This document shows, piece after piece, positions 1 through 64,000 of a DNA stretch of 64,000 nt. A program made the position numbers and the translations under genes. Location of the stretch: assembly GCF_007004065.1 (NCBI RefSeq), contig NZ_VFSV01000002.1:1-64000 (forward strand), read 5' to 3'. The stretch's first letter is position 1; each line of letters opens with the position of its first letter. A model generated the notes under the pieces. The model saw nothing but the letters and a program-made list of their open reading frames with translations, did not search any database and was not told the DNA's origin. The stretch comes from Palleronia caenipelagi (lineage in GTDB: Bacteria > Pseudomonadota > Alphaproteobacteria > Rhodobacterales > Rhodobacteraceae).

Positions 1-234
1 CCCGATTTTGGCGTGCAGCTTTCCGACCTCTGCCGCCGATATCGTCGGCTCCGCGGTCGCCTGGCCGGTGAAGGCCTGTGCCATGTTCTCAATCGCGGTC
101 CGTTTCCAGCCGCTGATCATGGTAGGGTGGCTGTCATACTTCTTGGCCAGCTCGGCCGTCGTCAGCTCCTCGCGGATGGCTTCCAAAGCCACCTTCGCCT
201 TGAACTCTGCCGAATAGCGTTTCCGTTTCGTCAT
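1..234 (-). CDS. IS3-family transposase OrfA (partial)
   Basis: The visible 78 codons start MTKRKRYSAEFKAKVALEAI, the classic opening of IS3-family OrfA proteins with an HTH_Tnp_1 fold. The helix-turn-helix follows at about residues 25-50, including ELAKKYDSHPTMISGWKR. OrfA binds the IS ends. It is normally followed by OrfB, the DDE catalytic part made by frameshifting, which would lie outside the window. The frame is open to position 1 with no internal stop, so this portion may be intact. The start at 234 is the first Met of the conserved N-terminus. Confidence 0.85.
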   Translation of the reverse strand, partial: MTKRKRYSAEFKAKVALEAIREELTTAELAKKYDSHPTMISGWKRTAIENMAQAFTGQATAEPTISAAEVGKLHAKIG

Positions 235-300
235 TTCTGTGCGTTCTTCCTCAGACACTACCGATTAGCACCCGGTCCGAAATCCCGCGACCACCTCTAA
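1..300 (-). mobile_element. IS3-family insertion sequence, left part only
   Basis: A minus-strand IS3-type OrfA begins at 234 and runs off the window start, so only the 5' end of the element is visible. The terminal inverted repeat should lie just upstream of OrfA, between about 240 and 300. The exact outer boundary is not certain because the other end is outside the window. From 302 on, the plus strand reads as Hint-protein coding sequence, so the junction is placed at about 300. Confidence 0.7.
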
Positions 301-301
301 T

Positions 302-454
302 ATCGCGTCTGTCCTGCTGAACCAGACCTTTGGCAGCGCGGGCAGCCCGTTGTCACAAGACAAAGTCGATGTGACCCTTGTCGATGTTGATGGCGAAGCA
401 AATGTCGTGGACATCCACTAGGATGCGAGTGCCACGCTCCTGTCCACGGACTAC
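302..454 (+). pseudogene. decayed 5' remnant of the Hint-domain gene
   Basis: In the same frame as the Hint-domain gene that starts at 455, codons from 302 read as plausible protein (IASVLLNQTFGSAG, then VDVTLVDVDGEANVVDIH) up to an in-frame TAG at 419-421. The frame then continues without a break through the Met at 455. No ribosome binding site precedes 455. The simplest reading is that the IS insertion removed the original 5' end, and that a nonsense change separates this remnant from the rest. Readthrough is possible but nothing suggests it. Confidence 0.6.
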
Positions 455-1858
455 ATGACCTACAGCCTCGGCGGCACCGGCTATAACACCGAGTTCGACT
501 ATTTGGGCGCCGTCACGGCAACGATCACGTACGAAGACGGTGATACGGACACAGCTTCGATTAACATCATGCAGGATTCGGATGGACGTGTTTTTGTCAT
601 CCGGAACAGCACGTGGACCGACGGAACCAGCGATCTTTATGCGAAGCCAATTGAGAGCATAACTCCAACGGCGCATGACGCGGATTACGGCGGCTTCAAC
701 ATCAACCGCGCCACCATCGTAGAGCAGCCAGACAATTTCGTCTTGCTGACCGATGCAGTCTGGGACGGTACGTCACAGCTGGTCCCGCAGCTGTCGCCTA
801 CTTCCTTCAACGTCAACGGGCTCGACACCACTGGCACCACGACCGCCGTCGCTGAATCAACGACCGGAACGTTTATCAACGGTAACGGTGGGACGTTTTA
901 CGACACATCCGGCGCGGGCGCCGGCGGTGCTGAGGACATTTACAAGGTTGAAGACAGCGCGACGCTGACCGGGTCGCAAGATATCTACTCCCTCGCTGTC
1001 CGAACGACCGAGGCAACGATCACCCTCCTCAACGGCAAGGTCTTCACCAACCAGACTGTGCAGCTCAGGGCGCTGCAGGACGGGACTGTCTTGCTGGATT
1101 TACTGGATGCAGATCTCGTCGACTACAATGTCCGGTCCGAAATCGCGCGGATCGATCTGACCACCCAGCAATACACCAATTACGTCGGCGACAACCCTCT
1201 GGCTTTAGATGCGGCTTACGCCCCCGTATGCTATGTCACCGGCTCGCGGATCCTGACGGATCGCGGTTGGCGCAAGGTGGAAACCCTTGGCATCGGGACG
1301 AAGGTCTGGACCCTCGATGGCGGTTATCAGCAGATCCGCTGGCTCGGATATAGCCGCCCCCAGGAAGGCAATGGTCGCGACTGTTACGGCATCACTCTGC
1401 CCGACAGTCTGCACGAGCAACTCTGGGTGTCCCAACAGCACCGGGTCCTCTGCGACCTTGAAGGCGAAGAAGTCCTGATCCCGGCGAAGAAGTTATCCGA
1501 TCTTATGCCGATGGAACGACGGACGCTCCGCGAAGAGGACCATTTCTGGCATATTCTGCTCCCACGGCACCATATCATCAGGGCAAACGGCATCCTCGCT
1601 GAGAGTTTCTTCCCCGGGCCAACGGCCAGAGACATGCTAGGCGAAGAGGTTTGGCGCGGGCTGCGCCGTGCGATGCCCGAGGGGGGATATCCGACAGAAC
1701 TCGCGAGACGGGAGATTCGGCGAAATCCAGAGATCAAAGCAATTCGGACGTCACGTCAGCAGATTTCGCTCGCCCGCGTCCGCGGGACATCTGCGCCACC
1801 CTTCGCCGCTCAAATAGTTTGGGGCAAAAGGAGCAGCCTCACTCCCACTTATAATTGA
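455..1858 (+). CDS. Hint-domain protein, 5'-truncated, probably non-functional
   Basis: The 467-residue frame has an N-terminal half rich in Thr, Asp and Gly, of the kind seen in secreted repeat proteins. At about residues 250-420 it has a Hint domain (Hedgehog/intein type, PF13403): CYVTGSRILTDRGWRKVETL, then IRWLG, then VSQQHRVL, then a HxIIRANG..ESFFPGP segment. In Rhodobacteraceae such domains sit at the C-terminus of large exported proteins and are thought to self-process. The start at 455 is only the first Met after an in-frame TAG at 419, and it has no evident Shine-Dalgarno. The original gene extended upstream into the IS junction. The 3' end overlaps the convergent gene by 20 bases. 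The Hint identification is firm; whether the gene is expressed is doubtful. Confidence 0.6.
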   Translation: MTYSLGGTGYNTEFDYLGAVTATITYEDGDTDTASINIMQDSDGRVFVIRNSTWTDGTSDLYAKPIESITPTAHDADYGGFNINRATIVEQPDNFVLLTDAVWDGTSQLVPQLSPTSFNVNGLDTTGTTTAVAESTTGTFINGNGGTFYDTSGAGAGGAEDIYKVEDSATLTGSQDIYSLAVRTTEATITLLNGKVFTNQTVQLRALQDGTVLLDLLDADLVDYNVRSEIARIDLTTQQYTNYVGDNPLALDAAYAPVCYVTGSRILTDRGWRKVETLGIGTKVWTLDGGYQQIRWLGYSRPQEGNGRDCYGITLPDSLHEQLWVSQQHRVLCDLEGEEVLIPAKKLSDLMPMERRTLREEDHFWHILLPRHHIIRANGILAESFFPGPTARDMLGEEVWRGLRRAMPEGGYPTELARREIRRNPEIKAIRTSRQQISLARVRGTSAPPFAAQIVWGKRSSLTPTYN

Positions 1859-2459
1859 AGCTGACGCTGATACGCTCGTCTTCGGCCATGTTCATCGGGA
1901 CCTCGTGGCGCAGCCAGCTCTCCCAAAGGAGCACGTCACCCACATCGGGCTGAACATAGATAAAGCTGCGAAGATCCCGTCGGGCCTCCTTTACCCGCGG
2001 CGGTGCCGCCATCATCATGGCGTGACGGGGGTCTTCGAGCTTCAAAGCCGAAGCACCCTCCGGCATGGACACATAGGTCGTTCCTGAGATCACCGAATGA
2101 GGGTGAATGTGCGATCCGTGAGATCCACCTTCGGGCAGGATATTGATCCAGAGATCTTCCAGCACCAGAGATTTGTCTCCGAGATCAAATTCCAGGCTTT
2201 GGGCAAAGGCTGCCACGTGCGCATCAAGAACTTTGACCACGTCCGCAAAGATTGGGAACCGCCAAGGCAGATCGGTGAGAGACGCGTAGCTCGTATAGCC
2301 GGGATAACCGTTCTCCTCGCACCAATCCTGCCCCGCCTCGTCATCTTCGGCGATGGCGATACAGGAATTTTCCAGCTCCTCCGTATCAATGGCCGGACCA
2401 TGCTCAGACAGACGGGCGCGATAAAGCGGGGTGACGAAGAGGTTTTCAATCTGTGCCAT
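1839..2459 (-). CDS. TIGR02466-family putative 2OG-Fe(II) oxygenase
   Basis: This 206-residue protein matches the TIGR02466/PF13759 family (putative 2-oxoglutarate/Fe(II) oxygenases). The N-terminus MAQIENLFVTPLYRARL is typical. A His-rich segment GSHGSHIHPHSVISGTTYVS at about residues 112-131 and a distal WLRHEVPMN give the usual metal-binding histidines of the double-stranded beta helix. A basic patch further on would bind the 2-oxoglutarate carboxylate. The substrate is unknown for the family. It stands alone, divergent from the SDR gene and convergent with the Hint gene, whose end it overlaps. The start at 2459 is the conserved family start. Confidence 0.8.
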   Translation of the reverse strand: MAQIENLFVTPLYRARLSEHGPAIDTEELENSCIAIAEDDEAGQDWCEENGYPGYTSYASLTDLPWRFPIFADVVKVLDAHVAAFAQSLEFDLGDKSLVLEDLWINILPEGGSHGSHIHPHSVISGTTYVSMPEGASALKLEDPRHAMMMAAPPRVKEARRDLRSFIYVQPDVGDVLLWESWLRHEVPMNMAEDERISVSFNYKWE

Positions 2460-2607
2460 GGACGCGTCATAGACCTGTCCTCGTTGCAGCGCGAGCAGAA
2501 TTTATCCCGAAGATCCGCGTGTAACGTCGCGTGATCTTCATCTCAGGGTTGCTATGAAGCGTGAGCGCGCCACATCTCCGATAGAGACACAGAGACAGGA
2601 GCTTGTG

Positions 2608-3378
2608 ATGAGTAAGCGTAAGACAGTGATCGTGACAGGCGCAGGAACCGGGATCGGTAAGGCTACGGCCAAACGCTTTGCGCAGGACGGTTACAACGTG
2701 GTTCTGAACGGGCGCAGCGATGATCCGTTGGCAGAGGTGGCGCGCCAGATCGGAGAACACGCGGTGACCGCACCCGGTGACGTCAGTAAGAAAGACGACG
2801 TGCAGCGCGTGATCGACAAGGCGATAGAGGCTTTTGGCCGGATCGACGTGGTGGTCAACAATGCCGGAGTGGTCAAGCCCGGCGGTGCTGACGGGCTGAG
2901 CGACGACGATTTCGAGGCCATGCTGACCGTGAACGTCCACGGCGTTCGGTATATGACCCTCGCCGCCCTGCCCTATCTGCGTAAGACCAAGGGCAACGTT
3001 GTGAACGTGTCCTCCGTGTCGGGTCTGCGTGCCGATTGGGGAATGTATGGCTACAACACTTCCAAGGGCGCAGTATCACTGATGACCCAAAGCCTCGCGT
3101 TGGAACTGGGTATGGAAGGCATCCGCGTAAACGCAGTCGCTCCCGCTACCGCCAATACGCGTCTTGCAGCGGGTCTGAGTGAGAACCAGAAGGCGATGGA
3201 TGCATTCGCTGCGCGCATTCCGATGGGTCGCCTCGTTGAGCCGGAAGAGATCGCCAGCGTTATCGCCTTCCTGGCCGGAAATGACGCCGCGTTTGTGAAT
3301 GGTGTGGTGCTACCGGTGGACGGCGGGCTGATGGCGTCGAACGGGCAGCCAAACTTCGCGGCCTTGTCTCAGGGATAA
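2608..3378 (+). CDS. SDR-family oxidoreductase
   Basis: A 256-residue classical short-chain dehydrogenase/reductase. The Rossmann glycine motif TGAGTGIGKATA lies at the N-terminus, the NNAG structural motif follows at about residue 88, and the catalytic Ser...YxxxK is visible as SSVSG and YNTSK. The C-terminal segment ending VLPVDGGLMASNG is the usual substrate-loop end and dimer helix. It probably reduces or oxidises a small carbonyl or alcohol with NAD(P). The substrate cannot be read from sequence. The start at 2608 is chosen over an upstream in-frame Met at 2554 because AGGAG sits just upstream and the SDR fold begins right there. A strong terminator follows at 3407. Confidence 0.85.
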   Translation: MSKRKTVIVTGAGTGIGKATAKRFAQDGYNVVLNGRSDDPLAEVARQIGEHAVTAPGDVSKKDDVQRVIDKAIEAFGRIDVVVNNAGVVKPGGADGLSDDDFEAMLTVNVHGVRYMTLAALPYLRKTKGNVVNVSSVSGLRADWGMYGYNTSKGAVSLMTQSLALELGMEGIRVNAVAPATANTRLAAGLSENQKAMDAFAARIPMGRLVEPEEIASVIAFLAGNDAAFVNGVVLPVDGGLMASNGQPNFAALSQG

Positions 3379-3406
3379 GCAGTGGTTGCCGCTCGGATGA
3401 AAACGC

Positions 3407-3435
3407 AAAGGGCGGGGAAAAACCCCGCCCTTTTT
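3407..3435 (+). terminator. rho-independent terminator after the SDR gene
   Basis: An 8-bp perfect stem GGGCGGGG/CCCCGCCC with a five-A loop is followed by TTTTT on the plus strand. It lies between the SDR gene and the convergent rplP end. It could also stop minus-strand transcription leaving rplP, although the T tract is weaker in that direction. Confidence 0.85.
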
Positions 3436-3455
3436 CAATTCTTGCTAAGGCTGGG

Positions 3456-3869
3456 TTACCAGTCTTCGCGCTGAACGACGCGGGTCTTGATCGGCAGCTT
3501 CATGGCGGCCAGACGCAGCGCCTCGCGGGCGATGTCCTCGGGAACACCGTCCAGCTCGAACATGATCCGGCCCGGCTTGACCTTGGCGGTCCACCGGTCG
3601 ACGGAACCCTTACCTTTACCCATACGCACTTCGATGGGCTTGGCGGTCACGGGAACGTCGGGGAAGATGCGGATCCACACGCGGCCCTGACGCTTCATCT
3701 GGCGCGTCATGGCACGACGGGCGGCCTCGATCTGACGGGCGGTGATCCGCTCGGGCTCGACGGCCTTGAGGCCGAAGGAGCCGAAGTTCAGCTCGGAGCC
3801 ACCCTTGGCTTTGCCATGGATGCGGCCCTTGTGCATCTTGCGGAATTTAGTGCGCTTCGGTTGAAGCAT
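3456..3869 (-). CDS. rplP: 50S ribosomal protein L16
   Basis: The 137-residue product opens [16 protein letters not shown] and contains the conserved [21 protein letters not shown] core of L16. L16 sits near the A site and peptidyl-transferase centre of the 50S subunit and helps organise tRNA binding. It is the last gene of a five-gene S10-operon segment, 12 bases after rpsC. In most bacteria rpmC and rpsQ would follow; here a terminator-like hairpin and a convergent SDR gene follow instead. Confidence 0.97.
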
Positions 3870-3881
3870 ATCCTGCCCTCC

Positions 3882-4583
3882 TTAACGGCGGCCGCCGCGC
3901 GGGGCGGGACCATCCTGAAGTTCCTGGGCGCGACGATCGCGGGCGGCCGGGTCATGCTCCATGATCTCACCTTTGAAGATCCAGACCTTGATCCCGATGA
4001 TGCCGTAGGCCGTCAGAGCCTCGACCTGCGCGTGATCGATATCGGCACGCAGGGTATGAAGCGGCACGCGGCCCTCACGATACCACTCGGTCCGGGCGAT
4101 CTCGGCGCCGCCGAGACGGCCGGCGAGGTTCACGCGGATGCCGAGGGCGCCCATGCGCATGGCGTTCTGAACCGAGCGCTTCATGGCGCGGCGGAACGAC
4201 ACACGACGCTCGAGCTGCTGGGCGATGGACTCACCAACCAGCTGAGCGTCGAGCTCGGGCTTACGCACTTCGACGACGTTCAGGTGCAGCTCGCTCTCGG
4301 TCATCGCGGCAAGCTTGCGGCGCAGGGTTTCGATATCCGCGCCTTTCTTACCGATGATGACGCCGGGGCGGGCGGTGTGGATCGTGACGCGGCACTTCTT
4401 GTGCGGACGCTCGATAATCACACGGCTAATGCCGGCGGCTTTGCACTCTTCCTTGATGAACTCACGGATACGGATATCCTCGAGGAGGAGATCGCCGTAC
4501 TCGTTCGTGTCGGCATACCAGCGGCTGTCCCAGGTCCGGTTGACCTGAAGCCGCATGCCGATCGGGTTGACCTTGTTACCCAT
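3882..4583 (-). CDS. rpsC: 30S ribosomal protein S3
   Basis: The 233-residue protein begins [20 protein letters not shown], the standard S3 start. The KH domain GxxG loop is seen in [14 protein letters not shown], and the C-terminal S3 domain follows with [14 protein letters not shown]3 lines the mRNA entry channel. The start at 4583 overlaps the rplV stop (TGATG), which points to translational coupling. A longer in-frame extension to 4706 lies inside rplV and has no S3 similarity, so it was rejected. The C-terminal tail is short and basic, ending in GRR. Confidence 0.97.
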
Positions 4584-4963
4584 CAGGCTTGCTCCTCGAC
4601 TTGGCGGACCTTGATCGTGATTTCCGAGAACGGCTTGTGGATCCGGCCAAAGCGGCCACGAGCACGGGGGCGACCGCGCTTCATCACCAGGTTCTTGCCC
4701 ACCCACGCCTCGGCGACGATGAGCTCATCGACGTCCAGATTGTGGTTGTTCTCAGCGTTCGCGATAGCGGACTGAAGACATTTCTTCACGTCCTGGGCGA
4801 TGCGCTTCTTGGAGAAGGTCAGGTCGGTCAGCGCCGCCTCAACCTTCTTACCGCGGATCATGCCGGCCACGAGGTTCAGCTTTTGCGGAGAGGTGCGCAG
4901 CATGCGCGTCTTCGCCATTGCCTCGTTTTCGGCCACGCGGCGGGGATTCTTGTCCTTCGCCAT
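4583..4963 (-). CDS. rplV: 50S ribosomal protein L22
   Basis: A 126-residue L22. The central [19 protein letters not shown] and the C-terminal beta-hairpin region ([20 protein letters not shown]) that reaches into the peptide exit tunnel are both present. The tip of this hairpin is where macrolide-resistance changes occur in other bacteria; it looks normal here. The gene starts three bases after rpsS and its stop overlaps the rpsC start. Confidence 0.97.
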
Positions 4964-4966
4964 GGC

Positions 4967-5245
4967 TTACTTCCTCTTGGCTTTCTTGTCCGCAGCGTGA
5001 CCGTAATAGGTCCGCGTCGGCGAGTATTCCCCGAACTTCTGGCCAATCATGTCCTCGGTCACGTTCACCGGCACATGCTTTTTGCCGTTGTACACACCGA
5101 AGGTGAGGCCCACGAACTGGGGCAGGATGGTGGAGCGGCGCGACCAGATCTTGATGACCTCGTTGCGGCCCGACTCCCGGGTTTTTTCGGCCTTTTTGAG
5201 GACATAGCTGTCCACGAAAGGCCCTTTCCAGACGGAACGTGCCAT
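4967..5245 (-). CDS. rpsS: 30S ribosomal protein S19
   Basis: A 92-residue S19 beginning [20 protein letters not shown], with the conserved [16 protein letters not shown] and the C-terminal [20 protein letters not shown]19 forms part of the 30S head near the A-site finger. It sits between rplB and rplV with three-base gaps on each side, as in the normal S10 order. Confidence 0.97.
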
Positions 5246-5248
5246 AGA

Positions 5249-6091
5249 TTACCGGCCTTTCTTACGGGCGTGACGCGAGCGGATGATAAGCTTCTGCGAC
5301 GACTTCTTGGTGTTGCGGGTGCGTGCACCCTTCGTCGGCTTACCCCAGGGCGTCACCGGGTGACGACCACCCGAGGTCCGGCCCTCACCACCACCATGGG
5401 GGTGGTCGATGGGGTTCATGACCACACCACGCACGGAGGGACGGATGCCCTTGTGGCGGTTGCGGCCCGCTTTACCGATGTTCTGGTTCGAGTTGTCGGG
5501 GTTCGACACCGCGCCAACCGTGGCCATGCATTCCTGACGCACCATCCGGAGTTCACCGGAGGAGAGACGGATCTGGGCGTAGCCACCGTCACGGCCCACG
5601 AACTGGGCGTAGGTGCCCGCGGCGCGTGCGATCTGGCCACCCTTGCCGGGCTTCAGCTCAATGTTATGAACGATGGTACCGATCGGCATGCCGGAGAAGG
5701 GCATTGCGTTGCCGGGCTTTACGTCAACCTTGGCGCCGGAGATGATCTTGTCACCCACTGCCAGACGCTGCGGCGCGATGATGTAGCGCTGCTCGCCATC
5801 GGTGTACTGAACCAGAGCGATGAACGCAGTCCGGTTGGGGTCATATTCGATCCGCGCAACGACCGCTTCCATGTCGTGCTTGGTCCGCTTGAAATCGACG
5901 ATGCGGTAGAGCCGCTTTGCTCCGCCGCCGCGGCGGCGCATCGTGATCCGTCCGGTGTTGTTCCGGCCGCCCTTCTTGGTCAGACCCTCGGTGAGAGCCT
6001 TGACCGGACGACCTTTCCACAGTTCCGAACGGTCGATCAGTACCAGCCCGCGCTGGCCAGGCGTCGTCGGCTTGTACGACTTAAGTGCCAT
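5249..6091 (-). CDS. rplB: 50S ribosomal protein L2
   Basis: A 280-residue L2 beginning [17 protein letters not shown]. The peptidyl-transferase-associated region is conserved ([20 protein letters not shown]), including the essential His in HPHGGG. The start at 6091 has AGGA upstream; the open frame continues to 6166 but without L2 similarity. The upstream neighbour in the normal operon (rplW) is missing: bztD and its terminator lie there instead. L2 therefore either has its own promoter within 6092-6165 or depends on readthrough. I see no convincing -35/-10 pair in that interval. Confidence 0.97.
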
Positions 6092-6165
6092 GCTTCCTGT
6101 CTTCCGTATCTGTGGCGACGGGGCGAGCCCGCCGCGGGTGAAGGGCCCCGTAGGTCCCCTATCCA

Positions 6166-6203
6166 ATAAAAACCACGGCCCCGAACGAATCCGGGGCCGC
6201 GGA
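6166..6203 (-). terminator. rho-independent terminator after bztD
   Basis: Read on the minus strand, CCGCGGCCCCG pairs with CGGGGCCGTGG around a short loop and is followed by TTTTT. It ends the bztABCD operon about 60 bases after the bztD stop and about 75 bases before rplB. This makes simple cotranscription of bzt and the ribosomal genes unlikely. Confidence 0.85.
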
Positions 6204-6262
6204 ATGTTGGGCTGTTATCAGGGGCGCCGAACCGTGTCCAGACGCAAAGCCCCGACCAGAGG

Positions 6263-7054
6263 TCAGTGCCCGAGAATCTGGCTCAGGAACTGCTGGGTGC
6301 GCTCGTTCTGAGGGTTGTTGAAGAACGCCTCAGGCTCGTTTTGCTCCACGATCTGACCATCGGCCATAAAGATCACCCGGTTCGCGACCTGCCGCGCAAA
6401 GCCCATTTCATGGGTCACGCAGAGCATGGTCATCCCCTCCTCGGCGAGCTCGATCATGGTGTCGAGCACCTCCTTGATCATCTCGGGGTCGAGGGCAGAG
6501 GTGGGTTCATCGAACAGCATGATCCGGGGCCGCATGCAGAGCGAGCGGGCGATGGCCACACGCTGCTGCTGACCACCCGAGAGCTGGCCCGGATATTTGT
6601 TTGCTTGATCGGGGATCTTTACCTTTTCGAGGAAATGCATCGCGGTTTCCTCGGCCTCGCGCTTGGGGATCTTGCGGACCCAGATCGGCGCGAGGGTGCA
6701 GTTTTCGAGGATCGTGAGATGCGGGAAGAGGTTGAAGTGCTGAAAGCACATGCCGACCTCGGACCGGATCCGGTCGATATTCTTGAGATCCGAAGACAGG
6801 TGCGTGCCGTCCACGACAATCCGCCCCTGCTGGTGTTCCTCCAATGCGTTGATACAGCGGATCAGCGTCGATTTGCCGGACCCCGAAGGCCCGCAAATCA
6901 CGATCCGCTCGCCCCGGTAGACGGTCAGGTCGATGTCGCGCAGCACGTGGAAGGCCCCGTACCACTTGTTCATCTTCTGGATTTCGATGGCGACCTCATC
7001 CGAGATCTGCATCTGGCTGCGCGGTGCAGCCGCGGAGTGCGTACCCGTTTCCAT
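6263..7054 (-). CDS. bztD: amino-acid ABC transporter ATP-binding protein (BztD/AapP)
   Basis: A 263-residue ABC ATPase of the polar amino acid (HisP/GlnQ/AapP) family. Walker A is GPSGSGKST, the Q-loop lies in [13 protein letters not shown], the signature is LSGGQQQR, Walker B is [13 protein letters not shown] and the H-loop is VTHEMGFA. It energises uptake by the two permeases encoded directly upstream (BztC, BztB). The preferred substrates in related organisms are glutamate, glutamine, aspartate and asparagine. It is the last gene of the operon, followed by a strong terminator. Confidence 0.93.
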
Positions 7055-7066
7055 GTGTAACGCTCC

Positions 7067-8365
7067 TTAACGGTGATCCGTGGCAAGCCTGCGCTCGAGC
7101 CACTGGGAATATTGAGAGATGCCGTAGCAGATGACAAAGAACATCAGCGCCGCGAAGCCATAGAGCTCCCAGTAGACGCCGCTCCACTCGGTCGAAGACA
7201 GGATCGGACCCCGGATCATGCCGATAACGTCGAACATCGAGATGATCGAGACCAGCGTCGTGTCCTTGAACAGACCCACCGCCACGTTGACGATACCGGG
7301 GATGGAGATCTTCAGAGCCTGCGGCAGGATGATCAGACGCATGGCCTGCGCGTAGTCGAGCCCAAGACTGTCCGCAGCCTCATACTGACCGCGCGGCAGT
7401 GCCGCCAGACCGCCCCGGATCACCTCGGCGATATAGGCGGAGGCGAACATGGTGATCATGATGATCACCCGCAGGATCAGGTCAAAGTTCGTCCCCGGCG
7501 GCAGGAAGTAGGCCAGAACCACGTTGGCCACGAACAGAAGCGTGATCAGCGGAACGCCCCGGATAAACTCGATGAAGCAGACCGAGAAGACCCGGATGAT
7601 CGGCAGTTTCGACTGTCGCCCCAGCGCCAGCAGGATCCCGAATGGCAAAGACAACGAGACGCAAACGGTGCCGAGTATCATGTTCAGCATGAAGCCGCCC
7701 ATCTTCGCCGACTCCACCTGTTCCAGCGCCATCACGCCGGACAGGGGACCGCCTGCGAGGCTGCCGCCTATCCACCAGATCGCGATCGCTGAGATGACCG
7801 CGCCAAGAACGCCGATGGCAAAGCCTCGGTGAGACAGGGTCTGGAACACCACCGCGCCAACAATCAGGCCAACGAGTCCCATGATGGGCGCCACAATGGT
7901 TCCGCCCCAGATCAGCCAGTACGCCAGAAAAGGGTAGACCAGCGTGAAGATCAGGAGCTTTCGCGGCAACATCGGCACCAGCACCGGCGCCGCTGCTGCG
8001 AACAGAAGCACGAAGGCCAGAGTCGGCCGCCAGTAAAACTCTGACGGATAGGCAAAGCCGAACAGGAGCTGGTTCCAGCGCTCGCTCAGCACAGCGAAAC
8101 ACCCACCCCGCGCGCCATCGAGAGTCTCGCGGCATTCGGAGAGAGAGCTGGCATTCCAGACACCGTTCAGCAGCCAGGGCAGAAAGCTCGACAGGATGCT
8201 CCAGATTGCCCAGAGCGCCAGCAGCGACAGGATCGTATAAGGGACGGACGAGAACAAGTTCTCGCGCATCCACTTGACCACGCCCTTTTCACGGACGGGC
8301 GGTTCTTGTTGTGGGATAAAGGTATCGCGGACATAGGCGACGGATTCTGCGTGTGTGTCGCTCAT
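7067..8365 (-). CDS. bztC: amino-acid ABC transporter permease (BztC/AapM)
   Basis: A 432-residue inner-membrane permease of the His/Glu/Gln/Arg/opine family. A long N-terminal extension with several membrane segments (about residues 30-215) precedes the conserved permease domain. That domain has the EAA loop visible as EVIRGGLAALPRGQYEAADSLG, with IILPQALK following. The long N-terminus is characteristic of AapM/BztC rather than of ordinary HisM proteins. The gene ends 12 bases before bztD and its start lies one base from the end of bztB, so the permease pair is tightly coupled. Confidence 0.92.
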   Translation of the reverse strand: MSDTHAESVAYVRDTFIPQQEPPVREKGVVKWMRENLFSSVPYTILSLLALWAIWSILSSFLPWLLNGVWNASSLSECRETLDGARGGCFAVLSERWNQLLFGFAYPSEFYWRPTLAFVLLFAAAAPVLVPMLPRKLLIFTLVYPFLAYWLIWGGTIVAPIMGLVGLIVGAVVFQTLSHRGFAIGVLGAVISAIAIWWIGGSLAGGPLSGVMALEQVESAKMGGFMLNMILGTVCVSLSLPFGILLALGRQSKLPIIRVFSVCFIEFIRGVPLITLLFVANVVLAYFLPPGTNFDLILRVIIMITMFASAYIAEVIRGGLAALPRGQYEAADSLGLDYAQAMRLIILPQALKISIPGIVNVAVGLFKDTTLVSIISMFDVIGMIRGPILSSTEWSGVYWELYGFAALMFFVICYGISQYSQWLERRLATDHR

Positions 8366-8366
8366 C

Positions 8367-9590
8367 TCAACGCTCCTTCAACGCGACCGAGGCGTTATAG
8401 ACGTTCATCACCGCCGAGATCGACAGGCTGATGAGCAGGTAGAACAGCATCAGGAGCAGCACGCACTCGATGGCCCGCCCGGTCTGGTTCAGGGTAATCC
8501 CGCCCAGCGTCGCGGTGATGTCGGTATAACCGACCGCGATGGCCAGGGACGAGTTCTTGGTCAGGTTCAGATATTGCGAGATCAACGGTGGGATGATCAC
8601 CCGCAGCGCCTGCGGCAGAACAACGAGGTTCATGATCCGGCGTGGACGCAGCCCCAGCGCCGCAGCGGCTTCGGTCTGGCCCTTGGAGATGGCGAGAATA
8701 CCAGCACGCACATTCTCGGCGATAAAGGCTCCGGTATAAACCGACAGCGCCAGCCACAGCGCGATCAACGGACGCCCGATTTCAAACCCGCCCTGCAGGT
8801 TGAAACGGTTCGCCAACGGATCGGGCATGTCCAGCTTGATCGGCTGGCCGAGGATAAAGAACACCAGCACCGTGGGCACGATCAGCAAAGCCGGGACGGG
8901 CCATGTGGGCAGCAGCGTTCCGGTGGAGAACAGCGTCTTTTTGCGGTGCTTCAGATAGGCAATGACCCCGATGATCGAAGCCACCAGCGTGAGCACCACC
9001 CAGAGAGACCCCGGCCCAAAGACAGGGGCGGGCGCGGTCAGGCCACGATTGGTAAAGGCGAACAGACCGAGGAAGAGACCGCGCTCCGGGTCATCGCCCA
9101 GATAGACCTTTGGACTCGGTCCCAGCGAGACCACCGTTCCGATCACGAGGATCCAGATAAGGACCGGTACGTTGCGGAACGCTTCGACATAGGCGGACAT
9201 GAGGCGGGCCACGAGCCAGTTCTTCGACAGGCGCAGCACGCCCGCTGTCACGCCGATGATCGTCGCGAGGACACACCCAAGGAAAGCGACCAGTAGCGTG
9301 TTCAGCAGGCCGACCATGGCCGCGCGCATGTGGGTCGATTGGCTACTATACTCAATCAGGCTCTGCCCAATGTCATAATTGGCCGTTTCGCCAAGAAAGC
9401 GGAATGAAATGTTGAGGCCGGCAGCGGCCAGGTTGCGTACCAGATTCGTACCCAGCCAGAACATCAGGAAGATGATGACGGCCAAAGCGATGAACTGGAA
9501 TGTCAGACCACGATAACGTGTGTCGTTCAGCAGCATGGACAGGCGGAAACCGCCAGCTTGCCCTGCGCTGGTATCAGGGGCGGATGACAT
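8367..9590 (-). CDS. bztB: amino-acid ABC transporter permease (BztB/AapQ)
   Basis: A 407-residue permease, paralogous to BztC. Membrane segments appear from about residue 30. A periplasmic segment follows that includes an ANYDIGQSLIEYSSQSTHM stretch, and the C-terminal permease domain has the EAA motif ENVRAGILAISKGQTEAAAALG. The start at 9590 (MSSAPDT) is preferred because GGGAGA precedes it at good spacing. An alternative Met five codons upstream, at 9605, has GAAAGG in front and cannot be excluded. It lies downstream of bztA across a gap with a hairpin, the usual way to make excess binding protein. Confidence 0.9.
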   Translation of the reverse strand: MSSAPDTSAGQAGGFRLSMLLNDTRYRGLTFQFIALAVIIFLMFWLGTNLVRNLAAAGLNISFRFLGETANYDIGQSLIEYSSQSTHMRAAMVGLLNTLLVAFLGCVLATIIGVTAGVLRLSKNWLVARLMSAYVEAFRNVPVLIWILVIGTVVSLGPSPKVYLGDDPERGLFLGLFAFTNRGLTAPAPVFGPGSLWVVLTLVASIIGVIAYLKHRKKTLFSTGTLLPTWPVPALLIVPTVLVFFILGQPIKLDMPDPLANRFNLQGGFEIGRPLIALWLALSVYTGAFIAENVRAGILAISKGQTEAAAALGLRPRRIMNLVVLPQALRVIIPPLISQYLNLTKNSSLAIAVGYTDITATLGGITLNQTGRAIECVLLLMLFYLLISLSISAVMNVYNASVALKER

Positions 9591-9657
9591 TCTTTTCTCT
9601 CCCATTTCGACCTTTCAGACGAAGCTGCGGTCGATTTTTGTTCTTGTTGGGAAATGC

Positions 9658-9685
9658 AAAGGGGGGCGCGGATGGCGCCCCCCTT
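9658..9685 (-). terminator. intra-operon hairpin between bztA and bztB
   Basis: A 9-bp perfect GC-rich stem (GGGGGGCGC/GCGCCCCCC) lies directly after the bztA stop. On the minus strand it is followed by TTTGCATTTC, a weak T tract. It probably acts as a partial terminator or mRNA 3'-end stabiliser, giving more binding protein than permease. Confidence 0.6.
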
Positions 9686-9696
9686 CACAAGCGATC

Positions 9697-10716
9697 TTAG
9701 CGGAACGGCGGGGAGTAGAGCAGGCCGCCCTCGGTCCACTGCGCGTTCAGGCCGCGGGCCAGACCGATCGGGGTGTCTTCACCGATGTTCTTGGAGAAGA
9801 TTTCACCATAGTTACCGCCGACGCTGATCGCCTTGGCAGCCCAGTCGGCCGACAGGCCATACATTTCGCCAAGGTTACCTTCGGTGCCGAGCAAACGGTT
9901 CACTTCGGGATTGTCGGTCGCGGCAGCGCTCATTTCGCCCACATTCGCGGAGGTCACGCCGTATTCTTCGGCAGCAATCAGCGCGTTCAGGGTCCAGCGG
10001 GCGATATCGGCCCAGTCATTGTCGCCATGACGGACCACGGGGCCGAGCGGCTCTTTCGAGATGATCTCGGGAAGAATCACGTGCGCCGAAGGGTCTTCGT
10101 AGGTGGCACGGCTAGCCGCGAGGCCGGACGCGTCAGTGGTGAAGGCATCACAGGAACCGGACAGATACTGCTGCTTGGCTTCGGCCTCGGTTTCGATGTT
10201 TACCGGCTCGTAGCTGATGTTGTTCTTGCGGAAGAAGTCCGACAGGTTCAGCTCGGTGGTGGTACCCGTCTGCACGCAGATCGTGGCGCCGTCGAGTTCC
10301 TTGGCGGAAGTCACGCCCAGATCCTTGGGTACGATGAAGCCCTGACCGTCGTAGTAGTTCACACCGACGAAATCAAACTTCAGGTCCACGTCGCGGCTGA
10401 ATGTCCAGGTGGTGTTACGGGCCAGAATGTCGATCTCGCCGGAGGCAAGTGCGGTGAAACGGGTCTTGCCCGTCAGCGACTTGAACTCGACGGCGCTCGG
10501 GTCGCCGAGAACGGCGGCCGCCAGAGCGCGGCAATAGGCCACGTCAAAGCCCTGCCACTCACCATTGGCGTCCGGTGATGCAAAGCCGGCCAGACCCGTG
10601 TTCACACCACAGTTCAGGGTGCCGCGCGCCTGCACATCTTCGAGCGTACCCGCATAGGCAGCACCGGCCGAAACGAGAGTTGCAGCGGCAAAGCCGAGAA
10701 TCTTGGTTTTTTTCAT
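9697..10716 (-). CDS. bztA: amino-acid ABC transporter substrate-binding protein (BztA/AapJ)
   Basis: A 339-residue periplasmic binding protein (SBP_bac_3 family). A typical Sec signal peptide (MKKTKILGFAAATLVSAGAAYA) is followed by LEDVQARGTLNCGVNTGLAGF, the opening of AapJ/BztA proteins. Further family blocks are visible (TRFTALASGEIDILARNTTW and the C-terminal NYGEIFSKNIG). The start at 10716 coincides with the signal peptide; the open frame upstream to 10836 has no similarity to the family. It is the first gene of bztABCD, and the 226-base gap upstream should hold the operon promoter. Confidence 0.93.
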   Translation of the reverse strand: MKKTKILGFAAATLVSAGAAYAGTLEDVQARGTLNCGVNTGLAGFASPDANGEWQGFDVAYCRALAAAVLGDPSAVEFKSLTGKTRFTALASGEIDILARNTTWTFSRDVDLKFDFVGVNYYDGQGFIVPKDLGVTSAKELDGATICVQTGTTTELNLSDFFRKNNISYEPVNIETEAEAKQQYLSGSCDAFTTDASGLAASRATYEDPSAHVILPEIISKEPLGPVVRHGDNDWADIARWTLNALIAAEEYGVTSANVGEMSAAATDNPEVNRLLGTEGNLGEMYGLSADWAAKAISVGGNYGEIFSKNIGEDTPIGLARGLNAQWTEGGLLYSPPFR

Positions 10717-10942
10717 GTAAACCTCTTCCTGATGTGTCCGAAAGGTCAGCCCTTCCGACTCGTTATCGCCGTTCAGATCGGCGTTTTTCTGAATCCGACC
10801 CTCCGGGGTCGAAAACTGGAAAGACTTTGGCGGCAATCGGAGACGGGCGTCAAGGGACTCCGGTCGTATTCAGTTTTGAAATATCCGAAAAATCCCGAGT
10901 GTATGGCGAATTCCGGACATTTCACAAAGCCCGGCTCGCGGG

Positions 10943-11653
10943 TCACATTCTGTGGAGCGACCAAAATGCGACAGCATCCAGAAACGCAGCCTTCTTCAGC
11001 TCCGCCTGCTCTGCCGCTTCTTCATCTTCGCCCCAAAGCTCCGCCTGCCAGCGCTCATCCAAACGCGACAGATCCCAGATCTCAGTTGCGTCCCGCGCGC
11101 CGCCAACCAGCGCCAGAGCCAAGACAAGAGAGCCGGACAAGGTGACAAGGTCGTGGAAAGCCGTCAGTCCGAAATCGCTCATCTCATGCATGGGTGCGGC
11201 CAGCATCGCCAATGCTTGCGGATCTTGCGCCACCGGCATCACACCTTGCGTGACCTTCATCCGGACGCCGAATTGCCCGGCCGCCCAGTCGAGAATCGGG
11301 TCCCAGGCTTCGGACTGCCGCGCGATCAGTTCCAGCGGTTCAGTGGCCCGGTAATTCAGCAGATCCGTATCACCGTATTCGGTCAGCATCGCGATCACTT
11401 CGGCCCGCTTTGCCCCGACCTTATCGATGGCTGAATTGGCCATCCGGGTCAGCGGCATCATGTTGGGGTCGATGACCTCCTGCTGCGCGGCCCACTCATC
11501 GGCGACCGCGCGCGCCAGATCTGCGGTCGGCAGGCTCAGAGGCGCCCCTGCCGGAGTTTTGATCGGCCGACCGTCGAGAAGCACGGCGAAACCGTCACCT
11601 CGCGCCTCGACAGTCGCTTCTTTCCAGAACCTGCGCGCTGCCCACTCAGCCAT
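10943..11653 (-). CDS. ATP12-family F1-ATPase assembly chaperone
   Basis: A 236-residue ATP12 protein (PF07542), shared by alphaproteobacteria and mitochondria, where it helps assemble the alpha subunit into the F1 part of ATP synthase. Conserved features are RRFWKEATVEARGDGFAVLLDGRPIKTPA near the N-terminus (seen as consecutive motifs RRFWKE, LDGRPIKTP), the DEWAAQ block, and LLNYRATEP. The true start at 11653 (MAEWAARRFW) lies inside the 3' end of the HAD gene, an overlap of eight bases that suggests coupling. The upstream in-frame extension reads only the HAD gene in another frame and was rejected. Confidence 0.9.
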   Translation of the reverse strand: MAEWAARRFWKEATVEARGDGFAVLLDGRPIKTPAGAPLSLPTADLARAVADEWAAQQEVIDPNMMPLTRMANSAIDKVGAKRAEVIAMLTEYGDTDLLNYRATEPLELIARQSEAWDPILDWAAGQFGVRMKVTQGVMPVAQDPQALAMLAAPMHEMSDFGLTAFHDLVTLSGSLVLALALVGGARDATEIWDLSRLDERWQAELWGEDEEAAEQAELKKAAFLDAVAFWSLHRM

Positions 11654-12305
11654 TCGATCCCCACATCCTCTGCAATTCCACCAGAATATCTGCAGGCGTC
11701 TCCGCCACCACGACCGCCCCTGCATCCAGCAGATCCATCGGACGGTGATAGCCCCAGCTCACGCCCAGCGCCGTCACACCAGCCGCTGCAGCCATCTCCA
11801 TGTCAAAGACCGTATCGCCAATGACCACGGCATCCACCGCGCTTACCCCGGTTTCCTGCAGCGCCGCGTAGACCATTGAGGGGTCGGGTTTAGACGGATG
11901 ATCATCGGCGCATTGGCGTGTCGCAAGTCGCAAGGCATGACCCTCCGCAATCGCGTTCAGCCCGCGACAGGATGCGCCCGTCGCGATACCCCAGAGCCAG
12001 TCGTCCTGCGCGTGGATCGCCTCCAGCACATCCGCGATGCCTTCAAACAGCGGCGGCACGCCGCGCTCGCGCATCGCCTTGTAACTGGCCTTGTAAGCGT
12101 TAAGCGCCTGCTCCTCCTCCTCCGGCTCCAGACCCGGCGCCAGCGCCCGCATAAAGAGTGGCAGGGAACGTCCAACCTGTGACAGGATCTCGGCGCGACT
12201 TGGCGCGGGACGGTCAATCGCAGCGAAGGCGGCGGATAGGGACTGGACGATATGCCCCTGGCTGTCGATCAGCGTTCCGTCCATGTCGAAGAGCGCGAGC
12301 TTCAA
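11646..12305 (-). CDS. HAD-IA family hydrolase (phosphoglycolate-phosphatase-like)
   Basis: A 219-residue haloacid-dehalogenase-superfamily phosphatase. Motif I is LFDMDGTLIDS at residues 4-14 with the two catalytic aspartates, motif II is the Thr in IATGAS, motif III is the Lys in SKPDPSMV, and motif IV is VIGDTVFDMEMA. A helical cap domain (residues 15-85) puts it in subfamily IA. The physiological substrate cannot be read from the sequence. It is encoded between the pseudouridine synthase and ATP12, an arrangement I recall as common in this family of bacteria. Confidence 0.88.
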   Translation of the reverse strand: MKLALFDMDGTLIDSQGHIVQSLSAAFAAIDRPAPSRAEILSQVGRSLPLFMRALAPGLEPEEEEQALNAYKASYKAMRERGVPPLFEGIADVLEAIHAQDDWLWGIATGASCRGLNAIAEGHALRLATRQCADDHPSKPDPSMVYAALQETGVSAVDAVVIGDTVFDMEMAAAAGVTALGVSWGYHRPMDLLDAGAVVVAETPADILVELQRMWGSNG

Positions 12306-12308
12306 AGG

Positions 12309-13355
12309 TCAGGCCTCCGGCGAAAACGGATCATCCGCCGCGTCATCGAGCGACCATTCGAGCGATTTCCACGTCCGCACCATGTGCTCGGGCAAGGGCG
12401 CGGTCACGGTCAGCGGCGCGCCGGTCCCCAGATGGCGGAAAGTCAGCGATCGCGCGTGGAGATGCAGCTTCCGGCTCATCTCGCCGCCCAGCTGTGCCCC
12501 CCAGCCATCACCGAGATTCTCCTGCCCCGAGCCGCCATATTTGCCGTCCCCGATAATCGGATGCCCCAGCTCTGCCATATGCGTCCGGAGCTGGTGGGTC
12601 CGCCCGGTGACCGGCTCCAGCGCACACCACGATACCCGACCGCCCAGAGCGGAAATCACGGTAAAGTCGGTCTCGGCGCGCTTGGCGCCTTCGGTCTGGC
12701 GGACGTCGTCGGGGTGCAGGCAGATCATCTTTTCGCCTTCGCCGCCGCGCCCATGGCCCGGCGCCTTGACCAGTCCGAACTTGATCGTACCTGTGCGCGG
12801 AAATGGTACGCCTGCAACGGCAGCCCAGTAGATCTTGCGCGTCGCCTTGTGACGCAACGCATCAGTCAGGGCCTTGGCCGCCTGCCGGTTGCGCGCCAAG
12901 AGCAGCACACCCGAGGTGTCCTTATCCAGCCGGTGAACGAGGCGCGGTTTATCCTCCGCGTCGAATTGCAGCGCCTCGGACAGGCCGTCCACATGGCGGG
13001 TCTGACCGGAACCACCCTGTGTCGGCAACCCGGCGGGCTTGTTGATCGCGATGATATCGTCGTCCCGGTACAGCACTGCGTTGCGCATCATTTCAGCATC
13101 TGCGTCGGAAACGCGGGTGCGCTGAACGAAGGGCTGCGGCGCAGGGGCGTCGGGCAGCGGCGGAATGCGCACGGTCTGGCCCGCTTCGACCCGGGTCGAG
13201 CCCTTGACCCGGCCGCCATCCACCCGGATTTCGCCCTTGCGACACATCTTTTCGATGCGGCCCTGAGGCACCTGCGGATAGTGACCGCGGAACCAGCGGT
13301 CGAGGCGCTGATCGCCCTCGTCCGGTTTGACTTCCCGAAAGTGAACGCCGCTCAT
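12309..13355 (-). CDS. rluC: RluA-family 23S rRNA pseudouridine synthase
   Basis: A 348-residue protein. An N-terminal S4-like RNA-binding segment (RLDRWFRGHYPQVPQGRIEK, residues 18-37) is followed by the RluA catalytic domain with the motif RLVHRLDKDTSGVLLLAR, where the Asp of RLDKDTSG is the nucleophile. The C-terminal half holds the RTHQLRTHMAELGHPIIGD motif. It probably modifies 23S rRNA uridines; RluC rather than RluD is the closer fit from length and the S4 domain, but that is inference. The start at 13355 overlaps the fluC stop by four bases (ATGA). The upstream open frame to 13547 lies inside fluC and was rejected. Confidence 0.85.
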   Translation of the reverse strand: MSGVHFREVKPDEGDQRLDRWFRGHYPQVPQGRIEKMCRKGEIRVDGGRVKGSTRVEAGQTVRIPPLPDAPAPQPFVQRTRVSDADAEMMRNAVLYRDDDIIAINKPAGLPTQGGSGQTRHVDGLSEALQFDAEDKPRLVHRLDKDTSGVLLLARNRQAAKALTDALRHKATRKIYWAAVAGVPFPRTGTIKFGLVKAPGHGRGGEGEKMICLHPDDVRQTEGAKRAETDFTVISALGGRVSWCALEPVTGRTHQLRTHMAELGHPIIGDGKYGGSGQENLGDGWGAQLGGEMSRKLHLHARSLTFRHLGTGAPLTVTAPLPEHMVRTWKSLEWSLDDAADDPFSPEA

Positions 13356-13726
13356 GCCATGGCCCTCGCCAGTGTCAGCCCCAGATACAGAGCGCCGAGG
13401 CCGGCCCCCACGGACAGGGCAATATAAAGGATCGCCGTCCCCGCCTGCCCGGCCTCGATCAGCTCGATGGCCTCGCGGGAGAAGGACGAAAAGGTGGTAA
13501 ATCCGCCAAGGACCCCGGTCGCCACAAAGGGACTGAAGGACCCCCATCCGCGCGCGGCGGCCAGCCCCATGAAGAGTCCCATCGCCAGCGAGCCCAGCAC
13601 GTTGGCGCTAAGAACCCCCAGCGGCATGCCTGGCCCGGCCACGCGGGCAACCCAGAGGCCGAGACCCCAGCGGGCAGTGGCACCAATGGCGCCACCCAGA
13701 GCAACTTGGAAGAAAATCGGTATCAT
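13352..13726 (-). CDS. crcB: fluoride ion channel FluC/CrcB
   Basis: A 124-residue, four-helix membrane protein. The family motifs are GGAIGATARWG at the N-terminus, NVLGSLAMGLFMG in the second helix and GVLGGFTTFSSFSREA in the third, the segment that lines the fluoride pore and binds the central sodium. It works as a dual-topology dimer that exports fluoride. No fluoride riboswitch was recognised upstream. It lies in a run of minus-strand genes between rarA and rluC. Confidence 0.93.
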   Translation of the reverse strand: MIPIFFQVALGGAIGATARWGLGLWVARVAGPGMPLGVLSANVLGSLAMGLFMGLAAARGWGSFSPFVATGVLGGFTTFSSFSREAIELIEAGQAGTAILYIALSVGAGLGALYLGLTLARAMA

Positions 13727-13757
13727 CCCGTCCTCCTGTCCAAAGGCAGGCGCGGTG

Positions 13758-15086
13758 TCAATCTTCGCCCGCCCGATTCCGCTTGGCCCGCAGATCGGAA
13801 AACCAGTCGAGACGCTTTTTCAGTTCCCGCTCAAAGCCCCGCTGCACCGGCTGGTAAAAGCTCTGCCGGGCCATGCCGTCCGGGAAGTAGTTTTGCCCGG
13901 AAAATGCGTCCTCGGCGTCGTGGTCATAGGCGTAACCTGCACCGTAACCATGCTCTTTCATCAACTTCGTCGGCGCATTGCGAATGATCTTCGGCGGCGG
14001 TTCCGAGCCGGTCTGACGCGCGGCAGACATGGCCGCCTTGTAGGCCACATAGCCCGCGTTGGATTTCGGTGAGAGCGCCAGATAAGTCACCGCCTGCGCC
14101 AGCGCCAGCTCGCCCTCGGGACTGCCCAGCCGCTCATAGGTCTCCCAAGCATCGAGGCAGACCCGATGCGCCTGCGGATCGGCGAGGCCGATATCCTCGA
14201 CCGCCATCCGGGTGATCCGCCGCGCCAGATAGCGCGGATCCTCGCCGCCCGTCAGCATCCGCGCCAGCCAGTAGAGCGCCGCGTCGGGATCCGAGCCGCG
14301 CACGGATTTGTGCAGGGCGGAGATCAGGTTGTAATGCGCTTCGCCCGATTTATCGTACTGCGCGGCGCGCCGTTGCAGACGGGACTGGAGATCGGCGGGG
14401 GTGAGCGGGGTTTGCGCCCTGAGGGCTGCCACCTGCTCCACAAGATTCAGGAGCGCCCGCCCGTCGCCATCCGCCATCTCTGCCAGCGCCGTCCGCGCTT
14501 CTTGCGTCAGGGGCACCGCTGTGCCGAGCGCCTCTTCGGCGCGGGTGATGAGCTGATCCAGCGCCTCTGACCCGAGCCGTGCCAGCACCAGCACCTGCGC
14601 GCGGGACAAGAGCGCCGCATTCAATTCAAAGGACGGGTTTTCGGTAGTTGCCCCGACCAGCAGAATCGTCCCGTCCTCCATATGCGGCAGAAACCCATCC
14701 TGCTGCGCTTTGTTAAAGCGGTGGATCTCGTCGACGAACAGCAGCGTCCCCTGCCCCGCCGCACGGCGCTGTTTGGCGGCCTCAAACACTTTGCGCAGCT
14801 CTGGCACACCGCTGAAAATCGCGCTGATCTGGACGAAATGCAGGTCCGTCTCGCGCGCAAGCAGCCGCGCAATAGTGGTCTTGCCCACGCCCGGCGGTCC
14901 CCAGAGGATTAACGACGACAGCGACCCGGCGGCGAGCATGGAGCCCAGCGGGCCTTCGGGATTCAGCAAGTGATCCTGCCCGATGACCTCGCCAAGCGCA
15001 GCCGGGCGCAGCCTGTCGGCCAAGGGGCGATGCCGGGTCTCCGCTGGCGCGTCCGCCGTGTCTCTGGTGTCAAACAGATCAGACAT
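13758..15086 (-). CDS. rarA: replication-associated recombination protein A (RarA/MgsA)
   Basis: A 442-residue AAA+ ATPase of the RarA/WRNIP1 family. Walker A is GPPGVGKTTIARLLA (about residue 63), Walker B is TLLFVDEIHRFNKAQQD, sensor 1 is LVGATTENPSFELN and the arginine finger region is in LLSRAQV. The C-terminal MgsA domain (PF12002) includes HKSVRGSDPDAALYWLARML. It acts at stalled replication forks. It follows rplQ after a terminator and leads the downstream run fluC, rluC, HAD, ATP12. Confidence 0.94.
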   Translation of the reverse strand: MSDLFDTRDTADAPAETRHRPLADRLRPAALGEVIGQDHLLNPEGPLGSMLAAGSLSSLILWGPPGVGKTTIARLLARETDLHFVQISAIFSGVPELRKVFEAAKQRRAAGQGTLLFVDEIHRFNKAQQDGFLPHMEDGTILLVGATTENPSFELNAALLSRAQVLVLARLGSEALDQLITRAEEALGTAVPLTQEARTALAEMADGDGRALLNLVEQVAALRAQTPLTPADLQSRLQRRAAQYDKSGEAHYNLISALHKSVRGSDPDAALYWLARMLTGGEDPRYLARRITRMAVEDIGLADPQAHRVCLDAWETYERLGSPEGELALAQAVTYLALSPKSNAGYVAYKAAMSAARQTGSEPPPKIIRNAPTKLMKEHGYGAGYAYDHDAEDAFSGQNYFPDGMARQSFYQPVQRGFERELKKRLDWFSDLRAKRNRAGED

Positions 15087-15143
15087 GTCTCAGCTCTAGG
15101 CCAGCCGCGCGCCTTGCGCAAAGTGTCAAAGGCCTGGCAAACC

Positions 15144-15175
15144 AAAAAGGCCCCCGGGGGTCTCCCGAGGGCCTG
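15144..15175 (-). terminator. rho-independent terminator after rplQ
   Basis: On the minus strand, GGCCCTCGGGAGACCCCCGGGGGCC forms a GC-rich stem and is followed directly by TTTTT. It lies between the rplQ stop and the start of rarA. Confidence 0.85.
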
Positions 15176-15197
15176 TGATATCGCGATCGCCGAAGGA

Positions 15198-15617
15198 TCA
15201 GCCCTCGGCGGCCTCTTCGGCCTCGACGCGGGCACGGTCGGCGGCGCCTTTGGCATCCACGTCACGGTCGACGAATTCGATGATCGCCATGGGCGCCATA
15301 TCACCGTAGCGGAAGCCAGCCTTCAGCACGCGGACATAGCCGCCCTGACGCTCGGCGTAGCGGGGGCCGAGCACGTCGAAGAGCTTCGCCACGTAGGCGT
15401 CCTGCTTCAGCTGCGCGCGCGCCTGACGGCGGGCGTGCAGATCGCCACGCTTGCCGAGGGTGATGAGTTTTTCGATGATCGGACGCAGTTCTTTGGCCTT
15501 GGGCAGGGTCGTCTTGATCTGCTCGTGCTCGATCAGCGAGCCAGCCATGTTGGCGAAGAGAGCTTTGCGGTGCTCATGGGTCCGGTTCAGTCGGCGGTAA
15601 CCGCGGGCATGTCTCAT
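15198..15617 (-). CDS. rplQ: 50S ribosomal protein L17
   Basis: A 139-residue L17 with the conserved opening [20 protein letters not shown] and the block [20 protein letters not shown]; the acidic C-terminal tail (EAEEAAEG) is an alphaproteobacterial feature. L17 lies near the exit of the peptide tunnel. In nearly all bacteria it follows rpoA, the last genes of the alpha operon. Here the 213 bases upstream hold no rpoA and the next gene is a plus-strand membrane protein, so L17 must have its own promoter. Confidence 0.96.
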
Positions 15618-15830
15618 GTCATTATAACCTTATCATGTGTTTTGCTTTGTCCGGCCGGCTTTGCGCCGACTCACCTTGGGGAGGTCTTCCCGGAGCCGCG
15701 CCATTAGACCAGTCCCTGCGGGTTGTAAACCGGGAGTCGGCGTAGCCGGTGTGAAATGCGATCCGGACGGCCCTGCTCCAGCGCCGACAGGCGCTTGACC
15801 AGTCCCCCGGAAGGGCCGCAGGACAGCCTC

Positions 15831-16829
15831 ATGAGACATACTCTGACCCTGATCGCTGGCTTTGCCGGAGCGGCACTGGCCGTTGCGCTGGGGCTGCCCG
15901 TCGGTGCATTGATTGGAGCGGCGCTTGCAACCGGCGCGCTCACCGCCATGGGGCGGCACCTTGAGGTCAGCAAGCTCGTCCGTGATCTGGGCTTTTGTCT
16001 CATCGGCGTCACGCTCGGCTCAGGCATCGGCCCGGATTTCGGAGCTGATCTGGTCCGTTGGGCACCAAGTATTGCCATGCTGATCCTCAACACAGTGCTG
16101 ATTCTCTGGCTTGGCACGAGCATCCTGCGACGGCGCGCGGGGCTGAACCCGGAAATCGCGCTGTTGGCCGCAACGCCCGGCAGCCTGTCGACGGTGATGG
16201 CGCTGACCTCGGAAAGCCGGGAGGACGTCCGCCCGGTCTTCGTCCTGCAATCCATGCGAATCTTTCTGGTCGTCTTTCTGGTGCCGCCGGTGACGTTCCT
16301 GCTTCAACCTCCGGTGCCCCCCGATGTGAGCGCGCAAATGGGTTGGGTCTGGCTCACGCTGATCGTCGCCATTGCCCTGCCGCTGGGGCGGGGTCTGTCA
16401 GGCCTGCCTGCCGGATGTCTGCTCTCCGGCATGGTCCTGTCGGGGCTGGCCCATGCCACCGGGCTGACCGATGGGCGTCCGCCCGAAATTGCATCCTTCA
16501 GTGGTATGGCCATTGCCGGTACGGTTCTGGGCGCACGGCTGTCGGGCCTGTCGCTACGTGATCTGAAGGGCCTCGCCACCGTTACATTTGTTCTGCTGGC
16601 CACAACATTGGTTCTGACGCTGGCCATGGTCGTACTGACGTCACTGATGTTCGGCTACAATATGGGCGCGCTCTGGGTGGCCTTTGCCCCCGGTGGGATC
16701 GAGGCCATGGCGGCCATCGGAGTGGCGCTGGGCTATGATCCGGCTTTCATCGCCGTGCACCATTTGAGCCGGATCCTGTTTCTCACGTTGGGAATACCGT
16801 TTCTGATGATCCGGCTGCGAGGCCGCTGA
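15831..16829 (+). CDS. AbrB-family (PF05145) membrane protein
   Basis: A 332-residue, very hydrophobic protein with about ten membrane segments arranged as two similar halves, the pattern of the AbrB/ammonia-monooxygenase-like family (PF05145, unrelated to the Bacillus AbrB regulator). The repeated family motif is seen as ATPGSLSTVMALT in the first half and FAPGGIEAMAAIGVALG in the second. The function is uncertain; some members are described as regulators or transporters. The start at 15831 follows GCAGGA; 25 upstream codons in frame lack hydrophobic character. It converges with oxyR, with seven bases between stops. Confidence 0.8.
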   Translation: MRHTLTLIAGFAGAALAVALGLPVGALIGAALATGALTAMGRHLEVSKLVRDLGFCLIGVTLGSGIGPDFGADLVRWAPSIAMLILNTVLILWLGTSILRRRAGLNPEIALLAATPGSLSTVMALTSESREDVRPVFVLQSMRIFLVVFLVPPVTFLLQPPVPPDVSAQMGWVWLTLIVAIALPLGRGLSGLPAGCLLSGMVLSGLAHATGLTDGRPPEIASFSGMAIAGTVLGARLSGLSLRDLKGLATVTFVLLATTLVLTLAMVVLTSLMFGYNMGALWVAFAPGGIEAMAAIGVALGYDPAFIAVHHLSRILFLTLGIPFLMIRLRGR

Positions 16830-16836
16830 CCAACGG

Positions 16837-17718
16837 TCAGCCCGGCAACATCCGCGATGCCAGTGCCCTGAACTCGGTCGCAAAGGGTGAGGTCTCGCGC
16901 CACACGAGACCGATGCTGCGGGTCGGGCGCGGCGTGGCGAAACGGGCCACGGCCACATCGGCCAGCCGCGTCTCAAGCGGCACCGCCATTTCCGGGATTA
17001 GCGTCACGCCGATCCCCGCCCCAACCATCTGCACCAGCGTGGTCAGTGAGCTGCCCTCCATCATGTCGCGCGCCACACCGGGGGACAGGGCGCAAACCTC
17101 CAGAGCCTGATCGCGAAAGCAGTGACCTTCTTCGAGCAGCAGGAGACGCATCTCGCGGAGCGCTTCGACCGGCGGCATGGGGCGGTCTGCCTCGGCGGCG
17201 GGACGGACGAAGACGAACTCTTCGTCAAAAAGCGGCTCCTCATGCAAACCCGGTTCGGAGATCGGCAGGGCCAGCAGCGCCAGGTCCAGCTCCCCATCGC
17301 GCAAATCGCGAATCAGTCGTTCTGTGATCGCCTCTCGCGGGCGCAGTTGAATTTGCGGCATCTCCGCCTGAAGGCGGGCGATGATGCCGGGCAAAAGATA
17401 GGGGGCGATGGTTGGGATCACCCCGAGACGCAGTTGCCCACCCAGTTCCCCTGCCCGCCCCGCGCCAATCTCGCTGAGGCTATCGACGTCCTTCAGGATC
17501 TCCCGTGCCCGGACGGCAAAGTCCCGCCCTGTATGGGTCAGAACCACTCGCCGAGAGCCCTTTTCCAGCAGATCCGTGCCCAGAATTTCCTGCAATTCCC
17601 GGATCTGAACCGACAGGGCGGGCTGGGAGATTGATAGAATTTCGGCAGTGCGGCCAAAATGTTCGTGACGCGCCAGCGCTTCGAAATATCTGAGGTGACG
17701 GAGGGTGAGCCGTTTCAT
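16837..17718 (-). CDS. oxyR: OxyR, hydrogen-peroxide-sensing LysR-type regulator
   Basis: A 293-residue LysR-type regulator. The N-terminal helix-turn-helix covers residues 1-60 (RHLRYFEALARHEHFGRTAE and SQPALSVQIRELQ). The redox pair typical of OxyR is present as Cys200 and Cys209 in GHCFRDQALEVC, matching E. coli Cys199 and Cys208. On oxidation by peroxide these form a disulfide that switches on target genes. It is divergent from katG with 118 bases between them, and a palindromic OxyR-type site lies over its own start codon, which fits autorepression together with katG activation. Confidence 0.93.
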   Translation of the reverse strand: MKRLTLRHLRYFEALARHEHFGRTAEILSISQPALSVQIRELQEILGTDLLEKGSRRVVLTHTGRDFAVRAREILKDVDSLSEIGAGRAGELGGQLRLGVIPTIAPYLLPGIIARLQAEMPQIQLRPREAITERLIRDLRDGELDLALLALPISEPGLHEEPLFDEEFVFVRPAAEADRPMPPVEALREMRLLLLEEGHCFRDQALEVCALSPGVARDMMEGSSLTTLVQMVGAGIGVTLIPEMAVPLETRLADVAVARFATPRPTRSIGLVWRETSPFATEFRALASRMLPG

Positions 17719-17749
17719 AGTTGCAGTTTATCGTTTCGATAAAAACTAT
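17717..17749. promoter_or_regulatory. probable OxyR operator
   Basis: An interrupted palindrome in the oxyR/katG intergenic region reads ATAGTT..TTTATCG, then a short centre, then CGATAAA..AACTAT. It has the ATAG...CTAT quarter-site pattern of OxyR sites and is centred about 103 bases before the katG start. It overlaps the oxyR start codon. Confidence 0.75.
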
Positions 17750-17809
17750 CAACTTCTGTTAATGGAACCACCCTGATACAAAGCGCGCAGAGACTGGACA
17801 CAAGGGTGA

Positions 17810-20014
<2,205 letters not shown>

Positions 20015-20036
20015 TCGGTCCAAAGGCCGAAACGGA

Positions 20037-20068
20037 AAGCGCCGGGACCTGCTCCCGGCGCTTTTTTT
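20037..20068 (+). terminator. rho-independent terminator after katG
   Basis: A perfect stem AAGCGCCGGGA/TCCCGGCGCTT with a short loop is followed by a run of eight T. Confidence 0.95.
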
Positions 20069-20090
20069 TGTGGCAGATCCCAGGAAGCTC

Positions 20091-20106
20091 TTAAAGCAAA
20101 CTTAAC
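20091..20106 (+). promoter_or_regulatory. CtrA-type box
   Basis: TTAA, seven bases, then TTAAC: an exact match to the alphaproteobacterial CtrA consensus. It is about 100 bases upstream of the GTG start of the binding-protein/kinase pair. A second, less canonical TTAA pair (spacing four) lies at 20118-20129. Confidence 0.55.
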
Positions 20107-20203
20107 CCTACCTCTCTTTAAATCCTTAATGTGGCGTCGTCATTTCCCCTGAGGCGAAATTACGAGCCATCAGTGGGGCGTCAGAATTGTTGGGGTATCG
20201 AGT

Positions 20204-21112
20204 GTGGTAGGCTTATTTGAACGACGGCAGTTTCTCGTGTCCTGTGCGGCCTACGGTCTTGGCAGCTTGGCCGCGTCGGGGAACGGCCGACAGACGTTCA
20301 AAGCCTGCCTTCGCCCCGAGACGCTGCCGCTGAGTGGTCAGGACAGCAGCGGGACCTGGATCGGGTTCGGCCCTGATTTGCTGCGGGATCTTCTCCGCCG
20401 GGCGATGCCGGGCGCGGAATTTGAAGGATGCGAGTGTCTGAGCTGGTCGAGAGCACTCCGCAGTGTCCAAACCGGAACGCTGCATTTTCTGCTGGAGGTC
20501 AACTACCACCCACAGCGTGAGCACCTCATGGATTTCATTGGCTGCACGGATACGGAACGGGCTTATCTGGTCGCGCGCGAGGACCTGCCCGTTCAACGCA
20601 TCGGGACGCTGGACGACTTCACCCGGTTGCCGGGCAACGTCATGGTGATCGCATCTTCCGTCTGGGATGCTGAATTTGAACACCGACTTGTGACCGACCC
20701 GGAATTCGGTCGGAGTTTCGTGACAGAGAGCAACCTCAAGGCGCCCGCACACCGTCCCGGTTCACAGCACATCCAAACATCGGATGCGGGCTTCGATGTC
20801 GAGATGGCGCGCGCAATCCTGCGCAAAAAGATCACTGGCATCATCGTCGGTGCGGCACATGCTGCAAGGATTATCAGGGCCGCGAACCTTCAGACGACGC
20901 CCTACGGACCAGCGGACAGGCTCAAAGCAATCGACATAGACGCGTTTGCACCGACATTCACGTATCTCGTCGTCAGCAAGCAAGTCGCAGCGAAGACCCG
21001 TATCCGATTGCGCAAGGCCTATGAAGCGGCGCGTCAGGATGGCGGCTTCGAGACACTGTGGTCCCGCTGGTATCCCGAGCGGGCTCTGCCCTCCGATGTG
21101 TCCAGGCTTTGA
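20204..21112 (+). CDS. periplasmic solute-binding-like protein, probable sensor partner
   Basis: A 302-residue protein starting with GTG. An N-terminal ERRQFLVSCAAYGLGSLAASG looks like an export signal, possibly Tat-like because of the double Arg. The body resembles SBP_bac_3 amino-acid-type binding proteins: WIGFGPDLLRDLLRRAMPGA, then HFLLEVNYHPQREHLMDFI, and a C-terminal AYEAARQDGGFETLWSRWYPE. It is not linked to any ABC permease. It ends two bases before the hybrid histidine kinase, so it most likely presents a ligand to that kinase. The ligand is unknown. No good ribosome binding site is visible, which leaves the exact start uncertain. Confidence 0.7.
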   Translation: MVGLFERRQFLVSCAAYGLGSLAASGNGRQTFKACLRPETLPLSGQDSSGTWIGFGPDLLRDLLRRAMPGAEFEGCECLSWSRALRSVQTGTLHFLLEVNYHPQREHLMDFIGCTDTERAYLVAREDLPVQRIGTLDDFTRLPGNVMVIASSVWDAEFEHRLVTDPEFGRSFVTESNLKAPAHRPGSQHIQTSDAGFDVEMARAILRKKITGIIVGAAHAARIIRAANLQTTPYGPADRLKAIDIDAFAPTFTYLVVSKQVAAKTRIRLRKAYEAARQDGGFETLWSRWYPERALPSDVSRL

Positions 21113-21114
21113 CA

Positions 21115-23379
21115 ATGCAGAGCAAACACTCACACCGAACACGACTGCCACAGATCGCCACCGTCCGGCAGGGAGCCCTCTGTTTTGTAGCTCTGCAGAT
21201 CCTGGCAATCACGGCGTTCGAGATTCTGTTCCTGCACCGGGACCTGCAACATAGTTCCCGAACCATAATCGAACCTGTTCTGGAGGCAACGGCGGCACCA
21301 GTTGGGCTGGCCATCGAAGGGCCGACCAGCTCACTTGCCGCTCATATCGCCAACGAAGCCCTGAAGACCGGTCACTTTGACCGTTTCGTCATTTTGGACA
21401 ACTTCGGCGAAACGCTGGCCTCGGCCGGCACGCTCCAAAGGGAAATGGGTCCTCTGGCAGCCGTTGCGAAACTCTTCGATCTGCCACTGCAATTCACCGT
21501 GGAACGCATTTACCGGACATTGGGCGGGTCTGAGGGCGTACTGATCGCAGACGTGAATCTATCGCCCTTGATAATGGTCCACCTCCAGGATGCGCTTGTC
21601 CGCATTGCGCTCATTCTGACAGCATCTTTGACCTTCTCGCTCGGTTTCCTGACTATCTTTATCCGGCGTTTTCAGGAGGGGACCAGCGCGCTCGTCTTAT
21701 GGACAGAACAGGCTGCACAGGACATGGAGGTGACGCCACCCACGGTCGAGAAATTCTACTTTGAAGAACTAGCGCGTCTTGCCGATCAAACGCACTCGGC
21801 CATGCGAAAGCGGCGATGCTACACCGAGAGGCTCGCGCAGGCGGCCATTGAACGGGACGATTTGTTCAGAGCCTTCGAACGGGGCCTCGGGCTGCTCGAC
21901 GTCCACGTCAGCCTGCGCGATCATCGGGGAAACGTGCAATTCTCTAACATCCCGGACGTCGCGCCGGATCCAATCAGTTGGATGCGGGACGACACCTGGA
22001 CAACAGAGGCGATCGCGAGTGAAGCCAGTGCCAAGGGCTATGAGTTGACCCGCTTTCTGTGCTCGGACGACGGCCCGGAGGACCTGACGCGGACCACACG
22101 CCTGCAGATCTCGGATCAAAAGGGAGCGTGGATTCTCCATCGGGTCACGTTGAAAGACAGTTACGTGTTGTCCCTCGGCCACGAGGTCACGCAGATCCGC
22201 GAGCGGGAACAACTTACCCATCGGACAGAGAAACTTGAGGCGTTGGGTCGGATCGCCTGCGGCATCGCCCATGATTTCAACAACGTACTCAGCATCATCG
22301 CGGGCCAGATCGAAGCGGCTGCGAACGATATGACCGTCTCGGGCACCGCAACGGCGCAGCTCGAAGCGGCACGCGGGATGGTGGATCAGGCGGCAATGAC
22401 GGTCCAGAAGTTGCGTCAGTTTTCCACTGCCGAGTACGAAAACCGGCGGTCACTGGACCTCAATCACTGGGCCAAGCTTACCGGGCCCGTAGTGGCGACC
22501 GCCATGGGTCCTGACATCGGGACATCTATCCGGTGCAATCTGAAGGCCTCTTTGCTCGTCGATCACGCGCTGCTTGAGGCGGCGATCATGAACCTCTGCC
22601 AGAATGCTCGCGACGCCATGGGCGGGCGGGGTCACCTGAGTATAGTGATCGACCCTGCGCCGGCCGATGAGGTCGCACGGCATCATCGCCTGTCACCTGA
22701 CGGTTGCTACATCATGATTTCCGTCTGCGACACCGGCCCCGGCATCCCACCCCATATCGCGCCAAAGATTTTTGAGCCATTCTACAGCACCAAGGTCAGA
22801 AATGGCGGAACAGGCCTCGGTCTTGCCACGGTTTATGGCTTTGCGCGCAACAATGGCGGCAGCATACGGTATGACCCCAACTATCGCACGGGATGCAGAT
22901 TCTTTCTGCTGCTCCCAGCAGCCTACCCACAGAAGTGCCCGGATAATATCCCCACGGCCCCGGCAACATCGCTGGCTGGCTGTTCTATCCTGCTCGTCGA
23001 AGATGAGGCGCAGCTGGCCAAACTCTATGCTGCCACGCTGCGCAGGGACAATGCCAAGGTGCGCACCGCGAACTCGCTCAGTACAGCGATGGCCCTACTT
23101 AGTTCGGGCGAGCGATTTGATCTGGCTTTGCTCGACAATTCACTGGGAGACGGCAAAGGCGTGAGCCTCGCGCCGCTTGTCAAAAAGAACAATGAGCAGG
23201 CGATTTGCATCTGTCTCTCCGGCGAGATCGGCTTTGACGCGAATAGAATGATCGATATCGACCTGATGTTGTCGAAGCCGATCAGCCTGTCCAGATTGCG
23301 CGATATTCTTGCGAGCCATCTGGTTCAGACTGTCGCGACGGACCAAGGCAGTCTCACAATCGCCCGTAACAGCGCCTGA
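21115..23379 (+). CDS. hybrid sensor histidine kinase with C-terminal receiver
   Basis: A 754-residue membrane kinase. Hydrophobic segments lie at about residues 20-40 and 160-185 and flank a periplasmic region of about 120 residues. A signalling helix and a PAS-like region follow. The phospho-acceptor His386 lies in GIACGIAHDFNNVLSII-type sequence. The ATPase domain has the N box NLCQNARDAMGG, the G1 box DTGPGIPPH, the F box FEPFYSTK and the G2 box GTGLGLATV. A receiver domain (residues 625-745) keeps Asp674 in LALLDNSLG and the Lys of LSKPISL. No output regulator is encoded nearby, so it must signal to a partner elsewhere. It starts two bases after the binding-protein-like gene. An upstream in-frame Met at 21058 lies inside that gene. 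Confidence 0.85.
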   Translation: MQSKHSHRTRLPQIATVRQGALCFVALQILAITAFEILFLHRDLQHSSRTIIEPVLEATAAPVGLAIEGPTSSLAAHIANEALKTGHFDRFVILDNFGETLASAGTLQREMGPLAAVAKLFDLPLQFTVERIYRTLGGSEGVLIADVNLSPLIMVHLQDALVRIALILTASLTFSLGFLTIFIRRFQEGTSALVLWTEQAAQDMEVTPPTVEKFYFEELARLADQTHSAMRKRRCYTERLAQAAIERDDLFRAFERGLGLLDVHVSLRDHRGNVQFSNIPDVAPDPISWMRDDTWTTEAIASEASAKGYELTRFLCSDDGPEDLTRTTRLQISDQKGAWILHRVTLKDSYVLSLGHEVTQIREREQLTHRTEKLEALGRIACGIAHDFNNVLSIIAGQIEAAANDMTVSGTATAQLEAARGMVDQAAMTVQKLRQFSTAEYENRRSLDLNHWAKLTGPVVATAMGPDIGTSIRCNLKASLLVDHALLEAAIMNLCQNARDAMGGRGHLSIVIDPAPADEVARHHRLSPDGCYIMISVCDTGPGIPPHIAPKIFEPFYSTKVRNGGTGLGLATVYGFARNNGGSIRYDPNYRTGCRFFLLLPAAYPQKCPDNIPTAPATSLAGCSILLVEDEAQLAKLYAATLRRDNAKVRTANSLSTAMALLSSGERFDLALLDNSLGDGKGVSLAPLVKKNNEQAICICLSGEIGFDANRMIDIDLMLSKPISLSRLRDILASHLVQTVATDQGSLTIARNSA

Positions 23380-23381
23380 GG

Positions 23382-23801
23382 TCAGGGAGCAGCCTGTTGG
23401 GTGATCTCTGCCTGACGGGCACGGATATCCTCCGGCCACTGGGATTTTATCCAGGACAGCACATCCCAGAGTTCTTCATCAGAGTATTTCTCTCCAAAGC
23501 CCGGCATGTTGCTTTCATATCCTCCCCCCACGACAGCGGCGGTGCCATGGACTATGATCGCCATCAGGATCGGGTCCGGATGATGCCAGGTATGGCCGGT
23601 CTCGTCATGGGGTGGGGCGGGCAACCGACCGTCCGCGCCACGCTGCTGCCAGTCCGGCTCACCGGAAAGATCGGCGCCATGGCAGGACGCGCAGGCCTCG
23701 GCATAGATCGAGGCACCGCGTTCCAGGGCTGCTTCAGACGCCATGACGGCACCGGCGAACGACATCGCCAGCGCAGCGAAGCTTATGGCGCTCTTGATCA
23801 T
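23382..23801 (-). CDS. exported single-haem cytochrome c
   Basis: A 139-residue protein with a clear signal peptide (SAISFAALAMSFAGAVMA) and one haem c motif, CASCH, at about residue 37. A Met in NMPGFGEKYSDEELWDVLSWIKSQWP is the probable axial ligand, in the usual C-terminal helix. It is a small class I periplasmic cytochrome with unknown partner. The start at 23801 begins the signal peptide; upstream in-frame codons to 24026 show no family features. Its stop lies two bases from the end of the convergent kinase gene. Confidence 0.85.
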   Translation of the reverse strand: MIKSAISFAALAMSFAGAVMASEAALERGASIYAEACASCHGADLSGEPDWQQRGADGRLPAPPHDETGHTWHHPDPILMAIIVHGTAAVVGGGYESNMPGFGEKYSDEELWDVLSWIKSQWPEDIRARQAEITQQAAP

Positions 23802-24077
23802 TGATGCTCTCCTCCGCCAGAGACCAGCGCTTCCGCGCCGCATTGATGTCATGACCCAGACATGGCTAACCCACGCGGCGAAGGTCAAGGACGAGGGCGC
23901 CACAATGGCGTGATCGCGGGCAAGGGATGAACGGACAGAGATTCGTGAGGCCTCAAACCCTGCAGGCGTGCCATGTGCGCCGAGAATGCGGAGAAACACC
24001 ATCATAAGTCTCACTGCTTTCCGCAAAAGACCCTTCTGCTACCCCGATATCAATGGGTCTTTGCCACAGAACTCAGG

Positions 24078-24641
24078 TCAGGCCTGCCCCCCTTCGCCAG
24101 ACAGGAGCAGCGGGTCGATCCCCAACGACGCTATAGCTGCGCTCCAGAGGGCGTCTGGCTGAGTCTCAAAAACCAGCTCGGACCCCGCATCAGCGACCAG
24201 CCAGACGTTCTCAGCCAACTCTGCCTCAAGCTGTCCCGATCCCCAGCCCGCATACCCCAGAATGACAATCGCAGCGTCAGGGCCACCACCCGAGGCAAGG
24301 GCCCGCAACACGTCAAGGGTCGCCGTCATCCCATATCGCCCATCAACGTCCAGCGTGGCATCCCCCTGAAAGTAATCAGCCGAGTGCAGGACGAAGCCCC
24401 GGGAATTTTCCACCGGCCCGCCGTAAAAGACCGGACGATCCTCACAGCCCGCCGTCGCGATAGACAATTGCTTGAGCAATTTGGTCAGGCTGATCTCCGC
24501 AGAAGGCTTATTAACGATGAGGCCCATGGCTCCGTCGGTTCCGTGGGAACAGAGCACGATGACGGAATGGTCGAATCTCGGATCGCCCATGCCGGGCATC
24601 GCGATCAGCAGTTTACCGGTCAGAGAGGTGACGCTTTGCAT
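24078..24641 (-). CDS. YqgE/AlgH family protein
   Basis: A 187-residue UPF0301 (YqgE/AlgH) protein: SLTGKLLIAMPGMGDPRFDHSVI at the start (GKLLIAMP, FDHSV), GAMGLIVNKP, VFYGGPVE, GYAGWGSGQLEAELAENVW, all family hallmarks. The molecular function is not established; AlgH was named from Pseudomonas alginate regulation. The start at 24641 (MQSVTSLTG) is the conserved one. It is divergent from the DsbD-like gene with about 100 bases between. Confidence 0.9.
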   Translation of the reverse strand: MQSVTSLTGKLLIAMPGMGDPRFDHSVIVLCSHGTDGAMGLIVNKPSAEISLTKLLKQLSIATAGCEDRPVFYGGPVENSRGFVLHSADYFQGDATLDVDGRYGMTATLDVLRALASGGGPDAAIVILGYAGWGSGQLEAELAENVWLVADAGSELVFETQPDALWSAAIASLGIDPLLLSGEGGQA

Positions 24642-24744
24642 GGTCTTATCATGGCGCAGTCCTGCTGTGACGCAAGGGCAGCGTGACAGCAAATGCCGTC
24701 ATCGTGACTTTTCAAATCACCCGGAGCACCTTTATTTACAGCCC

Positions 24745-25533
24745 ATGATCCGAAGACTTGCCATAATTCTCATTGCAGCGATCGCCGCACCGGCGGCATT
24801 CGCGGCAGACATCGCCCAGATCCGGGTTCTGCCCGGCTGGCGGCAAAGCGACACCCATCACATGGCAGCGCTGGAAATCCGTCTCGCCCCGGGGTGGAAG
24901 ACCTATTGGCGCATCCCGGGCGAGGCGGGAATCGCACCGAGTTTCGACTGGTCGCGGTCGGAAAATGTCGGCGCGTTCCGGGTCCACTGGCCGACTCCCG
25001 ATCGGTTCGGGACGAAAGGGCTGCGGTATTTCGGCTATCAGGACACGGTCGTGCTGCCCGTGGAGATTACGCCGCGCCGCGCCGGTGAGCCAATCACGCT
25101 GGATGTCGATCTCGATATCGGTGTCTGCAAGGACGTCTGTGTACCTGTTCAGGCCACCGTCGGCGCGGCACTGCTCGCCACGTCCACGCGACCCGACGCG
25201 CGCATCCGCCTGTCGCTCGCTGATCAACCTGTTCCGGGCAACCGGGCGGGCGTGCGGTCTTCGCGCTGCCGGATCGAAATGCGCGACGGGTCGCCTGTGC
25301 TGACGGCTCAGATCGACCTGCCCGCTCAGGGTCGTGACGAAGATGTGTTGTTCGAGAGCCATCAGCCCGGGGTCGCCCTCGCCGGTCGCAGTGCCGTGCG
25401 GGAGGGTGGGATTCTCCATGCCGAAGCCCGCATCCGGACGCGAGACGGAGACCCCGCGTTTCTCGAACGTGGCTCTGTCGGGCTGGTTGTTCTGGGTGAC
25501 GATCAGGCGGTGACAATCCCGCATTGCGGCTGA
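24745..25533 (+). CDS. DsbD alpha-domain-like exported protein
   Basis: A 262-residue secreted protein. A signal peptide (RRLAIILIAAIAAPAAFA) precedes a domain like the N-terminal periplasmic domain of DsbD (PF11412): GWKTYWRIPGEAGIAPSFDW, a YFGYQDTVVLPVEI block, and the redox pair in IGVCKDVCVP (CxxxC). In DsbD this domain passes electrons to periplasmic partners; here the membrane and thioredoxin-like domains are absent, so it must receive electrons from another protein. The CxxxC is intact. The upstream in-frame codons overlap yqgE on the other strand and were rejected as a start. Confidence 0.82.
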   Translation: MIRRLAIILIAAIAAPAAFAADIAQIRVLPGWRQSDTHHMAALEIRLAPGWKTYWRIPGEAGIAPSFDWSRSENVGAFRVHWPTPDRFGTKGLRYFGYQDTVVLPVEITPRRAGEPITLDVDLDIGVCKDVCVPVQATVGAALLATSTRPDARIRLSLADQPVPGNRAGVRSSRCRIEMRDGSPVLTAQIDLPAQGRDEDVLFESHQPGVALAGRSAVREGGILHAEARIRTRDGDPAFLERGSVGLVVLGDDQAVTIPHCG

Positions 25534-25539
25534 CCTGTT

Positions 25540-26259
25540 TCAGACCATCCGGATCACATCGCGGTCGATGGCCAGCATGTACCCCCGTCGCGCCACCGTG
25601 CGCACCAGCACCGCGCTGATCAACTGATTGCCCAGCGCGTCACGCAGACGCTTGATCCGCGTGGCCCCCGCGGCTTCATCGCAGTCGGACGCGTCGCGCC
25701 CGGAGACAAGTGCTTCGATCTCGGCCCCGTTCAGGATCTCGTCATCGAGCCGCGCTTCCGCCAGAACCGAGAGCGTCTCGATGGCGGCGGCGGTCAGGGT
25801 GAATTCCATGTTGTTCAGGCTCACAGACCGCGCCTCGCGACTGATGAGCAGCGACTGCACCTGAATACCCGCCCGCTCGATCTCGCGCATCCGGCGGTAG
25901 AGGGCGCTCAACACCACCAGAAAAGCCAGCGCCACGACCAGGAGTGCCACTGCAAACACAAGCAGCACAAAGATCACGGTCCGGTAAGACGCCAACACCT
26001 CGGAGAAAGCCGTCCCCGATTGGGCCAGGATCTCCAGCAGGCGAATGTCCTGCCCGCCGGTCAGCCCGGTGTTTTCGACAAAGATCCGCTCGACCCGCGC
26101 GTCAAACGCATCCGCGTCAGGCAGGCTCGCAAAGAGCAGGATGGCAGCCACCGCCAGAATACCCACCACGGCAAAGAGGCCCATGGCGATCATCCAACCG
26201 ATGGATTTCGACGAGTCAGTAGCGGAGGAAATACGTGCCAGCATCGTCTTTGCGCTCAT
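25540..26259 (-). CDS. membrane-anchored protein with C-terminal winged-helix domain
   Basis: A 239-residue protein. Two membrane segments lie at about residues 20-44 and 94-118, enclosing a periplasmic loop of about 50 residues. The cytoplasmic part from about residue 145 looks like an OmpR-type winged-helix domain: NNMEFTLTAAAIETLSVLAE, then RIKRLRDALG, then VRTVARRGYMLAI, where the last two match the recognition helix and wing. This gives a one-component, membrane-bound regulator of the ToxR/CadC kind but with the order reversed (membrane part first). The target and signal are unknown. It overlaps the upstream small gene by 44 bases on the same strand, which suggests they work together. 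Confidence 0.7.
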   Translation of the reverse strand: MSAKTMLARISSATDSSKSIGWMIAMGLFAVVGILAVAAILLFASLPDADAFDARVERIFVENTGLTGGQDIRLLEILAQSGTAFSEVLASYRTVIFVLLVFAVALLVVALAFLVVLSALYRRMREIERAGIQVQSLLISREARSVSLNNMEFTLTAAAIETLSVLAEARLDDEILNGAEIEALVSGRDASDCDEAAGATRIKRLRDALGNQLISAVLVRTVARRGYMLAIDRDVIRMV

Positions 26260-26506
26260 GTGCTTCTTTCTCTTTCAGGGTGTCCATCACCGTCAGGAGC
26301 GTCCAGCCCCCCGCCTCCAGCCGCTCGGCGACCGCGTCCTCGACCCGATCACACTCGTCGTCATCGAGTTCGACAATCCCGTAATGAAGGCGCAGCGGAT
26401 CGTCCTGCTTGGCCTTGTATTCCACGAAACAACTGGCCCCCGCCATGCCTGCTACAAGGGCGGTCGCGGGGACTGCCATGAGAACTGCTCGTATTGCCTG
26501 TCGCAT
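26216..26506 (-). CDS. small exported hypothetical protein
   Basis: A 96-residue protein with an N-terminal signal-like stretch (MRQAIRAVLMAVPATALVAG) ending before a Cys (GASCFVEYKAKQDD). The rest is polar and acidic, ending in TYFLRY. I recognise it only as a conserved type of Rhodobacteraceae hypothetical protein. It is probably periplasmic; the two Cys residues could form a disulfide. The 3' end overlaps the membrane-anchored winged-helix gene by 44 bases, so one could affect translation of the other. The start at 26506 begins the signal peptide. Confidence 0.65.
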   Translation of the reverse strand: MRQAIRAVLMAVPATALVAGMAGASCFVEYKAKQDDPLRLHYGIVELDDDECDRVEDAVAERLEAGGWTLLTVMDTLKEKEAHERKDDAGTYFLRY

Positions 26507-26686
26507 CACATCGCTCCGAAGCTGCGATTCTTCCCGCGATCCTGCCACGCGGGGTCCGGTCTGGCCATGACGCAAGGCGTGTTATCCCCTGACACGCGCC
26601 TGTTATTGCCTGATTTCGACCCTCAGGGGCAGGTCTGATCCCACAAGGCCGCATATCCCATGCGTCAGACCCACAGGAGATCAGCC

Positions 26687-27322
26687 ATGACCCGCTTGCT
26701 CACCGCCGCCCTCATCAGCGCCTCTCTCATCGCGACGCCCGTCACCGCCGAGACCCGCCGCACGACCCCACAGCAAGAGCAGCAGATCGGCCAGATCCTG
26801 GCCGCGCTCGCAGGGCTCGGCGTTTTGGCCTACGCGGTCCAGAAGTCGAAGGATGATGACGACGACGATAAAAAGAAGAAGCGCAAGAAGCGCGAAAAGG
26901 AACGCGCCGAGGCAGAGCGTCTCGAAAAGGAACGCAAGGCAAAGGAACGCCGGGAAAAGGAACGCAAGGCCGCCGCGCAACAGGCCCGTGACGACGAGGT
27001 TGCCCGCCGCCGTGAAGAAGACCAGCGCCTCGCCCATAACGACCGCTGGGATCAGGAGCGTCGCTGGGATCGTTGGGACAACCGGGATCGCTGGCAGCGC
27101 GACTGGACCCCGACTGTGCCCGAGCATTGCGTCGTCCACACCTCGACCGGCGAGCGTCCCCCGCGCATCGCTGCGGCACCTTGTCTCCGCTACAACGGCA
27201 TCACCCGCGAAGACCTGCCGCGTCAGTGCCGTGACACCTTCCGCACACCCGATGGCCCGATGCGCGGCTACGGCCTGCCCTGTCTGCGCCAGAATGGTGT
27301 GCGGATTGCCGGTCGCCGCTGA
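26687..27322 (+). CDS. exported hypothetical protein with a charged coiled-coil segment
   Basis: A 211-residue protein. A signal peptide (TRLLTAALISASLIATPVTA) is followed by a short helical segment (QIGQILAALAGLGVLAYAVQ). A long run of Lys, Glu and Arg (about residues 55-115) would form a charged single helix or coiled coil and includes a DDDDDD/KKKK stretch. The C-terminal part has Trp-Asp-Arg repeats (DRWD, RRWDRWDNRD) and four Cys (HCVVH, PCLRYN, QCRD, PCLRQN) that look like two related half-motifs. The function is unknown. The start has AGGAGA upstream. A terminator follows. Confidence 0.7.
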   Translation: MTRLLTAALISASLIATPVTAETRRTTPQQEQQIGQILAALAGLGVLAYAVQKSKDDDDDDKKKKRKKREKERAEAERLEKERKAKERREKERKAAAQQARDDEVARRREEDQRLAHNDRWDQERRWDRWDNRDRWQRDWTPTVPEHCVVHTSTGERPPRIAAAPCLRYNGITREDLPRQCRDTFRTPDGPMRGYGLPCLRQNGVRIAGRR

Positions 27323-27342
27323 CCCCGGCGGCGACCAGACTG

Positions 27343-27371
27343 GCCCGGGTGCGTGCGCCCGGGTCTTTTTT
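27343..27371 (+). terminator. rho-independent terminator
   Basis: CCCGGGTGCGTGCGCCCGGG forms a GC-rich stem and is followed by TCTTTTTT. It ends the unit of the charged exported protein before rnhB. Confidence 0.85.
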
Positions 27372-27407
27372 GTTGAGATTTAACGGACCTTCACCCATGC
27401 CGGTGCC

Positions 27408-28085
27408 ATGGCCGACTATTCCATCGAATCCAGCCTTCATCGTCTTGGTGCCCGGTTGATCGCCGGAGTGGATGAGGTCGGCCGGGGACCGCTCGCGGGA
27501 CCAGTCACTGCCGCTGCCGTGATCCTTGCGCCCGTCATGGTGCCCCCCGGCCTCAATGACAGCAAAAAACTCACCGTAAATCGCAGGGCCGAACTGGCGC
27601 GTGATATTCACAGGGTGGCGCTTGTCGGCATTGGCGAGGCGACGGTCGAGGAAATTGATGAGATCAACATACTTCAGGCAACCTTTCTCGCCATGCACCG
27701 CGCCATCGCCGCGCTGCCTGTAACCCCCGACGCGCTGCTGATCGACGGCAACCGAGCCCCCAAGGATCTGCCCTGCCCAGCGCATACGATCCCCAAAGGG
27801 GATGGCCGCAGCGTCTCGATCGCAGCTGCGTCGATTGTGGCCAAAGAGTGGCGGGATCGGGGCATGCGGGCGCTGGCGCAACAGTACCCGGAATATGGTT
27901 GGGAAAAAAACGCGGGCTACGGCACCGCACAGCACTTGACGGCGCTGAAAAGCCACGGCGCGACCACACATCATAGACGCAGCTTCGCGCCGGTCCGCAA
28001 TATCTTGTTGCAAGAAAAATCAATCGAATCAGAGCACAAAAACACTTTGCAAGGCAGAATCACCCCCGGCAATCTGGAGCTATAA
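27408..28085 (+). CDS. rnhB: ribonuclease HII
   Basis: A 225-residue RNase HII. The catalytic acidic residues are visible: the DE of [15 protein letters not shown] near residue 21, the Asp in LLIDGN, and the Asp in the later [15 protein letters not shown] helix. It removes single ribonucleotides and RNA primers from DNA. The C-terminus is about 25 residues longer than the core (from [10 protein letters not shown] on) and poorly conserved; this tail region carries two GANTC sites just before ccrM. It ends 36 bases before the chosen ccrM start, so the two may be cotranscribed. Confidence 0.93.
28026..28061 (+). promoter_or_regulatory. pair of GANTC methylation sites upstream of ccrM
   Basis: GAATC occurs at 28026-28030 and at 28057-28061, within the 3' end of rnhB and 60-100 bases before the ccrM start. 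In Caulobacter two GANTC sites in the ccrM leader tie its transcription to methylation state. A similar control is possible here, though no promoter is obvious. Confidence 0.45.
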
Positions 28086-29219
<1,134 letters not shown>

Positions 29220-29292
29220 TCTCACGTCCGCCAGTGCCGGGCACTCTATAGTGACGGATGCGCCCGAGGGCGCAACCGACCGGCACAAACTT

Positions 29293-29328
29293 GCCCCGCC
29301 ATCCCCCCGGATGCGCGGGGCTTTTTTT
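29293..29328 (+). terminator. rho-independent terminator after ccrM
   Basis: GCCCCGC pairs with GCGGGGC across a loop and is followed by seven T on the plus strand. Confidence 0.85.
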
Positions 29329-29343
29329 ACGGGTCATTTGGCC

Positions 29344-29370
29344 AAAAAAAGGGCGCGGTACCCCGCGCCC
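29344..29370 (-). terminator. rho-independent terminator after the HU gene
   Basis: On the minus strand, GGGCGCGG..CCGCGCCC forms the stem and seven T follow. It is back to back with the ccrM terminator. Confidence 0.9.
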
Positions 29371-29416
29371 TGATTATATAATTGGATGGCTGCCGGCAGT
29401 CGCGGCAAAGAAGGGA

Positions 29417-29707
29417 TCAAGCGTTGACGCTGTCCTTCAGGGCCTTGGCGATGGTCATCTTGACAACCTTATCGGCCTCTTTCTGCATCTGCTCACCCGT
29501 GGACGGGTTGCGGACAGTGCGGGCGGGACGCTCGCGGCAGAAGATCTTGCCAACGCCCGGCAGGGTCACAGCACCGCCAGCGGACACCTCTTCGGTGATC
29601 AGGCTGGTGATCGCGTCGAGCGCCTCGCCGGCCTTTTTCTTGTCGGTATCCATCTTCTCGGCCAGAGCAGCAACAAGCTGGGTCTTGGTCATCGGCTTTT
29701 GCGCCAT
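29417..29707 (-). CDS. hup: HU-family DNA-binding protein
   Basis: A 96-residue histone-like protein: MTKTQLVAALAEK at the start, then GEALDAITSLITEEVSAGGAVTLPGVGKI, and the DNA-embracing arm around RPARTVRNPSTGEQM with the conserved RNP(S/A)TGE. It bends and packages DNA as a dimer. The strong terminator behind it and AAGGAG before the start point to high expression. An unexplained palindrome lies about 75 bases upstream. Confidence 0.93.
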   Translation of the reverse strand: MAQKPMTKTQLVAALAEKMDTDKKKAGEALDAITSLITEEVSAGGAVTLPGVGKIFCRERPARTVRNPSTGEQMQKEADKVVKMTIAKALKDSVNA

Positions 29708-29781
29708 ATCCCTGTCTCCTTCGTTTTTTGACGATTCTGAGAGCGACTAAACGCGATCTTTTTCAGAGGCACAACGGCTTG

Positions 29782-29801
29782 AAAGGTCATAATTGACCTT
29801 T
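29782..29801. promoter_or_regulatory. perfect 20-base palindrome upstream of the HU gene
   Basis: AAAGGTCA, TAAT, TGACCTTT: 8-bp arms around four bases, in the short gap between the end of amn and the HU start. It is AT-rich and has no T tract, so it reads as a protein-binding site rather than a terminator. The binding protein is not identified. Confidence 0.5.
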
Positions 29802-29825
29802 TCCACCTGATTTAGCACCGCAAAG

Positions 29826-31301
29826 TCACAGAAATGCGGTCTCCTCAAAGGATCTCAGCTTTCGAGAGTGGATCCGCTCCAGCGGCATGTCCCGGATCGT
29901 CTCAAGCGCCCGGATCCCAATCAACAAGTGTCGCGTGACCTGAGTCTTGTAGAAATCCGTGGCCATGCCAGGCAGTTTCAGTTCGCCATGCAGCGGCTTG
30001 TCACTGACACAAAGCAGCGTACCGTAGGGGACCCGGAACCGGAACCCATTGGCAGCGATGGTCGCGCTCTCCATGTCGAGCGCAATGGCCCGGGACTGGC
30101 TCAGACGTTGCACCGGACCAGACTGCTCGCGCAATTCCCAGTTGCGGTTGTCGATCGTGGCCACAGTGCCGGTGCGCATGATCCGCTTTAGCTCGTAGCC
30201 CTGAAGCTCTGTGACCTCCTCCACCGCGTTTTCCAGAGCGATCTGGATCTCGGCCAGAGCCGGGATGGGCACCCAGATGGGCAGGTCATCGTCCAGCACG
30301 TGATCTTCGCGCAGATACGCGTGGGCGAGCACGAAATCCCCGAGACGCTGGCTGTTTCTGAGCCCCGCGCAGTGGCCCACCATAAGCCAGGCATGTGGGC
30401 GGAGCACGGCGATGTGGTCAGTGGCGGTCTTCGCATTGGACGGTCCGACGCCGATATTGACCAGCGTGATGCCCTGCCCGCCGGGGCGCTGAAGGTGATA
30501 GGTCGGCATCTGCGGCATCTTCGGCAGCGTGGTGATTGTGCCTTCGCTATCGGTGATCCGCTGGTTCCCAGGCGCCACAAAGCCTGTATAGCCCGTGGAC
30601 GGATCGGCAAGCATCTTGCGGGCATATTGCTCGAACTCATCCACGTAGAACTGGTAGTTGGTAAAGATCACGTGGTTCTGGAAATGCGCCGGATCCGTCG
30701 CCGTGTAATGCGCGAGGCGCGCCAGCGAGTAGTCTATCCGCGGCGCCGTAAAAGGCGCCAGCGGCCGTGAACCATCCGGGTGCAGATAGCCTTCGGCATT
30801 TACGATGGCGTCATGGGTTACGTTCAGGTCTGGCGTATCGAACACGTCGCGCATGGTGAAATGCATGGCGCCTTCCTGCGGCACGACCAGATCCTTGTCA
30901 TCGGCTACGGCGAAATGCAGCGGCATGGGGGTATCAGAAACGCCAATCTCTACCGCAGGACAGGTCGTCTCCAACAGGAGCGCAATCTGCTGGGTGAGAT
31001 AATTGCTGAATAATTCAGGCCGGGTGACGGTCGTCGAGTAATGCCCCGGCTGGGTCACATGACCAAAGGAGAGGCGACTGTCGCCATCGTGAAAGCTGTT
31101 CGAGATCAGGCGGATCTCGGGATAGAAGGCCCGGTGGCGTTGCTCGGGCACTTCACCCGAGAGACAGCGCACGAAATGCCCGGAAAGAAAGGCCACCGCC
31201 TCGTAATAAAGCTCTTTCAGGCGCTCCACCGCTGCAGTGGCATCGGTGAACGTCCGGGGATCTGTGTGGGGCGGCGTCAGGACCTTCGAACTGTCTGTCA
31301 T
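29826..31301 (-). CDS. amn: AMP nucleosidase
   Basis: A 491-residue AMP nucleosidase, which splits AMP to adenine and ribose 5-phosphate. An N-terminal regulatory domain (residues 20-180, with RPELFSNYLTQQIALLLE) precedes a nucleoside-phosphorylase-like catalytic domain with LVNIGVGPSNAKTATDHIAVLRP-type blocks, AWLMVGHCAGLR, and ALDMESATIAANGFRFRVPYG (the DMES glutamate of the family). The length is usual. It stands alone, divergent from the DUF1810 gene. Confidence 0.92.
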   Translation of the reverse strand: MTDSSKVLTPPHTDPRTFTDATAAVERLKELYYEAVAFLSGHFVRCLSGEVPEQRHRAFYPEIRLISNSFHDGDSRLSFGHVTQPGHYSTTVTRPELFSNYLTQQIALLLETTCPAVEIGVSDTPMPLHFAVADDKDLVVPQEGAMHFTMRDVFDTPDLNVTHDAIVNAEGYLHPDGSRPLAPFTAPRIDYSLARLAHYTATDPAHFQNHVIFTNYQFYVDEFEQYARKMLADPSTGYTGFVAPGNQRITDSEGTITTLPKMPQMPTYHLQRPGGQGITLVNIGVGPSNAKTATDHIAVLRPHAWLMVGHCAGLRNSQRLGDFVLAHAYLREDHVLDDDLPIWVPIPALAEIQIALENAVEEVTELQGYELKRIMRTGTVATIDNRNWELREQSGPVQRLSQSRAIALDMESATIAANGFRFRVPYGTLLCVSDKPLHGELKLPGMATDFYKTQVTRHLLIGIRALETIRDMPLERIHSRKLRSFEETAFL

Positions 31302-31400
31302 TTTCTTATCCTTTTTCGCTGGCAGCTAACTCCGCTTTGCGCGGCAGAGCAAGGGCCGGTCCCCTCTGTCCTTCGCCGCGCCATCGTCTAATGTGGGGCC

Positions 31401-31820
31401 ATGAAACCCGACGCAGACGACCTTCAACGCTTCGTCACCGCACAGGACGGCAGCTTCTCCCGGGCCCGCGACGAGATTCGCAGGGGCCGGAAGGAGAGCC
31501 ACTGGATGTGGTACATCTATCCGCAACTGCGCGGGTTGGGGCGCTCTGAACAGGCGCGGTATTATGGAGTCGCCGGCCTCGATGAGGCAGAGCGCTATCT
31601 GGCGCATCGGGTGCTCGGGCCACGGCTCATCGAGATGTTCGAGGTGTTGCACGACCATCGCGGCACACCGCTGGATCAGATCTTCGGCCCCGTAGACGCG
31701 CTGAAACTGCGATCTTCGGCAACGCTCTTTGCCACCGTTCCCGATGCGCCCCGCATCTTTGCGGATGTGTTGGCGACGTTGTGCGGCGGTCCCTGCCCCC
31801 TGACAGAGGAGAGACTCTGA
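31401..31820 (+). CDS. DUF1810-family protein
   Basis: A 139-residue DUF1810 protein: LQRFVTAQDGSFSRARDEIR, then SHWMWYIYPQLRGLGRSEQA, and the closing region with RSSATLF. The family's function is not settled; it is cytoplasmic and its Trp-rich core is conserved here. Its stop overlaps the start of the next gene (TGATG), so the two are translationally coupled. Confidence 0.88.
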   Translation: MKPDADDLQRFVTAQDGSFSRARDEIRRGRKESHWMWYIYPQLRGLGRSEQARYYGVAGLDEAERYLAHRVLGPRLIEMFEVLHDHRGTPLDQIFGPVDALKLRSSATLFATVPDAPRIFADVLATLCGGPCPLTEERL

Positions 31821-32665
31821 TGCGGCTACTCAGTATCGGCCACGGCTATTCCGCGCGCGCGCTCGCGCCGCTCTTGCTGGCGCGCGGCTGGGATGTGGTT
31901 GGCACGACCCGGAGCGAAGAAAAGGCCGAAGCCATCGCAACAACAGGCGTGCGCCCGGTGATCTGGCCCGATACCGACCTGACCGAAGAGATCGCAGGAG
32001 CCACCCATGTGCTGCATTCTGTATCTCCTGATGACGGCGACCCGGTGCTCGCCGAGTATAGCGACGCCTTCGCCAAGGCGCGGCTGTCCTGGTTTGGCTA
32101 TCTCTCCACCACCGGGGTCTATGGCGACCATCAGGGCGGATGGGTGGACGAGGATACGCCCCTGACCCCCTCGACCAGACGCGGCCAGGCCCGGGTCGAG
32201 GCCGAGCGCGGCTGGCAGGCGCTGGCCAAGGCCCACGAGCTGCCGCTGCATATCTTTCGCCTCGCCGGGATCTACGGCCCCGGCCGCGGTCCCTTTGCCA
32301 AGGTTCGCAAGGGGACGGCGCGGCGGATCATCAAGCCCGGTCAGATCTTTTCCCGCATTCATGTGGAAGATATCGCGCAGGTCCTGCTGGCCTCCATCGG
32401 CAAGCCCCGGCCCGGCGCTGTTTATAATGTCTGCGACGATGACCCTGCCCCGCCTCAGGACGTGATCGCCCATGCCGCCGATCTGCTGGATCTGCCTCGC
32501 CCGCCCGAAGTCGATTTCGACACCGCCGATCTCAGCCCCATGGCGCGCAGCTTCTATGCCGAGTCGAAGCGAGTTCGGAATGACCTGATCAAAGCCGAGC
32601 TCGGCGTCCGTCTTCGCTACCCCAGCTACCGCGACGGGCTCGCGGCTTTGCTGAAGGCTGGCTAA
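31820..32665 (+). CDS. YeeZ-like NAD-dependent epimerase/dehydratase family protein
   Basis: A 281-residue extended-SDR-like protein. The N-terminal nucleotide-binding part is MRLLSIGHGYSARALAPLL, a variant Rossmann motif as in YeeZ. YLSTTGVYGDHQGGWVDE holds the Ser/Thr-Tyr region, LPLHIFRLAGIYGPGRGP is the usual epimerase block, and RIHVEDIAQVL follows. The substrate is unknown. The typical active-site YxxxK is not clear, so it may not be a standard dehydrogenase. The start overlaps the DUF1810 stop by one base. It converges with dxs. Confidence 0.8.
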   Translation: MRLLSIGHGYSARALAPLLLARGWDVVGTTRSEEKAEAIATTGVRPVIWPDTDLTEEIAGATHVLHSVSPDDGDPVLAEYSDAFAKARLSWFGYLSTTGVYGDHQGGWVDEDTPLTPSTRRGQARVEAERGWQALAKAHELPLHIFRLAGIYGPGRGPFAKVRKGTARRIIKPGQIFSRIHVEDIAQVLLASIGKPRPGAVYNVCDDDPAPPQDVIAHAADLLDLPRPPEVDFDTADLSPMARSFYAESKRVRNDLIKAELGVRLRYPSYRDGLAALLKAG

Positions 32666-32668
32666 CGG

Positions 32669-34594
32669 TCAGGCGCGGTTGCGCAGGCTGTCGATGCCGA
32701 GGGTCTCCAGCACCTTCGCCTCGATATCCTCGCAGTTCAGCCCGGCCGTCGCATACATATCACGCGGGCTCGCATGGTCGATGAACGTGTCGGGCAGCAC
32801 CATCGAGCGGTATTTCAGGCCGGTATCAAACACGCCCTTCTCCGCGAGAAGCTGCGCCACATGGCTGCCAAAGCCGCCCACGGCGCCCTCTTCGATGGTG
32901 ATCAGCGCTTCGTGATCGCGGGCGAGGCGGAGGATCAGGTCTTCGTCCAGCGGTTTCGCGAAGCGCGCATCGGCGACAGTGGGCGACAGGCCCCGCGCCT
33001 CCAGCGCCTCGCTGGCCTCCACGACCTCCTTCAGCCGCGCGCCAAAATTGAGGAGGGCCACGCGGGAGCCTTCGCGGATCATCCGGCCCTTGCCGATCTC
33101 CAGAACCTCGCCCCGCTCGGGCATTTCGACCCCGGTGCCTTCGCCACGCGGGAAGCGGAAGGCGATGGGGCCGCCATCATGGGCCACGGCGGTCGCCACC
33201 ATATGGCGTAGCTCCGCCTCATCGGCGGCGGCCATGACCACGAAGCCGGGCAGGTTGGCGAGGTAGGCAATATCGAAACTCCCTGCATGGGTCGCGCCGT
33301 CAGCCCCCACCAGCCCGGCCCGGTCGATAGCAAAGCGCACCGGCAGCCGCTGCAAGGCCACGTCATGGACAATCTGGTCGTAGCCCCTTTGCAGGAAAGT
33401 GGAATACATGGCGCAGAAGGGCTTCATCCCGCCCGCCGCGAGACCGGCGCAGAAGGTCACGCCATGCTGCTCGGCAATGCCCACGTCGAAACAGCGGCTG
33501 CCAAAGCGCTTGGCAAAGAGGTCGAGCCCGGTGCCGTCGGGCATCGCCGCTGTCACGGCGCAGATCTTGTCGTCCTCGGCGGCTTCCTGAAACAGCGTCT
33601 CGGCAAAGACGCGGGTGTAGGAGGGCGCGTTGGATTTCGGCTTTTTCTGCTCACCGGTCAGCGGGTCGAACCGGGCGACGCCGTGGCCCTTATCCGAGGC
33701 GTTTTCCGCCGGATGATAGCCCTTGCCCTTTTTGGTAATCACATGCAGCAGAACCGGTCCATCGGCCCGCGCCCGTACAGTGCGCAAAACCGGCAGGAGT
33801 TGGTCCAGATCATGGCCATCAATGGGCCCGAGATAGGAAAAGCCCAGTTCCTCGAACAACGTCCCGCCCACCGTCATGTGCTTCAGCATGTCCTTGGCGC
33901 GCTTGGCCCCCTCGCGGAAGGGTTCGGGCAGCATGGAGACGGCACCCTTGGCTGCGGCCTTGAACTCCTGGAACGGCGCGCCCGCATAGAGACGGGACAG
34001 GTAGCTCGACATGGCGCCGGTGGGGGGCGCGATGGACATCTCGTTGTCGTTGAGGACCACGAACATGCGGCGACCCAGATGCCCCGCATTATTCAGCGCC
34101 TCATAGGCCATGCCGCCCGACAGCGCTCCGTCGCCGATCACCGCGATGGCGTCGCCCAAGGCCGGGTCCGGTGCGCCGCCCAGATCGCGGGCGATGGTAA
34201 AGCCCAGCGCCGCCGAGATCGAGGTCGAGCTGTGGGCCGCGCCGAACGGATCGTAGGGCGATTCGCTGCGCTTGGTAAAACCGGACAGCCCATCCTTTTG
34301 CCGCAAGGTCCGGATGCGGTCGCGGCGGCCGGTGAGAATTTTGTGCGGGTAGCACTGATGCGAGACATCCCAGATCAGCCGGTCGCGCGGTGTATCAAAC
34401 ACCGCATGGAGGGCTACGGTCAGTTCGACCACACCCAGCCCCGCGCCCAGATGGCCTCCGGTTTCACTGACCGCCGAGATCGTCTCGGAGCGCAGCTCTT
34501 CGGCGACGCGATGCAGATCGCGGTCAGAGAGGGCGCGCAGATCGGCGGGCACCGAGATACGGTCGAGCATGGGAGTGTCGGGACGATGGGTCAT
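32669..34594 (-). CDS. dxs: 1-deoxy-D-xylulose-5-phosphate synthase
   Basis: A 641-residue DXS, a thiamine-diphosphate enzyme joining pyruvate and glyceraldehyde 3-phosphate in the first step of the MEP isoprenoid pathway. Visible are [20 protein letters not shown] (with the catalytic His), the ThDP-binding [18 protein letters not shown], and the transketolase central domain with [17 protein letters not shown]. The start at 34594 ([13 protein letters not shown]) replaces a longer frame to 34687 that lacks similarity; Met at 34570 is another option. It follows ispA, the usual alphaproteobacterial order. Confidence 0.95.
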
Positions 34595-34655
34595 GGGCGG
34601 GCCTGCCTGAAACGATTTTTCCAGACTTAGCCCGCTTGCCCGGGCACTGCAAACC

Positions 34656-35522
34656 TCAGCGGTCGCGCGAGACCACGAATCTGGCACAGTGCCGAAGGGT
34701 TTCCGCGTCAGACCCGAACGGATCGAGCGCCGCGCAGGCCTCCTCCACCAGATCCCGCGCCCGGGCTTTGGCCCCGTCGAGGCCCAAGAGCGAGACGAAC
34801 GTCGCCTTGCCCGCGCCCTGATCCTTGCCCACAGCCTTGCCTACCTCCTCGGCCGTGCCCTCCACATCGAGGATATCGTCGGCAATCTGGAACGCCCGGC
34901 CAAGTGCGTCCGCATAGCGTCGCATGGGGTCGGGATCGGCGTCGGCAAGATGGGCGCCAGCCGTCGCGGACCAGACGATCAGGGCGCCGGTCTTATTGGC
35001 CTGTAACGCCTCGATCCCGTCCAGCGCCAAAGGCGTCTCGGCGGTCTCCGCCGCGATGTCCTGCGCCTGCCCCAACACCATGCCGCGCGCACCGGAGGCC
35101 TCAGCCAGCCCGGCGATCAGGCGGCACCGAACGCCCGCGTCGGGATGGCAAACGGGATCGGCCAACAATCCAAAGGCGAGCGTTTGCAGCGCATCGCCCA
35201 CCAGCACAGCAGTGGCCTCATCCCATTTCACATGCACTGTCGGACGCCCGCGCCGCAGATCGTCGTCATCCATGCAGGGCAGGTCGTCATGGACCAGGGA
35301 ATAGGCATGCAGAGCTTCGGTGGCCGCGGCGGCCTCGACCGGAGCGCCGGCGGACACACCGTGAAGCCGCGCGCTTTCCAACACCAGAAACCCGCGCAAA
35401 CGCTTCCCGCCGGTCAGAGCGTAGCGCATGGCGGCGTGGATCTCGTCCGGACCATCGGCAGCCCGCATCAGCCGCGCTTCGCAGAACGCCTGCGCCTCTT
35501 TCAGTCGCTGGGCAAAACTCAC
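34656..35522 (-). CDS. ispA: polyprenyl (farnesyl/geranyl) diphosphate synthase
   Basis: A 288-residue trans-prenyltransferase. The first Asp-rich motif is [20 protein letters not shown] (DDxxxxD type, as in short-chain bacterial enzymes) and the second is [25 protein letters not shown] is the isopentenyl-diphosphate-binding block. It condenses IPP units to farnesyl or geranyl diphosphate. It sits between xseB and dxs; the start overlaps the xseB stop by four bases. Confidence 0.92.
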
Positions 35523-35758
35523 GGGTCCAGCGGCTCCGTCCCCGTCGGGCGACCCTCGGCATCAGTGGTGATTTTCGCCACCTTTTCCTCGGCGGCCTGC
35601 AAGGTTTCGGCACAGCGCTTGCGCAAATCAGCGCCGCGCCCGTAAAGCGCGATCGACTCCTCGAGCGGCACATCCCCGTTCTCCAGCTTGCCCACGACGG
35701 CCTCAAGCTCGCGCATGGCCTCCTCGAAGCTCATCTCTGCGACCGGCTTATCGCTCAT
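35519..35758 (-). CDS. xseB: exodeoxyribonuclease VII small subunit
   Basis: A 79-residue XseB: MSFEEAMRELEAVVGKLENG, then LEESIALYGRGADLRKRCAE, the two-helix family signature. It binds the large XseA subunit, which is not in the window. Four-base overlaps with both neighbours (the histone-deacetylase-like gene upstream, ispA downstream) indicate one tightly coupled operon. Confidence 0.93.
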   Translation of the reverse strand: MSDKPVAEMSFEEAMRELEAVVGKLENGDVPLEESIALYGRGADLRKRCAETLQAAEEKVAKITTDAEGRPTGTEPLDP

Positions 35759-36678
35759 GCCAACCTCTCTTTCAGAACACCCACATGGGCCGCCACGCTG
35801 GCGGATAACGCGTCCAGATCATACCCGCCTTCGAGTGTCGAGACGATACGCCCGCCGCAATGCTCCAGCGCCAGATCGCAGAGCCGATGGGTGATCCAGG
35901 CATAATCTTCCGTCCGCCAGTTCAACCCAGCCAAGGGATCGGCGCGATGGGCATCAAATCCGGCGGAGATCAGAAACAACTCGGGGGCGTGGGCGGCAAT
36001 GCGGGGGAACACGAGCAGGTCATAAGCTTCCCGCATCTGCGTTCCATTGCTGCCGGTGGGCAACGGGACGTTCAGGATCTGGCCATGCGCCCCCGTCTCA
36101 TGGGCCGCGCCGGATCCGGGCCAGAGCGGCATCTGATGGGAGGAGACAAACAGTACCTCCGGCACGCCCCAGAGCAAATCCTGCGTGCCATTTCCGTGGT
36201 GCACATCGAAGTCGATAACCGCGATTCGATGCAGGCCCCGCTCCAGCGCGTACCGCGCCGCGATGGCCACATTGCCGAACAGACAGAACCCCATGCTGCG
36301 GGCGGTCTCGGCATGGTGACCGGGCGGACGGCACCCCACAAAAGCGGCCTGCGCTTCCCCATCCAGCACCGCATCGACCGCCGCGACACACCCGCCCACG
36401 GCGTGACGTGCGGCCACCAGCGACCCCGGAGACACATGGGTGTCCGGGTCGATGGAGACCGAGCCAGCCTCCGGGATGCTGTCAGAGATCGCGTCAATAT
36501 AGGATTGCGGATGGCAGAGCCGCAAATGCGCGTCGGTGCAATCGGGCGCGTCACGGCGGTCGAGCCTCAGCGGCTCCAGCCCTGCTTCCACCGCGTTCAA
36601 TCGGTCCACCCGCTCTGGATGGCCCGGCGGTGTAACGTGGTCAAAGCCAGAGGGATTGGAGTACCAGATCACGGACAT
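35755..36678 (-). CDS. histone-deacetylase-family amidohydrolase
   Basis: A 307-residue class II histone-deacetylase-like zinc hydrolase. The active site is seen in RPPGHHAETARSMGFCLFGN (two His), IDFDVHHGNGTQDLLW (zinc Asp and His) and LISAGFDAHRADPLAGLNW (zinc Asp), and the late ALEGGYDLDAL-type motif appears as LEGGYDLDALS. Bacterial members remove acetyl groups from polyamines or proteins; the substrate is not known here. It heads the operon with xseB, ispA and dxs, with a four-base overlap to xseB. Confidence 0.9.
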   Translation of the reverse strand: MSVIWYSNPSGFDHVTPPGHPERVDRLNAVEAGLEPLRLDRRDAPDCTDAHLRLCHPQSYIDAISDSIPEAGSVSIDPDTHVSPGSLVAARHAVGGCVAAVDAVLDGEAQAAFVGCRPPGHHAETARSMGFCLFGNVAIAARYALERGLHRIAVIDFDVHHGNGTQDLLWGVPEVLFVSSHQMPLWPGSGAAHETGAHGQILNVPLPTGSNGTQMREAYDLLVFPRIAAHAPELFLISAGFDAHRADPLAGLNWRTEDYAWITHRLCDLALEHCGGRIVSTLEGGYDLDALSASVAAHVGVLKERLA

Positions 36679-36690
36679 ATCGGCCTCGGG

Positions 36691-37395
36691 TCAATCAGCG
36701 ACAAGCATATATCCTGCACCCCGGACGGTTTGCAGGTGCCGGGGATTCTTCGGGTCGGCCTCGATCTTACGTCGCAGACGCGTGATCTGCACGTCGACCG
36801 CGCGCTCCTGCGCCCCCGCCCCTTCCGGTCCCGCACGCCCCAGATCTTCGATCAAACGGGTGCGGCTGACCACCTCTCCGACCTCTCGGGAAAAGAGCCG
36901 CATCAGCGCGGACTCAGTCGCGGTCAGGCGGATCAACTCGTCCCCCCGCCACAACTCTCCCCGGCTCACATCGTAGCGGATCGGGCCAAGATGCAGCATT
37001 TTCGGCGCTTCCGGCTCTTCGGGCGGCGGCACACGGCGCAGGATGGCGTTGATCCGAAGCAGCAGCTCCATGGGCTCAAAGGGCTTTGACATATAGTCGT
37101 CCGCCCCGGCCTCGAGCCCGCGGATCCGCTCTTCGGTCTCGCCGCGGGCAGTCAAGAGCAACGTCGGCAGGCCCCGGTCCGAGACAAGCCATTGGCAGAG
37201 GGACACACCGTCCTCGCCCGGCATCATCACATCAACGATCGCCAGATCGAAATCGAGACCTGAAAGAATTCGTCGGGCATGCTGGGAGTCGCGGGCGGCC
37301 GAGACAAAGAAGCCTTTGCGAGAGAGGTACTTTTTCAAGAGGTCACGGAGACGTTCGTCATCATCGACAATCAGAATGTGCGGGCGGTCGGTCAT
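36691..37395 (-). CDS. petR: OmpR-type response regulator PetR
   Basis: A 234-residue regulator. The receiver domain has the acidic pair ILIVDDDERL, the phospho-acceptor Asp in LAIVDVMMPGEDG, the Thr in LLLTARG and the Lys in DYMSKPFEP. A C-terminal OmpR winged helix follows (LTATESALMRLFSREVGEVVSRTRLIEDL and VDVQITRLRRKIEADP as separate blocks). The gene pair with the MarR-type petP matches petP-petR of Rhodobacter capsulatus, needed for cytochrome bc1 expression. No cognate kinase is adjacent. The start overlaps the petP stop by four bases. Confidence 0.85.
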   Translation of the reverse strand: MTDRPHILIVDDDERLRDLLKKYLSRKGFFVSAARDSQHARRILSGLDFDLAIVDVMMPGEDGVSLCQWLVSDRGLPTLLLTARGETEERIRGLEAGADDYMSKPFEPMELLLRINAILRRVPPPEEPEAPKMLHLGPIRYDVSRGELWRGDELIRLTATESALMRLFSREVGEVVSRTRLIEDLGRAGPEGAGAQERAVDVQITRLRRKIEADPKNPRHLQTVRGAGYMLVAD

Positions 37396-37880
37396 GCGGC
37401 CCCCTCAAACAAACGCTTCAGATCGTCGTCCATCATTTCTTCGAGCACCCGTCGAAACCCCGTGACCGCCTCGGGTCCTGCCCGCCGGAACGCTTCGCGC
37501 ATCCGGGCGGTCTGAGCCTCGCTCAACTCCCGTTCGAAATCCCGACCGCTCTCGGTCAGACTCAGATGCCGCTCACGCCGGTCCACAGTTCCCACCTTAC
37601 TCTCGACCAGACCATCCTCGATCAGCGTGCGCAAGACCCGGTTCAGGGACTGCTTCGTCACGCCCAGAATCGCCAGCAGGTTGTTCACATTCGTACCCGG
37701 CCAGCGATTGATGAAGTGGATCGCTCGGTGATGCGCCCGCCCGTAGCCATGTTCCGACAGGATCCGATCCGGATCAGCGGTAAACCCTCGATAGGCAAAG
37801 AACATCGCCTCGATGCCGCGCCTGAGCTGCGCATCAGTCAGAAACAACAAACTCTCGCCGGTTGGTCCGCGATCCGTCAT
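37392..37880 (-). CDS. petP: MarR-family regulator PetP
   Basis: A 162-residue MarR-type protein. A dimerisation helix (LRRGIEAMFFAYRGFTADPDRIL) is followed by the winged helix: GRAHHRAIHFINRWPGTNVNNLLAILGVTKQSLNRVLRTL read as recognition region VTKQSLNRVL, then the wing VDRRERHLSLTESG. It starts the petP-petR operon. The start at 37880 (MTDRGPTG) is preferred; a Met at 37910 is upstream and has no ribosome binding site. A short inverted repeat in its promoter region could be its own operator. Confidence 0.82.
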   Translation of the reverse strand: MTDRGPTGESLLFLTDAQLRRGIEAMFFAYRGFTADPDRILSEHGYGRAHHRAIHFINRWPGTNVNNLLAILGVTKQSLNRVLRTLIEDGLVESKVGTVDRRERHLSLTESGRDFERELSEAQTARMREAFRRAGPEAVTGFRRVLEEMMDDDLKRLFEGAA

Positions 37881-37915
37881 TCTCACGATCCTCACTCTCA
37901 CCCCATTCACGATTT

Positions 37916-37934
37916 ATGTCAGTAGAATTGACAT
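37916..37934. promoter_or_regulatory. inverted repeat in the petP/ilvE intergenic region
   Basis: ATGTCA, seven bases, TGACAT: a perfect 6-bp inverted repeat. On the minus strand it lies between a TTGTGA and a CATAAA element spaced by 17, a plausible petP promoter. It could be the operator of PetP itself. Confidence 0.4.
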
Positions 37935-38027
37935 TTCACAAGGCGCCAGATAGCCCAACTGCCAGTTTATCGCAATTTTGTGACGTTGCCGCACTGCGGC
38001 ACGCACGATCAGAAAAGGAGCACTGGC

Positions 38028-38897
38028 ATGTCAGGCGGGTATGATGATCGCGACGGGAAGATCTGGATGGACGGATCGCTGGTGGAATGGCGCGATGCGA
38101 AGGTGCACATCCTGACCCACGCGCTGCACTATGCCTCCTCTGTGTTCGAAGGCGAACGCTGCTATAATGGCAAGATCTTCAAATCTGTCGAGCATTCCGA
38201 GCGGCTGAAACGTTCCGCCCAGCTCATCGATTTCGAGATCCCCTACTCCGTCGAGGAGATTGAGGCCGCCAAGGAAGCCACGTTGAAGGCCAACAACCTG
38301 ACGGATGCCTATGTCCGGGCTGTGGCCTGGCGCGGTGCGGGTCCGGATATGGGCGTCGCCTCGGCCCGCAACCCTGTCCGCATGGCGGTCGCGGTCTGGG
38401 AATGGGGCGCCTATTACGGCGACGCCAAAACCAAGGGCGCAAAGCTCGACATCTCCAAATGGCGCCGCCCCGACCCGGCGACGATCCCCTGCGAAGCCAA
38501 GGCCGCCGGTCTCTACATGATCTGCACCATGTCCAAGCATACCGCCGAGGCCAAGGGATGCTCTGATGCCCTGATGATGGATTATCGTGGCTACGTGGCT
38601 GAGGCGACCGGGGCGAATGTCTTCTTTGTCAAAAACGGCGAGGTGCATACACCGACGCCCGATTGCTTCCTGAACGGGATCACCCGGCAGACCGTCCTGC
38701 AGATGCTGCGCGACAAGGGCATAACGTTTCATGAGCGCCACATCATGCCGGAAGAGCTGGAGAGCTTTGAGCAGTGCTGGCTGACCGGCACCGCCGCCGA
38801 GGTGACACCCGTCGGACAGATCGGGGATTATTCCTTCGAGGTCGGCGCTCTGACCCTCGATGTGGCCGAGAGCTACGAGAAACTCGTCCGCAGTTGA
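38028..38897 (+). CDS. ilvE: branched-chain amino acid aminotransferase
   Basis: A 289-residue class IV (fold type IV) aminotransferase. Early blocks are HILTHALHYASSVFEGERCY and HSERLKRSAQLI. The PLP lysine is in EAKAAGLYM-type context near residue 160, with the conserved YRGYVAEATGANVFFV and NGITRQTV blocks. It transfers the amino group to branched-chain 2-oxo acids in Ile, Leu and Val synthesis. The start at 38028 has AAAGGAG in front. It is divergent from petP-petR. Confidence 0.93.
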   Translation: MSGGYDDRDGKIWMDGSLVEWRDAKVHILTHALHYASSVFEGERCYNGKIFKSVEHSERLKRSAQLIDFEIPYSVEEIEAAKEATLKANNLTDAYVRAVAWRGAGPDMGVASARNPVRMAVAVWEWGAYYGDAKTKGAKLDISKWRRPDPATIPCEAKAAGLYMICTMSKHTAEAKGCSDALMMDYRGYVAEATGANVFFVKNGEVHTPTPDCFLNGITRQTVLQMLRDKGITFHERHIMPEELESFEQCWLTGTAAEVTPVGQIGDYSFEVGALTLDVAESYEKLVRS

Positions 38898-38917
38898 GAT
38901 CCTCCACAAAGTAAATG

Positions 38918-38947
38918 TCCTGCCGGCCCGAAGGACGGCAGGACAGA
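38918..38947 (+). terminator. stem-loop after ilvE
   Basis: TGTCCTGCCG pairs exactly with CGGCAGGACA. No T tract follows, so it may protect the mRNA 3' end rather than terminate by itself. The remaining sequence to 39106 is AT-rich and holds no gene I can recognise. Confidence 0.5.
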
Positions 38948-39106
38948 AACAACGATCCGGAACCGAAAGACGCTCCCGTTCGCGTCGAAGAAAAGTTTGG
39001 TCATAAAAATTACTTTAGATAACACATAAAAGTTAACCCAACGTCATCCCCATTTGGGAGTGAAATTCCTGTGAAATTTCAGATCTCCATCTAACCCTCT
39101 GATTTT

Positions 39107-39144
39107 GAAAAAAAGAAAAGCCGCCCATTCAGGCGAATGGGCGG
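39107..39144 (-). terminator. rho-independent terminator after serA
   Basis: On the minus strand CCGCCCATTC..GAATGGGCGG forms a 10-bp stem with a four-base loop and is followed by CTTTTCTTTTTTTC. Confidence 0.9.
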
Positions 39145-39177
39145 TAGGTTCTTCATACAATCTTAAGTCGAGCGAAT

Positions 39178-40770
39178 TCAGACCGCGAATCGCAGGGGAC
39201 GTACGGCGTTGAACGCCCTTGTCCCCATGAGATCGTCGATGACTTTCGCCTCGACCGCATCGTCGAGGTAGAGCAGGGCCAGAGCATCCTTGCCCCGATC
39301 TGACCGCCCGAGGGTGAAGTTCGCGATGTTCACACCGTTCTCGCCCATGGTCTGACCAAGGATACCGATGATCCCCGCTTTGTCGGCATTGGTGGTGTAG
39401 AGCATATGCGCGCCCACCTCGGCATCGATGTTGATCCCCTTGATCTGGATAAAGCGCGGCTTGCCGTCCGAGAACACTGTCCCCGCGACCGAGCGCTGAC
39501 GCTGGGCTGTTTTCATCGTCACCTTGATATAGGCGTCGAACACGCCGGTCTGCTCCTGCGTGGTCTTCGAGACTTCGATGCCGCTGTCACGCGCCATGAC
39601 CGGTGCAGAAACCATGTTGGCGTCGGGATTACGCTCCCGCATCACGCCCGCGACCACCGCCGCGTTCAGCGCGTTGGTGTTCATCTCGGCGACAGCGCCA
39701 TCATAGAGCACATTGATCGCTTCGATCGGCTCGTCGGTCATCTGGCCGATGAACGCGCCCAGATGCTCGGCCAGCTTCAGCCAGGGCCCCATGACCTTGG
39801 CTTCTTCGGCGGTGACGCTGGGCATGTTCAGGGCGTTGGAGACGGCGCCAGTCAGCAGGTAGTCCGACATCTGCTCGGCCACCTGCAAGGCGACGTTCTC
39901 CTGCGCCTCGGTGGTGGCGGCGCCCAGATGCGGGGTGACCACCACGTTTTCGAGGCCAAAGAGCGGCGAATCGGTTGCAGGCTCGACGGCGAACACGTCG
40001 AAGGCAGCCCCGGCGACGCGGCCCTCTTTCAGCGCCTCGGCCATGGCCTCTTCGTCCACCAGACCGCCCCGGGCGCAGTTGATGACCCGTACACCGGGCT
40101 TCAGCTTGGCGATGTTTTCGCGGCTGAGGATGTTACGGGTCTTGTCCGTCAGCGGCACGTGCATGGTGATGAAATCGGACTTCGCCAGCAGCTCGTCCAG
40201 CTCGACCTTGCGGCAGCCGATCTCGGTGGCGCGCTCTTCCGACAGGAACGGATCATAGGCGATGACCTTCATCCGCAAACCCAGCGCGCGGGAGATGACG
40301 ATCGAGCCGATATTGCCCGCACCGATCACGCCCAGCGTCTTGCCGGTCAGCTCAACACCCATAAAGCGGGACTTTTCCCATTTGCCCGCATGGGTCGAGG
40401 CGCTGGCCTCGGGGATCTGGCGCGCGACGGCGAACATCATAGCGATGGCGTGCTCAGCGGTGGTGATGGAGTTGCCAAACGGCGTGTTCATCACGATCAC
40501 ACCCTTCGCCGAGGCGGCGGGCAGATCGACATTATCGACACCAATCCCGGCGCGACCGATAACCTTGAGGTTACCTGCAGCCGCCAGCACCTTTTCGGTG
40601 ACCTTGGTGGCGGAGCGGATGGCTAGGCCGTCATACTGGCCGATCACTTCGAGGAGACGGTCCTTATCCTTGCCGAGGCCGGGTTCGAAATCCACTTCGA
40701 TGCCACGGTCACGGAAGATCTGGACGGCGGTTTCCGACAGCTTGTCGGACACGAGAACTTTGGGCGCCAT
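39178..40770 (-). CDS. serA: D-3-phosphoglycerate dehydrogenase
   Basis: A 530-residue SerA of the long type. The catalytic and NAD domains cover residues 1-310: LGVIGAGNIGSIVISRA is the nucleotide motif, NCARGGLVDEEA follows, and the catalytic His is in TPHLGAATTEAQ. An intervening domain and a C-terminal ACT domain (about 455-530, with GIIGILGQTMGENGVNIANF) sense serine. It oxidises 3-phosphoglycerate in the first step of serine synthesis. It follows serC on the same strand. Confidence 0.95.
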   Translation of the reverse strand: MAPKVLVSDKLSETAVQIFRDRGIEVDFEPGLGKDKDRLLEVIGQYDGLAIRSATKVTEKVLAAAGNLKVIGRAGIGVDNVDLPAASAKGVIVMNTPFGNSITTAEHAIAMMFAVARQIPEASASTHAGKWEKSRFMGVELTGKTLGVIGAGNIGSIVISRALGLRMKVIAYDPFLSEERATEIGCRKVELDELLAKSDFITMHVPLTDKTRNILSRENIAKLKPGVRVINCARGGLVDEEAMAEALKEGRVAGAAFDVFAVEPATDSPLFGLENVVVTPHLGAATTEAQENVALQVAEQMSDYLLTGAVSNALNMPSVTAEEAKVMGPWLKLAEHLGAFIGQMTDEPIEAINVLYDGAVAEMNTNALNAAVVAGVMRERNPDANMVSAPVMARDSGIEVSKTTQEQTGVFDAYIKVTMKTAQRQRSVAGTVFSDGKPRFIQIKGINIDAEVGAHMLYTTNADKAGIIGILGQTMGENGVNIANFTLGRSDRGKDALALLYLDDAVEAKVIDDLMGTRAFNAVRPLRFAV

Positions 40771-40806
40771 GTGAGGGGCTCCTTTGCAAAGACGTCTGTG
40801 AGAGGG

Positions 40807-40828
40807 CCGGCGCCGCGACGGGCGCCGG
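40807..40828 (-). other. stem-loop between serC and serA
   Basis: CCGGCGCC, six bases, GGCGCCGG: a perfect 8-bp GC stem in the 65-base gap. No T tract is present. It may adjust the ratio of serA to serC message. Confidence 0.45.
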
Positions 40829-40835
40829 TGTCATG

Positions 40836-41990
40836 TCAAGCGGCGCGCTCGGCGAGCACGGCGTGATAGGCCCAGTCGATCCACGGCATCAGCGCCTCAA
40901 GATCGGAGGTCTCCACCGTCGCACCACACCAGATCCGCAGCCCCGGAGGCGCGTCGCGATAGCTGCCCAGATCATAGGCCACGCCCTCGGCGTCGAGTTT
41001 CTTGACCACCGCCTTAGCGAAATCCGCATCCCCGGCAACGGTTGGATCGGTGAATTTCAGGCAAACGGACGTGTTCGATCGCAGCGCCGGATCCTCGGCC
41101 AGATTGGCGATCCAGTCGCGGGCGTCGCAGAAATCCCAGACCACCTGAGCGTTGCTGTTGGCACGGTCCATCAGGCCGGTCAGGCTGCCCACGGATTTGC
41201 CCCAGACCAGTGCCTGCAGGTAATCCTCGACGCAAAGCATCGACGGCGTGTTGATCGTCTCGCCGCGGAAGATGCCCTCGATCAGCTTGCCACCCTTGGT
41301 CAGGCGGAAGATCTTCGGCATCGGCCACGCAGGGGTATAGCTCTCCAGCCGTTCGACGGCGCGCGGGCTGAGGATGATCACGCCGTGGGCCGCCTCACCG
41401 CCCATCACCTTCTGCCAAGAGAAGGTCGTCACGTCGAGCTTGTCCCACGGCAGATCCTGCGCAAAAGCCGCAGAGGTCGCGTCACAGAGCGTCAGACCAG
41501 CGCGGTCGGCGGGGATCATGTCGCCATTGGGCAGACGCACGCCGGAGGTGGTGCCGTTCCAAGTGAAGCAGACATCCTTGTTCCAATCGACCTCACTTAG
41601 GTCAACGATCTCGCCATAACCCGCTTCGCGCACGGTGTTTTCGGCCAGTTTCAGCTGCTTGACCACGTCAGTGACCCAGCCCTTGCCAAAGCTCTCCCAC
41701 GCCAGCGTCTCTGACGGGCGAGCGCCCAGCAGGCTCCACATGGCCATCTCGAAGGCGCCGGTGTCAGAGGCCGGGACGATCCCGATGCGGTAGTCTTCGG
41801 GCACGCCGAGGATCTCGCGGGTCTCGTCGATGGCCTGCTTCAGCTTGGCTTTGCCAACGGTCGCACGGTGCGAGCGGCCCAAGGGGGCGTCCACGAGCGC
41901 GTCCAGCGAAAATGCGGGAGGTTTGGCACAGGGGCCAGATGAAAAACGCGGATTAGCCGGCCGCGTTGCCGGGGTCTCAGTAACAGTCAT
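40836..41990 (-). CDS. serC: phosphoserine aminotransferase
   Basis: A 384-residue fold type I aminotransferase of the alphaproteobacterial SerC type (TIGR01365-like). Visible are [16 protein letters not shown] at the N-terminus, the segment [20 protein letters not shown], and the PLP lysine in [23 protein letters not shown] (Lys of WQK). It makes phosphoserine from 3-phosphohydroxypyruvate. A structured leader lies directly upstream and serA follows downstream. Confidence 0.93.
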
Positions 41991-41997
41991 GCTACCC

Positions 41998-42062
41998 TTC
42001 CAGATAAGCGCCCCTCGTTGGGGAGGGGTGTCCCACCGCTAGAGGTACGCGCACCCAACACA
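41998..42062 (-). ncRNA. candidate serC leader RNA
   Basis: The leader directly upstream of serC, read on the minus strand, has GGTGCGCGTACCTCTAG, then GGTGGGACACCCCTCCCC, then a CCCCTC/GAGGGG hairpin and a GCGC segment that can pair back with the first part, ending about 10 bases before the start. Its position and conserved-looking blocks fit the serC RNA motif described from alphaproteobacteria. I could not check it against a covariance model. Whether it binds a ligand is unknown. Confidence 0.55.
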
Positions 42063-42143
42063 AACAGCAATAGAGACATGAGTTCGGGACGCAAAAAAAA
42101 TGACAAATTATGTGGGCAGCCGTTCTGCCCCACCGTTTGATGG

Positions 42144-42985
42144 TGTGAACCTTTCGCATAAATGGAAGGAAGCGCCATGGACCAAAATCGTGATGGCCGC
42201 GCCACGACCACGCACAACTTCCGCGCTCACATACGGTTATCGCAAGCTTCGATCCCGGAGCGAAGCCGTGAACTTGGAGTCAATCACCAAATGGGTGCCA
42301 ATCGGCGCACGCAACAAACGGTGGAGGCCCTGAGGACCGGTCCGAAGGAACCACGGCCAAAACCGTTCCCACTGAAGCCGAGGACGCCGTGATCGTCTCA
42401 TTCCCGCGCATTTCACTGCTACCGCCGGAGTCAGAGCGGCAGGCGAACAATCCGAAGGATCTTTTGTCGCGACAAACTCTTTTTGTGCCATGCAGCTCTC
42501 TAACGCGCATCTGACGCAGTCGGCGCTGCGGCGCTGTTTTCAACGATGAGCCACGTCCCGCAGTCACCCATTGGGCTCGGTCCTGTAGCGACTTGATGGG
42601 TAATTCCCAAGGACGATGACGCGCGGAATCGAGCATCCCCTGACCAAGCCTAACCACACGTGGGGTCCCGAAGATTAGAAAATAGTCCGGGGGACGGATG
42701 TCCCGAGGAGCGGCCAAGTCGAACGGGTGAACCGGCCGATCAAGCTTGGCGCCGAAACGTAAAACGGCATAACTACGATTGCCACGATCAGCGGCGCAGC
42801 CACCTTGCCGCCTTCCTGCGCGCCTACAAAGTCGCCCGTCGTCTGAAGACCTTGAGTGATCTCACACCCTACGAGCAAATCTGCAAAATCCGGACCTCAA
42901 AGCCGGGTCGATTCATCCTTGGTCCGATCCGCAAGATCTCGGGACTAAACACATAGGGGGCTTCATCTCAGAGCGGATTGACACA
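42144..42985 (+). mobile_element. decayed IS481-family insertion sequence
   Basis: This stretch holds the fragments of one IS481 transposase (see the pseudogene). Possible degenerate ends are TGTGAACCTTTCGC at 42144 and, reading inward from the right, TGTGTCAATCCGCTC ending at 42985; they share only part of their bases, so the borders are tentative. It fills the interval between the serC leader and the E2 gene; I see no other gene in it. Confidence 0.65.
42177..42956 (+). pseudogene. IS481-family transposase, multiply broken
   Basis: Pieces of an IS481-type transposase lie in order on the plus strand. The N-terminal helix-turn-helix begins at 42177 (MDQNRDGRATTTHNFRAHIR, SQASIPERSRELGVN, GPKEPR). 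A frame change near 42355 leads into TEADEA-like EAEDAVIVSFPRISLLPP. A piece near 42491 matches the HLTRSALHRCLQRHG block as HLTQSALRRCFQR, followed by a stop. The central part with the first catalytic Asp residues is missing. From about 42630 comes GIEHPLTKPNHTWG. About 48 inserted bases then separate this from GQVERVNRPIK, and after another frame change the C-terminus RLKTLSDLTPYEQICK..GLNT ends at 42956. It cannot be active. Confidence 0.8.
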
Positions 42986-43061
42986 TCAGCGCTATGGCGC
43001 GTCGCGACGCCGCTTGAAGCAGAAGCCCCCCGGCCCGATCAGCTGCGAGACGGACAGGCGC

Positions 43062-43940
43062 TCAAATCAGCATATTGCGCGGATCGGCGATCAACCTCGT
43101 GTAATGGGTCATGAACCGCGCGGCATCGGCGCCGTTGATCACCCGGTGATCGTAGCTGAGATCCAGCGGCACCATGGGCACCGGGCGCGGCGTGTCGCCC
43201 TCCCAGACAGTGACCGTCTCGGTGCGGGTGATGCCAAGGATCGCCACTTCGGGCGGGTTAACGATGGGGGTAAAGGCACTACCCCCGAGACCGCCGAGAT
43301 TGGTGATGGTCATGGACGCGCCGCCCATCTCATCCGGCCCGACCTTTCTGGCCTGCGCGCGACCTGCCAGATCGGCGATTTCGCCCGCAATCTGCCAGAG
43401 CCCCTTGCGATCCGCATCGCGGATCACCGGAACCATGAGCCCGTGGGGTGTGTCGACGGCGATGCCAATATGGACGTAGTCCTTCAGCACCAGCGTCTCC
43501 CCATCCGGGGTCAGGGATGCGTTAAAGCGGGAGAAAGCCCGCAAACACCGCGCCAATGCCGCCACGTGGAAGGCCAGCGCGGTCAACTTCGCGCCACGTG
43601 CCTGTGCCTCGGGCTTCAGCGCCTTGCGAAACGCCTCGATGGCCGAGACATCCGCCCGGTCGTGATGGGTCACGGCGGGGATCAGGCTCTGGGCCGCGGC
43701 GAGGTTCTTTGCGGCGACTTGCGCGAACCGGCTCATGGGTTCCTCGGTCACTGGACCATACTGACTGTGATCTACGTTCCAGTAGCCGGTGTCGCCCGCA
43801 GGACCTGCCGCAGCGGTGGTGGCCCCGAGATCCTCGGCGCCCATGGTGCGGCGGCCCAGTGCGCGGGCCTTTTCACTCAGATCCACACCCTGTTCGAGAG
43901 CGCGGCGGCGGGTGGAGGGGCTGGCGATGACGTCGTTCAT
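43062..43940 (-). CDS. 2-oxo-acid dehydrogenase E2 acyltransferase without lipoyl domain
   Basis: A 292-residue E2. It begins with a peripheral-subunit-binding domain (residues 5-38, IASPSTRRRALEQGVDLSEK) and continues with a full acyltransferase domain (residues 65-292). The catalytic DHRVING is at residues 264-270 (His265), with GLMVPVIRDADRKGLWQIAGEI and ITNLGGLGGSAFTPIVNPPE before it. No lipoyl domain is present, although E2 proteins normally carry one to three at the N-terminus. The lipoyl domains are instead on the separate protein encoded two genes upstream. It is the last gene of the apparent eight-gene operon, 10 bases after the aldehyde dehydrogenase. The start at 43940 opens the binding domain. 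Confidence 0.85.
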   Translation of the reverse strand: MNDVIASPSTRRRALEQGVDLSEKARALGRRTMGAEDLGATTAAAGPAGDTGYWNVDHSQYGPVTEEPMSRFAQVAAKNLAAAQSLIPAVTHHDRADVSAIEAFRKALKPEAQARGAKLTALAFHVAALARCLRAFSRFNASLTPDGETLVLKDYVHIGIAVDTPHGLMVPVIRDADRKGLWQIAGEIADLAGRAQARKVGPDEMGGASMTITNLGGLGGSAFTPIVNPPEVAILGITRTETVTVWEGDTPRPVPMVPLDLSYDHRVINGADAARFMTHYTRLIADPRNMLI

Positions 43941-43950
43941 GATCGCCCCC

Positions 43951-45375
43951 TTACCACTCAGCCGAGATGTACTGGGTTTCCATGAATTCAAGCATCCCTT
44001 CATGTCCCCCTTCACGGCCGAGACCAGACTGTTTCACCCCGCCAAAGGGGGCGGCCGGGTCGCTGACCAGACCTCGGTTCAGGCCGACCATCCCGTATTC
44101 CAGACGCTCGCAGACTTGCAGCGCGCGCTTGAAATCCTCGGAGAAGACATAGGCCACCAGCCCGTATTCGGTGTCATTAGCGCGGGCGATGACGTCTTCC
44201 TGATCGGTGAAGGTCTGGATCGCGGCCACCGGGCCGAAGATCTCGTCCCGCACGCATTCCGCGTCCTCAGACACGTTGGAGAGAACCGTCGGCGGGTAGT
44301 AAAAGCCTTTGCCCTCCGGTGCCTCGCCACCGCACTCGACCTTGGCGCCCTTGGCCACGGCGTCGGCGACGAACTCGGCCACCTTGTCGCGGGTGTCCGC
44401 ATTGACCAGCGGCCCCACATCGACCGAAGGATCGGTGCCATCCCCGACCTTCAGGGCGGACATGGCCTCGGTCAGGCGGCGGGTGAACTCGTCAGCCACG
44501 GCCTCATGGACATAGATCCGGTTGGCGGCAGTGCAGGCCTCGCCGAGATTGCGCATCTTCGCCAGCATGGTGCCCTCGATGGCCTTATCCATGTCAGCAT
44601 CGTCAAAGATGATGCAGGGCGCGTTGCCGCCCAGTTCCATGGCGGGCTTCAGCACCTGATCGGCAGCGGAGTGCAGCAGTTTCCGCCCCACCCCGGTCGA
44701 GCCGGTAAAGCTGATCACCCGCACGCGCGGATCATGCAGCATGTGGTCCACCAGCGCACCGGTCCGGCGCGAGGGCAGCACATTGACCAGCCCCTTGGGC
44801 ACACCTGCCTCTTCGAGGAGCGGCATCAGGGCCAGCATGGTCAGCGGCGTCTCGGAGGCGGGCTTGATGATCACGCCACACCCGGCGGCCAGAGCCGGCG
44901 CGATTTTGCGCGTGCCCATGGCGGCGGGGTAGTTCCAAGGGGTGACCAGCACGGCGAGGCCCGCCGGCTTATGCTGCACCACGATCCGGGCTCCGGAGGC
45001 CGGGGCGTGGGTGATCAGCCCGTCGGCGCGCACGGCTTCTTCGGCGAACCAGCGGAAGAACTCGGCGGCATAGGTGGCCTCGCCCATGGCGTCGGCGCGG
45101 GCCTTGCCGTTCTCCAGCGTGATGAGATGGGCAAAGTGATCGAGCCGCGCGGTCATGAGTTCCCACGCCTTGCGCAGGATCTCGGAGCGGGCGCGCGGCG
45201 TGCGGGAGGCCCAGTCGGCCATGGCGCGCTCGGCGGCGTCCAGCGCCGCGTCAGCATCGGCGATGTCAGCAGACGCGACGGAGGCCAGCACCTCTTCGGT
45301 GGCCGGGTTCAGCACGTCGAAGCGCTCTGCCGTCTGGCGCCATTCGCCGTCGATATAGAGGTCGGTATGTTCCAT
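43951..45375 (-). CDS. aldehyde dehydrogenase, succinate-semialdehyde-dehydrogenase-like
   Basis: A 474-residue NAD(P)-dependent aldehyde dehydrogenase. The N-terminal YIDGEWRQTAERFDVLNPATEE and the oxyanion Asn in VTPWNYPAAMGTRKIAPALA are typical. The general base Glu is in MELGGNAPCIIFDDAD, and the nucleophile Cys is in LGEACTAANRIYV. It looks most like the GabD/SSADH group, but substrate assignment in this superfamily is unreliable. It lies between the lipoyl protein and the E2 core in the operon, so it probably oxidises an aldehyde made earlier in the same pathway. Confidence 0.85.
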   Translation of the reverse strand: MEHTDLYIDGEWRQTAERFDVLNPATEEVLASVASADIADADAALDAAERAMADWASRTPRARSEILRKAWELMTARLDHFAHLITLENGKARADAMGEATYAAEFFRWFAEEAVRADGLITHAPASGARIVVQHKPAGLAVLVTPWNYPAAMGTRKIAPALAAGCGVIIKPASETPLTMLALMPLLEEAGVPKGLVNVLPSRRTGALVDHMLHDPRVRVISFTGSTGVGRKLLHSAADQVLKPAMELGGNAPCIIFDDADMDKAIEGTMLAKMRNLGEACTAANRIYVHEAVADEFTRRLTEAMSALKVGDGTDPSVDVGPLVNADTRDKVAEFVADAVAKGAKVECGGEAPEGKGFYYPPTVLSNVSEDAECVRDEIFGPVAAIQTFTDQEDVIARANDTEYGLVAYVFSEDFKRALQVCERLEYGMVGLNRGLVSDPAAPFGGVKQSGLGREGGHEGMLEFMETQYISAEW

Positions 45376-45390
45376 GAGCGGTGCCTTTTG

Positions 45391-46674
45391 TCAGAGCAGA
45401 TGGCGGAGCGGTTGCTCCATCCGACCTGCGAAATTGGAGAGAAGCGCGATGGCCTCGGCGGCGCTGAGCTGGCCCGCGCCACATTCGAGCGTCAGCCCGA
45501 TGCCCGCGCCCTCGGCGGTCAGGGTCAGGACCGGCGCATCTTCGGCGCCCATCTCGATTCCGGTGATCCCCGTGCCCCGCAGATCGCGCAGGATGAGCGC
45601 CGGGGCATCCTCGGTCTCAGCCACCTGCGACAGGGCCGGGCCGGTGACAGCGTAGCTGCGCGCAGTGCCGAAACGCTCGACTGCGACAGCAGACCCGTCA
45701 CGACCGAGGCTCACCCCGGCGAGACCCGCCAGGAGCGCATCCGCGTCGGTCAGCCCGTGTGTGCCCGCAGCCCAGTCGGCAAACCCGGCAAAGCCATCGG
45801 TTGCACAGTGCGCGGTCAGGCGACGGGTTGCGGGGCCTGCGCCTGCCGCAGCCGCCGGGGTGGCGGCAGGGAGGGAGCGGAGGACGTCCAGATCGGCGAC
45901 ATGGTAGGGCTGGGGATGACCCCCCTCTACGAGCCGGTTCAGGTCGAGACCCTGTTCCATCGCCAGACGCCGCGCCTTGGGCGAGGCAAGGATGCGTCCG
46001 CCCGGAGCGATCGGCGCCGCAGTGGCTTGCCGGGGCGCGACGGCCTCCTTCGCCGGAGCGTCGGGCACCGCGGCTGGCGCCGGGGCCGAGGCAGGAGCGG
46101 CGTCCTTCACCGACAGGGAAACCGGGTTGGCCGGAGCGCTGTCGGAGAGGATCGCGACCGGGTCGCCCACGGGCACATCTTCGCCCGCCTGCGCCAGCGT
46201 CGCCGCGAGGTAGCCCGCACGACCTGCGGGAACTTCCATAGTGGCCTTGTCGGTCTCGACCTCGAAGAGCGGATCTTCGGCGCCGACCTCGGCGCCCGGC
46301 TCCACCAGCCAGCCGACGATCCGCCCGGCATCCTGTGCCATGCCGAGCTGCGGCATGGTCACAGGGGTGCCTTCAGGCAAATCGTTCCCGGCCTCAGGGG
46401 CCGCGGTCGTAGCAGGCGCTGCGGCTGGTTCCTCGGCGGTCTCGGAGATCTGCGCGATGGCCTGACCCACGGGCACGTCATCGCCAGCCGCCGCTGTCAC
46501 GCCGGTCAGGAAACCCGCCGCCTGCGCCTCGACCTCCATGGTGGCCTTGTCGGTTTCCACCTCAAAGAGCGCGTCCCCCTTGGCTACCGCATCGCCCGGC
46601 GACTTCAGCCACGAGACGATCCGTCCCGTGTCCTGAGCCATGCCGAGCTGGGGCATCGTCACCTCATGCGGCAT
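45391..46674 (-). CDS. double lipoyl-domain protein with degenerate acyltransferase-like C-terminus
   Basis: A 427-residue protein. Two lipoyl domains cover residues 1-78 and 103-178, each with the lipoylation motif VETDKATMEV (Lys43 and Lys143). Ala/Pro-rich linkers separate them from a peripheral-subunit-binding domain at about 226-265 (RILASPKARRLAMEQGLDL). The last 145 residues (SYAVTGPALSQVAE, then LLSNFAGRMEQPLRHLL) resemble the end of an E2 catalytic domain, but the DHRxxxG active site and the substrate-binding N-terminal half are missing. It looks like a structural, lipoyl-bearing partner, comparable in layout to the E3-binding protein of mitochondria. The start overlaps the end of the E1 beta gene by 11 bases. 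Confidence 0.85.
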   Translation of the reverse strand: MPHEVTMPQLGMAQDTGRIVSWLKSPGDAVAKGDALFEVETDKATMEVEAQAAGFLTGVTAAAGDDVPVGQAIAQISETAEEPAAAPATTAAPEAGNDLPEGTPVTMPQLGMAQDAGRIVGWLVEPGAEVGAEDPLFEVETDKATMEVPAGRAGYLAATLAQAGEDVPVGDPVAILSDSAPANPVSLSVKDAAPASAPAPAAVPDAPAKEAVAPRQATAAPIAPGGRILASPKARRLAMEQGLDLNRLVEGGHPQPYHVADLDVLRSLPAATPAAAAGAGPATRRLTAHCATDGFAGFADWAAGTHGLTDADALLAGLAGVSLGRDGSAVAVERFGTARSYAVTGPALSQVAETEDAPALILRDLRGTGITGIEMGAEDAPVLTLTAEGAGIGLTLECGAGQLSAAEAIALLSNFAGRMEQPLRHLL

Positions 46675-47659
46675 GGATCATCTCCCCGCCGCACAGCTTG
46701 CGCGCCGCCGCGGCGACGCTCTCGGGCGTCGGCACGGTCAGATCCTCCAGCGCGGGCGAGAACGGCACCGGCACATCCATCGCGCCCATCCGCAGAACCG
46801 GCGCGTCCAGATGGTAGAACGCCTTTTCATTCAGGCGGCTGGCGATCTCGGAGGTCACGCCAAAGCTCTGGTGGCCCTCGTCGATGACAATGGCGCGCGA
46901 GGTCTTCTTGACGCTCTCGATCAGGGTGGCCTCATCGAGCGGCACGATCGTGCGCGGATCGATCACCTCGGCACTGATGCCCTCGGCGGCGAGAATCTCA
47001 GCGGCTTTCTCGGCCACCTGCACCATGGACGACGTGCCGATCAGCGTGATGTCGGACCCCGTCCGTTTGACATTCGCCTCGCCGAAGGGGATCAGATACT
47101 CCTCCTCGGGGACCGGCGCCTTATCCTGATACATCAGCTTGTCTTCGAAGATCACCACCGGGTTGTTGTCCCGAATGGCGGTCTTCATCAGCCCCTTCGC
47201 CTCATAGGCCGACGATGGCAGGGCGACCTTCAGCCCCGGGATATGAGCCACAAGCGCCTGAAGCGACTGGGAATGCTGCGCCGCGGAGCGCCGCGTGGCG
47301 CCCAGATTGGTGCGCAGAACCAGCGGCACGGTGAGCTTGCCGCCCGACATGTAGTGGGTCTTGGCCGCCTGATTGCAAAGCTGGTCCATGATCAGGAAGA
47401 TGAAATCGCCGAACATCAGATCGACGATGGGTCGCGCGCCAGTCATCGCAGCACCGACCGCCATGCCCATAAAGCCGGGCTCAGCGATGGGAGTGTCGAT
47501 GACGCGCTCGGTGCCGAATTCCTCGACCAGGCCGCTGAGCACCTTGAAGGGCGTCCCGGCCTCGGCCACGTCTTCGCCCATGATAAATGTCGTCGGGTCC
47601 CGGCGCATTTCCTCGGCCAGCGCTTCGTTCACGGCCTGGGACAGGGTAATCTCTCGCAT
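46664..47659 (-). CDS. 2-oxo-acid (acetoin-type) dehydrogenase E1 beta subunit
   Basis: A 331-residue E1 beta subunit: MREITLSQAVNEALAEEMRR, then FIMGEDVAEAG, then DTPIAEPGFMGMAVGAAMTG with the Glu that activates thiamine diphosphate, then HSQSLQALVAHIPGLKVALP. With E1 alpha it forms the alpha2beta2 thiamine-dependent decarboxylase. Similarity is closest to the acetoin/pyruvate type rather than to the branched-chain type, but the substrate is not fixed by sequence. It is 10 bases after E1 alpha. The start at 47659 is the family start; the longer frame to 47770 lies in the E1 alpha gene. Confidence 0.9.
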   Translation of the reverse strand: MREITLSQAVNEALAEEMRRDPTTFIMGEDVAEAGTPFKVLSGLVEEFGTERVIDTPIAEPGFMGMAVGAAMTGARPIVDLMFGDFIFLIMDQLCNQAAKTHYMSGGKLTVPLVLRTNLGATRRSAAQHSQSLQALVAHIPGLKVALPSSAYEAKGLMKTAIRDNNPVVIFEDKLMYQDKAPVPEEEYLIPFGEANVKRTGSDITLIGTSSMVQVAEKAAEILAAEGISAEVIDPRTIVPLDEATLIESVKKTSRAIVIDEGHQSFGVTSEIASRLNEKAFYHLDAPVLRMGAMDVPVPFSPALEDLTVPTPESVAAAARKLCGGEMIHAA

Positions 47660-47669
47660 GTCTCTCTCC

Positions 47670-48647
47670 TCAGTCCGCGTAAACGTGCATGTCGACCTCG
47701 GACGGGTCGGGATAGGGGGCGTCGAGCGCATAGGCCACGGCGTCAGACGCGTCCTTTTCGATCTCGGCATTGATCGCGTCGATCTCTTCCTCGGTGGCGA
47801 TGCCTTCGCTCACCAGATGGGCGCGGAAGCGGATGATCGGGTCCCGGTTTTCCTTCCAGTCCTTCTCTTCGTCCTTCGAGCGGTAATATTCCCGGTTGAT
47901 ATCGCCCACATGGTGCCCGTGATAGCGATAGGTCATCAGCTCGATAAAGAACGGCCCCTCACCTTTGCGCGCCCGGTCCACGAGCCGCTCGGTCAGCGCG
48001 TTGACGGCAAGCACATCCTGCCCGTCCACCTGATACGCCTCGATGCCAAAAGCCTCGGCCCGCGCGGTAATCGAACCAGCGGCGATTTCCTCGGTCTTGG
48101 TGTACTCGGAATAACCGTTATTTTCGCAGGCATAGATGACCGGCAGGTTCCAGAGCGCGGCCATGTTCATGACCTCGTAGAGCAGCCCCTGCGCCGTCGC
48201 GCCGTCGCCAAAAAAGCACACGGTCACATCGTTCGATCCGAGCAGCTTCGCCCGCAGAGCGGAGCCAGTCGCAATGCCCATCGAACCGCCGACAATGGCG
48301 TTGGCACCCAGATTGCCATGGCTCTGATCGGCGATATGCATCGAGCCGCCTTTGCCCCGGCAATAGCCTTCTTCTTTTCCCAAAAGCTCACAGAACATCT
48401 CTTTGAACTCAGCACCCTTGGCCACGCAGTGCCCATGGCCCCGATGGGTCGAGGTGATGCGATCATCGTCGGTGAGCGCTTCGCAGATGCCCACCGCAAC
48501 GGCCTCTTCACCGGAATACATGTGGGTCAGCCCCGGCATTTTCGCCGAGAGGTATAGCTGGTTCGCATTGTCCTCAAAGGTGCGGATTCGCACCATCTGC
48601 CGGTACATGCGCAGGTAGTCTTCGGTATTGTGCTTGGCCTCGGCCAT
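47670..48647 (-). CDS. 2-oxo-acid (acetoin-type) dehydrogenase E1 alpha subunit
   Basis: A 325-residue E1 alpha subunit. The opening MVRIRTFEDNANQLYLSAKM and the block ITSTHRGHGHCVAKGAEFKE are typical of the acetoin/TPP-dependent type. The thiamine-diphosphate motif runs from GDGATAQG to CENNGYSEY. It decarboxylates a 2-oxo acid or cleaves a hydroxyketone and passes the acyl or aldehyde unit to the lipoyl protein. No E3 (dihydrolipoamide dehydrogenase) gene is in the window, so the complex must borrow it. It follows the M24-fold gene after an 87-base gap that contains GC-rich stem-loops. Confidence 0.9.
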   Translation of the reverse strand: MAEAKHNTEDYLRMYRQMVRIRTFEDNANQLYLSAKMPGLTHMYSGEEAVAVGICEALTDDDRITSTHRGHGHCVAKGAEFKEMFCELLGKEEGYCRGKGGSMHIADQSHGNLGANAIVGGSMGIATGSALRAKLLGSNDVTVCFFGDGATAQGLLYEVMNMAALWNLPVIYACENNGYSEYTKTEEIAAGSITARAEAFGIEAYQVDGQDVLAVNALTERLVDRARKGEGPFFIELMTYRYHGHHVGDINREYYRSKDEEKDWKENRDPIIRFRAHLVSEGIATEEEIDAINAEIEKDASDAVAYALDAPYPDPSEVDMHVYAD

Positions 48648-48734
48648 GACGATCCCCCGTCGAAAGGGGCGCCTTGCCCCTTTCTTTGTGTCTGAAAATA
48701 CCCCCGCCGGAGGCGCGCCGCCGGCGGGCGGCGC

Positions 48735-50033
48735 TCAGTAGCGGTTGGCGATGGGCAGTTCTTCGGCCGGGAACAGCGAGATCACCTCGCAGCCCGTCTC
48801 CGTCACCACGACTTCTTCCTCGATCCGAGCGGCCGAGTAGCCGTCGGTGGCGGGGCAATAGGTCTCCAGCGCAAACACCATGCCCGTCTTGATCTCCATC
48901 GGGTGATCGAGACTGATCGCGCGGCTGATGATCGGACGCTCATGCAGCGCCAGACCCAGACCGTGACCGAATTGCAGACCAAACGCCGCATCTTCGTTCG
49001 GGAAGCCCAGCGATTCCGCCGTCGGCCAGACCTCGGCCACCTTGTCGGTGGTCACGCCCGGCTTGATCATCGCAATGGAGGCGTCGATCCATTCCCGCGC
49101 CTTCACATAGGCGTCGTTCTGTGACGGTGTCGCGCGACCCACGTTGAACGTGCGGTAGTAGCAGGTCCGGTAGCCCTGATAGCTTTGCAGAATGTCAAAG
49201 AACGCCTGATCGCCCGGGCGGATCAGTCGGTCAGTGAAGTTGTGCGGGTGCGGGTTGCAGCGCTCGCCCGAGATCGCGTTGATCGCCTCAACGTCATCCG
49301 AGCCCATCTCGTAGAGCATCTTGTTCGACAGGGCGACGATGTCGTTCTCGCGGACGCCCGGCTTCAGCTCTTCGTAGATCATGTGGTAGACGCCATCGAC
49401 CATCGACGCCGCTTGCGTCAGGAGCTGGATCTCGTCCCAGTTCTTGATCTCGCGCGCCGCCAGCATGATCTGCTGGCCGTCGACCACATTGATGCCCTCT
49501 TCCTTGAGCGCGTGGAACATCGCGGTCTCAGCATAGTCCACGCCGACCGGCATATTCGCCATGCCCGCATCCTTGATGAGCTGGGCAATCATCTTGGCGT
49601 ATTTCTGCATCAGGCCGAAATCCGGTGGAATGGTCCCGCGCATACCGACGACACCGGCAAGGCAGTGATCGGGTTCCAGCCAGTCGGAATGACGCTTGTG
49701 ATGCACGGCAGCGGAGCCGAAGTCCCAGACATACGGGCTGTCATCGCCGGTCAGCAGACAGAAGCGGCACATCTTGTCCCGTTCCCATTCGCCGATCTTG
49801 GTGGCTGTCACGTAGCGGATGTTGTTCACATCGAACAACAGCAGCGAACCGGCTTGCGAGTTCTGCAGCGACTGACGGGTCCGGGCCAGGCGATAGCGAC
49901 GCAGGCGATCGTGGTCGATGCGGCGCTCGAAATCCACCGAGGTATGGCCCCAGGCCGGGAGGCGCTCGCGCCATTCCCAATTGGGTTCAAGATCCTGGGG
50001 CGTAAGCATATTCGGCATAAGTGCGCGAGACAT
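48735..50033 (-). CDS. M24-fold (pita-bread) protein with an incomplete metal site
   Basis: A 432-residue protein of the M24 family (creatinase/aminopeptidase P/DddP fold). An N-terminal creatinase-type domain covers residues 40-190 (RYRLARTRQSL, LLLFDVNNIRYVT). The catalytic domain shows Asp280 (FFDILQSYQGYRT), His357 (QFGHGLGLALHERP), Glu390 (MVFALETYCP) and Glu405 (ARIEEEVVV). Where the second conserved metal-binding Asp should stand, 11 residues after Asp280, there is Cys291 (TCYYRTF). The usual two-metal peptidase chemistry is therefore doubtful. Creatinase is metal-free and DddP is a DMSP lyase, so a non-peptidase role is likely. Its place between an SDR and E1 alpha suggests a step in the same catabolic route. 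Confidence 0.8.
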   Translation of the reverse strand: MSRALMPNMLTPQDLEPNWEWRERLPAWGHTSVDFERRIDHDRLRRYRLARTRQSLQNSQAGSLLLFDVNNIRYVTATKIGEWERDKMCRFCLLTGDDSPYVWDFGSAAVHHKRHSDWLEPDHCLAGVVGMRGTIPPDFGLMQKYAKMIAQLIKDAGMANMPVGVDYAETAMFHALKEEGINVVDGQQIMLAAREIKNWDEIQLLTQAASMVDGVYHMIYEELKPGVRENDIVALSNKMLYEMGSDDVEAINAISGERCNPHPHNFTDRLIRPGDQAFFDILQSYQGYRTCYYRTFNVGRATPSQNDAYVKAREWIDASIAMIKPGVTTDKVAEVWPTAESLGFPNEDAAFGLQFGHGLGLALHERPIISRAISLDHPMEIKTGMVFALETYCPATDGYSAARIEEEVVVTETGCEVISLFPAEELPIANRY

Positions 50034-50097
50034 GGCGTTCTCCTTCGGGTGCGGTCTCGCGCACCCGTTTCTTGTTTAAAGTGAATTGGTTAGGGGG

Positions 50098-50904
50098 TTA
50101 CTGGATGCACCAGCCCCCATCGATATGGATCATCTGGCCGGTCATGTAGTCGCTGTCGGACGAGGCCAGGAAGGCAGCGGTGCCCTTCACGTCATCGGGA
50201 TAGGAGACGCGCTTGATTTGCAGGGCGTCGCGCACGATGTCGTCATAGGCCTGACCTTCGCGGTCCTTAAAGCCAATCTCCACGAGATCCTTGTCGAGCT
50301 GCTCCCACAACGGCGTCACCACCACGCCGGGGGCGTAGCCGTTTACGGTGATCCCGTGCTCCGCGAGGCCGATGGCACCGCAATGGGTCAGGGCCAGACA
50401 GCCATATTTCGACGTGCAATAGACCGTCACATCGACCAGCGGCTTGCGCGAGGCGATGGAGCCCACATTGATCAGCTTGTAGGGATAGTCGCGCTTGCCC
50501 TGCGCGATCATCTGCTTCGCCGTCTCCTGCATCCCAAGCCACATGGCCTTGGTGTTGACGTTCATGATCATGTCCCAGTTGTCTTCATCAATATCCATGA
50601 AGAACCGGGGCTTGTTCAGACCGGCATTGAACAGACCAACATTGATCTCGCCAAACGCTTCAACCACGGCGGCAACGGCATTGGCGTTGTCTTCGCGCTT
50701 GGTCACGTCCATCTTGACGGCGATGGCCTTGCCGTTCCCGGCGGCGTTGATCTTGTCGGCCATTTCCTGCGCGGCGTCGAGATCAAGATCCCCGAGGCAC
50801 ACATTCGCGCCCTGCTCGGCGAAATGCTCGGCATTGGCCGCACCCATTCCGCGCGCCGCTCCTGTGATCAGGATGTTCTTTCCTTTGAGACGTTCAGTGT
50901 CCAT
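50098..50904 (-). CDS. SDR-family oxidoreductase
   Basis: A 268-residue classical SDR: ITGAARGMGAANAEHFAEQG (glycine motif), DLDLDA (an acidic residue after strand 2, favouring NAD over NADP), the FNAG variant of NNAG, and the catalytic Ser and Tyr-Lys in VGSIASRKPL and YCTSKYG. The C-terminal HIDGGWCIQ is usual. It probably oxidises an alcohol in the pathway of this operon. It starts 10 bases after the fusion regulator and is followed, 64 bases on, by the M24-fold gene. Confidence 0.87.
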   Translation of the reverse strand: MDTERLKGKNILITGAARGMGAANAEHFAEQGANVCLGDLDLDAAQEMADKINAAGNGKAIAVKMDVTKREDNANAVAAVVEAFGEINVGLFNAGLNKPRFFMDIDEDNWDMIMNVNTKAMWLGMQETAKQMIAQGKRDYPYKLINVGSIASRKPLVDVTVYCTSKYGCLALTHCGAIGLAEHGITVNGYAPGVVVTPLWEQLDKDLVEIGFKDREGQAYDDIVRDALQIKRVSYPDDVKGTAAFLASSDSDYMTGQMIHIDGGWCIQ

Positions 50905-50914
50905 GTTGTCCTCC

Positions 50915-52696
50915 CTATGGTTGTTTGAGGGCTATCTCTGCCCGGGCCTGAACCCGCGCCAGAGCGTCACGCGGCGACGTGATGCCGCGCAGCATATCGT
51001 GAAGTTCTTCGCCGCAAGCCTGAATGATCTCGGTGATCCCAGGCACCGGCGGCCGGGGCCAGAACTGCAGCTCGTCGCGCCAGGACATTCCGTCCACCGC
51101 TTCAAAGATCGGGCTAAGCGCCCGAACTTCGGGGTCGGCACCGACCGAATAACGAGGCTGGCTACGCGATCCGGCGGTGACCACCTGCTTCTGCGCCGCG
51201 GCTGAGGTAAAGGAGATCAACGCTTCGGCGGCGGCCTTTCGGCGTTCGGGCGCGATATTCGCGGGAATGCCCAACAAGTAGCCGCCCACGGGCGCAACCG
51301 GCGGCGCCCCGGCCCCTGAGGGATGGGGCAAGTAGCCAGTGTTGTCCCGCGCGGGCGAGCCCGGGTCGGCCTCAAAGTACGGCGCCAGCAATGTGTAGCC
51401 ATAAGCCATGGCAACCGTGCCAGCCGCATAGGGTCGGACGCGCTCATACCAGCTCATCGACAGGATGTCTGGCGGGGAATAGCGCATCAGCTCCAACAGA
51501 TATTCAGCAGCCATAAGGGCGTGGGGCTGATCGAACATCGGCCGCATATCCCGGCCCGCGAGGCTCATGGCCTCAAATCCGCCAGCGATTTTCGGCAGGT
51601 CCAGAACCGGCTGTCCGAAACCCGCGCAGGCCATCATAAACTGATGCCCGAGCGCCGTGCCGCGCGCTGCATTCCACGCGATCCCGTAGCGGCCCCGGGT
51701 GGGCTTATGAAATTCTTTCGCCGCCGCCAGAACCGCTTCAGTCGTTGCAGGCGGCTCCAGCCCGGCCTCAGCGAACAGATCCTTGCGATAAAACAAGAGC
51801 TCCGGCGTCGTTTGGTTCGGCACGCCATACGGGCGACCATCCCAGTGCGCGGCCTGCCAGCCAGCGGTGTGGAAATCGGATGGGTCAAGACGTTCGATAT
51901 CCATCACTTCGTCGAGCGGGGTCAGGACGCCTTGGGTCGCAAATTCACCGATCCACGGCAGATCCACGGCAATGATATCGTAGCGCGAAGTCCGGCGCGC
52001 CGCATCGCGCAGGGTTTCCGCCCGGAGACGGTCGATGGAGAACGCGCGCTGGTGGATGGAACACCCGATGATCTGCTCGAACTGGCGCTTGAGATGCGAC
52101 ATCGCCAGGAAGGTCGGATCGCCATGCACGAGAACCTTCAACCCGCCTGCGAGCTTCAACGGCTGCGGCAGCGGGCGGACCTGACCGATCACCTGGCTGG
52201 TGCGGTAGGAGCCGCCGAAGTAATAGTCGCCATCATCAGGCGCATGGCTGAGCGTTTCCGCCGCAAGCCGGGGAAGCCGGTCCGCCAGCTGCTGAATACT
52301 GTCCATCAACCGCGCAGACGGATGCAGGGTAAAGCTCTTGCCTGTCCGGGTCTTTGCCCGCTGTTCAATGAGTTCGTCGCCAATCAGTTCTGCCAGACGC
52401 CGGTTCGCCGTGGCGTATGGCACGCCCGAGGCCGCGATGGCAGACGAGGCGGTAATCATACGGCCTTCCAGATGACCTCGCACCACATGACATAGCATTT
52501 TTAGGTGCGGCGATGGCGCGGGACGCTCGATGAGGCCATCCACTTCGTCGCCCACTGCTGTCAGGAAATCAATAGCATGGGACACCCGATCAGACGCCGT
52601 ACCGGCGCGAAGCGCCGGGCTGATCTTGTCCGAGAGAGTATCCTTTGGCATGGGGGGCACAGCAATCTTCGATTTGGACATTTCAAGACGGCTCAT
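50915..52696 (-). CDS. winged-helix/solute-binding-protein fusion, probable transcription regulator
   Basis: A 593-residue protein with no signal peptide. After a 60-residue lead it has a winged-helix region at about residues 64-130 (LKMLCHVVRGHLEGRMITAS, then VPYATANRRLAELIGDELI, then KTRTGKSFTLHP). From residue 185 to the end it is an extracellular-solute-binding-protein fold of the type 1 (MalE-like) group: LKVLVHGDPTFLAM, YDIIAVDLPWIGEFATQGVLTPLDEV (as blocks), PNQTTPELLFYRKDLFAEAGLEPP, and VAPVGGYLLGIP. A binding-protein fold without an export signal, fused to a DNA-binding domain, points to a cytoplasmic ligand sensor that controls the flanking genes. The start has AGGGAGG upstream. A perfect inverted repeat lies 50-90 bases before it. 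Confidence 0.82.
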   Translation of the reverse strand: MSRLEMSKSKIAVPPMPKDTLSDKISPALRAGTASDRVSHAIDFLTAVGDEVDGLIERPAPSPHLKMLCHVVRGHLEGRMITASSAIAASGVPYATANRRLAELIGDELIEQRAKTRTGKSFTLHPSARLMDSIQQLADRLPRLAAETLSHAPDDGDYYFGGSYRTSQVIGQVRPLPQPLKLAGGLKVLVHGDPTFLAMSHLKRQFEQIIGCSIHQRAFSIDRLRAETLRDAARRTSRYDIIAVDLPWIGEFATQGVLTPLDEVMDIERLDPSDFHTAGWQAAHWDGRPYGVPNQTTPELLFYRKDLFAEAGLEPPATTEAVLAAAKEFHKPTRGRYGIAWNAARGTALGHQFMMACAGFGQPVLDLPKIAGGFEAMSLAGRDMRPMFDQPHALMAAEYLLELMRYSPPDILSMSWYERVRPYAAGTVAMAYGYTLLAPYFEADPGSPARDNTGYLPHPSGAGAPPVAPVGGYLLGIPANIAPERRKAAAEALISFTSAAAQKQVVTAGSRSQPRYSVGADPEVRALSPIFEAVDGMSWRDELQFWPRPPVPGITEIIQACGEELHDMLRGITSPRDALARVQARAEIALKQP

Positions 52697-52746
52697 CGAC
52701 CGACCTCCCTAAATTGGACAAGATGAAGACTGAGTCACAGCGAGCA

Positions 52747-52786
52747 GTTATCCATTTTGAAACCATAAAGTGTCAAAATGGATAAA
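52747..52786. promoter_or_regulatory. inverted repeat over two back-to-back promoter-like sequences
   Basis: TTATCCATTTTGA (52748-52760), twelve bases, TCAAAATGGATAA (52773-52785): a perfect 13-bp inverted repeat. On the plus strand TTGAAA (52757) and GATAAA (52781) are spaced by 18. On the minus strand TTGACA and GATAAC are spaced by 18, with their positions mirrored. A protein bound here could control both the transporter and the fusion-regulator operon. Confidence 0.7.
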
Positions 52787-52892
52787 ATTCGGAGAGAAGC
52801 TGGCGATACCGGGGCGCATGGTCTGCCTTGTCAACCACGCAACCTCAGACCAACGCGTGGTGCCATCAATATATCTTGGGAGGATATCCAAA

Positions 52893-53849
52893 ATGAAAAC
52901 AACGATCGCAACCCTGGCCGCCACCACCCTGCTGACCGGCATGGCCTTTGCCGGCGAGCACGGCGGCAAAATGACCATCGGCATCACCCAGAACAATGTT
53001 GGCGTGGACAGCTACCAGACGACCTACGAAAAAGCCTTTATCGCGGCTGCCGAAGCCAACGAGATGGTTGAGGCCGTGGTTCTGGATGCCGGCGGCGACG
53101 TGGCCCGTCAGATCGCCCAGATGGAAGACCTGATCCAGCAGGAAGTCGACGCCATCATCATCTGGCCGACCAATGGCGAAGCCGTGATCCCCGCCGTCCG
53201 CAAGGCCAAGCAGGCCGACATTCCGGTCATCGTCACCAACTCCAATATCGCCGAGCAAGGCGCTGAGTTCGTGGCGTCTTTCTCCGGCCCGGACAACATC
53301 ACCCAAGGTTCCCGCTCCGCCGAAATCATGTGTGACAAGTTCAAAGAGATGGGCATCGACGGCGAAGCGCAGGTCGTCCACATCACGGGCCAGCCCGGCT
53401 ACACCACCGCCATCGAGCGCGCCAAGGGCTTCGAAGACCGTCTGCCCGAAGTCTGCCCGGACGTGACCGTGATCGACACCCAGCCCGGCGACTGGAACCG
53501 TGAAAAGTCCCAGAAGGTCATGGAAGCGTTCCTCGTCAAGTATGACGACATCGACGGCGTTTACGCCGGTGACGATAACATGGGCGTGGGCGCGCTGAAC
53601 GCCGCCAAGGCCGCCGGTCGCGAGGGCATCATCTTTGTCGGCGCCACGAACTTTGCCGTCGGCTACGAGGCCATGGAGCGTGGCGAGTACTGGGGATCCA
53701 TCTACCAGTCGCCCGTCGATGACGCCGAGGCCGCGCTGCAGACCGCCATCGACGTGCTTGAGGGCAAGGACGTTCCGGCGCTGAACTACTTCGACACGCC
53801 GAAGATCACCCAGGACAACATGGGTGATTTCACCAAGCCGGTCTTCTGA
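52893..53849 (+). CDS. sugar-type ABC transporter substrate-binding protein
   Basis: A 318-residue periplasmic binding protein of the RbsB type (Peripla_BP_4). The signal peptide TTIATLAATTLLTGMAFAG is followed by KMTIGITQNNVGVDSYQTTY. The hinge and ligand blocks include IIIWPTNGEAVIPAVRKAKQ, IPVIVTNSN, and the late VYAGDDNMGVGALNAAKAAG. Members bind sugars, polyols or autoinducer-like molecules; the ligand here is unknown. The start at 52893 has GGGAGGAT upstream. It is the first gene of the plus-strand transporter unit, and a hairpin after it would favour extra binding protein. Confidence 0.9.
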   Translation: MKTTIATLAATTLLTGMAFAGEHGGKMTIGITQNNVGVDSYQTTYEKAFIAAAEANEMVEAVVLDAGGDVARQIAQMEDLIQQEVDAIIIWPTNGEAVIPAVRKAKQADIPVIVTNSNIAEQGAEFVASFSGPDNITQGSRSAEIMCDKFKEMGIDGEAQVVHITGQPGYTTAIERAKGFEDRLPEVCPDVTVIDTQPGDWNREKSQKVMEAFLVKYDDIDGVYAGDDNMGVGALNAAKAAGREGIIFVGATNFAVGYEAMERGEYWGSIYQSPVDDAEAALQTAIDVLEGKDVPALNYFDTPKITQDNMGDFTKPVF

Positions 53850-53861
53850 TCCGACCTTAAA

Positions 53862-53894
53862 GGGGTCGGGCGCATTGTGCCCGACCCCGTTTTT
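53862..53894 (+). terminator. hairpin terminator after the binding-protein gene
   Basis: GGGGTCGGGC pairs exactly with GCCCGACCCC and is followed by GTTTTT. It lies between the binding-protein gene and the first permease. Partial termination here would explain higher binding-protein levels. Confidence 0.85.
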
Positions 53895-54000
53895 CTGACC
53901 AGTGGACGGCCCGGAACGTTTGCGACCGGACCGTCCTCTGCTCAGACAGATTTCCATCGGGCATGACCCGCTATTTCACGACCGGGGGAGGTGACAGACC

Positions 54001-54975
54001 ATGTCAGGTCTGACGAAACAGAATATCGGCAGCTTTCTGGCGCGACAGGGGATCCTTGTCGCTTTTGCGCTGTTCATGATTGGCTTTACGCTGGCCAACG
54101 GCCGCTTTCTGGACCCCGACAACGTCATGGGCGTGGTGCGGTCTTCGGCGATCCTCGGGGTGATGGCGCTGGGGGTCACATTCGTGGTCATCAGCGGCAA
54201 TCTGGACCTGTCCGTTGGCTCGATGATGTCGTTCTCGACCATCGTTGTGCTGGACTTGCATGACAAGATCGGACCGACCCTTGCCATTCCCGCAATGTTC
54301 GCCCTGACACTCTGCCTCGGAGCGCTGATCGGGTTTTTGGTGGGCTATCTGAAGCTCAACTCACTCATCGTCACTCTTGGTATGCTCTCTGCGATCCATG
54401 GCCTGACGCTGACGTGGTCCGGCGGCAAGAATATGGACATTGCGGACAAGGAGGCCACCTGGTTCGGCATCTTCGGCCAAGGGGAGATCATCGGTATCCC
54501 GGTGCCCATCCTGATTTTTGCGCTGCTGGCATCGGTGCTGGGCCTCATCCTCGCCAAGACGCCCTTTGGCAGGAAGGTCTACGCGGTCGGCGGCAACGGC
54601 ACCGCGGCGACCTTCTCGGGCATTCGCCGGGCACGGGTCGTGTTCAGCTGCTATCTGATGTCATCTTTTTGCGTCGCCACGGCCGGGCTCATTCAGGCCA
54701 GCCGCTCCATGGGATCGCAGAATACGGTCGGACAGGGGCTGGAACTGGAGGTGCTTGCGGCGGTCATCCTCGGGGGCGCATCCTTGCTGGGCGGATCCGG
54801 CACGATCTTCAAAACCGTAATCGGCGTGCTGATCCTCGGCTTCATCCAGAACGGCCTCCTGCTTGTCGGTCTGCAATTCTACGTCCAGTATGTTGTGACC
54901 TGGGTCATCATCATCCTTGCAGTCTGGCTCGATATCGCAGCCAAGCGCGGCAAGCTCTGGTCCCCGATCGCCTGA
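54001..54975 (+). CDS. sugar-type ABC transporter permease 1
   Basis: A 324-residue RbsC-type permease (BPD_transp_2) with about eight or more membrane segments. The motif GVTFVVISGNLDLSVGSMMS is typical, followed by LNSLIVTLGMLSAIHGLTLTW and the late VLAAVILGGASLLGGSGT. It pairs with the second permease to form the membrane channel. GGGGAGG precedes the start. It ends 12 bases before the second permease. Confidence 0.9.
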   Translation: MSGLTKQNIGSFLARQGILVAFALFMIGFTLANGRFLDPDNVMGVVRSSAILGVMALGVTFVVISGNLDLSVGSMMSFSTIVVLDLHDKIGPTLAIPAMFALTLCLGALIGFLVGYLKLNSLIVTLGMLSAIHGLTLTWSGGKNMDIADKEATWFGIFGQGEIIGIPVPILIFALLASVLGLILAKTPFGRKVYAVGGNGTAATFSGIRRARVVFSCYLMSSFCVATAGLIQASRSMGSQNTVGQGLELEVLAAVILGGASLLGGSGTIFKTVIGVLILGFIQNGLLLVGLQFYVQYVVTWVIIILAVWLDIAAKRGKLWSPIA

Positions 54976-54987
54976 GGAGAAGAGATC

Positions 54988-55989
54988 ATGAAACCCGGAA
55001 CACTCTCCACCTTTCTCAAGCGCGGCGCCATCTGGGGCTTTATCGCGCTGGAGCTGATCTTCTTCACCGTCGCAGGTGAGTTCCTCAGCGTCAGTGACAA
55101 GGCGTTCATGGACGTCGACAACATGCTCCTGCTGTTCAAACAGTCTGCTCCCATCGGGATCATCGCCATGGGCATGACGATCATCATGGTGAACGGCAAT
55201 ATCGACCTGAGCGTCGGCGCGATCTACGCGTTCTGTGCGGTGATCCTGCTGGACAGCATGACCTGGCCCATCTTTGCCGGGCTCGGCGATGCGGTCATCC
55301 CGGTGTCGTGGATCCTCGCGCTGGCCGTGGGTACGGCGCTCGGCGCGCTGAACGGGCTGATCGTCTGGAAAACCGGCGTGGATGCCTTCATCGTGACGCT
55401 GGGCTCCATGCTGGGTTATCGCGGCCTCGTCTTCATGTATAATGGCGAGCAGCCGACCAGCCACCTGAACTGGACCCTCGTGGATTTCGCCGAACAGCAG
55501 TTTCTGGGCCTGCACACGGCCACGTGGTTCCTGCTGATCGTCACCGCTGTAATCTGGTTCCTGATGAACCGCACCGTCCATGGCCGCAACGCCTACGCCA
55601 TCGGGGACAACCGGGCGGCGGCGGTGAACGCGGGCATCCGGGTCGGGCCGCATATGATGGTCAACTTCATGATTATCGGTTTTCTCGCGGCCCTGTCGGC
55701 GGTGGTGTTCTATTCCGAGAGTGGCTCGGTGAACCCCAATGACGGGGAGCTCTACGAGCTTTGGGTGATCACCGCCGTCGTGCTGGGCGGCACGAAGCTG
55801 ACCGGGGGCGCAGGCTCGATCATCTCGACCTTCGGCGGCGTGCTGGCGATCCAGCTCCTGCGCAAAGGGCTGGCCCATATCGGCGCGGACACCGAAACGG
55901 TCAATCTGGTGATCGGTCTCATTCTGATCGCGGTGCTGTTCCTCGACCGGCAGCTGAACCTCAAGGGCAAAGAGGAGTTGAAGGTATGA
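54988..55989 (+). CDS. sugar-type ABC transporter permease 2
   Basis: A 333-residue RbsC-type permease, paralogous to the first: IGIIAMGMTIIMVNGNIDLSVGAIYA, then AFIVTLGSMLGYRGLVFMYN, then VVLGGTKLTGGAGSIISTFGG. The presence of two different permeases instead of a homodimer is common in the xylose- and polyol-type subgroup. Its stop overlaps the ATPase start (ATGA). Confidence 0.9.
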   Translation: MKPGTLSTFLKRGAIWGFIALELIFFTVAGEFLSVSDKAFMDVDNMLLLFKQSAPIGIIAMGMTIIMVNGNIDLSVGAIYAFCAVILLDSMTWPIFAGLGDAVIPVSWILALAVGTALGALNGLIVWKTGVDAFIVTLGSMLGYRGLVFMYNGEQPTSHLNWTLVDFAEQQFLGLHTATWFLLIVTAVIWFLMNRTVHGRNAYAIGDNRAAAVNAGIRVGPHMMVNFMIIGFLAALSAVVFYSESGSVNPNDGELYELWVITAVVLGGTKLTGGAGSIISTFGGVLAIQLLRKGLAHIGADTETVNLVIGLILIAVLFLDRQLNLKGKEELKV

Positions 55990-57497
55990 CCGAACAAACC
56001 CCGGTTCTCCGCCTCGAAAACATCGTCAAGACCTTCCCCGGTGTGCGGGCTCTTGACGGGGTGTCTTTCACCGTCCTGCCCGGCGAAGTTCACGCCCTGA
56101 TGGGCGAGAATGGTGCAGGCAAATCCACTCTGATGAACGTTCTGGGCGGGATCTACCAACCCGACGAAGGCCAGATCATCGTCAGCGAGCAGCCTGCCGT
56201 GATGACCTCCCCGCTTGAGGCCAAGGCCCGAGGCATCATGTTCATCCATCAGGAGCTCAGCCTCGCCGAAGAGCTGTCCGTGGCCGAGAATGTCTATCTG
56301 GGCGAGTTGCCGAAAAAGCGGTTCGGCCTCGTGGACTGGGACACGCTCTACGCCCGGACGGATGCAATTCTGGAGCGGTTGAAGGTTGGCTTCGATGCCC
56401 GGACCCGCGTGGGGGATCTGTCCATCGCCAACCAGCAGATGGTCGAGATCGCCCGTGCCCTGACCGTGGACGCCAAGGCGGTGATCTTCGACGAACCAAC
56501 CGCGTCGCTGACAGATGCGGAGAAGGTGGTGCTGTTCGAGGTGATCGCCGATCTGCAACGCGACGGGGTCGGGATTATCTACATCTCCCACCGGATGGAG
56601 GAGATTTTCAAGATCACCGACCGCATCAGCGTTCTGCGCGACGGCAGTTATCGTGGCACGCTCCACACCCGTGACACCGACGAAGAAGCCGTTACCCAAC
56701 TGATGATCGGGCGGAAACTCGACCTCAGCCGCAGCGAATCGACCCATGAATTGGGCGACGTGGCGCTGGAGGTGCGGGGGCTGTCTTGCGGACACCTGTT
56801 CGAAGATGTGAGCTTTCACGTGCGGCGCGGCGAAGTGCTGGGGTTCTACGGGCTCGTGGGTGCGGGCCGGACGGAGATCGCCGAGACGCTCTTTGGCCTG
56901 CGCGATCCATCGGCGGGGACGATCCTGCTCGACGGACAGGAAATCCGCATTCACTCCCCGGTGGACGCCATCGAGCGGGGCATTTCGCTGGTTCCCGAAG
57001 ATCGCAAGGGACAGGGACTTGTCCTGGGCATGAACTGCCGGGACAACATGACCTTACCTCAGGTGAGTGATCTGACCGCCGGGCCGTTCGTCAGCGACGG
57101 GGCGGAGGTGGCGATCTTTGACCAGTATCGGGACAAGCTCGACATCCGCACGCCCGGTTGGCGGCAGCTTGTGGGCAACCTGTCAGGCGGCAACCAGCAA
57201 AAGATTGTCATCGGCAAATGGCTCTCCATGCACCCGAATGTGCTGATCGTGGATGAGCCGACGCGGGGGATCGATGTGGGCTCGAAATCCGAGATCCACA
57301 ACCTGATCCGCGAGCTGGCCGCGCAGGGCTATGCGGTGATCGTGATCTCCTCCGAGATGCCCGAGGTGCTGCGGGTCAGTGATCGGATAGTCGCCATGTA
57401 TTCCGGCCGGGTTATGCGGACCTTCACCTCTGATGACGTGACCGAAGACAACCTCATCCAGGCGATTTCCGGCCTCGGAGACGGCGCCGCCGCCTGA
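55986..57497 (+). CDS. sugar-type ABC transporter double ATP-binding protein
   Basis: A 503-residue RbsA-type protein with two ABC domains. The first (residues 1-245) has Walker A GENGAGKSTLMNVLGG, a variant signature near IANQQMVEIARAL and Walker B VIFDEPTASLTD. The second (residues 250-500) has a degenerate Walker A, GLVGAGRTEIAETL, but an intact signature LSGGNQQKIVIGKW and Walker B LIVDEPTRGIDVG. This asymmetry is normal for the family. It powers import with the two permeases. It is the last gene of the transporter unit. Confidence 0.92.
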   Translation: MTEQTPVLRLENIVKTFPGVRALDGVSFTVLPGEVHALMGENGAGKSTLMNVLGGIYQPDEGQIIVSEQPAVMTSPLEAKARGIMFIHQELSLAEELSVAENVYLGELPKKRFGLVDWDTLYARTDAILERLKVGFDARTRVGDLSIANQQMVEIARALTVDAKAVIFDEPTASLTDAEKVVLFEVIADLQRDGVGIIYISHRMEEIFKITDRISVLRDGSYRGTLHTRDTDEEAVTQLMIGRKLDLSRSESTHELGDVALEVRGLSCGHLFEDVSFHVRRGEVLGFYGLVGAGRTEIAETLFGLRDPSAGTILLDGQEIRIHSPVDAIERGISLVPEDRKGQGLVLGMNCRDNMTLPQVSDLTAGPFVSDGAEVAIFDQYRDKLDIRTPGWRQLVGNLSGGNQQKIVIGKWLSMHPNVLIVDEPTRGIDVGSKSEIHNLIRELAAQGYAVIVISSEMPEVLRVSDRIVAMYSGRVMRTFTSDDVTEDNLIQAISGLGDGAAA

Positions 57498-57510
57498 ACG
57501 CCCCAACCGA

Positions 57511-57540
57511 AGGCTGCCGGCGCAATACCCGGCAGCCTTA
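57511..57540 (+). terminator. stem-loop after the transporter operon
   Basis: AAGGCTGCCG pairs with CGGCAGCCTT around a 10-base loop. No T tract follows, so termination here is uncertain. Confidence 0.5.
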
Positions 57541-57644
57541 CTGCGCGTTCATAGTCTTCTTTCCAGGGTATAACGACCTCCGCACCTCCGCCATTGCGAT
57601 TGGACCGGTGTCGTAGACGAGGGGGCCGCAGAGCGGGTCCCGGC

Positions 57645-57658
57645 TTGACGTTCGTCAA
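57645..57658 (+). promoter_or_regulatory. FNR/Dnr-type box upstream of nosR
   Basis: TTGAC, four bases, GTCAA: a perfect palindrome with the Crp/FNR-superfamily pattern used by anaerobic and nitric-oxide-responsive regulators. Its centre lies about 41 bases before the nosR start. It is the likely activator site for the nos operon. Confidence 0.8.
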
Positions 57659-57692
57659 GGTCACGCTCCGGGAGCACGACCATGTTCGAGAC

Positions 57693-59867
57693 ATGGTTAA
57701 ACTGCGAGTCATTCTTGGACACTGTCTTCTTCTGGTTGCGCTTCTGACCGCGACCGGGGCGGTGGGATCCGATCTGGCCCGGATGCTGCCTGACCTCGCT
57801 GCGGCCGATCTCGTGACAGGTGCAGACAGTTTCGGGCCAATCCGCGAGGACATCCCCGTCGCGCCGGTGTTGTCGGACGGTGAGACGGTGGCGTGGGCCT
57901 ATCTGACCTCCGATTTTGTCGGAACCACTGGCTACTCGGGCAAGCCGATCCACGTCATCGCCGCAATCTCCCCCGAGGCCGTCATCACCGGGGCGCAGCT
58001 CGTCGAGCATTCCGAACCGATTGTTCTCATCGGAATTCCGGATCGGAAAATGCGGGAGCTGACGGCCAGCTATGCCGGGCTCGACCTCAGAGCAGCGGCG
58101 GACGGCGAAGCCCATGACCTCGACATCATCTCCGGTGCGACGGTGACTGTCATGGTGATCGATGATTCGATCCTCCGCGCCGGGCTGAAGGTCGCGCGGG
58201 CTCTGGGTCTGGGTGGCCTGGCCCCTGAGGCCCCTGCCCCGGCACCGCGCGCGCTCGACATGACCCAAGCCACGACCAGCGATTGGGCCACCCTGTCCGG
58301 TGATGGCTCCATTCGGCGGCTGACGCTCGATGTGGGCCAGATCAACGCGGCTTTTGCGGCCACAGGCGACGCGCGCGCTATTGCTCGCCCCGAACCCGGA
58401 GCCGACGAGGAGACCTATATCGACTTACAAGCTGCGCTGGTCAGCGCACCGGTGATCGGTCGCAGCCTGCTGGGCGAGCGCGACTATGCCAATCTGACCG
58501 AGTGGCTGGAACCGGGTGAGCATGCGTTGCTGCTGCTGGGACGCGGCAGCTATTCGTTCAAAGGGTCCGGCTACGTGCGTGGCGGCATTTTCGACCGGTT
58601 CCAGCTGATCCAGAACGATGTCTCGATCCGCTTTTTTGACAAGCAGCACCAGCGGGTGGTGCGGCTTGGAGCAGAAGACGCCCCAAGTTTCAGCGAACTT
58701 GACGTGTTCAAGATCCCCGCCGACGTGGACTTTGACCCTGCCGCGCCGTTCCAGGTTCAGCTCTTGGCGCAACGCGCGGTGGGCGCGGTGGACAAGATCT
58801 TTCTAACCTTCGATCTGGGCTATCAGCTGCCCGAGAAATACCTGCTGCAGGCGGCCCCAGTTGCCGTTCCTGATACGTCTGACGAGGCCGCCGCCAAGGC
58901 CGCCCTGTGGCAGCGGATCTGGCGGGACAAGACCGTCGAAATCGCAGGTCTTGCCGTCTTGCTTGGCGGACTGACTCTGGCGTTCTTTTTCCAGATGCAG
59001 ATCACCCGCAACGAGCGCGCGTTCTTCTGGTTCCGCATGGGCTTTCTGAGCATCTCCCTCGTGTGGCTCGGCTGGATCATGAATGCGCAACTCTCGGTGG
59101 TGAACCTGATCGCATTGGCCGGAGCCGTGCGGACGGGGTTCACATGGGATGCGTTCCTGCTCGACCCGCTGGTCTTCATCCAGTGGTTCGCGGTGGCGGC
59201 GGCGCTGATCTTCTGGGGGCGCGGCGCCTATTGTGGCTGGCTCTGCCCCTTCGGCGCGCTCCAGGAACTGACCAACCGACTCGCACGGCTGGCCCGCGTG
59301 CCGCAGGTCACCCTCCCCTGGGGTCTACATGAACGGCTCTGGGCGCTGAAGTACCTGATCTTTCTCGGGCTCTTTGGCCTGTCCCTCGCCTCGATCCCCG
59401 AAGCGGAGAAATGGGCCGAGGTTGAGCCCTTCAAGACTGCGATTATCCTGAAATTCATCCGCGACTGGCCGTTCGTCGTCTTCGCGCTGGCGATCCTCGG
59501 GGCAGGTCTGTTCATCGAGCGTTTCTATTGCCGATACATGTGCCCCCTCGGCGCAGCGCTCGCGATCCCGGCCCGCATCCGCATGTTCGACTGGCTCAAG
59601 CGCTACAAGAGCTGCGGCAACCCTTGCCAGACCTGCGCCCATGAATGTCCGGTCGATGCCATCCACCCGACGGGAGAGATCAACCCCAACGAGTGCATCA
59701 CCTGCCTCCATTGTCAGGTGCTCTACCAGTCCGAAGACCGCTGTCCGGTGGTCATCCAGCAACTGAAACGCCGGGCGCGCGACGCCGCGTCGGCTGCCAC
59801 AAATCAGGAGGCCATCGACCGGCTCCTGAACCATCCCAATTCGACCAAGGAGAAAACTCATGTCTGA
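57693..59867 (+). CDS. nosR: NosR, membrane iron-sulfur flavoprotein for nitrous oxide reduction
   Basis: A 724-residue membrane protein. A signal-like start ([20 protein letters not shown]) leads to a periplasmic FMN-binding domain with [14 protein letters not shown] near residue 160. Several membrane helices follow in the second half. Two CxxxCP motifs ([13 protein letters not shown] and [13 protein letters not shown]) flank the membrane core, and a C-terminal ferredoxin-like part binds two 4Fe-4S clusters ([36 protein letters not shown]). It supplies electrons to, and is needed for expression or maturation of, NosZ. The start at 57693 begins the signal sequence. The 3' end overlaps nosZ by eight bases. 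Confidence 0.93.
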
Positions 59868-61755
59868 CAAGACCGAAAAACTGACGGTCAGCCGTCGCGG
59901 TGTCCTCGGCGCCACGGCGACCGGTGCGCTGATGGCCACGACCGGTGTCGGGGCCGGGATGTTTGCCGGAGCGCGTCCCGTGCGTGCCGAGGGCAAAGCC
60001 AGCCTCGCCCCGGGCGAACTCGACGAATATTACGGCTTCTGGTCGTCAGGCCAGACCGGTGAGCTGCGTATTCTGGGCGTGCCATCGATGCGGGAGATCA
60101 TGCGGGTGCCGGTGTTCAACCGTTGCTCGGCAACCGGCTGGGGGCAGACCAATGAGAGCCTGAAGATCCTCACCGAGAACCTCTTGCCCGAAACCAAAGA
60201 GATGCTCGCCGCCCATGGCAAGCAAACCTATGACAATGGCGACCTGCACCACCCGCATATGTCCTTTACCGACGGGGTCTATGACGGGCGCTACCTCTTC
60301 ATGAACGACAAGGCGAACACGCGCGTGGCACGTGTGCGTTGCGACGTGATGAAATGCGACAAGATTATCGAGATCCCCAACGCCCATGACATCCACGGCC
60401 TGCGCCCGCAGAAATTCCCGCGCACGGGCTATGTATTTGCCAATGGCGAGCATGAGGCGCCGCTGGTCAATGACGGCACGGTGCTCGACGATCCCAGCCA
60501 ATATGTGAACGTCTACACCGCCATTGACGGCGACACGATGGAGATCGCGTGGCAGGTGCTCGTCTCGGGGAACCTCGACAACACCGATTGCGATTATCAG
60601 GGCAAATATTCCTTCTCGACCTCCTATAACTCGGAGATGGGCACCAACCTCGCCGAGATGACCGAAGGGGAACTCGATCACGTCGTGGTGTTTAACCTTA
60701 AGGAGATTGAGGCCGGCGTCGCCGCAGGAGATTATCAGGAGCTGAACGGGGTCAAGGTTCTCGATGGCCGCAAGGGTCAGAACAAGAACTACACCCGCTA
60801 TATTCCGATCCCCAACTCGCCCCACGGCATCAACACCGCGCCGGACGGCAAGCATGTGATGATCAACGGCAAGCTCTCCCCCACCGTCTCGGTGATGGAT
60901 GTGACGAAGCTCGACGATCTCTTTGCGGGCAATATCGAGCCGCGCGACTGCATTGTGGCCGAACCGGAACTGGGTCTCGGCCCGCTCCACACCGCGTTTG
61001 ACGGGCAAGGCAACTGCTTTACCACGCTGTTCCTCGACAGCCAGGTGGTGAAGTGGAACATCGACAAGGCGCTGGCAGGCGAGGATCCGATCATTGAGAA
61101 GGTCGACGTCCAGTATCAGCCCGGCCACAACTCCACCTCCATGGGCGAGACCAAGGAGGCCGACGGTAAGTGGCTGGTGTCGATGAATAAATTCTCCAAG
61201 GACCGGTTCCTGAACACCGGCCCGCTCAAGGCGGAGAACGAACAGCTCATCGACATCACCGGTAGTTCGATGAAGGTGGTCCATGACGGTCCGACCTTTG
61301 CCGAACCCCACGACTCGATCATCGTGCGCGCCGATATCGTCAAGCCGCTGAACATCTGGAACCGCGACGACTCCATGTGGGAAGAGGCGCGCAAACAGGC
61401 CGAGGCGGACGGGGTGGATCTCGATTGGGGTCATGACGAACCGATCCGCGACGGCAATAAGGTCCGGGTCTACATGCACTCCATCGCGCCGAATTTCTCG
61501 CTTGAGAAATTCACCGTCAAGCAGGGCGATGAGGTGACGATCTACGTGACCAATATGGACGATATCGAGGATGTGACCCACGGCTTCTGCCTGTCCAATT
61601 TCGGTGTCGCCATGGAGGTCGGCCCGCAGGCCACGGCGTCTGTCACCTTCACCGCCACCCGCCCCGGCGTGCACTGGTATTACTGCCAGTGGTTCTGCCA
61701 TGCGCTCCATATGGAGATGCGCGGCCGGATTTTCGTCGAGCCCAAGGCGACCTGA
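59860..61755 (+). CDS. nosZ: nitrous oxide reductase NosZ, clade I (Tat-exported)
   Basis: A 631-residue copper enzyme reducing N2O to N2 in the periplasm. The Tat signal is [19 protein letters not shown], typical of clade I. Copper-Z ligands appear in [12 protein letters not shown] and further His residues of the seven-bladed propeller ([33 protein letters not shown]). The copper-A domain at the C-terminus has [10 protein letters not shown] and [16 protein letters not shown] (two Cys, His and Met). All expected ligands seem present. It follows nosR with an eight-base overlap and precedes nosD. Confidence 0.97.
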
Positions 61756-61758
61756 GCG

Positions 61759-62988
61759 ATGATAGCCCGGCTGGCCCTCATCGCGTCTGTAGTGTTCCCG
61801 ATCTCTGCCCTAGCGGCAGAGATCGCGGTGGCACCCGGCGCGCTGGCCGCGGCTCTGGAGCGGGCACAGGATGGTGACGTTCTGCGCCTCGCGCCCGGCG
61901 ATTATGCCGGGCCGGTTGTGATCGATCGGCCCGTCACTCTTGAGGGCAAGGGCGACGCACATATCGACGCGGGCGGCACGGGCTCAGTGATCACCGTCAC
62001 CGCCCCCGACGTGACCCTTCGCGGGCTGATCCTGACGGGGTCGGGTGACAGTCATGAAACGATCGATTCCGGCATTCAGCTGACCAAGACCGCCACCCGC
62101 GCGGTGGTCGAGGACAATGTTCTGACGGGCAATCTCTATGGCATCGACATCCACGGCGCCCGCGACGCGCTGGTGCGTAGAAACGTAGTCGAAGGTAGTC
62201 AGGACCGCGCGATGAACCGGCGTGGCAACGGGATCTATGTCTGGAATGCGCCCGGTGCAGAGGTCAGCGGCAACAAGATCCGCTGGGGCCGTGACGGGAT
62301 TTTCGTCAATTCATCGAAGAAAAACCGGTTCCTGAACAACGAATTCCGCGATCTCCGATTCGGCGTGCATTATATGTATGCCGATGACAGCGAGGTTTCG
62401 GGCAATCTCTCGGTGGGCAACCATCTGGGCTACGCGGTGATGTTCTCAACGCGGGTTCGGGTGACGGACAATGTGTCCGACGGCGATCGCGATCACGGAG
62501 TGATGCTGAACTACGCCAACCGTTCCGAGATCACCGGCAACCGGGTGACCGGCGGCGCGAAGAAATGCGCGTTTCTCTATAACAGCCACAAGAACATCTT
62601 TACCGGCAACAGCTTCGAGGGCTGTGAGATCGGGCTGCATTTCACCGCCGGATCGGACCGCAACGAGATCACCGGCAATGCTTTTGTCGGCAACCGGACA
62701 CAGGTGAAATACGTCTCGACCCGCTGGGACGAATGGTCGGTGGACGGGCGCGGCAATTACTGGTCCGACTTCGCCGCCTATGATCTGGACGGCAATGGCA
62801 TCGCCGACACACCCTACCGCCCCAATGACAGCATGGACCGGGTGCTCTGGACCCAGCCTGCGGCCAAGCTGCTTCTCGGCTCGCCCGCCGTGCAACTGGT
62901 GCGCTGGTCGCAATCGGCCTTTCCTGCGCTCTTGCCCGGCGGGGTCATCGACAGCCATCCGCTGATGCGCCCGGAGGAGGGATCATGA
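61759..62988 (+). CDS. nosD: NosD, periplasmic copper-site maturation protein
   Basis: A 409-residue exported right-handed beta-helix protein. The signal peptide is ARLALIASVVFPISALAAE. The body is a series of carbohydrate-binding/sugar-hydrolase-like repeats (VEDNVLTGNLYGIDIHGARD, VSGNKIRWGRDGIFVNSSK, ITGNRVTGGAKKCAFLYNS). With the NosFY ABC complex it helps insert copper and sulfide into NosZ. It begins three bases after nosZ, and its stop overlaps the nosF start. Confidence 0.93.
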   Translation: MIARLALIASVVFPISALAAEIAVAPGALAAALERAQDGDVLRLAPGDYAGPVVIDRPVTLEGKGDAHIDAGGTGSVITVTAPDVTLRGLILTGSGDSHETIDSGIQLTKTATRAVVEDNVLTGNLYGIDIHGARDALVRRNVVEGSQDRAMNRRGNGIYVWNAPGAEVSGNKIRWGRDGIFVNSSKKNRFLNNEFRDLRFGVHYMYADDSEVSGNLSVGNHLGYAVMFSTRVRVTDNVSDGDRDHGVMLNYANRSEITGNRVTGGAKKCAFLYNSHKNIFTGNSFEGCEIGLHFTAGSDRNEITGNAFVGNRTQVKYVSTRWDEWSVDGRGNYWSDFAAYDLDGNGIADTPYRPNDSMDRVLWTQPAAKLLLGSPAVQLVRWSQSAFPALLPGGVIDSHPLMRPEEGS

Positions 62989-63881
62989 GCCTTGTTCTGA
63001 TCTGTGACAGCCTGATGAAACGCCGCGACCGGGTGCCAGTGTTGCAGGACGTCTCGCTGGCCATTCCCGAAGGCGCGCGGGTGGCGCTGCTTGGCCATAA
63101 CGGTGCGGGCAAATCGACACTCATCAAGCTGATCCTCGGTCTGACACCTCTCGACAGCGGCACAATCTCGATCCTCGGCGCCCGACAAGGCTCGGATGCT
63201 GCGCGGCAGGCTGTGGCGCATCTGCCCGAGGCGGTCGCCTTTCAAGGGGCGCTGACGGGCCGGGAGACGCTGCGCTATTTCGCAGGGCTCGCCGGTGAGG
63301 ACCCCCGCCAGATCGGTCACCTTCTGGACCGTGTCGGTCTGGCCGAGGCCGCGGACCGACGGATCGCCACCTACTCCAAGGGTATGCGCCAGAGGCTGGG
63401 GCTCGCGCAGGTGCTCTTGCGACGACCCCGGCTGGCGCTGTTGGATGAGCCCACCAGCGGGCTCGATCCGATCTCCCGCCACGACCTCTACGCCATCATC
63501 GATGAGCTTGCCGCCGGGGGTACTGCCGTTCTGATCGCCAGCCACGCCCTGACTGAACTCGAAGCCCGCACCGACCGCATCGCTATCCTGTCGAAGGGCC
63601 GCCTGGTCGCCGATGACACCCTGTCCGCTCTGAGCCATCAGGCCGGGCTGCCCACCCGGATGCGGGTCCGGGCGAGCGGCAGCGATGGCGCCGACTTCAT
63701 TGCCCGCAGCACCGGAGGCGCGCGGATCAACGGCGCCTCTGTCGAGATCACCTGTCCGCCGGGGGCCAAGATGGCCACCCTGCGCACGCTCTCGGGCCTC
63801 GGGCCGCAGGTCAGCGACATTGATGTCGTGCCGCCGGGCCTTGAAGATCTGTACCGCCATTACTCGGGGGACCTGTCATGA
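62985..63881 (+). CDS. nosF: NosF, ABC ATPase of the copper-site maturation complex
   Basis: A 298-residue ABC ATPase. Walker A is GHNGAGKSTLIKLILG, the Q-loop lies in AHLPEAVAFQG, the signature is YSKGMRQRLGLAQ and Walker B is LALLDEPTSGLDP. With NosY (the permease) it powers maturation of the NosZ copper site. It overlaps nosD by four bases and nosY by four bases. Confidence 0.93.
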   Translation: MSLVLICDSLMKRRDRVPVLQDVSLAIPEGARVALLGHNGAGKSTLIKLILGLTPLDSGTISILGARQGSDAARQAVAHLPEAVAFQGALTGRETLRYFAGLAGEDPRQIGHLLDRVGLAEAADRRIATYSKGMRQRLGLAQVLLRRPRLALLDEPTSGLDPISRHDLYAIIDELAAGGTAVLIASHALTELEARTDRIAILSKGRLVADDTLSALSHQAGLPTRMRVRASGSDGADFIARSTGGARINGASVEITCPPGAKMATLRTLSGLGPQVSDIDVVPPGLEDLYRHYSGDLS

Positions 63882-64000
63882 GCGCATTCACCCGCATCGC
63901 GGCCGTCGCCCGGACCGAAGCGCTGGTTCTCCGTCGAAACCGCTGGCTGGCGGTGTCGACCCTGATGATGGTGGTCTTTGCCGTGGCACTCTCCATGGCG
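63878..64000 (+). CDS. nosY: NosY, membrane subunit of the copper-site maturation ABC complex (partial)
   Basis: The first 41 codons are visible, MSAFTRIAAVARTEALVLRR followed by the start of a membrane helix (LMMVVFAVALSMA). Position directly after nosF with an ATGA overlap, and the NosY-like opening, support the call. The gene runs off the window. Confidence 0.75.
   Translation, partial: MSAFTRIAAVARTEALVLRRNRWLAVSTLMMVVFAVALSMA

Follow-up and report, generated by a model that had tools for sequence, protein, structure and literature searches.

SgrR, the glucose-phosphate stress regulator of E. coli, consists of a DNA-binding head joined to a cytoplasmic solute-binding-protein (SBP) domain, which Pfam assigns to the family SBP_bac_5. 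LacI is built from an RbsB-like (type I) domain and the LacI HTH. MarR proteins are small and bind their ligand within the winged-helix dimer; winged-helix modules of this type are mostly repressors, and where helices flank the winged helix it usually forms dimers and recognises palindromes. The MalE fold closes on its ligand. PMC7786190 describes SgrR as an activator of sgrS that represses itself, and reports that a small molecule activates it by binding at the C-terminus. More generally, PMC9602780 points out that Pfam profiles for SBPs pick up cytosolic proteins and the sensor domains of transcriptional regulators as well, and by that remark the kind of regulator described here is already known.

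Comparison with described regulators

The regulator gene (50915..52696, minus strand) lies in the window, the 64,000-nucleotide stretch of Palleronia caenipelagi DNA that was analysed, and encodes a protein of 593 amino acids to which the open reading frame, Pfam and AlphaFold2 analyses assign a winged helix and a MalE-type solute-binding domain. The putative regulator would work like SgrR and LacI and is a member of neither. The SgrR order of DNA-binding head and cytoplasmic SBP domain is also predicted for the window protein, but both of its halves belong to other families: SgrR_N (PF12793) has no match in the window protein at E<=1 and none in its own genome at E<=0.001, in a search that did match an E. 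coli control, and SBP_bac_5 is absent from the window protein at E<=1, with SBP_bac_1 and SBP_bac_8 matched instead. Membership of the SgrR family is ruled out on these grounds. With the LacI/GalR regulators it has in common the pairing of a DNA-binding head with a periplasmic-binding-protein-like sensor and the location beside sugar transporters; it differs from them in having a MalE-like domain and a winged helix, and neither the LacI HTH nor a Peripla_BP sensor is matched in it by Pfam at E<=1. The predicted winged helix with flanking helices recalls the MarR family (MepR, MarR), although the window protein is not stand-alone, having a MalE-type domain of 410 amino acids attached, and its N-terminal stretch falls under the Pfam cut-off for MarR_2 (E 0.15, 12.7 bits against a cut-off of 27). 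The sensor fold, with SBP_bac_1 above its cut-off, is that of the CUT1 sugar-binding proteins (5iai and the trehalose/maltose-binding proteins), whereas the window protein has no recognisable signal sequence and is fused to a putative DNA-binding domain.

Domain architecture

Genome contigs were scanned for relatives of the protein, giving 354 candidates, and the best 80 of the 354 were kept and compared as orthologous loci. Alignments A2 and A3 hold 79 rows including the window, with L049 and L057 left out.

With the whole protein as query, Pfam places SBP_bac_1 on residues 238-502 (E 1.4e-25, 91.4 bits against a cut-off of 26), matches SBP_bac_8 as well, and returns no HTH family at E<=1. 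The MalE-type domain spans residues 184-593 (50918..52147, minus strand), and structure alignment matches its model to the SBP 5iai with Z 44.3 and rmsd 2.3 over 395 residues at 26% identity, followed by maltose/trehalose-type binding proteins. Matches of this sensor-domain kind in the window's own genome comprise the protein itself, one family member and three others at 24-31% identity.

The winged helix occupies residues 61-127 (52316..52516, minus strand) by two models, a fold match and Pfam searches with the N-terminal stretches of the 79 aligned family members. MarR_2 is found at E<=1 in 74 of these 79 N-termini (best 2.1e-5), and TrmB, HTH_20 and HTH_IclR in 60, 47 and 44 of them at the same threshold. 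The AlphaFold2 model of the full protein, made from a 79-row alignment (mean pLDDT 81.9), gives the order helix-helix-helix-strand-strand (H63-77, H83-90, H94-106, E110-114, E122-126), with mean pLDDT of 79-94 per 10-residue block across residues 61-130 and long helices at 34-55 and 128-149 on either side. The linker that follows is poorly predicted (pLDDT under 50 at 152-166), and the SBP fold begins at about residue 184. Modelled separately, the N-domain again forms a winged helix (mean pLDDT 84.3), and its best alignments are to MarR-family structures, among them 5fb2 (MepR on DNA) with Z 12.1 and rmsd 2.4 over 113 residues, in a range (Z below about 13) where a match between mostly helical models can mean a common arrangement only.

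The preliminary description had proposed a winged helix at the N-terminus, and both models and the match to MarR-family structures agree with it; the MalE-type domain that it placed behind this head is borne out by the SBP_bac_1 score and by 5iai. On the models, the regulator is predicted to be a MarR-like winged helix joined to a MalE-type solute-binding domain.

Export signal and the adjoining transporter

From the ATG at 52696 the protein has 593 amino acids, in an open frame of 597 amino acids. Only four open codons precede this ATG, so there is no hidden signal ahead of the chosen start. The most hydrophobic 15-mer among the first 70 residues scores 0.94 on the Kyte-Doolittle scale; for the neighbouring RbsB-like protein the corresponding value, over its first 40 residues, is 1.64. 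Neither the upstream frame nor the hydrophobicity reveals a recognisable signal peptide or lipobox in the window protein, in agreement with the original claim that it has no export signal; a cleavable signal upstream of the chosen start was looked for, and the open frame leaves no room for it. We therefore infer from the absence of a recognisable signal that the regulator is cytoplasmic. Among the 79 aligned family members the highest N-terminal 15-mer reaches 1.79, as hydrophobic as that of a signal peptide, in at least one member.

The gene facing the regulator encodes an RbsB-like periplasmic sugar-binding protein (52893..53849, plus strand; Pfam Peripla_BP_4), which is divergent and immediately upstream in 80 of the 80 loci compared (the best 80 of 354), as expected from the earlier statement that the regulator faces a transporter. 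It is followed on the plus strand by ABC permease 1 (54001..54975) and ABC permease 2 (54988..55989), both BPD_transp_2 by Pfam, and by a sugar transporter ATPase with two ABC_tran stretches in the domain scan (55986..57497), each present in 78 of the 80 loci; here and in the counts below, some absences are contig ends and others are different genes in place. A second SDR gene lies on the transporter side in 70 of the 80 loci, between the binding protein and the permease in the orders listed; the window has no room for it there.

By Peripla_BP_4 and BPD_transp_2, this transporter is of the RbsB/CUT2 type; CUT1 permeases (BPD_transp_1) are absent from the adjacent positions, both neighbouring permeases being BPD_transp_2. 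The MalE-type domain is thus not this transporter's own kind of binding protein. This bears on what the database name implies, namely that the protein is an exported or membrane-tethered solute-binding protein of the adjoining transporter. Public records do use the name "extracellular solute-binding protein", and SBP_bac_1 is matched above its cut-off; yet there is no space for a signal before the start, the N-terminus is predicted to be a winged helix, and the transporter owns an RbsB-like binding protein with a signal-like start in addition to its CUT2-type permeases. We give this reading hardly any credence. An exported SBP was rejected as an identity for the protein on the short upstream frame and the low N-terminal hydrophobicity.

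Operator-like palindromes between regulator and transporter

The gap between the two divergent operons holds two tandem operator-like palindromes (52749..52784; TATCCATTTTGAAAC and GTGTCAAAATGGATA on the plus strand), identified from an inverted repeat and a comparison of 81 regions, with starts 21 bp apart. From this pair it is 52 bp to the regulator start on one side and 108 bp to the transporter start on the other, both genes being downstream of the sites. The inverted repeat singled out in the preliminary description is present (16 nt, 94% complementary, within 52747-52786), but to call it two tandem palindromes is more accurate than to call it a single repeat.

A pair with consensus TATCCA-N3-TGGATA and starts 21 bp apart was found in all 81 intergenic regions, the window included. 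The best pair score per region is 16-23 of 24, with the window at the low end (17); in 1620 mononucleotide-shuffled regions the maximum was 16, reached in 9 cases. Averaged over the 81 regions, the best score peaks at 19.8 for a spacing of 21; no other spacing between 15 and 44 exceeds 16.2. These scores belong to a consensus derived from the same 81 regions, and the distant family members discussed below provide the independent test. Strict sites number 87 in the 80 loci (1.6 Mb), 65 of them in the regulator/transporter gap and 22 elsewhere: 13 in E1 alpha, five in permease 1, one in permease 2, one in the lipoyl protein and two outside the compared genes. We take the recurrent in-gene sites as conserved coding sequence.

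Between the palindromes and the regulator start there is also a conserved block (about 52715-52726 in the window) with the consensus tCa..Ttg.aCA over the 81 regions. Counted from the first site, the mean palindrome match rises to 5.3 at offset 55 and to 5.1 at offset 64, over a background of 2.9 (sd 0.5). This might point to a third binding site on the regulator side of the second palindrome, but the raised block does not read as the same palindrome. No sigma-70-like promoter or terminator was found in 52650-52920, by a scan that is uninformative for this organism.

The motif near distant family members

Nineteen loci with distant family members were available; with L114 (whose contig starts 47 bp upstream), L120 and L121 set aside, and two members each in L117 and L118, they gave 18 upstream regions. 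The same core occurs at a shuffle p<=0.01 upstream of seven of these 18 members, which are 36-46% identical to the window protein; of the other 11, four lie at p 0.08-0.12 and seven above 0.5. The genes beside the seven motif-bearing members mostly differ from those in the window, L128 keeping a relative of the M24 enzyme.

Further tests covered 12 gaps of seven hand-chosen loci and seven gaps of four of the 32 plasmid records. In L168 the regulator (42% identical) has E1 genes on one side and, on the other, a different transporter that is 26-34% like the window's, and a double site with 20-bp spacing (p 0.01) is found at the SDR/transporter divergent promoter, with no site directly upstream of the regulator (p 0.62). 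L169 has a double site (21 bp, 0 of 400 shuffles) between regulator and transporter. The motif is present in the close relatives L173 and L174 (p 0.005 and 0.013); the values for L172 (p 0.06 and 0.10) and for the palindrome TATTCA-N3-TGAATA shared by L165-L167 (p 0.07-0.11) are suggestive only. Skermanella carries a site (0 of 500 shuffles) in the gap between transporter and regulator. The Agrobacterium site is just downstream of the regulator (p 0.010), before an isomerase gene leading into a second, CUT1-like transporter, and two other gaps tested there have none. The Sinorhizobium locus has, at a divergent promoter of neighbouring genes, a palindrome in which each arm differs by one base (p 0.12), and no site directly upstream of the regulator.

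The palindromes thus tend to track the family and its likely regulated promoters, as expected of operators of this regulator. Where a palindromic operator adjoins an RbsB-type transporter it is often a LacI site, and on that general ground another regulator, for example of LacI type, might bind the palindromes while the window protein has some other cytoplasmic role. A LacI-type-looking ORF does lie near the cluster in L169 (by eye). Against this, the core recurs with family members whose neighbouring genes differ, and the L169 double site falls between regulator and transporter, whereas the gap between the LacI-like ORF and the SDR gene has none (p 0.88). The regulator itself is present in all 80 clusters compared (the best 80 of 354), in a comparison that covered homologues of the window's genes only and in which another regulator would go unseen; none of the other scanned genes of the window cluster (43062-57497) matches a regulator family. 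We consider binding by another regulator improbable, and favour the window protein as the one that would bind the palindromes.

Distribution and naming of the family

Of 198 genomes from the same bacterial family, 38 contain a match to residues 1-185 of the window protein at E<=0.001; its own genome is among them, and the same search finds a second member of the protein family there. The window protein aligns over its full length with 21 relatives (alignment A1, made of 21 of the 30 loci found plus the window). These 21, with the 80 loci from another collection, indicate that the architecture is not chance. The best 80 of the 354 relatives come mostly from Rhodobacterales-type genera, with Roseibium/Labrenzia/Stappia, Martelella, Hoeflea, Chelativorans, Cucumibacter and others also represented, and the closest among them is from Palleronia sediminis. 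Mean pairwise identity over the 79 aligned proteins is highest in the SBP domain (74%), followed by the winged helix (64%) and the first 33 residues (16%).

At E<=1e-4 the family winged-helix profile matches 42 of 385 genomes across the class and 36 of 398 across the phylum, the majority of these matches being weak and in shorter ORFs; two such ORFs that were read do not have the appearance of an SBP fusion. L170 and L175 hold no family member at E<=1e-8. Full-length relatives do occur at a distance, in L165-L167 (31-33% identical, in alphaproteobacterial genomes of 1.4 Mb and 35-37% GC) and in L169 (50% identical, in a genome of another class of the phylum). Shorter ORFs in L142 and L154 end in a related winged helix that matches the family profile (E 5e-13 and 3e-13, respectively); the L142 ORF starts, by eye, with a receiver-like sequence, so the winged-helix head may be shared between sensor types.

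Among the 30 plasmid relatives listed, out of 32, the record name is "extracellular solute-binding protein" for 24 and "ABC-type sugar transport system, periplasmic component" for one; the other five are unnamed. In L181, plasmid pP92_e of Phaeobacter inhibens, the whole cluster including lpdA is plasmid-borne, and the regulator, WP_254683009.1, is annotated as an extracellular solute-binding protein. The open-licence literature, which leaves most subscription journals outside its scope, yielded no description of this architecture or family, and the available part of PMC4052901 contains nothing on the regulator family. The preliminary description called the architecture unusual, which fits the absence of a description in that literature; as a conserved family, however, it is not a one-off. 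The combination of winged helix and MalE-type domain is an undescribed but conserved, widespread and misnamed family.

Proposed mechanism

Very probably, in our judgement, the protein is a cytoplasmic one-component transcription regulator of this undescribed family that binds both palindromes and senses an imported compound with its MalE fold. The MarR-like module (residues about 34-150), probably dimeric through the flanking helices, would bind the two tandem TATCCA-N3-TGGATA palindromes in the gap that separates the regulator/catabolic operon from the divergent sugar ABC transporter operon, and the 21-bp spacing, two turns, would place two dimers on one face of the helix. In the cytoplasm the MalE-fold domain (184-593) would bind the imported compound or an early breakdown product, and closure of the cleft on this ligand would change the affinity for DNA, so that genes for uptake and breakdown are induced once the compound enters the cell.

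As to sign, we lean, if not strongly, towards a repressor of both operons and of itself that is released by the ligand, because MarR-type heads usually repress. A ligand-dependent activator would differ in sign only, recruiting RNA polymerase at the sites when the MalE-type domain is filled. That MarR-type modules are mostly repressors counts against it; the distances of 52 bp and 108 bp, which run to gene starts and not to transcription starts, are compatible with activation, and SgrR, the best-known winged-helix/SBP regulator, activates sgrS as well as repressing itself (PMC7786190). We regard activation as a possible but less probable alternative to repression.

If the proposal is correct, many proteins that databases call extracellular solute-binding proteins are in fact gene regulators for which an operator is defined, and annotations of both transport and regulation in many Alphaproteobacteria need correction. 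The MalE fold would have been turned into an internal sensor, as the RbsB and SBP_bac_5 folds were. The sensor would also offer a way to find out what a widespread and uncharacterised catabolic cluster acts on. MalE-type domains, whose behaviour is well understood, can also serve as biosensors.

Ligand and catabolic cluster

The solved relatives of the sensor include 5iai, the nearest, whose ligand we take to be ribitol, and 4rya, which is named as sorbitol-binding. The maltose, trehalose or other glycosides bound by further solved neighbours favour no single ligand. For the transporter's own binding protein the nearest structures are several RbsB-type sugar-binding proteins, with 4rs3 and 4rsm nearby, presumably with polyol ligands. 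Since polyol-type relatives appear on both the sensor and the transporter side, the imported compound is perhaps a polyol or cyclitol, which we offer as a lead and not a result.

On the minus strand, the gene next downstream of the regulator encodes an SDR dehydrogenase (50098..50904; Pfam) and is the next gene on the same strand in all 80 loci. The domain scan identifies beyond it an M24 metallohydrolase-fold enzyme (48735..50033; 77 of 80 loci), which is distantly like the DMSP lyase DddP (120.7 bits, the cut-off being 600), the alpha (47670..48647) and beta (46664..47659) subunits of a TPP-dependent dehydrogenase E1, and a two-lipoyl-domain protein with a weak E3-binding match (45391..46674), the last three in 62 loci each. 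A succinate-semialdehyde-DH-like aldehyde dehydrogenase (43951..45375; 61 loci) and a separate E2 acyltransferase catalytic domain (43062..43940; 59 loci) follow. No acyltransferase domain was found in the two-lipoyl protein by the domain scan. The E2 is thus split (43062-46674, minus strand) into a two-lipoyl protein and a separate acyltransferase protein, with the aldehyde dehydrogenase gene between them. Split E2, E1 alpha and beta, SDR and M24 enzyme together look like a CoA-forming catabolic route, hitherto uncharacterised.

Parts of the cluster recur in L165-L167, with SDR at 57-60%, M24 at 66%, E1 alpha at 38-39% and E1 beta at 43-45%, and with an adjoining transporter that is just 22-37% like the window's; the M24 gene accompanies the SDR gene even in these small AT-rich genomes. 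Other surroundings are found too: the distant member in L112 adjoins GMC and Gfo/Idh/MocA oxidoreductases and an RbsB-type transporter, that in L125 an alpha-amylase-family enzyme, a MalF-type permease and an SBP, and that in L165 a xylose-isomerase-like TIM-barrel and a Gfo/Idh/MocA protein. Gfo/Idh/MocA and TIM-barrel genes such as those beside the L165-L167 members are of a kind seen in cyclitol breakdown.

We think it likely, with somewhat less assurance than for the regulator itself, that the window protein is the founding example of an undescribed family of MarR-like winged helix and MalE-type sensor with one operator code (TCCA-N3-TGGA). Besides the Rhodobacterales, Hyphomicrobiales and Rhodospirillales, the family would take in small AT-rich genomes of Alphaproteobacteria and at least one genome from a different class of the phylum, and it would control several uncharacterised polyol/cyclitol pathways, including the CoA-forming route with M24 enzyme and split E2.

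Directly past the transporter in the window lie nitrous oxide reductase genes (57594-63881, plus strand): a NosR-like gene, nosZ (TIGR04244, 1100 bits), nosD and an ABC ATPase gene.
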